Virus record (IMG/VR): IMGVR_UViG_3300009529_000051
Span: 1 to 22,800 of that record
Direction: 5' to 3' (one strand)
Source: a virus
DNA length: 22,800 bases
Below the pieces are notes generated by a model. That model saw nothing but the letters and a program-made list of their open reading frames with translations. It did not search any database and was not told where the DNA came from. Made by a program: the position numbers and the translations under genes. This document shows positions 1 to 22,800 of the stretch, one piece after another (within the stretch, counting starts at the first letter, position 1; each line of letters begins with the position of its first letter).

Positions 1-57
1 ACCCCCGTCTGTGACATCGATCTTGAACGTGCTTACTTTGGCTGCAAACTTAGCCAT
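1..57 (-). CDS. Tail-tube-like protein, N-terminal fragment (cut by window edge)
   Basis: Only the first 19 codons are present; the gene runs off the left edge. The peptide starts MAKFAAKVSTFKIDV. An ATG at 55-57 follows a strong TAGGAGGT ribosome site with good spacing. The opening resembles the N-terminus of many siphovirus tail-tube proteins and loosely matches the upstream gene's start (MAKVAAKGSALYV). The position, directly after a tail-tube-like gene, also suggests a tail structural protein. The functional call is inference from very little sequence. Confidence 0.5.
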   Translation of the reverse strand, partial: MAKFAAKVSTFKIDVTDGG

Positions 58-67
58 GTCTTACCTC

Positions 68-1150
68 CTAGTATCGTTTCCAAAATACGGCTATAGTGAT
101 GCTTACACTAGAGCCGGTAACGTCCCACTCAGCGCGTATGTATCGGTCAACCGTGTCAGGCAGGCTCACGATTTTGCGTTCCGCGCCTATGGCGCTCTTA
201 GATGTGAAGGTTATCAGGTCACTCCAATTACTGTTGTCCGGGCTGTCCTGTATCGTGACCACCACGCTATCGCTTTCGCTGACCCCGAAGACTTGGACAT
301 AACCCACACCACCGAGACTGGATTGTGTTGCTGTCCGATGGTTGTTGTAATCGGTCTTGATCTCATTGGCCAGCGTTATCGCAGTCGCCAGGTTGGTGGC
401 ATCGGCGCTTGTCACTGCATTCGGGTCGGTGTAGTAGTGGACAGTTCCCATGACCCTATGGGCATTGAAGTCAGCCTTTATCTCATTAACCAGCGTCAAT
501 GCCGTGGGTAGGTCCGAAGCGTTAGCCGATGACACTACGTTGGTCGAGTCAGCTACCTCATGGAAAGTAGTGGAGACCCTGTGCGCGTTATAGTCGGTTT
601 TGATCTCATTCAGCAGTGTCTCTAGGGTAGCCTGGTCGCTGGCATTGGCAGATGACACCACGTTGGTAGTATCATTCGCCTTATGCACTATCGGCCCCTC
701 ATCGATGCTGCTACCATTGCCATCGGTAGTCTTGGCACCCTTGGCCTCAAGGACTTTGCACCTGTCCAGGTACTCATCGGCCTTGAATGCCGCATTCAAT
801 GTCACTACACCCCCAGCCCGGCTCTCCACTTTGTAGCTCTCCTCCAACATGGCGCCGCCGCAGTAGGCTATTGAGTTCTGGGCCGTGCCACCCATCAGGG
901 CGCAGAGGATGCCCGTAGTACCCTTCAGGCTTTCCAGTATTTCGTCAATGCCCCCAGTCTCAGGTTCATAGAAGCCCTCAAGCGCAATCGCATCCTCCCG
1001 CAGTGTGGGCAGGCTCTTCCGGCCCCCATCCTGGAAGCAGGTAACGTCCTCAAGGCCCTCGCTTAGCGTGGGATTCAGCCTATTGGCCGAACCTGAGAAG
1101 TCATATCCGGCCACATAAAGAGCCGAACCCTTAGCTGCTACTTTTGCCAT
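68..1150 (-). CDS. Tail-tube-like structural protein with three internal repeats and a C-terminal beta domain
   Basis: A 360-residue protein. The start at 1150 is chosen because AGGAGG lies 6 nt upstream; a longer in-frame start at 1171 lacks this. Residues 1-140 look like a phage tail-tube domain, with an opening of the type ALYVAGYDFSG, a DVTCF segment and an alternating beta pattern. Residues 156-278 are three tandem 41-residue repeats containing variants of TNVVSSANASD and NEIKTDYNAHR. Residues 279-360 form a beta-rich domain with the motif QDSPDNSNWSDL and a late RYIRAEW strand. That motif pair resembles ESTDNSTFSN and RYLRVEI in the decoration-like protein at 5314. It follows connector, gp10-like and terminator-like genes, which is where tail-tube genes normally sit. 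Most tail-tube proteins are nearer 150-250 residues, so the extra length is explained by the repeats and terminal domain, which probably decorate the tail surface (inference). Confidence 0.7.
   Translation of the reverse strand: MAKVAAKGSALYVAGYDFSGSANRLNPTLSEGLEDVTCFQDGGRKSLPTLREDAIALEGFYEPETGGIDEILESLKGTTGILCALMGGTAQNSIAYCGGAMLEESYKVESRAGGVVTLNAAFKADEYLDRCKVLEAKGAKTTDGNGSSIDEGPIVHKANDTTNVVSSANASDQATLETLLNEIKTDYNAHRVSTTFHEVADSTNVVSSANASDLPTALTLVNEIKADFNAHRVMGTVHYYTDPNAVTSADATNLATAITLANEIKTDYNNHRTATQSSLGGVGYVQVFGVSESDSVVVTIQDSPDNSNWSDLITFTSKSAIGAERKIVSLPDTVDRYIRAEWDVTGSSVSITIAVFWKRY
317..685 (-). repeat. Three tandem 123-bp (41-codon) in-frame repeats
   Basis: The three units begin with His156, His197 and His238 of the tail-tube-like protein, an exact 41-residue period. 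Each has a conserved TN(V)VSSANASD-like segment followed by NEIK(T/A)D(Y/F)N(A/N)HR. The units have diverged at the DNA level but keep their length exactly. Confidence 0.9.
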
Positions 1151-1160
1151 TGTCTGCCTC

Positions 1161-1562
1161 CTATACCACAACTTCCACGGCGAATTTACAGCCTATAAAG
1201 AGAGTGTCGCCATATTCCAATCCGCCGTAACTGTGATAGCCTTTTACTTCTACTGTATCCCCATGGTCACCAAGGTCGGCATCCTCCAAGGCGGCGATGA
1301 TTGATTTACTTCCAGATTCCGAAAGATACTCATCCAAAACCTCTTGCGCCTTCTCCAGCCCGGGTGCCCGACTCACCAGAAGCACGACCTCAAACGTATG
1401 CACCATGCCCCCACCAAGTGCATGGTGGTAATCGCCAGTAAGAGGAAGAATATAGGCTGCGGGTAATTGTTTGATGCTATCGGGGGCAGTATCGAAGACC
1501 CGCAATCCGCTTATGGTCTTGAGTGCTCTTTCGAGTTCTTTCCTGATACCCGATACGCTCAT
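1161..1562 (-). CDS. Tail terminator/completion-like protein
   Basis: A 133-residue protein. The ATG at 1562 is preferred because it makes an ATGA overlap with the stop of the gp10-like gene. It starts with an amphipathic helix (SVSGIRKELERALKTISGLRVFDTAP), then a strand ending YILP, and ends with strands around GDTLFIGCKFAVEVVV. This layout matches small phage proteins that cap the tail tube or join head and tail (lambda gpU / DUF3168-like). Its place between the gp10-like gene and the tail-tube gene is the standard place for such a protein. The family assignment rests on architecture and synteny; no diagnostic motif exists. Confidence 0.55.
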   Translation of the reverse strand: MSVSGIRKELERALKTISGLRVFDTAPDSIKQLPAAYILPLTGDYHHALGGGMVHTFEVVLLVSRAPGLEKAQEVLDEYLSESGSKSIIAALEDADLGDHGDTVEVKGYHSYGGLEYGDTLFIGCKFAVEVVV

Positions 1563-1990
1563 CTTTTCCACGCCCCTTCAATCAGTCCTCGTGCCTCGCT
1601 CAGCAGGCTATCTATCTTGTCCTTCATCTTCTCGAAAGCGGGGTGCAGGAATGGCTTACCAGGCACGAAGGGCCGGACAAGTCTCCTTCTAATTGCGTGG
1701 ACATATCGCCCCACTTCTTGCTTATGCCCGAGTTCAACGAAGCTGGCATACTCCACCTTTGTACCCACCCTTGCCCATAAGGGGAGCGCCTCACTGCTTA
1801 CCTCGTGGGTTATGCTCGCCCTCAACCTTCCCGTGTCAACTGGAACATCTATCTTCGCCTGCCTCTCTACCAGCCTTCCTGCTTCACCCAAGAGCTTCTT
1901 CAGCGGCATATTCAGCATCTTATCGGGTTCCAGTTTCGCCGCAAGCTCCTGAACGCCTTTTACCATAATGCCGAGGTTAAGACCTGCCAT
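1559..1990 (-). CDS. HK97 gp10-like head-tail protein
   Basis: A 143-residue protein. The N-terminal helical region (KGVQELAAKLE) is followed by the hallmark of the HK97_gp10 family, a VPVDTGRLRASI segment near residues 50-61. After it come a beta segment (ARVGTKVEYASFVELGH) and the family's typical PGKPFLHPAFEK near the C-terminus. Members act in head completion or tail joining. The stop of the connector gene and this ATG share one base (TGATG), and AGGAGG lies about 9 nt upstream. It follows the connector and precedes the terminator candidate, which agrees with the call. Confidence 0.85.
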   Translation of the reverse strand: MAGLNLGIMVKGVQELAAKLEPDKMLNMPLKKLLGEAGRLVERQAKIDVPVDTGRLRASITHEVSSEALPLWARVGTKVEYASFVELGHKQEVGRYVHAIRRRLVRPFVPGKPFLHPAFEKMKDKIDSLLSEARGLIEGAWKR

Positions 1991-2820
1991 CAGATTGACT
2001 TCCTCCTGTAAGCGTCAACGATGAGCTTCACATCGGCATCTAGCCCCTTGTAGACCAGAAGCTCTCCGGTCTCCGGGCTGCCCACGGCATCCTGAAAACT
2101 GCTGTCTTTGCGCTTCCAGAGTCTCGCCGCCTGGATCAGCACCGCCTCCCGTATCGGCTCGGGGTATTCGTAGATGTAGATGTCTGTTGTCGCCACATGA
2201 GATGCCGCCGTTGTCCCGTTGACACCCCGTTCCAAGGTCAGGGTATCGGCATTGACAGCGCTGACATATATCTGCTCATCCTCGATCCGCAGGGTCATCC
2301 CGGCGCTGAACGTGTCGCCTTCCGTCGATGTCAGCGCCATTGATGTTGCTGCCGCGGTAATGTCCCCCGTCGGCACATTAACTCCGCTGTCCTTATACGG
2401 CGTTGCTGATTCACCGTCTCCGTAGCCCCATTTACCGGCTATCTGCACACCCTGCCTAATCCCAGAGGCAAAGCCGCCATAATCCGAATCAGAGCTTATC
2501 CTCACCCATGTCTTCGGGTACTTATTCAACGGGTAGAGGACATAATCCGTGGTCGCTAAGGTGCTGCCGTAAGTGCCATCACCGTCCTGATCGAGCTTGA
2601 AGCCGCTTGCATCTATACTCAGAAGGTCATCGAAGAACAGGGGCGTTGCCGAGCCCTCGAAGTAGCGTGTCTCCTCCTTGATATAGAAGGGTCGCTGACA
2701 CCACCTCTCAATGGCCCGGGAGGCGGCACCAAGCAGGGCCAGCAGGTCAGTATCCTCACCCGTCCCTTCGATACCCAGCCTGGATTTGAGTGTGTTCAGG
2801 TCAGCGTACAAGTTAGACAT
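1990..2820 (-). CDS. Head-tail connector (gp6-like) with an inserted beta domain
   Basis: A 276-residue protein. The first 50 residues (YADLNTLKSRLGI, then LLALLGAASRAIERWCQRPF) are typical of the helical start of phage head-tail connector/adaptor proteins. The C-terminal part (PIREAVLIQAARLWKRKDS, then a final helix KLIVDAYRR) is the matching last helical part of that fold. Between them is a beta-rich stretch, including an unusual insert of roughly residues 150-220 (ITAAATSMALTSTEG through TTDIYIYEYPEP) that resembles a small beta-barrel module found in other phage proteins. The protein should sit as a ring between portal and tail. Its start overlaps the end of the zinc-ribbon gene by 8 nt. 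Confidence 0.75.
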   Translation of the reverse strand: MSNLYADLNTLKSRLGIEGTGEDTDLLALLGAASRAIERWCQRPFYIKEETRYFEGSATPLFFDDLLSIDASGFKLDQDGDGTYGSTLATTDYVLYPLNKYPKTWVRISSDSDYGGFASGIRQGVQIAGKWGYGDGESATPYKDSGVNVPTGDITAAATSMALTSTEGDTFSAGMTLRIEDEQIYVSAVNADTLTLERGVNGTTAASHVATTDIYIYEYPEPIREAVLIQAARLWKRKDSSFQDAVGSPETGELLVYKGLDADVKLIVDAYRRKSI

Positions 2821-2989
2821 TTCGCCTCACCCTCAACTCGATTGCGGAACGCCAGCCGCAATATGTGCAGCCCAAAATACCGCGCGTATTCTTCACCAGT
2901 GGCCAACCGCAGCTAGGGCAATCGGTGCGCTCTTTCAGCGGGGCTTCCCTACTTCCCTTCTGCATCTCTAGAATCTGATCCCAGCCCAT
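2813..2989 (-). CDS. Zinc-ribbon mini-protein in the head-tail module
   Basis: A 58-residue protein that is easy to miss. It begins MGWDQILEMQKGSRE and contains two CxxC pairs (CPSCGW and CTYCGW) about 12 residues apart, a classic zinc-ribbon spacing. A purine-rich stretch (AGGAGAAAGAGG) precedes the ATG. It overlaps the connector start by 8 nt and begins 63 nt after the radical-SAM gene. Its function is unknown; small zinc ribbons near phage connectors may assist assembly or bind nucleic acid (inference). Confidence 0.75.
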   Translation of the reverse strand: MGWDQILEMQKGSREAPLKERTDCPSCGWPLVKNTRGILGCTYCGWRSAIELRVRRNV

Positions 2990-3052
2990 GCCTCTTTCTC
3001 CTCTTCTTGGCCCACTTCGCCTGACGGATCATCTTGTCCGATGTCGGGCCTT

Positions 3053-3847
3053 CTAGGAATCGGTACATTGGCTGCACAGGGGAAGGGTGTACCCCTCGCC
3101 CCTCACGTGCCTCATCTTGTATTCCTGCCTCGTTCTGCTGTTCCATATCTCCTCAATTGACTGGGTTTTCAAGTCCCCAAATATGACCTGCCCAAACGGG
3201 TCAAAGCAGCATAAGCTCACCCGCCCATCCCACATCACCGTCATCTCGTGCAAAGCTCGGCTACATGGCCTACCTTTAGACCGGCGATAAGGATATATCG
3301 CGCCGGCAAAGTTGTTGAACTGTCCCAGCCAGGGTGTCTTGAAAGTGTGGAGGAACCTGTCAATTTCCTTCGCATCGATTACAGGGAAATTGACCATGTA
3401 GGCCACCACAGTCATCCCCAGCATTTCCATGCGGTGCACCTTACCCACAACCTCCTCATAATCATCCAGCCTCATAAGATTCTTTCGTGTCTCCGGCGAT
3501 GCCGCATTCACCGATACCCAGAGTTCCAACTTCTCCATATCCCTCAGTGCATCAATGTCATCGTCTGTCAAGCGATTGCCATTAGTGAATATCCGTATCA
3601 CTGCCTCAGGCATCGCTTCTCGCGCCAACTTTATGCGTTCGATTATCCGGCCATCGCAGAACGGCTCGCCAGTGAGCATCGGAATAAAAAACTTCAAATT
3701 CAACCCCGCTGCCTCGTTGATGATTTTCTCGTATAATTCCTGTGACATCGTGCCCCGCCCCTCTATCTTGTCATGCGGGCAGAAGACGCATTTTGCATTA
3801 CAGATATTTGTCGTCTCCACCTGCAAGACGGACAACTCAGATCGCAT
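3053..3847 (-). CDS. Radical SAM enzyme with SPASM-like C-terminal cysteines
   Basis: A 264-residue protein. Residues 16-23 (CNAKCVFC) give the CxxxCxxC motif that binds the catalytic [4Fe-4S] cluster and S-adenosylmethionine. TGEP at 59-62 matches the usual GGEP motif that contacts SAM, and RIFTNGN at 85-91 fits the barrel strand that follows. The C-terminus has further cysteines (C195, C213, C214, C258, C261) in an arrangement like SPASM/twitch domains, which bind auxiliary clusters and act on peptides, proteins or sugars. The ATG overlaps the preceding methyltransferase-glycosyltransferase gene by 11 nt and has GAGGGGAG 5 nt upstream, so the two are translationally coupled. A radical-SAM enzyme between capsid and connector genes is unusual. 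The substrate is unknown; a virion protein or glycan is the best guess from context. Confidence 0.88.
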   Translation of the reverse strand: MRSELSVLQVETTNICNAKCVFCPHDKIEGRGTMSQELYEKIINEAAGLNLKFFIPMLTGEPFCDGRIIERIKLAREAMPEAVIRIFTNGNRLTDDDIDALRDMEKLELWVSVNAASPETRKNLMRLDDYEEVVGKVHRMEMLGMTVVAYMVNFPVIDAKEIDRFLHTFKTPWLGQFNNFAGAIYPYRRSKGRPCSRALHEMTVMWDGRVSLCCFDPFGQVIFGDLKTQSIEEIWNSRTRQEYKMRHVRGEGYTLPLCSQCTDS

Positions 3848-5237
3848 CAGCTCTCCCCTCTTTCTCCTTGTCCACGAAGAACCCAGCCCACGGCTCCTCG
3901 GTCCAGGGATACGGCCCCTTCATCGCCCAGGACCAGAAGTGACTGTGACCCCTCTGGTATTCCCCGAAGTGGCCGCAGAGCACGCTCGGGTCGGCGTATA
4001 TCTTGAACCCCGCCTCCTGCGCCTTCCGGCAGAAATAAAAGTCCTCCCCGGCTTTGGAACCCTCATCGCATTTGAACCACGGTTCCTCCAGAGTTTCGAA
4101 TACCCGTCTGTTGACCAACAAACACCCACAACTCACGCCGTCGCACTCCAGAAGCTGATTCCCTTGAGGTAGGCACACGGCTGGCGGTGCTTCCCTCAAT
4201 GTCTCCCTGTGCTGCATCAGATACTCGCCCACTTCATTGCAAAGAGGCTGGTAGTAATGCCCCTTGCCCTCCTCCCAGCAGTATTTGTAGACCATCGGTA
4301 TCGGCTCGCCGGTCTTCTTGAATATGATCCCGCTCACAATGTCCACGTTCCACCTCAAAAGGTGCTCCAAAGTCTGCGGCGGAAAGGCTTGGTCATCGTC
4401 CATAAAGAACAGCCAGTCCTTTCGGATTTGCTTGACAATCTTATTCCTCGCCAAGTCCACCGGGTATCCATCGCAGGTCGTGAGTATTGTCCCCTGCGGG
4501 GCAGAGAGGTTCATCAAGGATCGGGTGAAGTATGTGCTCGTCTGCCCCCGGCTCGGCACTGCCAGTTGGACCCCCTGCGTCTTCGCCCCCTTCTGGAAGT
4601 CCCCGTTATTTCTCCTTACGAGCCCCGCCTTCTCGCACCACTCGATGATCTTCGTCGAGTAATCGTAGTGCATCGGAAACAAGTCCTGCTGCCAGAAGTT
4701 CGACCGCTCGTATAGGAACCCGCCGTCTTTGAGACAACCGGCGATGTCCTTCAGCATCTTCGGCAATTCATCAGGGTGAATATGCTCTAGAGTGTCAATC
4801 GCCACCACGATGTCGTAGTCCCTCAAACCCCTCAGGGATTTGACGCTCTTTATGTCCAACAGCCGGTCTGCAAACCTCTGCTTGGCGAAGGCAGTCAGTT
4901 TATCGTTGATGTCGCAGTAGGTCACATCGTTCCCATTCAGCGCGAGGGCGATGCACAAGCTGCCGATGCCTGCCCCTATCTCCAGTATCTTCATGCCCCG
5001 GTAATGGAGCAGGGGGTGTACCCTTTGCCGGAACTCCTCCGTGGCATTCCACGAAACGAGTTCATACAGGTAAAGATCGGTTTCCTCGTAGAACCGCCTC
5101 ACGTCCTCCGGCGTCTCGTGGGGCTTGCGTCTCCATTCCGCCGCCATCTCATAGGGCGTGTAAGCCTTCACCCGTTCTTGGACTTCCTCTATTTTTTTGT
5201 TAAGGTGCCTTGCGAGTTCCCTTATGTCCCCTTCCAT
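3837..5237 (-). CDS. Methyltransferase-glycosyltransferase fusion protein
   Basis: A 466-residue protein with two enzymatic halves. Residues 78-215 form a class I SAM-dependent methyltransferase: motif I LEIGAGIG at 85-92, an acidic CDIN after the second strand at 108-111, and DTLEHIHPDELP at 148-159, as in small-molecule or sugar methyltransferases. From residue 222 a second domain starts (VQLAVPSRGQTSTYFTRSL), typical of the first strand and helix of GT-A glycosyltransferases. It has a metal-binding DDD at 280-282 within FFMDDDQAFP, and GEDFYFCRKA at 397-406, the usual acidic motif near the acceptor site. His423 may be a late metal ligand. The first 75 residues are helical. AAAGGAGGA lies just upstream of the ATG. 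The gene follows the decoration-like gene after a structured spacer and overlaps the radical-SAM gene. It probably glycosylates and methylates a phage component, but the donor and acceptor cannot be told. Confidence 0.85.
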   Translation of the reverse strand: MEGDIRELARHLNKKIEEVQERVKAYTPYEMAAEWRRKPHETPEDVRRFYEETDLYLYELVSWNATEEFRQRVHPLLHYRGMKILEIGAGIGSLCIALALNGNDVTYCDINDKLTAFAKQRFADRLLDIKSVKSLRGLRDYDIVVAIDTLEHIHPDELPKMLKDIAGCLKDGGFLYERSNFWQQDLFPMHYDYSTKIIEWCEKAGLVRRNNGDFQKGAKTQGVQLAVPSRGQTSTYFTRSLMNLSAPQGTILTTCDGYPVDLARNKIVKQIRKDWLFFMDDDQAFPPQTLEHLLRWNVDIVSGIIFKKTGEPIPMVYKYCWEEGKGHYYQPLCNEVGEYLMQHRETLREAPPAVCLPQGNQLLECDGVSCGCLLVNRRVFETLEEPWFKCDEGSKAGEDFYFCRKAQEAGFKIYADPSVLCGHFGEYQRGHSHFWSWAMKGPYPWTEEPWAGFFVDKEKEGRADAI

Positions 5238-5255
5238 TTTTCCTCCTTTACAGTT

Positions 5256-5300
5256 GGGGAGGAGGAGGAGGAGAAGGAGGGAACCTCCCCCTACCTCCCC
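5256..5300 (-). promoter_or_regulatory. Purine/pyrimidine tract able to fold near the MT-GT ribosome site
   Basis: In the mRNA sense, a G-rich stretch (5284-5300, GGGGAGGTAGGGGGAGG) is followed by a pyrimidine run of CTCC repeats (5256-5280). The two can pair to form a strong GC-rich stem. The same CTCC run could instead pair with the AAAGGAGGA ribosome site at about 5241-5248. Two mutually exclusive folds next to a start codon suggest control of translation, but this is inference from complementarity. Confidence 0.45.
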
Positions 5301-5305
5301 TTTAG

Positions 5306-5325
5306 GCTGCCGTCTAGACGGCAGC
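5306..5325 (-). terminator. Perfect 20-bp palindrome at the end of the capsid/decoration genes
   Basis: The sequence GCTGCCGTCTAGACGGCAGC is its own reverse complement. The stop codon TAG of the decoration-like gene lies in its centre. As RNA it forms a 7-8 bp stem with a 4-6 base loop. No U run follows (CTAAAGGGG comes next), so it is not a standard intrinsic terminator. It more likely protects the upstream mRNA or acts as a partial terminator or processing point between capsid and enzyme genes. Confidence 0.55.
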
Positions 5326-5706
5326 GAACCGAGGATTGAACCTCACATTGGATGCCGAAACCGGGTTAACTGTTCCGGCTGCTGGGGTGATTTCCACCCT
5401 CAGATAGCGGTACCCCGCCGTCATGTTCTCCCCCTTACACTCCACCGTCGCTATCTGGTCAGTCGCGGTGTTGCTGGAAATGGTGGTCGTGGCCAGATAG
5501 GTATTGGAGAAGGTGCTGTTGTCCGTGCTTTCGGCTATCACACAGGTGACATCTCCAAGGTACTGCGTCGCAGCCGCCTGCTGGATAACGGCCATGAAGT
5601 TGTTGAATTTCGCCATGTCCACTCCAGTGCCAGCCTTCTCCGCAGCGGTGATCTCCTGTGGCGGTATGCCTACCGTTACTTTCAGGTTCTCAGAGCCTTT
5701 ATGCAT
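5314..5706 (-). CDS. Decoration-like head protein
   Basis: About 130 residues, beta-rich. Two ATGs compete: the one at 5712 sits directly on the GAGGAGG ribosome site, whereas the one at 5706 has 7 nt spacing and is chosen. The N-terminal part (KVTVGIPPQEITAAEK) is followed by a helix (MAKFNNFMAVIQQAAATQYLG) and a C-terminal beta domain (residues ~50-130) with ESTDNSTFSN and GYRYLRVEITP. Similar motifs occur at the end of the tail-tube-like protein at 68-1150, suggesting a shared surface domain. The position directly after the major capsid gene is typical for a capsid decoration protein. No family can be named with certainty. Confidence 0.6.
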   Translation of the reverse strand: MHKGSENLKVTVGIPPQEITAAEKAGTGVDMAKFNNFMAVIQQAAATQYLGDVTCVIAESTDNSTFSNTYLATTTISSNTATDQIATVECKGENMTAGYRYLRVEITPAAGTVNPVSASNVRFNPRFAAV

Positions 5707-5718
5707 TGTCATTCCTCC

Positions 5719-6855
5719 TCAGTCTCCACCGTTGGTGGTGCTATGCAGCGTCACAAACGGGGAAAGTGTTGAGCCGTTTGCCGGCGTGAAGGCCGAATCG
5801 ACCCACGGCTGCCCGTCCACCCGCTTGACGAACCTCCACGCGGTTTCGTCGGTGGTGAACCGAGCATGGATGCTGGACTGCACGTTCAGCGATGACCTCT
5901 CGCCGATGAGGTAGTAGGAAAGGTCGGCAAGGATAAGGTCGCCGGCAGTCCCCAGCGCCTTGCATTTCTCGGTGAAGACCAGGGGGCGACCGAGAAGGGT
6001 CGCAGGCGGAGCAGATGCGGCGCCCTGGTTGAACGGCAGCCATGTCAGGGTTGTGCTGGCAAGAGGAATCAACTGCGCCAGTATGCTCGGGTTTGCCAGC
6101 CATATCGCCCGGCCCATGCTCTGAGGGTACAATCGCCGATAGACATTCGCCAGGTCAGCGATTGCAATGGTGTTGGCTGCACTCCGGTTGACGGAAAGTA
6201 GCGCACCCGAGTTCAGGATACCCAGCGGCTTGCCAACCCCGTTGCCGTTGATGAACGCATCGTCCTCATACCATGCCAAGGCTTCTGCGAACATCCGGGT
6301 CAACAGGGCATCCAGGCCCACGGCGTTGTCAGCCAGAAGCTCATCCGAGGCGTAGGTATAGCCAGTCAGCTTTTTGGCGATCAACTTCACCTGCCCGAAT
6401 GTCGGCTCCTTGACTGTCTTGGTGCCGGCCTCTTCCGTCCAGTATGCCACTATCCCACCATAGACGCTGGAAGCATGCGAGGTGTCCTTGATCTTGGGGA
6501 TAAGCAGCGTGTCAGAGGTCATCGGGATCACCGTTGCCCCGTTGGGCCGGATCACCGCAGACTCGATCGCCCGGAGAAGTATCTGGTTGGAAAAAATCTC
6601 CGGCACCGTGAAGCCCCCGGCGCTGTCCGTGCCCTCTGAAAGACCAGCCTTCAGTCGGGCATCCTGCGGGTTGTATTTCACCGCAGCCAACCACTCCCCA
6701 AAGGTCTTGAATGCGCCGGGCTGCTCATCTGGTCCACCGTCTCCCCCCGGCGTGAATCGCTGCTCGATCTTGTTCAGGCCAACCTTCTCGATGTAGGCTT
6801 CCAGCACAGCATCGATGCTGGCCTTTTGCTCATCAGTCAAAGCTATTTCACCCAT
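5719..6855 (-). CDS. Major capsid protein, HK97 family
   Basis: A 378-residue protein. The first ~70 residues are charged and helical (ALTDEQKASIDAVLEAYIEKVGL), as in the scaffolding delta domain removed by the prohead protease. The mature part starts around TDSAGGFTVPEIFSNQIL, a hallmark of the family. It continues with a TVIPMTSDTLLIPKI strand pair and an E-loop/spine region containing AYWTEEAGTKTVKEPTF. A conserved LASDELL-like segment (YTYASDELLADN) and NGNGVGKPLGIL follow. The end contains the usual RRVDGQPW-like segment. The ATG at 6855 has AGGAGGT 8-9 nt upstream. It follows the protease gene, which is the standard order. Confidence 0.95.
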   Translation of the reverse strand: MGEIALTDEQKASIDAVLEAYIEKVGLNKIEQRFTPGGDGGPDEQPGAFKTFGEWLAAVKYNPQDARLKAGLSEGTDSAGGFTVPEIFSNQILLRAIESAVIRPNGATVIPMTSDTLLIPKIKDTSHASSVYGGIVAYWTEEAGTKTVKEPTFGQVKLIAKKLTGYTYASDELLADNAVGLDALLTRMFAEALAWYEDDAFINGNGVGKPLGILNSGALLSVNRSAANTIAIADLANVYRRLYPQSMGRAIWLANPSILAQLIPLASTTLTWLPFNQGAASAPPATLLGRPLVFTEKCKALGTAGDLILADLSYYLIGERSSLNVQSSIHARFTTDETAWRFVKRVDGQPWVDSAFTPANGSTLSPFVTLHSTTNGGD

Positions 6856-6868
6856 GTTTCTTTACCTC

Positions 6869-8062
6869 CTAGTGTTTGCCCAACATTTCCGTGATACGTT
6901 GGGCTGCATAGACTGTGAGGTTTAGATTTGCCCTAAAGCTATCTTCCTCACTTGGCTCTTTGGCGCTATCTTCCTTCCTGGCATCCAGGACTGCGCCTGC
7001 TATGTCATCGGGGATGTCGCCCCCCGTTAAGCGCATAATCTCCCGAACGATGTCCCACATCAGTTCTTTATTCTCATCGTTCAGATCGCCGGCCTCTATG
7101 AGGCTCTTGGCATAGTCAAAGGCATCGCCTATCTCGGCCTGCGAAATCTCTTTCGGATGCGGTGTGATGGTATTGGCATTATTCGTTTCCATATCCATAG
7201 CCTCCTGTCCTGATCCGGGCCTTTCGGCCCTTCTCATTTCACCGCCGCACTTTGGGCATTCAATATCGCGGCAATGCTTCTCGCTTTCCATGCTGTAGCC
7301 ACACTTGATGCACTCGCACTGATATGTCTCCTGCTTTTCGTGCTCCTTCACCCACTCCCTGGCGCTCTCCATCGTCCAGCCGTACTTGTCCTCTTTGGAG
7401 AACAGATAGGTAGTGTTCTTTTTACACTCGCCGCAGTAGAGGGCCTTTATGCCCTTCTCCTTTGAGATGTCGATGGTGCGAATTCTGTGTCCCTCGTGCT
7501 TGCCCTCCTCCCCGGGGACAGGCACCCTGAAATAGTCCTCCGTCTCCTCGGGCTTGGTGATCTGCTCGAACTCCTTGATGGTTATCACATCCTGCTCCCG
7601 TGCCTGGACAAGGGCATCGGGATTTGAAGGCACCGGCACTGCAGAAAGTTCCAACAACTCCTGCTTGGTGTAAGTGCGCCTCGGCTCTTTCTCGCCGTCC
7701 CCCTCCTCAATGGCATCGAAGTCCGGCATGAAGCCCACCGAGGTTGCGTGCAGAAAGCCGCCCTTGTAGAGCTTGTAAATGGTATCTGCGAATTCGTAGA
7801 TGTCCCGGTCGGCAAACTCGATTTGGAACTTGAGCTTGTTGTCATCCACCCAGACCTTTTGAGCCTTGCCTATTGGCGGCTGGTCATAGCGATGAGCCCA
7901 CATGAATACAGGGTTCTTCTTGAAGTTCTTGATATCCCAGCCGCTTGCCCGGATGACCTCGCCATCCCGATCCACGGTCTCGGTGGAGCCGATAAATTCC
8001 AGCACCCGGTCTGAAACCTCCTTGACCTCGCAGGACACTACTTTTCTGATTAGCTCTGTCAT
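6869..8062 (-). CDS. Prohead protease (HK97/U35-like) with a zinc-ribbon insert
   Basis: A 397-residue protein started at 8062, where GGAGGT is well placed; a longer in-frame start at 8107 is unsupported. Residues 1-160 form the HK97-type protease: GSTETVDRDGEVI near 25-37, catalytic His57 in FMWAHRYD, Ser108 in HATSVGFMP, and ELSAVPVPSNPDAL at 138-151. The family normally ends shortly after. Here an extra segment (200-275) carries cysteine pairs CGEC (210/213), CECIKC (249/251/254), C264 and CPKC (269/272), with YGWTMESAREWVKEHE between them. The last ~100 residues are acidic and helical and could act as scaffold. The enzyme matures the capsid; the insert may bind zinc and help contact the capsid protein or DNA (inference). 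Confidence 0.9.
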   Translation of the reverse strand: MTELIRKVVSCEVKEVSDRVLEFIGSTETVDRDGEVIRASGWDIKNFKKNPVFMWAHRYDQPPIGKAQKVWVDDNKLKFQIEFADRDIYEFADTIYKLYKGGFLHATSVGFMPDFDAIEEGDGEKEPRRTYTKQELLELSAVPVPSNPDALVQAREQDVITIKEFEQITKPEETEDYFRVPVPGEEGKHEGHRIRTIDISKEKGIKALYCGECKKNTTYLFSKEDKYGWTMESAREWVKEHEKQETYQCECIKCGYSMESEKHCRDIECPKCGGEMRRAERPGSGQEAMDMETNNANTITPHPKEISQAEIGDAFDYAKSLIEAGDLNDENKELMWDIVREIMRLTGGDIPDDIAGAVLDARKEDSAKEPSEEDSFRANLNLTVYAAQRITEMLGKH

Positions 8063-8064
8063 GT

Positions 8065-8232
8065 CTACCTCCGTTTGACAATCCACCCTGGTTCGTAAGC
8101 AGGGCATCGCTTCCCATCTTTGCCATAGCCCTGCTCAGGCAAACTATCGATTTCCTCTCGCCCCTCAATACACTCGTCAAATCCCATAAAATGCGTACAT
8201 GATTCGCAGGGGCAATTTGGTTTTTCTGTCAT
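8065..8232 (-). CDS. Cys-rich mini-protein between portal and protease
   Basis: A 55-residue protein, easy to overlook. It begins MTEKPNCPCESCTHFMGF and has five cysteines (C7, C9, C12, C21, C43), with the last in GKRCPAYEPGW, suggesting a small metal-binding fold. An AAAGGGGGG ribosome site precedes the ATG at 8232, just after the portal stop. It ends 2 nt before the protease start and contains that gene's GGAGGT site. The function is not known. Confidence 0.75.
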   Translation of the reverse strand: MTEKPNCPCESCTHFMGFDECIEGREEIDSLPEQGYGKDGKRCPAYEPGWIVKRR

Positions 8233-8242
8233 TTTCCCCCCT

Positions 8243-10156
8243 TTACTCCACAGGCAACCACACGCAACGGCACTGGGGATGAACGGGTATCATGCCGTGC
8301 GCTTCCTTCGGTGTATATTCGTTGCCATGCAAATCTGGGCATGCGCAACCTGTGAAGCTCCGTTCATCCATTGCACAAAAGAATTCGACCTTCTCCACAT
8401 CCTCGCTTTCATACCGCCATAGTGCGCCTTCATTAGAAGCGGCTATGGTTTCTGTTCTTGCCACTATCGGTGCCCTGTGTTCATAGCCATTGTGGTAGAA
8501 CTCCCTGATACGCTTGGTCAATTTGGGGATGCTTTCCCCCTCTTGAAAGCCCTCGGCAAGCACCCGCCGCAGATGCTCTCTCGTCGTGCCGTTGACCATC
8601 TTGGCAAGCTCAAGCGATCTCGCCTTCAGCCATTCCAGCGCCGCCTCGTCCAGCGGGAATTCCTGCTTCATGGCGCCTTCTGCGGCATCCCTGAACACGC
8701 CCTCTATCAGCGGCTTGAAGGCATCCTTGAAGGTGTCAATGGCCTCATCCTCATCGAAAAGGGCATCATCGGGCTTGTCAGCGCCTGTCAAGCACCCCAC
8801 GACCTCATCAGCTTGGTCATCGAATAGCCTCTTGAGTAATGCCTTGAAGGGCTTTTCCTGTTCCTCTGTCTTTAGAACATACGTTCGCCAGTGGGTCTCC
8901 TTCTCGCTCTCGGTGGCAAACACGGCCTTGGCAGGTAGTAACCTGATTCCCTCCTGCAGTTCTCCACCATTCGGTTGCCCCAATGCCTGCGCCGGGGTTG
9001 GGATAACCGCCATCGGTATGATAAAGACATCCCCGTTCTTCACCGGGTCGAGGCCCATCTTGCCTCTTGCCTCGTTGATGGTGAGATAGCCTGCCTTGAT
9101 GCCGCTGTCCACTTCCAATACCAACTGCTCCCGATTCTCCGGCACGGGATCATCGAAATCAAGTTCTAAATCCTTGCCAAAGAGGATGCATAGCTGCTCG
9201 TTCAGCTTCTCCCTGAATCGGGTCAGGCGGGGTTTTACCACATACTTGGCGAAGATATAGGCATCTGCTTCAGCCCGGGCCCGGCTCCCCGGACCTTCAA
9301 TGCCCATTATCGAAGCAGGGATACCATAGGCGCCGAGGATGACTTCACGGTTCACTTTACGCAATCGCCAGAAGTCCATGTCCTTCTGCGAGATTTGGTA
9401 ACGACTGATTTTCGCCCCCTCAGAAAGAATATGGATTTTGTGGGCCTTGCCCACACCCCGATGTTCCTGCTCCCATTTGGCTTTTACCCGCTCAGCCTCG
9501 TCGGGGTCTACAGTACCGGGGTGCTCAATAACCAACCCCGGTGAAGCATCATTGTAGAAGAAATTGCGATTCCACTGGCCGCTATATGCTTCCGAGTCCA
9601 AATCCACCGCGATGCTCTGCGCCGGGCCTATCCCCCTATAAGGGTTCGCAGGATTCGGGTACATGATGTGGATTACCTCTTCCACCTCCAGCGGCACCCG
9701 TTCCCCACCAAATTGATAGATATAACCCTGGATGAATTTCTCTTTTGAGGGCACCACCGCCATCCTCTCAGGCGGCGCAATCCATATCTCGGCAGGGATT
9801 CCCAACCTGTTCCTGTTCAGCACCCAGAAACATTCGCCCACCAAATCAAGGTACATCTGTGATAATTCAAATAATTCCTGCCCTGTCTGGAAGGGGTTAA
9901 CATACTTGAGCATCGCCACCAGTGGATGCTTGTCTATCTCTTTACGCTCCCCGTTGCGCACCATGTAAAGATGCCACTGTGCATCGGCTACCGATGCCGC
10001 TATCCTCGATACGCAACCGTAGAGCCAGCCGATTTGCCCATAGGCCATCAAGTAGCGCTGCAGTGTCCACCCCGGCGGGATGGCGAAGTTGCCTATCGCA
10101 TAGCCGAATTTAGGCTCCTTCGTTTCCCGTCTGAATAGCTTATCAATCATGCTCAT
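8243..10156 (-). CDS. Portal protein fused to a MuF-like minor head domain
   Basis: A 637-residue protein. The start at 10156 is chosen because its ATG forms an ATGA overlap with the terminase stop and a GGGAGA site lies upstream; the frame is open to 10207. The first ~400 residues match HK97-type portal proteins: LYGCVSRIAASVADAQWHLY, the loop with IAPPERM, the VIHIMYPNPANPYRGIGPAQS segment, and YGIPASIMGIEG at the crown-wing junction. After a linker, the last ~115 residues form a MuF domain: ARTETIAASNEGALWRYE, then a D-x-R-x-x-C-x-C-x-x-LHG segment, and a terminal HPQCRC. MuF proteins are minor head proteins often encoded by a separate gene next to the portal. Here both are one chain. Confidence 0.93.
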   Translation of the reverse strand: MSMIDKLFRRETKEPKFGYAIGNFAIPPGWTLQRYLMAYGQIGWLYGCVSRIAASVADAQWHLYMVRNGERKEIDKHPLVAMLKYVNPFQTGQELFELSQMYLDLVGECFWVLNRNRLGIPAEIWIAPPERMAVVPSKEKFIQGYIYQFGGERVPLEVEEVIHIMYPNPANPYRGIGPAQSIAVDLDSEAYSGQWNRNFFYNDASPGLVIEHPGTVDPDEAERVKAKWEQEHRGVGKAHKIHILSEGAKISRYQISQKDMDFWRLRKVNREVILGAYGIPASIMGIEGPGSRARAEADAYIFAKYVVKPRLTRFREKLNEQLCILFGKDLELDFDDPVPENREQLVLEVDSGIKAGYLTINEARGKMGLDPVKNGDVFIIPMAVIPTPAQALGQPNGGELQEGIRLLPAKAVFATESEKETHWRTYVLKTEEQEKPFKALLKRLFDDQADEVVGCLTGADKPDDALFDEDEAIDTFKDAFKPLIEGVFRDAAEGAMKQEFPLDEAALEWLKARSLELAKMVNGTTREHLRRVLAEGFQEGESIPKLTKRIREFYHNGYEHRAPIVARTETIAASNEGALWRYESEDVEKVEFFCAMDERSFTGCACPDLHGNEYTPKEAHGMIPVHPQCRCVWLPVE

Positions 10157-11415
10157 AGCAGGAAGTCTCCCGTTTTGGGCTTCTCCAGAAGCTCTGTTAA
10201 ACTCCACACCATCGCATCAAGACGGTTCGGGGACAATCTGCTCTCCCCCGGTATCCACTGACACAGCTCATCCTCAAGATAAGGGAACTCACCGACAAGG
10301 TGCACCCGGCCCTGCTCAAACATCGCCACGACAGGTTCCGCCCTCACTGCCTTACCCCTGGAGGCGTGCACCATCTTGAAACGTATGTTCTGCTTCCGTG
10401 ACCGCGCCGCTTGGATAAGAGTGCTCTCAACCATATCGCCACCGAAATTGGCCTCCGCCACTACACAGTCGGCATCATTGTGGTTACTGGTAGTCAATAC
10501 CGCTTCAGCCCATCCTTCTGGGGAAGCCTTCAAACTCCTGTCCTCAAGCACATAGCCATGCCACTGACCGTCAATCTTTGCGATACCGGCAGTTACGATT
10601 CCGCACTCAGTCACACCGCCCGGCGGGTCGACTCCGACAACAACGCGGCTCAGATTCGGGTGGCTCGTAGTCCTACTCCTTGAAATCAAGCCCCGCGTCC
10701 ACAATGCGCCAGGGGCCTCATCAATGTCCTCTGCCAATATCTCCTGCCGATAAGACACTCGAGACATATCCTCCGTAATGTCCACCAGTGCCTCTTCGGA
10801 AATATACGGATTATCGTGGCTGGTGAAATGGAATGCCTGCCACCGACCTGTATTGTCTTCCTTCGCCTTGGCAAACATCTTGGCCGCATGACGGGGGTCT
10901 CGAGCTTTCGATACCGAACGGCTATGTAATGATGGCGGCGTGTAGATGAATACTGCGTCACCGTTGTTGTCCAGCAGCATCGGTGCCCCCACCGCATCCC
11001 AGGCATCCTCATCGCATAGTTGCCACTCATCGATTATCAGGAGGTCGGCATAATCCCCTCTAAGTGTGTCCGCATTCCACGCGGTCTTGGCGCGTATCCT
11101 GTTCTCGGTCCCTGCGCGTTCTATGATGTGCAGCGTCTCGTTCTTGTAGAATATCCCTGCCTCCAAGGGCTCGGTCAGTGACCTCTTGACCTCACGCCAG
11201 AAGGTATCAATCTGCTCCGCTGTTGGGGTGGCATAAAGGATTCGCCTGCCAGCCAGAAACGCCTTCACCGCCAGGATAGATACGCCTACCGTCTTTCCAA
11301 AGCGCCGCCCGGCTCTTAAGATGCGCCGGGGTGCGCCGCTGTCAATAAGCTCGACCTGCCTAGCATGGGGTTCACGCAACCGGATAATATATTCGGTTTT
11401 AGTCGCCGTCACCAT
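10153..11415 (-). CDS. terL: Terminase large subunit (TerL)
   Basis: A 420-residue packaging motor. The ATPase has a Walker A-like AGRRFGKT at 35-42, a Walker B LLIIDE at 125-130, and a coupling motif candidate (YTPPS at 159-162). The nuclease domain (RNase H fold) shows D263 in VVGVDPPGG, E321 in VAEANFGGD, and D400 in NRLDAMVW, the usual three acidic metal ligands. The small terminase precedes it with a 17-nt overlap, and the portal gene follows with an ATGA overlap. Length and motif spacing suit the family. Confidence 0.95.
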   Translation of the reverse strand: MVTATKTEYIIRLREPHARQVELIDSGAPRRILRAGRRFGKTVGVSILAVKAFLAGRRILYATPTAEQIDTFWREVKRSLTEPLEAGIFYKNETLHIIERAGTENRIRAKTAWNADTLRGDYADLLIIDEWQLCDEDAWDAVGAPMLLDNNGDAVFIYTPPSLHSRSVSKARDPRHAAKMFAKAKEDNTGRWQAFHFTSHDNPYISEEALVDITEDMSRVSYRQEILAEDIDEAPGALWTRGLISRSRTTSHPNLSRVVVGVDPPGGVTECGIVTAGIAKIDGQWHGYVLEDRSLKASPEGWAEAVLTTSNHNDADCVVAEANFGGDMVESTLIQAARSRKQNIRFKMVHASRGKAVRAEPVVAMFEQGRVHLVGEFPYLEDELCQWIPGESRLSPNRLDAMVWSLTELLEKPKTGDFLL

Positions 11416-11647
11416 ATATCACCTTAAGAACTATGGCCTTATCACCTTGGCCAGTGTGCTCGACCTTTTGGCTGGCCTTACCGATATGCTGGTCTATCAG
11501 GTATTTCGCCGCACCGACCTTGATTTGCTCATCCATTGAATCAAGAGCAGCAATCAAGACCCTCACTGCCTTCTTGTAACTCTTGGCAATGAGTTTCTTT
11601 TCCTCTTCCCTTCTCGGCCTCCGGCCAGAGTTGCCATTTCCTGCCAT
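11399..11647 (-). CDS. Small terminase subunit-like protein
   Basis: An 82-residue protein with an AAGGA ribosome site close to the ATG. It has a basic, charged start (GNSGRRPRREEEKKL), a helical middle (AVRVLIAALDSMDEQIKVGAAKYLIDQH) and an ending of the type IGKASQKVEHTG, which is common near the C-terminus of phage small terminases. It sits immediately upstream of and overlaps the large terminase. It is shorter than most small terminases and lacks a clear N-terminal HTH, so it may be a reduced form. Confidence 0.7.
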   Translation of the reverse strand: MAGNGNSGRRPRREEEKKLIAKSYKKAVRVLIAALDSMDEQIKVGAAKYLIDQHIGKASQKVEHTGQGDKAIVLKVIYGDGD

Positions 11648-11671
11648 TTTCCTTATCCGCCCTCGTTGATT

Positions 11672-11725
11672 CTAGGCGACCTCTTTCAAGATAAGCATAT
11701 CAACTATTTTGCTCATTTCTGCCAT
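11672..11725 (-). CDS. Tiny 17-codon ORF in the gap before the small terminase
   Basis: An ORF beginning MAEMSKIVDMLIL and ending EVA fills the 79-nt gap between the BppU-like gene and the small terminase. A GAGAGCGGG purine run precedes its ATG. It could be a short coupled peptide or chance. No function can be given. Confidence 0.25.
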   Translation of the reverse strand: MAEMSKIVDMLILKEVA

Positions 11726-11726
11726 T

Positions 11727-12047
11727 TTACCCGCTCTCCACCACCTCAAGATCGCCGGATTCAAAGCTCTCATATTTCGTATCGGTCACAAACGCCTCGA
11801 CCTCGTACTTGAAACTGCCCACCGTGTCGAAGTCGCCACTCACCACTGTGTAATGGCATGTCCCGTCAGCGGCAACATCTATCGTGCAAGTTCCATCGAC
11901 CAAAAGGCGGGTAGGTTTATGCTCTTCCCATACTTTGAATTTTATCGTATAGCTGGTCAGGTCAAAGGCATTGCCATCCTTATCCGTGCAGGTGAAGTCT
12001 AGGTTAAATCCGTAATCGCCCTTTGGGATCGTTATCGTATCTGACAT
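11727..12047 (-). CDS. BppU-N-like beta-sandwich structural protein
   Basis: A 106-residue beta protein. It begins SDTITIPKGDYGFNLDFTCTDKDGNAFDL, followed by TSYTIKFKVWE, and ends with a GSFKYEVEAFVTD strand. This order (input field, DLTGxT-like turn, then KFKVW and an FxYEVE strand) matches the Ig-like N-terminal domain of phage baseplate upper protein and related proteins. Its ATG overlaps the stop of the LamG gene by one base (TAATG). It probably works with the three preceding genes as part of a surface fibre complex. Confidence 0.55.
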   Translation of the reverse strand: MSDTITIPKGDYGFNLDFTCTDKDGNAFDLTSYTIKFKVWEEHKPTRLLVDGTCTIDVAADGTCHYTVVSGDFDTVGSFKYEVEAFVTDTKYESFESGDLEVVESG

Positions 12048-12898
12048 TATGCTGTCTTCGCCTCCACCGCAATCGCCCTATCATGCAGGGCTACACTTCT
12101 CGAAATATATTGCCGCCACCGGGTCCAGTTAAAGCGGTTCAGCACATTGGCAGGACTGAGAGCGGCATCATATAATCTTGGCTCGTCTATCGAGCCCTTG
12201 CACCTCTGATAGCCCCACGCATCTGCTATTAAGAATTTCGCCGTTCCTGTTGGCAAGCTACCAGTTTCTATTTCTTTCCTGTCTTCAACCCCATTGACAT
12301 AAAGAATCAAATTGCTCCCATTATATGTGGCCACTACATGATTCCAGTCGTCCACCGTCAAGTTCACTGTCCCCCAATAGGTAAAAGCCCCACAAGTGAA
12401 TCCGATCCTCCTATAACTCCCCGATGAGGCAATTTGATAATTCAGCGTGTACGGGTGCACCCCTGCTGACCTTCTGCCCATAATGCAATAGACCCCATCG
12501 GCAACCGCTGATGGGCGTACCCACGCCTCAAGCGTGACGTTTGCCACGTTCATCGCCGAATCATAGCCGCAATCGATATAATCATTGTCCCCATCGAAGC
12601 TATAGCAACCGAATCTCAGCGCTGTTGCCCCATATACCGTGCCGTGATTCGAGCCATGTGCATCGTTGCCATTCTGGTTCAGCTTCCACCAGGAAATCAG
12701 GTTCGCCGTTGGCCCTTCGACTTCCGTTATCCTTTGCGCCCCCCTCACGGCGGCTTCAATGGCCCGAGAATAGAGATTCACCGCCACCCCAATCGCCTTG
12801 CGGACGATTTCTGCGCTTTCGCTGGTCCAGTTCAGTATCCGGCCCACACCGTAGTACTGAGACCCGCCATTCAGATATGTCTGGTAATCGATTATCAT
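12047..12898 (-). CDS. LamG/concanavalin-like domain protein, putative adhesin
   Basis: A 283-residue protein. The first ~65 residues are helical with a basic stretch. From about residue 68 (LISWWKLNQNGNDAHGSNHGTVYGA) it matches LamG-3 / concanavalin A-like modules. FDGDNDYIDCGYDSAMN is the usual first signature, VTLEAWVRPS the core strand, WNHVVATYNGSNLILYVNG the hallmark motif, and GSIDEPRLYDAALSPANV the typical end. Such domains bind sugars and are frequent in phage fibres and surface proteins. The start overlaps the preceding stop (ATGA). It sits just after the fibre-like gene, so a role in host attachment or virion surface binding is likely. Confidence 0.8.
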   Translation of the reverse strand: MIIDYQTYLNGGSQYYGVGRILNWTSESAEIVRKAIGVAVNLYSRAIEAAVRGAQRITEVEGPTANLISWWKLNQNGNDAHGSNHGTVYGATALRFGCYSFDGDNDYIDCGYDSAMNVANVTLEAWVRPSAVADGVYCIMGRRSAGVHPYTLNYQIASSGSYRRIGFTCGAFTYWGTVNLTVDDWNHVVATYNGSNLILYVNGVEDRKEIETGSLPTGTAKFLIADAWGYQRCKGSIDEPRLYDAALSPANVLNRFNWTRWRQYISRSVALHDRAIAVEAKTA

Positions 12899-14259
12899 GT
12901 GCTTGTCAGTAGCACTACCGTCCTCTGGTCGCAGTCGGTCTCCGTAAATTTGAGGATGATAATGTCAGCGTTCATCTCCGTTTGCGTTAAATCTATCTTG
13001 TAAAGCCCGTTGCCTATCTCCGAGGCGGCATTTGTGCAGGCCGCAAATGCCCCGCCGTCCTTACTAATTTCTTCCGTTATCGTTTTGCCCGTTGCCGGCG
13101 TCACATGATCACTGGAAAGCACCATGAGGAAGCAGAAGTTGGACAAGGCCACATTCTTCGGCACGCCAGAAGGGAGCAGGTCGGTCTTCGCCTTTACCGC
13201 GTCAATCAGAAGATCAAGGCGACCGCCATTCGCCCAGTCAGCCTGCAACTCCCCTGTGTCAGCTAGAATCGCCGCAACCTCAGCGTCGATGTATCCTGCT
13301 ATCGTAGCCAGCGTCGCTGGCAGCGTTGTCCCTGTGTCCGTCAGGATAGCTGCCAGATCGCTCAACGCTCCAGCGTCTGGCAAAGCATCTGTCACTGCCT
13401 TGATTGCAGCTACTTCAGTGTCAACCGCTGCAAGAATGGCCGCAATCTCCGTATCGAGATATGCCTTAATGGTATCCACATCCGCGGGGATATTGGCTGC
13501 AGCAAGCTCGTCAAGATACCCGGCCCTAGCCGCTGTCAGCCGAGCAACAAGGGTATCAATAAGACCGTCTATAGTATCCTGTTTTGCTTCCGTAGCCAAA
13601 AGCCCATGACCCGTATCCATCTCAGTCTTTGTCGGCGGATCGTAGGCAGTCAGGGCATCGGCGCATTCACTCTGAACCTCCGCATCCCAAGTAGAGTTCC
13701 AAGGGACTGCCGTTAGACCAGCACCTAACGCTCCAATCACAGCAGTGTCCACAAGAATGTCGTCTACAATGCCGTCTATGACATCTTGCTTCGCCACAGT
13801 CGCCAAGAGAGCGTGTGCTGTATCCATCTCGGCCTTGGTGGGAGGGTCGTAGGCAGTTAGAGCATCAGCGCACTCGCTCTGAACCTCTGCGTCCCAAGCA
13901 GCGTTCCACGCAACAGCCCCCGAAACAGTATTAGCGTCTACCTCAGCCTCCATCTGGAAGTTGTGGTGCATAGTGCCCGCATCGCTATCAACCGTGGCGG
14001 CAATGTATATCGTGTAGCACTTGCCCTTCTCGAAGCCATTGGCCGCGGTAAGCTGAATCCTCTCCGAGTAGAAACCGGTGGTATTCGCATCGTCCAGCTT
14101 CGCCATACTGCCAGTCAGAATCGGTGTGGCTGTTTCATCTTCGTAGACCCGATAAGTCGGGACAGAATCAGCATCCGTGGCAACTCCCGTATCAGGATCA
14201 TGGGTGTTGCAGCAAAACGTCAGATAGTCATCTATCTTCCACGAACCAAGATAACTCAT
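12895..14259 (-). CDS. Repeat-containing fibre-like structural protein
   Basis: A 454-residue protein. Residues 1-115 form an Ig-like beta domain opening MSYLGSWKIDDYLTF, with YRVYEDE and GFYSERIQL, similar in layout to baseplate upper protein N-domains. Residues 118-241 hold two 69-residue repeats (WDAEVQSECADALTAYDPP plus MDT, LLAT and AKQD motifs). Residues 241-365 are Ala/Asp-rich helical repeats (AAILADTG, AAIKAVTDALP, ILTDTG), likely a coiled or trimeric stalk. The C-terminus (366-454) is another beta domain ending RTVVLLTST. The start overlaps the preceding stop by ATGA. The pattern (head domain, stalk, terminal domain) suits a tail or head fibre. Confidence 0.65.
   Translation of the reverse strand: MSYLGSWKIDDYLTFCCNTHDPDTGVATDADSVPTYRVYEDETATPILTGSMAKLDDANTTGFYSERIQLTAANGFEKGKCYTIYIAATVDSDAGTMHHNFQMEAEVDANTVSGAVAWNAAWDAEVQSECADALTAYDPPTKAEMDTAHALLATVAKQDVIDGIVDDILVDTAVIGALGAGLTAVPWNSTWDAEVQSECADALTAYDPPTKTEMDTGHGLLATEAKQDTIDGLIDTLVARLTAARAGYLDELAAANIPADVDTIKAYLDTEIAAILAAVDTEVAAIKAVTDALPDAGALSDLAAILTDTGTTLPATLATIAGYIDAEVAAILADTGELQADWANGGRLDLLIDAVKAKTDLLPSGVPKNVALSNFCFLMVLSSDHVTPATGKTITEEISKDGGAFAACTNAASEIGNGLYKIDLTQTEMNADIIILKFTETDCDQRTVVLLTST
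13537..13908 (-). repeat. Two 69-codon in-frame repeats in the fibre-like gene
   Basis: Unit 1 spans 13744-13908 and unit 2 spans 13537-13701, starting at Trp118 and Trp187 of the protein. The segment WDAEVQSECADALTAYDPPT is identical in both at the protein level. The DNA differs at many silent sites, which suggests selection on the protein rather than a recent copy. Confidence 0.88.
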
Positions 14260-15419
14260 TTCACTACCAATCCCCCAAAGACTACTGAGTGAATGCCTTG
14301 TTCAGACAGAATCGGCATCGGTTGGGCCACCCCTGACAATGTATAATCCGTATAGCAACACATATCGTAGGCCAATTGATAGCCACCTGTCAGTGTGGCG
14401 GGCCAAGGGTCGCCATAGCTTTGACCCGACTTGTACCAGAGCTGGTTGGCATCCCCATCGTCCCGCATGAAAGTCATCGCGGCATCAACCCAGGCCAGGT
14501 TCAAATAGTTCTGTGCCGTAAAACTGGGTGCAGTCGAGAAGTTGGCTGTCAAGCCACCCGACTGTGGACCCGTCAACTCGTCTGAATTAGCATTCGTGAC
14601 CTTGCCGGCGTCGGAAGTCCTGTAAACGTGCATCTTGAAGTGCTCGCCTGCGTCAAAGCCACTGAGTATCTGGGCTCCCATAAAGTTCCCTGTGCCTGCT
14701 CCAGTGGGGTTAGTGTCGGCTTTGGAACCGAAGATATAGTCGGCTGCTATACCCAGGCTGAAGCTGCCACTGCCCGTGTTCCCGAAGGTCGGGCCAATCA
14801 CCACGGGATAAGTTGCAACATCCAGCCACTTCTGGTCGAAAAGCATTATCAAGAGGCCCGCTTGAATCTCCCAGCTACCCCAAATCCAGTCACCCCTGGC
14901 ATCGGTAGCTCTTGGTCTGAGAATCTGAAATGCTTTGCCAAATCCGTAAGTAGCATTCCAGCCAAGACTGCTGCTCTTGACCGCTATGGAGTTCACCATT
15001 TCGGGTATCGTGTCGTGCCGGAACTCGTCCTCACGCCATAGCTCATGGTCAGGGTGTAGAGATTGCTGTATCCTAAACTTCAACCCCGGAGCCTCAATGC
15101 GGAACTCTATCCTGCCGCCAAATCCCACTTTCCTCTTTGGCAGGACTATCTCCATCTCCAAAGCCCCCTGCCATAACCACTCGTCAGGGGGCTTGGTGTA
15201 GAACCCTACCTCCATGTCCGAGGTCTGCCACAAGATTTTCTCACCCTCTACCTTCGGCAGTGCCTTCTTGTCAATGGGTAGCCATATCTTCATGCCAGTG
15301 AGTTTGTGCCACTTGGTCATGTAGATGTGCGGCTGGAAATCTGCGGCTTTTAGGTCGCCAATCTCCACCTCGTCGCCGGCAAGGTCCAGCTTGTATGTCT
15401 TTTCGCCTATCAGTTCCAT
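14256..15419 (-). CDS. Putative virion surface/appendage protein
   Basis: About 387 residues, first gene after the late promoter. I choose the ATG at 15419 (MELIGEKTYKLDLAGDEVEI); the frame is open back to a GTG at 15455, and neither start has a clear ribosome site. The N-terminal half is rich in Trp and charged residues (DEWLWQGALEMEIVL, GRIEFRIEAPGLKFRI). A strand rich in Val-Val-Ile-Gly-Pro (YPVVIGPTFGN) then leads to a Gly/Ser-rich second half with GSGSFSLGIAADY and DAGEHFKMHVYRTSD. The second half resembles beta-sheet domains of phage or cell-surface proteins. It lies upstream of the fibre-like and LamG genes in the same transcript. I cannot name the family. Confidence 0.6.
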   Translation of the reverse strand: MELIGEKTYKLDLAGDEVEIGDLKAADFQPHIYMTKWHKLTGMKIWLPIDKKALPKVEGEKILWQTSDMEVGFYTKPPDEWLWQGALEMEIVLPKRKVGFGGRIEFRIEAPGLKFRIQQSLHPDHELWREDEFRHDTIPEMVNSIAVKSSSLGWNATYGFGKAFQILRPRATDARGDWIWGSWEIQAGLLIMLFDQKWLDVATYPVVIGPTFGNTGSGSFSLGIAADYIFGSKADTNPTGAGTGNFMGAQILSGFDAGEHFKMHVYRTSDAGKVTNANSDELTGPQSGGLTANFSTAPSFTAQNYLNLAWVDAAMTFMRDDGDANQLWYKSGQSYGDPWPATLTGGYQLAYDMCCYTDYTLSGVAQPMPILSEQGIHSVVFGGLVVK

Positions 15420-15522
15420 GACAAACAAAAAACGACCGAAGTGGATTCGATACACGAGGCATCACAGCATCCCTGCTTCGACCGTTTACAGGTCACTAAG
15501 GCTATTCAGTTGTCAAACATAT

Positions 15523-15551
15523 ATTCTACACCCACAAAAAGGGTTTGTCAA
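15523..15551 (-). promoter_or_regulatory. Consensus sigma70 promoter for the late/structural genes
   Basis: On the minus strand, TTGACA (15546-15551) and TAGAAT (15523-15528) are separated by exactly 17 bp. The -35 box overlaps the TGA stop of the last early gene. Transcription should start near 15516 and give a ~97-nt leader before the first structural gene. The spacer holds a short inverted repeat (ACCC...GGGT), a possible operator. Confidence 0.8.
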
Positions 15552-15724
15552 GCCCTCTGTTTCAACGCCTCCTCAATCAGCCTGGCGAACTCCTGCAAAG
15601 ATAGCGTCTTGATGTGCCACCGACCATCGCGCCGATCAGTGATAATCAGCTTGCCATCGCGCAGCACCCCTAGCTTCTCGGTGCCGCAGCAGTCACAATA
15701 TACTGGGGTGTCCCTCTCACTCAT
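15548..15724 (-). CDS. Small CxCC-containing early protein
   Basis: A 58-residue protein starting MSERDTPVYCDCCGTEK. It has a Cys cluster (C10, C12, C13), a short beta segment (LRDGKLIITDRRDGRWHI), and a final amphipathic helix (LSLQEFARLIEEALKQ). The ATG overlaps the previous stop as ATGA. Its TGA stop lies inside the -35 box of the late promoter, so it ends the early transcript. A regulatory role is possible but cannot be shown. Confidence 0.7.
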   Translation of the reverse strand: MSERDTPVYCDCCGTEKLGVLRDGKLIITDRRDGRWHIKTLSLQEFARLIEEALKQRA

Positions 15725-15966
15725 CCTGCTTCCCCGTCAGCTCCCAGTCCATCAGTCACCTCATACCCTTGACAGTAGCCCTTGAATCTCCCAGCTTTCT
15801 GAAGGTTTGCCTGCTTAACCTTCTTGTCCTCCTCGATGGCCTCCATGATGGCCTCGATTAACTCGGGGAAGTCTACTTCAAGAATCTGATACTCTGGTAG
15901 GTAGAAACATTTATATTCATCGAACAAACTCTTAATCCTATCCTTTAGGCTCATCGGCTGCTTCAT
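15721..15966 (-). CDS. Small acidic hypothetical protein
   Basis: An 81-residue protein. The ATG at 15966 is chosen over a longer GTG start at 15996 because GGAGGAGG sits just upstream. It begins MKQPMSLKDRIKSLFDEYK, continues with an acidic helix (PELIEAIMEAIEEDKKVKQ) and ends GADGEAG. The segment PMSLKDRI is also encoded by the 25-bp repeat shared with the short ORF upstream. Function unknown. Confidence 0.6.
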   Translation of the reverse strand: MKQPMSLKDRIKSLFDEYKCFYLPEYQILEVDFPELIEAIMEAIEEDKKVKQANLQKAGRFKGYCQGYEVTDGLGADGEAG

Positions 15967-16037
15967 AACCCTACCTCCTCCTTGAATTCCAGCCACTCAG
16001 GTTGCATCTCCCTAATCCTATCCTTTAGGCTCATCGG
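15933..16037 (-). repeat. 25-bp direct repeat, two copies 80 bp apart
   Basis: Identical 25-bp copies lie at 15933-15957 and 16013-16037. Both encode the start MSLKDRI in frame with the small genes described. The duplication therefore includes a start codon, and the following sequences have diverged. Confidence 0.9.
15963..16034 (-). CDS. Coupled 23-residue ORF created by a 25-bp duplication
   Basis: The peptide is MSLKDRIREMQPEWLEFKEE plus three residues. It has a strong ribosome site (GAGGAGGT, 5 nt before the ATG), overlaps the previous gene's end, and shares its stop with the next gene's start (ATGA). Its first 7 residues match codons 5-11 of the downstream gene (MSLKDRI). It may be a leader peptide for translational coupling or a remnant of the duplicated gene start. 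Confidence 0.5.
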   Translation of the reverse strand: MSLKDRIREMQPEWLEFKEEVGL

Positions 16038-16200
16038 TTACCTCCTCTGGGCGCTGAATTATCCCCTTACCATCACATACACGACACGATTCAAAGACAC
16101 TATTGCTAACCCAGCGATCATAATCACCACCTCTCATGAAATAGCCACCACTAACTACGCCAGCGCCATTACACACGGGGCATAACTGCCATTCACTCAT
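16018..16200 (-). CDS. DnaJ-type zinc-finger mini-protein
   Basis: A 60-residue protein with two CxxCxGxG motifs: CPVCNGAG near residues 7-14 and CRVCDGKG near 39-46. This pair forms one zinc site of the DnaJ central domain. There is no J domain. The start overlaps the preceding gene by 8 nt (ATGAGTGA) and a GAAGGAGGT site lies upstream. Such short zinc proteins are common in phages; a role in protein folding or nucleic-acid binding is possible. Confidence 0.75.
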   Translation of the reverse strand: MSEWQLCPVCNGAGVVSGGYFMRGGDYDRWVSNSVFESCRVCDGKGIIQRPEEVTDEPKG

Positions 16201-16342
16201 CAGTCACCTCCTTCTTCGGAATCCAGTATCCGCAGTTGTATTCCAAGCTGAACCATATACACCATGCTTCCAATTCACCCTCCTCTATCGAATCAGCCTC
16301 GAACGGGTAGAACTTCCCATCATGCAGTAGGGCAAATCTCAT
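16193..16342 (-). CDS. Small Trp/Tyr-rich hypothetical protein
   Basis: A 49-residue protein starting MRFALLHDGKFYPFEADSIE, with GELEAWCIWFSLEYNCGYWIP in the second half, unusually rich in aromatic residues. A GGGAGA site 2 nt upstream of the ATG and overlaps at both ends (23 nt with the nuclease gene, 8 nt with the zinc-finger gene) fill an otherwise non-coding gap. I do not recognise a family. Confidence 0.65.
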   Translation of the reverse strand: MRFALLHDGKFYPFEADSIEEGELEAWCIWFSLEYNCGYWIPKKEVTDE

Positions 16343-16694
16343 TCTCTCCCAACATTTCTACTATTTCGTCCCAGTTCTCAGGCTTCCATAATTTCACCTC
16401 TATAATCCCCCCGACCCGTAGCTCAGCTGCCGCCGCCACCATCATCAAATCCATTAGCCACTCCACCTGTGCATTACTCGGCTTGCCTTTATCACTCTTA
16501 AGCTCAAATATCAGTAGCTTCCCATTCCGTACGGCAATATAATCAGGAAAGCCTTGATCCCCCGACATGGCAGTCCGCCAGCCATACTTTCCCTTCTTCA
16601 AGGTCCTGGCCGGCCTGAAATGACACCACCGCCAATGATAGATTTCAAGAAGCTCTTCCACCTGCTGAGAGAACTGCTGCTCGGTTATTTGCAT
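16320..16694 (-). CDS. VRR-NUC domain nuclease
   Basis: About 124 residues. The ATG at 16694 (MQITEQQFSQQVEELLEIY) is preferred because a GAGGGGAG site precedes it; a GTG at 16712 would overlap the helicase stop. The core of the VRR-NUC fold (PD-(D/E)xK superfamily) is visible: a helix with the early Glu, GFPDYIAVRNGKL with D51, LLIFELKSDKG with E64 and K66, and the usual NAQVEWL helix with Q76. Small VRR-NUC proteins in phages resemble Holliday-junction or structure-specific nucleases. It follows the helicase gene directly, so a role in replication or recombination is likely. Confidence 0.88.
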   Translation of the reverse strand: MQITEQQFSQQVEELLEIYHWRWCHFRPARTLKKGKYGWRTAMSGDQGFPDYIAVRNGKLLIFELKSDKGKPSNAQVEWLMDLMMVAAAAELRVGGIIEVKLWKPENWDEIVEMLGENEICPTA

Positions 16695-16708
16695 CGTGGC
16701 AACTCCCC

Positions 16709-18034
16709 TCACGCCTGTCCCGCTATCCTGCCTATTGAGGCATTGTAGTAGAGGACCCGCTTCCCAACAGGCCCCTCTTTGTGCTTGGCTACAATGACAC
16801 GCAGACTGTTCTCAGGATCATCCCTCTCTTCCTCTCGCATCTCCTTTCGGTCAATATAGTACTGTTCGCGATAGAGTAGCAACACAACATCAGCCACCGC
16901 TTCTAATCCCCCTGAATACCTCAAATCGGACAATTTGGGCACCGGGGGGTTGCGGCCCTCTACCTGCCGGTTTAATTGAACCAAAGCTAACATCGGTACA
17001 TCGCATGTCTGGGCTATGGCTTTCAATGCACGAGCTACTGAGTGGTACCGCTTCTCTTCGGAATCTGATTTGTCCCCCGCTAGATCGATGTAGTCAAATA
17101 TCACCAAGCCCACTTCCACCTCTAATTTTAGCCGCATCAAGCGGGCCTGTACCTGGCTTGTCAGGATGGCCCCTGTATCGTCTACATAGATCGGCAGCTT
17201 ACTTAGCACTTCATAGGAATCCCAAAGACGGTGATATTCCTCATCATCTGGATGCTCCTTGCCACGCAACGCATATCGGTTTATGCCCGCTTCCGCAAAT
17301 GTCAGCCTCTCTAAGAGGGAGCCACCGGTTTGCTCAAGAGAGAAGATCGCTACATGGCGACCTTGTTTCGCCACTTCTCGGCCAATGGTCAATGCTAGCT
17401 GCGTCTTGCCCATCCCCGGTCTACCCGCAACCAGGTGCAACCTGCCAGGGACTAGCCCATCAATTGCCCGATCCAGGTCTTTGAGTCCGGTAGAGATTCC
17501 GCGCTCACCGCCACGCATCAGCCAATCTTGGAAGACCATGCTGTGAGCATCTGCAATCTCGGCAAGCGGAACGAGGCCCTGTCGTTTAGTCTGCTCTCCC
17601 AGCCCAATCAATAGGCGGATGGCATCACCCAACGCCTCAGTAGTGTCCCTAGCCTCATACCCTATCTTCGCTATCTGTCCCGCAGCCTGAATCAGCCTCC
17701 GTGAGAAGCCCAGATTATGCACGATATGGGCATAGGAATCAATGTGTACTGAGGTCGGGGTTATCGCAGTGAGATGTATCAGGTAAGCAGTCCCCTCTAC
17801 CTGCTCCAATTTGTTGCAACGTTGCAATTCCTGCGCAACGGTGATTTGGTTTATCGTCTCATCGCGTTCACTGAGAGTTAGACACGCCTCGTATATCCAG
17901 GCGTTCTTTTCCCGGTAGAAGTCTTCAGGTTGAAGGAAGTCGGCTATTTCGTGGATGCAGAATTCGTCTATCAGAAGAGAGCCGATGACTGCCTGCTCGG
18001 CCTCCAAATCGTACGGGACTGGCTTATCGTTCAT
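16709..18034 (-). CDS. dnaB: Replicative DNA helicase, DnaB family
   Basis: A 441-residue protein. The first 110 residues form the DnaB N-terminal domain (PYDLEAEQAVIGSLLID, PEDFYREKNAWIYEA). The RecA-like part follows a linker: Walker A GRPGMGKT at 204-211, FSLEQTGGSLLERL (motif H1a region), Walker B VIFDYI at 311-316, and VQLNRQVEGR at 352-361, the usual motif that senses nucleotide. LRYSGGLEAVADVVLLLYRE is the typical segment before the C-terminal strands, and VAKHKEGPVG is the late signature. GGAG lies 5 nt upstream of the ATG. It unwinds DNA ahead of the replication fork, probably loaded by the adjacent initiator-like protein. Length is normal. Confidence 0.95.
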   Translation of the reverse strand: MNDKPVPYDLEAEQAVIGSLLIDEFCIHEIADFLQPEDFYREKNAWIYEACLTLSERDETINQITVAQELQRCNKLEQVEGTAYLIHLTAITPTSVHIDSYAHIVHNLGFSRRLIQAAGQIAKIGYEARDTTEALGDAIRLLIGLGEQTKRQGLVPLAEIADAHSMVFQDWLMRGGERGISTGLKDLDRAIDGLVPGRLHLVAGRPGMGKTQLALTIGREVAKQGRHVAIFSLEQTGGSLLERLTFAEAGINRYALRGKEHPDDEEYHRLWDSYEVLSKLPIYVDDTGAILTSQVQARLMRLKLEVEVGLVIFDYIDLAGDKSDSEEKRYHSVARALKAIAQTCDVPMLALVQLNRQVEGRNPPVPKLSDLRYSGGLEAVADVVLLLYREQYYIDRKEMREEERDDPENSLRVIVAKHKEGPVGKRVLYYNASIGRIAGQA

Positions 18035-18047
18035 GTCAACTCCATCA

Positions 18048-18962
18048 CTATATGTCCGGCAATTCGCTGGATTTGTCTCGGGCTGGTTTCAGCCAGGCGC
18101 CGATTTGTTTCTTCACGCTCATCATATCAAGGTGCTTCTCTCTCCAAAAAGGGTCTTTCTTCAAGGCTGCATAGCAGTCGAGAATCTGCTGCGACTCATA
18201 AAACCTCAACATCCACTTGATAGCCTTTGCCTCTTGACCATAGGACGGTGATATATGACCCCGTACCCCCTCAAGTGTCAACGAGATTTCCCGAACCCTT
18301 GGGTCGGGTGCGTCAGCATCCTTCTTTTCTTTTATATTCTCTTCTTTTATATTAGCCTCAACTGGTACGGTAGTATTACCGGAAGATTCCGGTAATGGTG
18401 TCGGAAAAGGCAAGTCTTGGTTGCTGCGTGTTTTGTTGCAATGAAGACATGCTGTTTTGAGGTTTGATGGATAGCTAGTCCCCCCTTTGGAGAGGGGTAT
18501 CAAATGGTCTAAGGAGGGGGCCTTGGAAAAGCAGCGATTAACCCTTGCCTGTGTATCAGTTGTCCCACCGCAGAGATGGCAAGTGTACTTGTCCCGGTGG
18601 TAAATACTGCGCCGAAATCGTTGATTTTGCAAAGAAGGTGGAGGTAGTTTGCTCGGTTGTGGTTTGTTTATGACCTGATGGATGCGGAAGTTCACAATCC
18701 AGGCATACTCTTGCCGGTCTATCGTGTAGTGAAAGACTAAGCCGGCAGATTCCAATGTACTCTTCCACCCCTCTATCTGCTCAAGCGGTATGTCTTTATA
18801 GGGGAAAATACACCCTCTCAGATATGAGGCAGAGTAACGAATCAAGCCCTCATCATCTGCGAAATTCCACATACCGATGAATAGGCACTGCTCCGGGAAA
18901 TCGAAGTTTCCTACCTTCTGGTCCGACCAGAACTCGGGACTTATCATTCGTTTTCTAGGCAC
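18048..18962 (-). CDS. Replication-initiator-like protein carrying an inserted HNH nuclease domain
   Basis: A 304-residue protein. It starts with GTG at 18962 (MPRKRMISPEFWSDQKVGNF); AAGGAG lies 7 nt upstream, within the end of the preceding gene. Residues 1-105 match phage replication-initiator or DnaD/DnaT-related N-terminal domains (CLFIGMWNFADDEGLIRYSASYLRGCIFPY). Residues 114-184 are an HNH domain: C128/C131, DH at 152-153 in LDHLIPLSKGG, N167, and C172/C175. The C-terminus (LTLEGVRGHISP..., ending DPFWREKHLDMMSVKKQIGAWL) returns to the initiator type, as in O-like proteins that contact the helicase. The HNH is thus inserted between two initiator parts. It lies 14 nt upstream of the helicase gene. 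Confidence 0.82.
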   Translation of the reverse strand: MPRKRMISPEFWSDQKVGNFDFPEQCLFIGMWNFADDEGLIRYSASYLRGCIFPYKDIPLEQIEGWKSTLESAGLVFHYTIDRQEYAWIVNFRIHQVINKPQPSKLPPPSLQNQRFRRSIYHRDKYTCHLCGGTTDTQARVNRCFSKAPSLDHLIPLSKGGTSYPSNLKTACLHCNKTRSNQDLPFPTPLPESSGNTTVPVEANIKEENIKEKKDADAPDPRVREISLTLEGVRGHISPSYGQEAKAIKWMLRFYESQQILDCYAALKKDPFWREKHLDMMSVKKQIGAWLKPARDKSSELPDI

Positions 18963-19335
18963 CCTCCAACTCCTTCAGTAGAGTTTGCCAACATTCTCCG
19001 CATTCACGCTTAGAAGCAACGGAGGTGTCTGCTGTCAAAGTGCCATGAGGACATATATCGTCTCCCCACTCAATCAACCCTCTTCTCCCGTCCTTCTTGC
19101 CCTCAGAATGGCCATGCTTCTTGCCTGCGGAATAGCCATCTTCATATAGTTTGGAATCTCTTGCAATATCCTCGTCTATCCTAGTATTAACCCCTGCCTT
19201 GTAGGACTTCTCGGCTTGGGCTTTGGCTACAGCATCTTGTACCTTGCCCAACCAATTATCATCATCGGGACTTACAAAGTCTTCCTCAATTTTGGTATAT
19301 TCCTCATCGCTCAGCACTGTTTCTTCCCAGTCCAT
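18955..19335 (-). CDS. Small accessory protein of the WEET family (126 aa)
   Basis: The protein begins MDWEETVLSDEEYTKIEE. It contains AKAQAEKSYKAGV, a charged repeat-like segment (DGYSAGKKHGHSEGKKDG), a RRGLIEWGDDICPHG motif, and two late cysteines (CGEC). The N-terminus, the AQAEKSY segment and the EGKKD...IEW segment match the 89-residue protein at 20154-20423, so the two are paralogues. An AAAGGAGAGGAGG purine run precedes the ATG. It overlaps the initiator gene by 8 nt. Function unknown. Confidence 0.65.
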   Translation of the reverse strand: MDWEETVLSDEEYTKIEEDFVSPDDDNWLGKVQDAVAKAQAEKSYKAGVNTRIDEDIARDSKLYEDGYSAGKKHGHSEGKKDGRRGLIEWGDDICPHGTLTADTSVASKRECGECWQTLLKELEGA

Positions 19336-19534
19336 CCTCCTCTCCTTTCTGGTGCCTCCAAAGGCATTGCTCTAATTCGCACTCCGACAATCGTACAAAG
19401 TTATCCCAACGCTCATTGCAGACATTTCCCGTGGTACATATCTTGTGCGGGGCTGGATAGAAGCAGACCGGGGTGCCATCCCCCTTCCAATGCACCTCCG
19501 CGAAGTCTGCTCCTGTCTTACACCAAACAATCAT
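19304..19534 (-). CDS. Cys-rich small hypothetical protein
   Basis: A 76-residue protein starting MIVWCKTGADFAEVHWKG. It has six cysteines (C5, C24, C33, C39, C52, C57), with APHKICTTGNVCNERW in the middle, which suggests a small zinc-binding fold. It overlaps the next gene by 32 nt. Its ATG shares ATGA with a very short upstream ORF. No family recognised. Confidence 0.5.
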   Translation of the reverse strand: MIVWCKTGADFAEVHWKGDGTPVCFYPAPHKICTTGNVCNERWDNFVRLSECELEQCLWRHQKGEEDGLGRNSAER

Positions 19535-19617
19535 TCTGTTTCTGGTGCCCCGGCCCTACAATCATTCAAGAAGTGAACGATAATGCCTCCGAGCAGATGA
19601 TTAACAGACCCAATCAT
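19531..19617 (-). CDS. Possible 28-residue coupled ORF
   Basis: An ORF beginning MIGSVNHLLGGIIVHFLNDC ends with an ATGA overlap onto the Cys-rich gene. It fills part of the 142-nt gap between the NADAR gene and its downstream neighbour. The ribosome site is weak (only GGA nearby), so it may be chance. The rest of the gap shows nothing I can name, except two copies of an 11-bp TTGAATGATTG repeat. Confidence 0.25.
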   Translation of the reverse strand: MIGSVNHLLGGIIVHFLNDCRAGAPETE

Positions 19618-19676
19618 TCAAATCGTCCAACAATTAAACACTTACCAGGGCCTCGGGCATGTTAGCTAACGATTCC

Positions 19677-20123
19677 TTATGTCGAGTTAGCTGCCTCTAA
19701 CCGCAACTCATCCCTCACCTGCATCAGTAATATACCAAGTCTATCCTGCCCCTGACCTTTTACATATCCCCAATATTTGTCCCAAGGGCTATCTTCATGT
19801 AGGGCAGCATCTTCGGTAGCCAACAACTTCTTCCCGAGATCACGGTGTTGCTGGAACTTCGTTCTAAGCCCCATGAGCATTATCTCTTCCTTGACTGTTT
19901 CCCAGTCAGGTCTTAGGGTGACATGGTATCCTGCGAACTTCGCCTCTTTGGGAGTCTCACAGCGTAGAATCATCTTCTGCTCGCTAAGGTCTCTGGACTT
20001 CTGTGCTTGATAATAATGCTCTACTGTCGGCCAAATCTTACCGTCGATGAAGACAGGGGAGCGGTAAAAATTTGAACAGTACCCGTGTTTATCGTGTCGT
20101 GTCCAGAAAAATATATCGTCCAT
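19677..20123 (-). CDS. NADAR-family (YbiA-like) protein
   Basis: A 148-residue protein with the family signature almost end to end: YCSNFYRSPVFIDGKIWPTVEHYYQAQK (residues 15-42, shown as separate motifs GYCSNFY and WPTVEHYYQAQK), LRTKFQQHRDLGKKLLAT in the middle, and SPWDKYWG at 112-119 with DRLG at 127-130 near the end. NADAR proteins are N-glycosidases that cleave riboflavin-pathway intermediates; some also remove ADP-ribose from guanine, acting as antitoxins to DarT-like toxins. AAAGGGAGGT precedes the ATG. It sits among small early genes, typical for host-takeover or anti-defence factors. Its target in this phage is unknown. Confidence 0.88.
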   Translation of the reverse strand: MDDIFFWTRHDKHGYCSNFYRSPVFIDGKIWPTVEHYYQAQKSRDLSEQKMILRCETPKEAKFAGYHVTLRPDWETVKEEIMLMGLRTKFQQHRDLGKKLLATEDAALHEDSPWDKYWGYVKGQGQDRLGILLMQVRDELRLEAANST

Positions 20124-20153
20124 CGTTTACCTCCCTTTGCCCCGTGGGGTAGG

Positions 20154-20423
20154 TTAGGTTAAGCCCTTCAATATGGTTTGCAACTCAAGGGTGGCAATAG
20201 TTTGAATACCTCGGCTCAGTTGCCACTCAATAATGTCCCTTTTCCCCTCCTTGAAGGCTTTACTATAAGCTATGGGCCAAGTCTTCTCGGCCTGGGCCCT
20301 AAGTAGAAAGTCCACCTCGTTGCGGTAGTCATCTATAAAGCTCAAATCCAGGGTGTACTTCTCCTCTGGTGTATAGATCACACGAATCTCCCTGTGCCGT
20401 ATTACCGTCTCTTCCCAACCCAC
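20154..20423 (-). CDS. Small accessory protein of the WEET family (89 aa)
   Basis: It starts with GTG at 20423 (MGWEETVIRHREIRVIYTPEEKY), supported by GGAGGTG 7 nt upstream. It is mainly charged and helical, with RAQAEKTWPIAYSKAFKEGK and RDIIEWQLSRGI. The opening and the AQAEK and EGKRDIIEW segments match the 126-residue protein at 18955-19335. It ends at a repeat-bearing junction (TAACCTAACC). Function unknown. Confidence 0.65.
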   Translation of the reverse strand: MGWEETVIRHREIRVIYTPEEKYTLDLSFIDDYRNEVDFLLRAQAEKTWPIAYSKAFKEGKRDIIEWQLSRGIQTIATLELQTILKGLT

Positions 20424-20438
20424 TCTTTCACCTCCTTT

Positions 20439-20452
20439 CGCCCCTAGGGGCG
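20439..20452. repeat. 14-bp palindrome just upstream of a ribosome site
   Basis: CGCCCCTAGGGGCG is a perfect palindrome that lies 4 nt before the AGGAGGT of the GTG-started gene. A similar CCCC-GT-GGGG stem (20140-20149) precedes the ribosome site of the NADAR gene. These small stems next to ribosome sites could tune translation or stabilise the message. Confidence 0.6.
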
Positions 20453-20454
20453 GG

Positions 20455-20628
20455 TTAGTCCTCGGTCATCTCTATTTCCTTGCCACACTTAGAGCATTTA
20501 TAGGCGTCACCACCTTGGAATGTTGGCTTGTAATCATGGTGACAATTCCGTTGATATGCCTTTTGCCAATCTGGCTGATTCAGTTGACCAATATAGGTTG
20601 CTGAACCATTGTCATTTCTGGTATTCAT
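20455..20628 (-). CDS. Zinc-binding mini-protein (57 aa)
   Basis: The protein begins MNTRNDNGSATYIGQLNQPD and contains CHHDYKPTFQGGDAYKCSKCGKE, here read as the motif C-H-H ... YKCSKCGK, a likely zinc site with C29, C45 and C48. It ends IEMTED. GGAGGGG lies just upstream of the ATG. It sits between two small accessory genes with short gaps. Function unknown. Confidence 0.7.
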   Translation of the reverse strand: MNTRNDNGSATYIGQLNQPDWQKAYQRNCHHDYKPTFQGGDAYKCSKCGKEIEMTED

Positions 20629-20656
20629 CTCCCCTCCTTTGCACGAGTAACTTATG

Positions 20657-20905
20657 TCAATAATCCCAATCTATTTGGCCCTCATCCCTAGTTTTTGCTC
20701 TGAATGGTTCTAGGGGTAATTCGTCTATTCGCAATGGTTTCGTATCAACATAAAAGCGATATATGTCATCCTTATCAGCGCCAAAATACAAGGTAATAGA
20801 GTTATTCGGTGAGTCAACGGAATCAAAGGAGAAGACATATTTATAGTAGTCTGTGAAACTTACCTTGATATGACCATATTTTCCCTTAAACTCTTTCCAA
20901 TCCAT
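20657..20905 (-). CDS. Small acidic/aromatic hypothetical protein (82 aa)
   Basis: It begins MDWKEFKGKYGHIKVSFTDYYKYVFSF, which partly resembles the openings MDWEET and MGWEET of its neighbours (D/G-W-(E/K)-E). The middle is beta-like with GADKDDIYRFYVDT, and the end is acidic. A TAGGAGGGTG site precedes the ATG. A link with the WEET family is possible, but the rest of the sequence does not match. Confidence 0.6.
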   Translation of the reverse strand: MDWKEFKGKYGHIKVSFTDYYKYVFSFDSVDSPNNSITLYFGADKDDIYRFYVDTKPLRIDELPLEPFRAKTRDEGQIDWDY

Positions 20906-20936
20906 TTAGCACCCTCCTATGTACGCACTACATTCC

Positions 20937-21167
20937 TTATGTCGAGTATGGTTCAACTCGTATTTGACGTGTATAGCCCTGCATCACCATATTCCCAGGC
21001 GCAGCCTCCATCTCTACCCTAAGTAAGTCATCAGGGATAACGCTTTGTGGCATGATAGTTAATGTCCCATCCACGCCCTCATGGAGTTGCAATCTGACTC
21101 CTGTGGATAGAACCAAGTCAAAGCTATTGGATGCCTTTGGCTCTAGTGCCATCTGTCCTATCCCCAT
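20937..21167 (-). CDS. Small hypothetical protein (76 aa)
   Basis: It starts MGIGQMALEPKASNSFDLVL with AAGGAGGTTAGAA just before the ATG. The sequence alternates strands (SFDLVLSTGVRLQLHEG, TLTIMPQSVIPDDLLRVEM) and ends VEPYST. Its stop lies within a 16-bp sequence also found at the stop of the NADAR gene. No family recognised. Confidence 0.6.
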   Translation of the reverse strand: MGIGQMALEPKASNSFDLVLSTGVRLQLHEGVDGTLTIMPQSVIPDDLLRVEMEAAPGNMVMQGYTRQIRVEPYST

Positions 21168-21207
21168 TTCTAACCTCCTTGTCGCACTGGGTTAGGTTAA
21201 GATTCTC

Positions 21208-21414
21208 CTAAGATTGCTCCCTTCGGGGACAGCTTGCAGGGGAAGGGCTAAGTTCAAGCCCAGCTTGCGAACGAGCCCAGTTGACTCTAAAGTCCAGACT
21301 CTCACCGGTTAAGGCCCTCACTCTCATCATCTGAAGGTCGCTGTATTCCATACTCCATCTGCCTTCTTCATGCGTTATCCGGCAGACTCCCCCAAACTGT
21401 TTATTACTTCGCAT
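21208..21414 (-). CDS. Small hypothetical protein (68-89 aa, start uncertain)
   Basis: The ATG at 21414 (MRSNKQFGGVCRITHEEGRW) has GGGG 3 nt upstream. The frame is open to a GTG at 21477 that overlaps the preceding gene but lacks a ribosome site. The sequence contains SMEYSDLQMMRVRALTG and ends in a Pro/Ser/Cys-rich tail (PSPASCPRREQS). I do not recognise it. Confidence 0.45.
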   Translation of the reverse strand: MRSNKQFGGVCRITHEEGRWSMEYSDLQMMRVRALTGESLDFRVNWARSQAGLELSPSPASCPRREQS

Positions 21415-21449
21415 TACCCCGAAGGGTGCCCTGCGGCCCCCGCCATCGT

Positions 21450-21716
21450 TTAAGGCATCTCCAGGCGCACTTGCCACCGCAGGGCTGGCCGTGGCTTACA
21501 CCAAGTGATTCTGTCTCTGACAGCCTTTACCACTTGAACCTTCTGGAGCAACCCGTACTGTCTCGTTTGTTCACGGTATCTCGCTCCCACCCACTCCTGG
21601 CCACGACGTGCCTTGTTTGGGGCTAGGGGTTGCTGCATCCTAACTAGGCTCCGCATGTTGTAAAAAACCCCGCTGTTTCTTTTTCGGACGCTTACGGCTC
21701 TTCGTAAAGAACCCAC
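21450..21716 (-). CDS. Basic small hypothetical protein
   Basis: Up to 88 residues from a GTG at 21716; shorter starts at 21656 or 21638 are possible and none has a good ribosome site. The C-terminal half (RRGQEWVGARYREQTRQYGL, then KVQVVKAVRDRITW) resembles small phage proteins of the form 'KxGQxW...V..V....V.W', which adopt a short SH3-like beta fold. The first 25 residues are very basic and may not be translated. It lies downstream of a terminator-like site. Confidence 0.4.
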   Translation of the reverse strand: MGSLRRAVSVRKRNSGVFYNMRSLVRMQQPLAPNKARRGQEWVGARYREQTRQYGLLQKVQVVKAVRDRITWCKPRPALRWQVRLEMP

Positions 21717-21740
21717 CTAGCTTGCCAAAACAGCATGGAC

Positions 21741-21774
21741 AAAACCCCATTCAAGGCTCCTTGGGGCTTTTTTT
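21741..21774. terminator. Possible bidirectional intrinsic terminator
   Basis: On the plus strand AAAACCCC pairs with GGGGCTTTTTTT around an inner CAAG/CTTG stem (with an ATT bulge). On the minus strand the same hairpin is followed by TTTT. It lies in the 120-nt gap after the HNH gene, so it could end that transcript or stop antisense transcription. The stem is imperfect. Confidence 0.45.
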
Positions 21775-21791
21775 CACCACGGCTCCTCCCC

Positions 21792-21878
21792 TCTGTGGCC
21801 CCCATGCCATCAGTTTCACACCGTGTAACCCCAAGGCTATTCAGTTGTGCGGAACTCCTTTCTGTGGCCCCCATGCCA
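21792..21878 (-). repeat. 18-bp direct repeat copying part of the HNH gene's 3' end
   Basis: Identical 18-bp copies (minus-strand sense TGGCATGGGGGCCACAGA) lie at 21861-21878, inside the HNH gene, and at 21792-21809, beyond its stop. They are 69 bp (23 codons) apart, so both read WHGGHR in the same frame. This suggests a partial tandem duplication that has since decayed. Confidence 0.85.
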
Positions 21879-22073
21879 AAGGTCTATATGACATCGGGCG
21901 CATAAATAATCTATATTGTCCTCGGTATCTGTGCCCCCTGAGCCTTTGGATTTCTTGTGGGCATAGTGTATACCCCTGAAATCTGGCCCCCTGAAGCACC
22001 ACTCACAAATCCCATTGGCCCTTCTCTTGACGGCCTCCCTAACTGATTTGGGGATCATTCTCTGCCTTGCCAT
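21837..22073 (-). CDS. Small HNH endonuclease
   Basis: About 78 residues from the ATG at 22073 (MARQRMIPKSVREAVKRRAN); alternative starts at 22058 and 22091 are possible. The domain shows a CEWC pair (C23/C26), histidines in IHYAHK (H37, H39), DN at 52-53, and CARCHIDLWHGG (C58, C61, H62), typical of the zinc-supported HNH fold. Free-standing small HNH proteins in phages often assist packaging or act as homing nucleases; this one is in the early region, away from the terminase genes. Its start overlaps the upstream 37-residue gene by 35 nt. Confidence 0.85.
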   Translation of the reverse strand: MARQRMIPKSVREAVKRRANGICEWCFRGPDFRGIHYAHKKSKGSGGTDTEDNIDYLCARCHIDLWHGGHRKEFRTTE

Positions 22074-22152
22074 CTTCGTAACCCATGACATAGGCTTCGT
22101 CAAGAACTTCTAGTATTGAGTCCTCTATGTTACGAACTGGCGACCGCTCCAT
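22039..22152 (-). CDS. Tiny 37-residue protein with a GYEDGK motif
   Basis: The peptide is MERSPVRNIEDSILEVLDEA followed by YVMGYEDGKAENDPQIS. An excellent AGGAGGT site lies 6 nt before the ATG. Helical proteins ending in a Y..GY.DGK segment are common among small phage genes. It overlaps the HNH gene in another frame. Function unknown. Confidence 0.65.
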   Translation of the reverse strand: MERSPVRNIEDSILEVLDEAYVMGYEDGKAENDPQIS

Positions 22153-22155
22153 TTT

Positions 22156-22593
22156 CTACCTCCTGAACTGCTCCCCGCATCGGGGGCAGATGATTAGTGT
22201 GCCTTCTCGTTCCTTGGGTTCCCCCTGGATCTCAGCCCTCAGTTCCCGTACCGATAGCTGTTTGGCTTGCTCGATTCTTTCCTCGGTGATCTCCTTCAGG
22301 GGCAGAAGCAGGGTTGCCTTGGATACCCCCATCTCCATGACATCAGGAAGGGTCAATTTATCATCCAGAATCAATCTGGTAATCCCCATGAGCCTCGTAG
22401 CGTGAGAGTAAGAGAACACCCCCAAGCTCTCCACATAGTCGGAGAAGGATTCGTGGCCCAAGGTTGACCATAGGGCCCGATCCGAGTTGGCAACCAACAG
22501 CTTCCCCACCTCGATGAAGTCAACCTGTATCTCCCTGCAAAGGACCTGGGTGCGGAGCTCGTTCTCTTCTGCAGGACTAAGCGCCAGGAGCAT
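22156..22593 (-). CDS. Small helical protein with Cys-pair tail, possible DNA-binding role
   Basis: About 145 residues. The ATG at 22593 (MLLALSPAEENELRTQVLCR) is preferred over 22599 because GGGGG spacing fits better. The central part reads LWSTLGHESFSDYVESLGVFSYSHATRLMGITRLIL, a pattern common in phage and plasmid proteins with a ParB/HTH-like domain. VSKATLLLPLKEITEERIEQAKQLSVRELRAEI follows. The end carries one CPRCGEQF pair, half of a zinc ribbon. It overlaps the preceding gene by 17 nt. A regulatory or partition-like role is inference. Confidence 0.6.
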   Translation of the reverse strand: MLLALSPAEENELRTQVLCREIQVDFIEVGKLLVANSDRALWSTLGHESFSDYVESLGVFSYSHATRLMGITRLILDDKLTLPDVMEMGVSKATLLLPLKEITEERIEQAKQLSVRELRAEIQGEPKEREGTLIICPRCGEQFRR

Positions 22594-22800
22594 TCTCATC
22601 CCCCTTATTGAGGAGTGGAATTAGTTGCCCCTCTATAGCCTGCCACGCCAGATTAAGATCAAGGTCCTTCACTTCTTGACCCTCAAATTGCATCTTGAGA
22701 AACGCAGTGGCTTGCTGGGTAGTTACATTATGTTCCTTGCATCGGGTCCAGAGTTGCCCAAGATTTGCCAACCCCCCTTCTTTTGCATCCTTAGCCTCTG
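22577..22800 (-). CDS. C-terminal fragment of a larger protein (cut by window edge)
   Basis: The frame is open to the right edge, and 73 residues are visible, ending LIPLLNKGDENAPGA. The readable part (LANLGQLWTRCKEHNVTTQQ, then a helix with KDLDLNLAWQAIEG) resembles the C-terminal helical extension of phage single-strand annealing proteins (ERF/RecT-like), which often have a 'lGdLw..c...g....' segment. A position upstream of replication genes agrees. The catalytic or binding core lies outside the window, so the identity is only a suggestion. Confidence 0.5.
   Translation of the reverse strand, partial: EAKDAKEGGLANLGQLWTRCKEHNVTTQQATAFLKMQFEGQEVKDLDLNLAWQAIEGQLIPLLNKGDENAPGA

Follow-up and report, generated by a model that had tools for sequence, protein, structure and literature searches.

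To our knowledge, experimental proof of virion glycosylation is confined to mycobacteriophages. In Cluster J mycobacteriophages, 8-10 genes separate the capsid gene from the connector genes; they include genes for several glycosyltransferases (GTs), SAM-methyltransferases (MTs) and a kinase, and gp17 of the Cluster J phage LittleE is an N-terminal methyltransferase joined to a GT (PMC3706429, 2013). Cluster O phages have an O-methyltransferase and GTs among their structural genes; these enzymes are made in infected cells and are absent from virions, and capsid peptides of Corndog are under-represented (PMC4351075). Glycosylation of virions in mycobacteriophages with GTs and MTs, with glycans on both capsid and tail tube, was published in 2023, according to two later papers (PMC12619734, PMC11600133). 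Pelagimyophage GTs have been interpreted as modifying host LPS, and cassettes with radical-SAM genes occur in the same variable region (PMC7029224). Among radical-SAM enzymes, BtrN belongs to the one-cluster twitch type; the substrate that it oxidises is 2-deoxy-scyllo-inosamine, and four Cys ligands hold its auxiliary cluster (PMC9012708).

The DNA analysed here, 22.8 kb in full (the window; IMG/VR record IMGVR_UViG_3300009529_000051), is a tailed-phage fragment from environmental DNA with all recognised genes on the minus strand, in the order terminase, portal, protease, capsid, decoration-like, MT-GT fusion, radical-SAM, zinc-ribbon, head-tail adaptor, neck, tail terminator and major tail protein. 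An earlier, sequence-only reading of it had assumed that siphoviruses normally encode only structural proteins at the place of the two enzyme genes, which Cluster J (PMC3706429) and Cluster O (PMC4351075) contradict. The enzymes of this cassette probably put sugars onto the virion and tailor them chemically. With a probability of roughly 0.6, the two genes form a virion-glycosylation cassette acting on a protein of the capsid operon, a reading that joins what rests on data (domain identities, intact motifs, operon coupling, recurrent position, co-mobility, and replacement by other glycan enzymes) to an acceptor and a chemistry that we infer.

Two enzyme genes in the head module

The genes, domains and motifs concerned are as follows.

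5719..6855, minus strand: HK97-fold major capsid protein, candidate acceptor (Phage_capsid E=2e-50)
5314..5712, minus strand: decoration-like virion protein, 132 aa, candidate acceptor (phrog_5707 and the C-terminal domain of major tail family phrog_9522)
3837..5237, minus strand: MT-GT fusion, 466 aa, class I methyltransferase N-terminal and GT-A glycosyltransferase C-terminal (Pfam/PHROG, homologues)
4710..5039, minus strand: methyltransferase domain core, aa 67-176, with motif LEIGAGIGSL and acidic loop D109 (Pfam, alignment)
3936..4583, minus strand: GT-A domain, aa 219-434, with DxD D280/D282, GED 397-399 and H423 (phrog_1574, Glycos_transf_2)
3053..3847, minus strand: radical-SAM enzyme with a twitch/SPASM-type auxiliary cluster domain, 264 aa (Pfam, PDB sequence and fold matches)
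3779..3802, minus strand: CxxxCxxC motif (C16, C20, C23) of the radical-SAM cluster (sequence; invariant in 10 homologues)
3065..3265, minus strand: auxiliary cluster cysteines C195, C213 (C214), C258 and C261 (alignment to BtrN)
2813..2989, minus strand: small zinc-ribbon protein, CPSC..CTYC, 58 aa (sequence)
1990..2820, minus strand: head-tail adaptor, first connector gene downstream of the cassette (phrog_442 E=8e-13)

The fusion and radical-SAM genes lie on the minus strand where the sequence-only reading had placed them, overlapping by 11 nt (3837-3847). Pfam and PHROG matches bear out its assignment of three enzyme types to two genes, and the neighbours identified in the same way agree with its location of the pair between the capsid/decoration genes and the zinc-ribbon/connector genes. 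ORFs of 55 aa that resemble the window zinc-ribbon occur in two related viral loci (L005, 2875-3042; L008, 4915-5082). An ORF at 2949-3146 was rejected as a gene because it overlaps both the radical-SAM gene and the zinc-ribbon ORF. No nucleotide-sugar synthesis gene was recognised in the 22.8-kb window.

Two genes elsewhere in the window deserve mention. The product of 19677-20123 (minus strand) is a NADAR/riboflavin-intermediate N-glycosidase family protein (TIGR02464, 114 bits). It has a second match, to an anti-phage NADAR family, which at 72 bits stays under the cut-off of that family; the gene may serve in counter-defence or be concerned with NAD/ADP-ribose. Beyond the terminase gene, 12047-12898 (minus strand) encodes a LamG/concanavalin-type lectin-domain protein, possibly an appendage.

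The MT part of the fusion matches Methyltransf_12 (E=1.4e-13, aa 85-175) and Methyltransf_23 (aa 67-176) in Pfam, and the GT part matches Glycos_transf_2 (E=1.3e-5, aa 263-317) and phrog_1574 (E=4e-17, aa 219-428). Full-length identity of fusion homologues to the window protein is 46-59%. Across an alignment of 11 fusion homologues, G88, G90 and G92 of LEIGAGIGSL are invariant and E86 and D109 nearly so; D280, D282, GED 397-399 (including E398 and D399) and H423 of the GT domain are likewise invariant. A strong AGGAGG ribosome-binding site stands directly upstream of the fusion start (AAAGGAGGAAAA-ATG). When the predicted structure was used for a fold search, methyltransferases dominated the matches; the GT domain matched ppGalNAc-T2 and B4GALNT1 with low full-length TM scores, from a model whose pTM is only 0.53. 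A search of 85k genomes with the fusion returned zero matches, so the two-domain fusion appears to be viral.

The radical-SAM protein matches the Pfam families Radical_SAM (E=2.8e-16) and SPASM (E=1.9e-14). Its best PDB match by sequence is BtrN (E=2.8e-24; the next is 2.6e-10), as is the best fold match of its predicted structure (4m7t, E=8.7e-14; pLDDT 88), followed by the peptide-acting SuiB, anSME and SkfB. In a profile alignment to BtrN (4m7s), window residues C195, C213, C258 and C261 align column by column to C169, C187, C232 and C235. Among 10 radical-SAM homologues, one of them a shortened row, C195, C213 and C214 are invariant and C258 and C261 nearly so. The extra cysteines earlier described as SPASM-like are present and conserved, but their pattern is that of a one-cluster twitch domain and not of a full two-cluster SPASM domain: only five cysteines lie past the core domain, short of the full two-cluster set of SPASM peptide maturases. 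Likeness to BtrN at the level of sequence and predicted fold does not fix the substrate of the window enzyme, and the twitch/SPASM group also includes peptide maturases. With their catalytic motifs intact and conserved, both window enzymes look active.

Relatives beside other capsids and in cells

Homologues of the fusion were sought with the fusion alone as query, blind to genomic position. They were found in the window's domain order at 12 other viral loci, all 12 among structural genes, and head-module placement, which the sequence-only reading had proposed to check in relatives, is conserved; the arrangement that it had named as counter-evidence, in which homologues would regularly adjoin genes for host-surface or nucleotide modification, did not turn up. 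The fusion lies downstream of a capsid gene in nine of the 12, in eight of which a decoration gene intervenes (L003, L004, L006, L007, L009, L010, L012 and L013). At L008, a capsid gene of another clade is 2.6 kb ahead of the fusion; the L005 sequence begins at the decoration gene; at L002 the fusion adjoins major tail genes rather than the capsid gene; and at L011, in a phage with an unrelated phrog_212 capsid, it stands behind connector-region genes.

A radical-SAM gene follows the fusion at L003-L007, L009 and L012, in most cases overlapping it (by 1-25 nt) or abutting it; at L004 two small ORFs separate the two. Six divergent relatives also have the two genes translationally coupled, so their association is not a chance one. 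No radical-SAM gene was found in the L010 contig sequence examined or in the whole L011 record, suggesting that the GT-MT protein is the core and the radical-SAM enzyme an optional accessory. Viral radical-SAM homologues came from an alignment-based search; a single-sequence search of viral contigs with the radical-SAM protein yielded no homologue. More distant radical-SAM matches (L030-L082) are 20-31% identical, many of them being other radical-SAM types, and at L031 a sugar-biosynthesis cluster surrounds such a gene. L012 has two additional GTs. The fusion at L008 (5170-6741) has an extra methyltransferase domain, giving two in tandem ahead of the GT. At L004, a product encoded between fusion and radical-SAM gene (11395-11808) resembles a cytidylyltransferase by eye (GKIHSGH motif) and has no Pfam match.

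Enzyme sets of other composition occupy similar positions. GT-MT fusions in reverse domain order stand beside other HK97-type and phrog_212 capsids (L014-L018 and L020), most of them between capsid/decoration and adaptor, and another follows the portal gene at L019; a search of phage isolates with the L016 protein gave no match. In the podovirus-like L026 and L027 (phrog_283 head protein), the order is capsid, decoration, radical-SAM (38-39% identical to the window enzyme) and a GT-Methyltransf_24 fusion, Methyltransf_24 being a methyltransferase family unrelated to that of the window. A GT-Methyltransf_24 fusion is also found downstream of the capsid gene at L130-L133, with an additional GT4 at L130. 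L130 also has two diverged major capsid genes in tandem (5668-7971), with 50% and 40% identity to the capsid of the window; behind them come a gene the size of a decoration gene and GTs. At L028 a phrog_1328 capsid gene is followed by genes for a PF01973 protein, a methyltransferase, a radical-SAM enzyme and small proteins; Maf flagellin glycosyltransferases belong to Pfam family PF01973. A Chloroflexota prophage has, directly after an SU10-type capsid gene, a GT 33% identical to that of the window. This prophage-like region with SU10-type capsid and GT (L200, G101:C30, ~14400-18500, and L201) also encodes a 3890-aa ORF. MW202711 has capsid, small gene, GT and tail tubular A in that order, Redno2 has GT, kinase, MT and further GTs downstream of its capsid gene, and T4-like cyanophages have GTs of the window family near baseplate genes.

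Replacement within a capsid clade is seen at L111, which lies inside the fusion-bearing clade of the capsid tree (support 100/99) and has a capsid 69% identical to that of the window. In the cassette position it has instead a GDP-mannose 4,6-dehydratase (E=1.6e-123) and a GT4-methyltransferase fusion, and its decoration protein has diverged to ~31% identity. Here the enzymes and the decoration protein changed jointly and the capsid was kept, a single event that is not proof. More generally, the decoration-like protein (5314-5712) goes with the fusion, and it has diverged where other enzymes stand in the fusion's place. L009 and L010, respectively, are 73% and 68% identical to the window in capsid, 60% and 50% in decoration protein and 59% and 58% in fusion, whereas their portals are only 21% and 27% identical; the protease of L010 aligns with that of the window over just 71 residues, and that of L009 cannot be aligned. 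By these identities the cassette is co-mobile with the capsid and decoration genes across unrelated portals.

Related decoration-type domains (phrog_5707/9522/427) form the decoration protein 5314-5712 and the C-terminus of the window's major tail protein (68-1171, aa 264-360), and one is inserted in the L009 head-tail adaptor (6846-7781, aa 48-141). This shared surface domain could be a common glycan acceptor. A Ser/Thr-rich C-terminal tail of the capsid protein was rejected as an acceptor signature because it is equally present in relatives that have no cassette.

The nearest cellular radical-SAM genes (L083-L087) are 42-45% identical and come from Chloroflexota or Dehalococcoidia MAGs; in a tree, the Chloroflexota genes group with the window-type phage enzymes (support 99/98). 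Directly upstream is a short gene, of Methyltransf_24 type in L083 (Pfam) and similar in L084 and L086, and near several of the five are epimerase, polysaccharide deacetylase or other polysaccharide genes. The closest cellular MT domains, with the same N-terminal helical extension, are also from Chloroflexota, where they are fused to the mycofactocin glycosyltransferase MftF beside MftE. One such Chloroflexota mycofactocin locus is L202 (8683-11675), in which MftF with its N-terminal methyltransferase domain adjoins MftE. The cellular relatives of the window enzymes, judged by similarity and gene neighbourhood, point to sugars. The hosts of the cassette-bearing phages are uncultured; that of the window phage may be a member of the Chloroflexota, which is a lead only.

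Proposed action and competing explanations

In the scheme that we favor, the following are our proposals: a virion protein as acceptor and its identity, the donor, the order of steps, the methyl and radical chemistry, and the benefit. Host metabolism would supply a nucleotide-sugar, from which the GT-A domain would move the sugar onto the decoration-like protein 5314-5712 or the capsid, the likeliest acceptors. The fused methyltransferase would O-methylate the transferred sugar, and the joining of the two domains could let capping occur during chain building. The BtrN-like radical-SAM enzyme would remove a hydrogen atom from one carbon of the sugar and so oxidise or epimerise it, whether the sugar is still part of the donor or already in the glycan. 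The gain for the phage may be stability, shielding, or adhesion to surfaces or particles. Modification of a virion component, which the sequence-only reading had already suggested, is the interpretation that we prefer. Weighing against it are the loci L002 and L011, where the fusion lies away from the capsid gene, the radical-SAM gene missing from some relatives, the cyanophage GTs near baseplate genes, and a window in which we recognised no gene for nucleotide-sugar synthesis.

The main rival explanation, which we consider unlikely, is that the enzymes alter a host surface polysaccharide (O-antigen or exopolysaccharide) late in infection, blocking superinfection or re-adsorption to debris, and that the genes merely ride the late operon. 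Its basis is that pelagimyophage cassettes with GT and radical-SAM genes have been read as LPS modification (PMC7029224), and it gains from the sugar and polysaccharide genes near the cellular radical-SAM relatives and from the cyanophage GT homologues near baseplate genes. Such islands, however, usually lie by tail-fibre or lysogeny genes, whereas the window pair is in the head module, with no tail-fibre or gtrAB-type partner recognised between capsid and connector. Enzymes of the window type follow capsid and decoration genes in several capsid lineages and travel with both across unrelated portals, and we recognised nothing in the cassettes that resembles a membrane or lipid-carrier protein such as GtrA, GtrB or a flippase.

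It is quite improbable, in our estimation, that the GT-MT protein glycosylates the virion while the radical-SAM enzyme acts on a peptide, modifying a side chain of the capsid, decoration or zinc-ribbon protein in a RiPP-like manner. The rank of SuiB, anSME and SkfB as next fold matches and the small zinc-ribbon ORF that follows in several genomes would fit such an action, but BtrN is the best match by both sequence and fold, there is only one auxiliary cluster, Pfam detected no precursor-recognition domain, and the partners of the radical-SAM homologues are MT, GT or sugar genes. It is very unlikely that the set makes a mycofactocin-like product, be it a small redox cofactor or a peptide. The MftF-fused cellular MT domains beside MftE are the argument for it; against it, the matches to MftC (28.7 bits against a cut-off of 265) and MftM (17.6 against 200) fall far short and MftF was unmatched, so that mycofactocin is a parallel rather than a system to which the set belongs, no MftA, MftB, MftD or MftE was recognised beside the window genes, and the capsid-side position would be unexplained. 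That the enzymes hypermodify phage DNA with sugars is hardly credible: DNA-modifying phage GTs are known (Pyle 2024, as cited in PMC12619734), but we recognised no gene for hydroxymethyl-pyrimidine or another base modification in the window, itself a fragment, and the usual place of DNA-modification genes is the early or replication module, not the late head module in which the window genes lie.

The window cassette and the related sets suggest that phage-encoded capsid-adjacent glycosylation is widespread, that it originated or was reassembled on several occasions from differing MT and GT folds, and that it can include a radical-SAM enzyme. We advance more tentatively the fuller picture, in which uncultivated tailed phages from several capsid lineages, with Chloroflexota as the hosts of some, would decorate their virions with O-methylated sugars altered by a phage radical-SAM enzyme, the enzyme sets being swapped together with the decoration protein. 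If true, radical chemistry would be used in building a virus particle, and glycan enzymes between capsid and connectors would be a genomic signature that predicts glycosylated virions in uncultivated phages. The choice of enzymes would also be linked to the decoration protein.

Comparison with known systems

The window has the marks of cassettes of the Cluster J and O type, namely intact GT-A motifs, a SAM-methyltransferase fused to a GT, and location in the head module. The Cluster J insert (Omega, LittleE, Redno2), which separates the major capsid gene from that of the head-tail connector, likewise contains GTs, methyltransferases and an MT-GT fusion, but has no radical-SAM enzyme and has several separate GTs and a kinase. 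The GT gp14 of Redno2 is homologous to that of the window (GT profile, 44 bits; tblastn, 4e-6). LittleE gp17 was rejected as a detectable homologue: it matches no window-family profile, and its shared MT-GT order is an architectural parallel only. Corndog (Cluster O) and Che8 (Freeman et al. 2023) share with the window GT and MT enzymes, those of Corndog being in the structural operon; unlike the window genes, the Corndog genes lie between portal and protease, the Che8 GTs lie at the far genome end, and neither phage has the radical-SAM enzyme. Among Cluster O and Che8 proteins, only Che8 gp108 gives a weak match (12 bits) to a window-family profile.

BtrN, an aminocyclitol dehydrogenase that acts on 2-deoxy-scyllo-inosamine in butirosin synthesis, and the window enzyme have in common CxxxCxxC and a single four-Cys auxiliary cluster with matching spacing, but they are 18% identical over the fold alignment and no antibiotic cluster surrounds the window gene. 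Mycofactocin synthesis (MftC, MftF, MftM) combines the same three activities, radical-SAM, GT and methyltransferase, and the cellular MT-MftF fusions share the N-terminal MT region. The Chloroflexota pairs (L083-L087) resemble the window in their radical-SAM enzyme and in the methyltransferase-like short gene ahead of it in most of the five, but they are chromosomal and not beside a capsid gene, and their methyltransferase is of the Methyltransf_24 family, as in L026 and L027.

The sequence-only reading had held the three-activity set to be undescribed. For GTs, MTs and the MT-GT fusion this does not stand, as they were known from Cluster J (PMC3706429); for the radical-SAM member it does, in that a partial literature search found no description of such an enzyme in a capsid-adjacent GT/MT cassette. 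What appears new relative to the known systems is the presence of a radical-SAM enzyme, the range of capsid lineages involved, and the swapping of enzymes together with the decoration protein.
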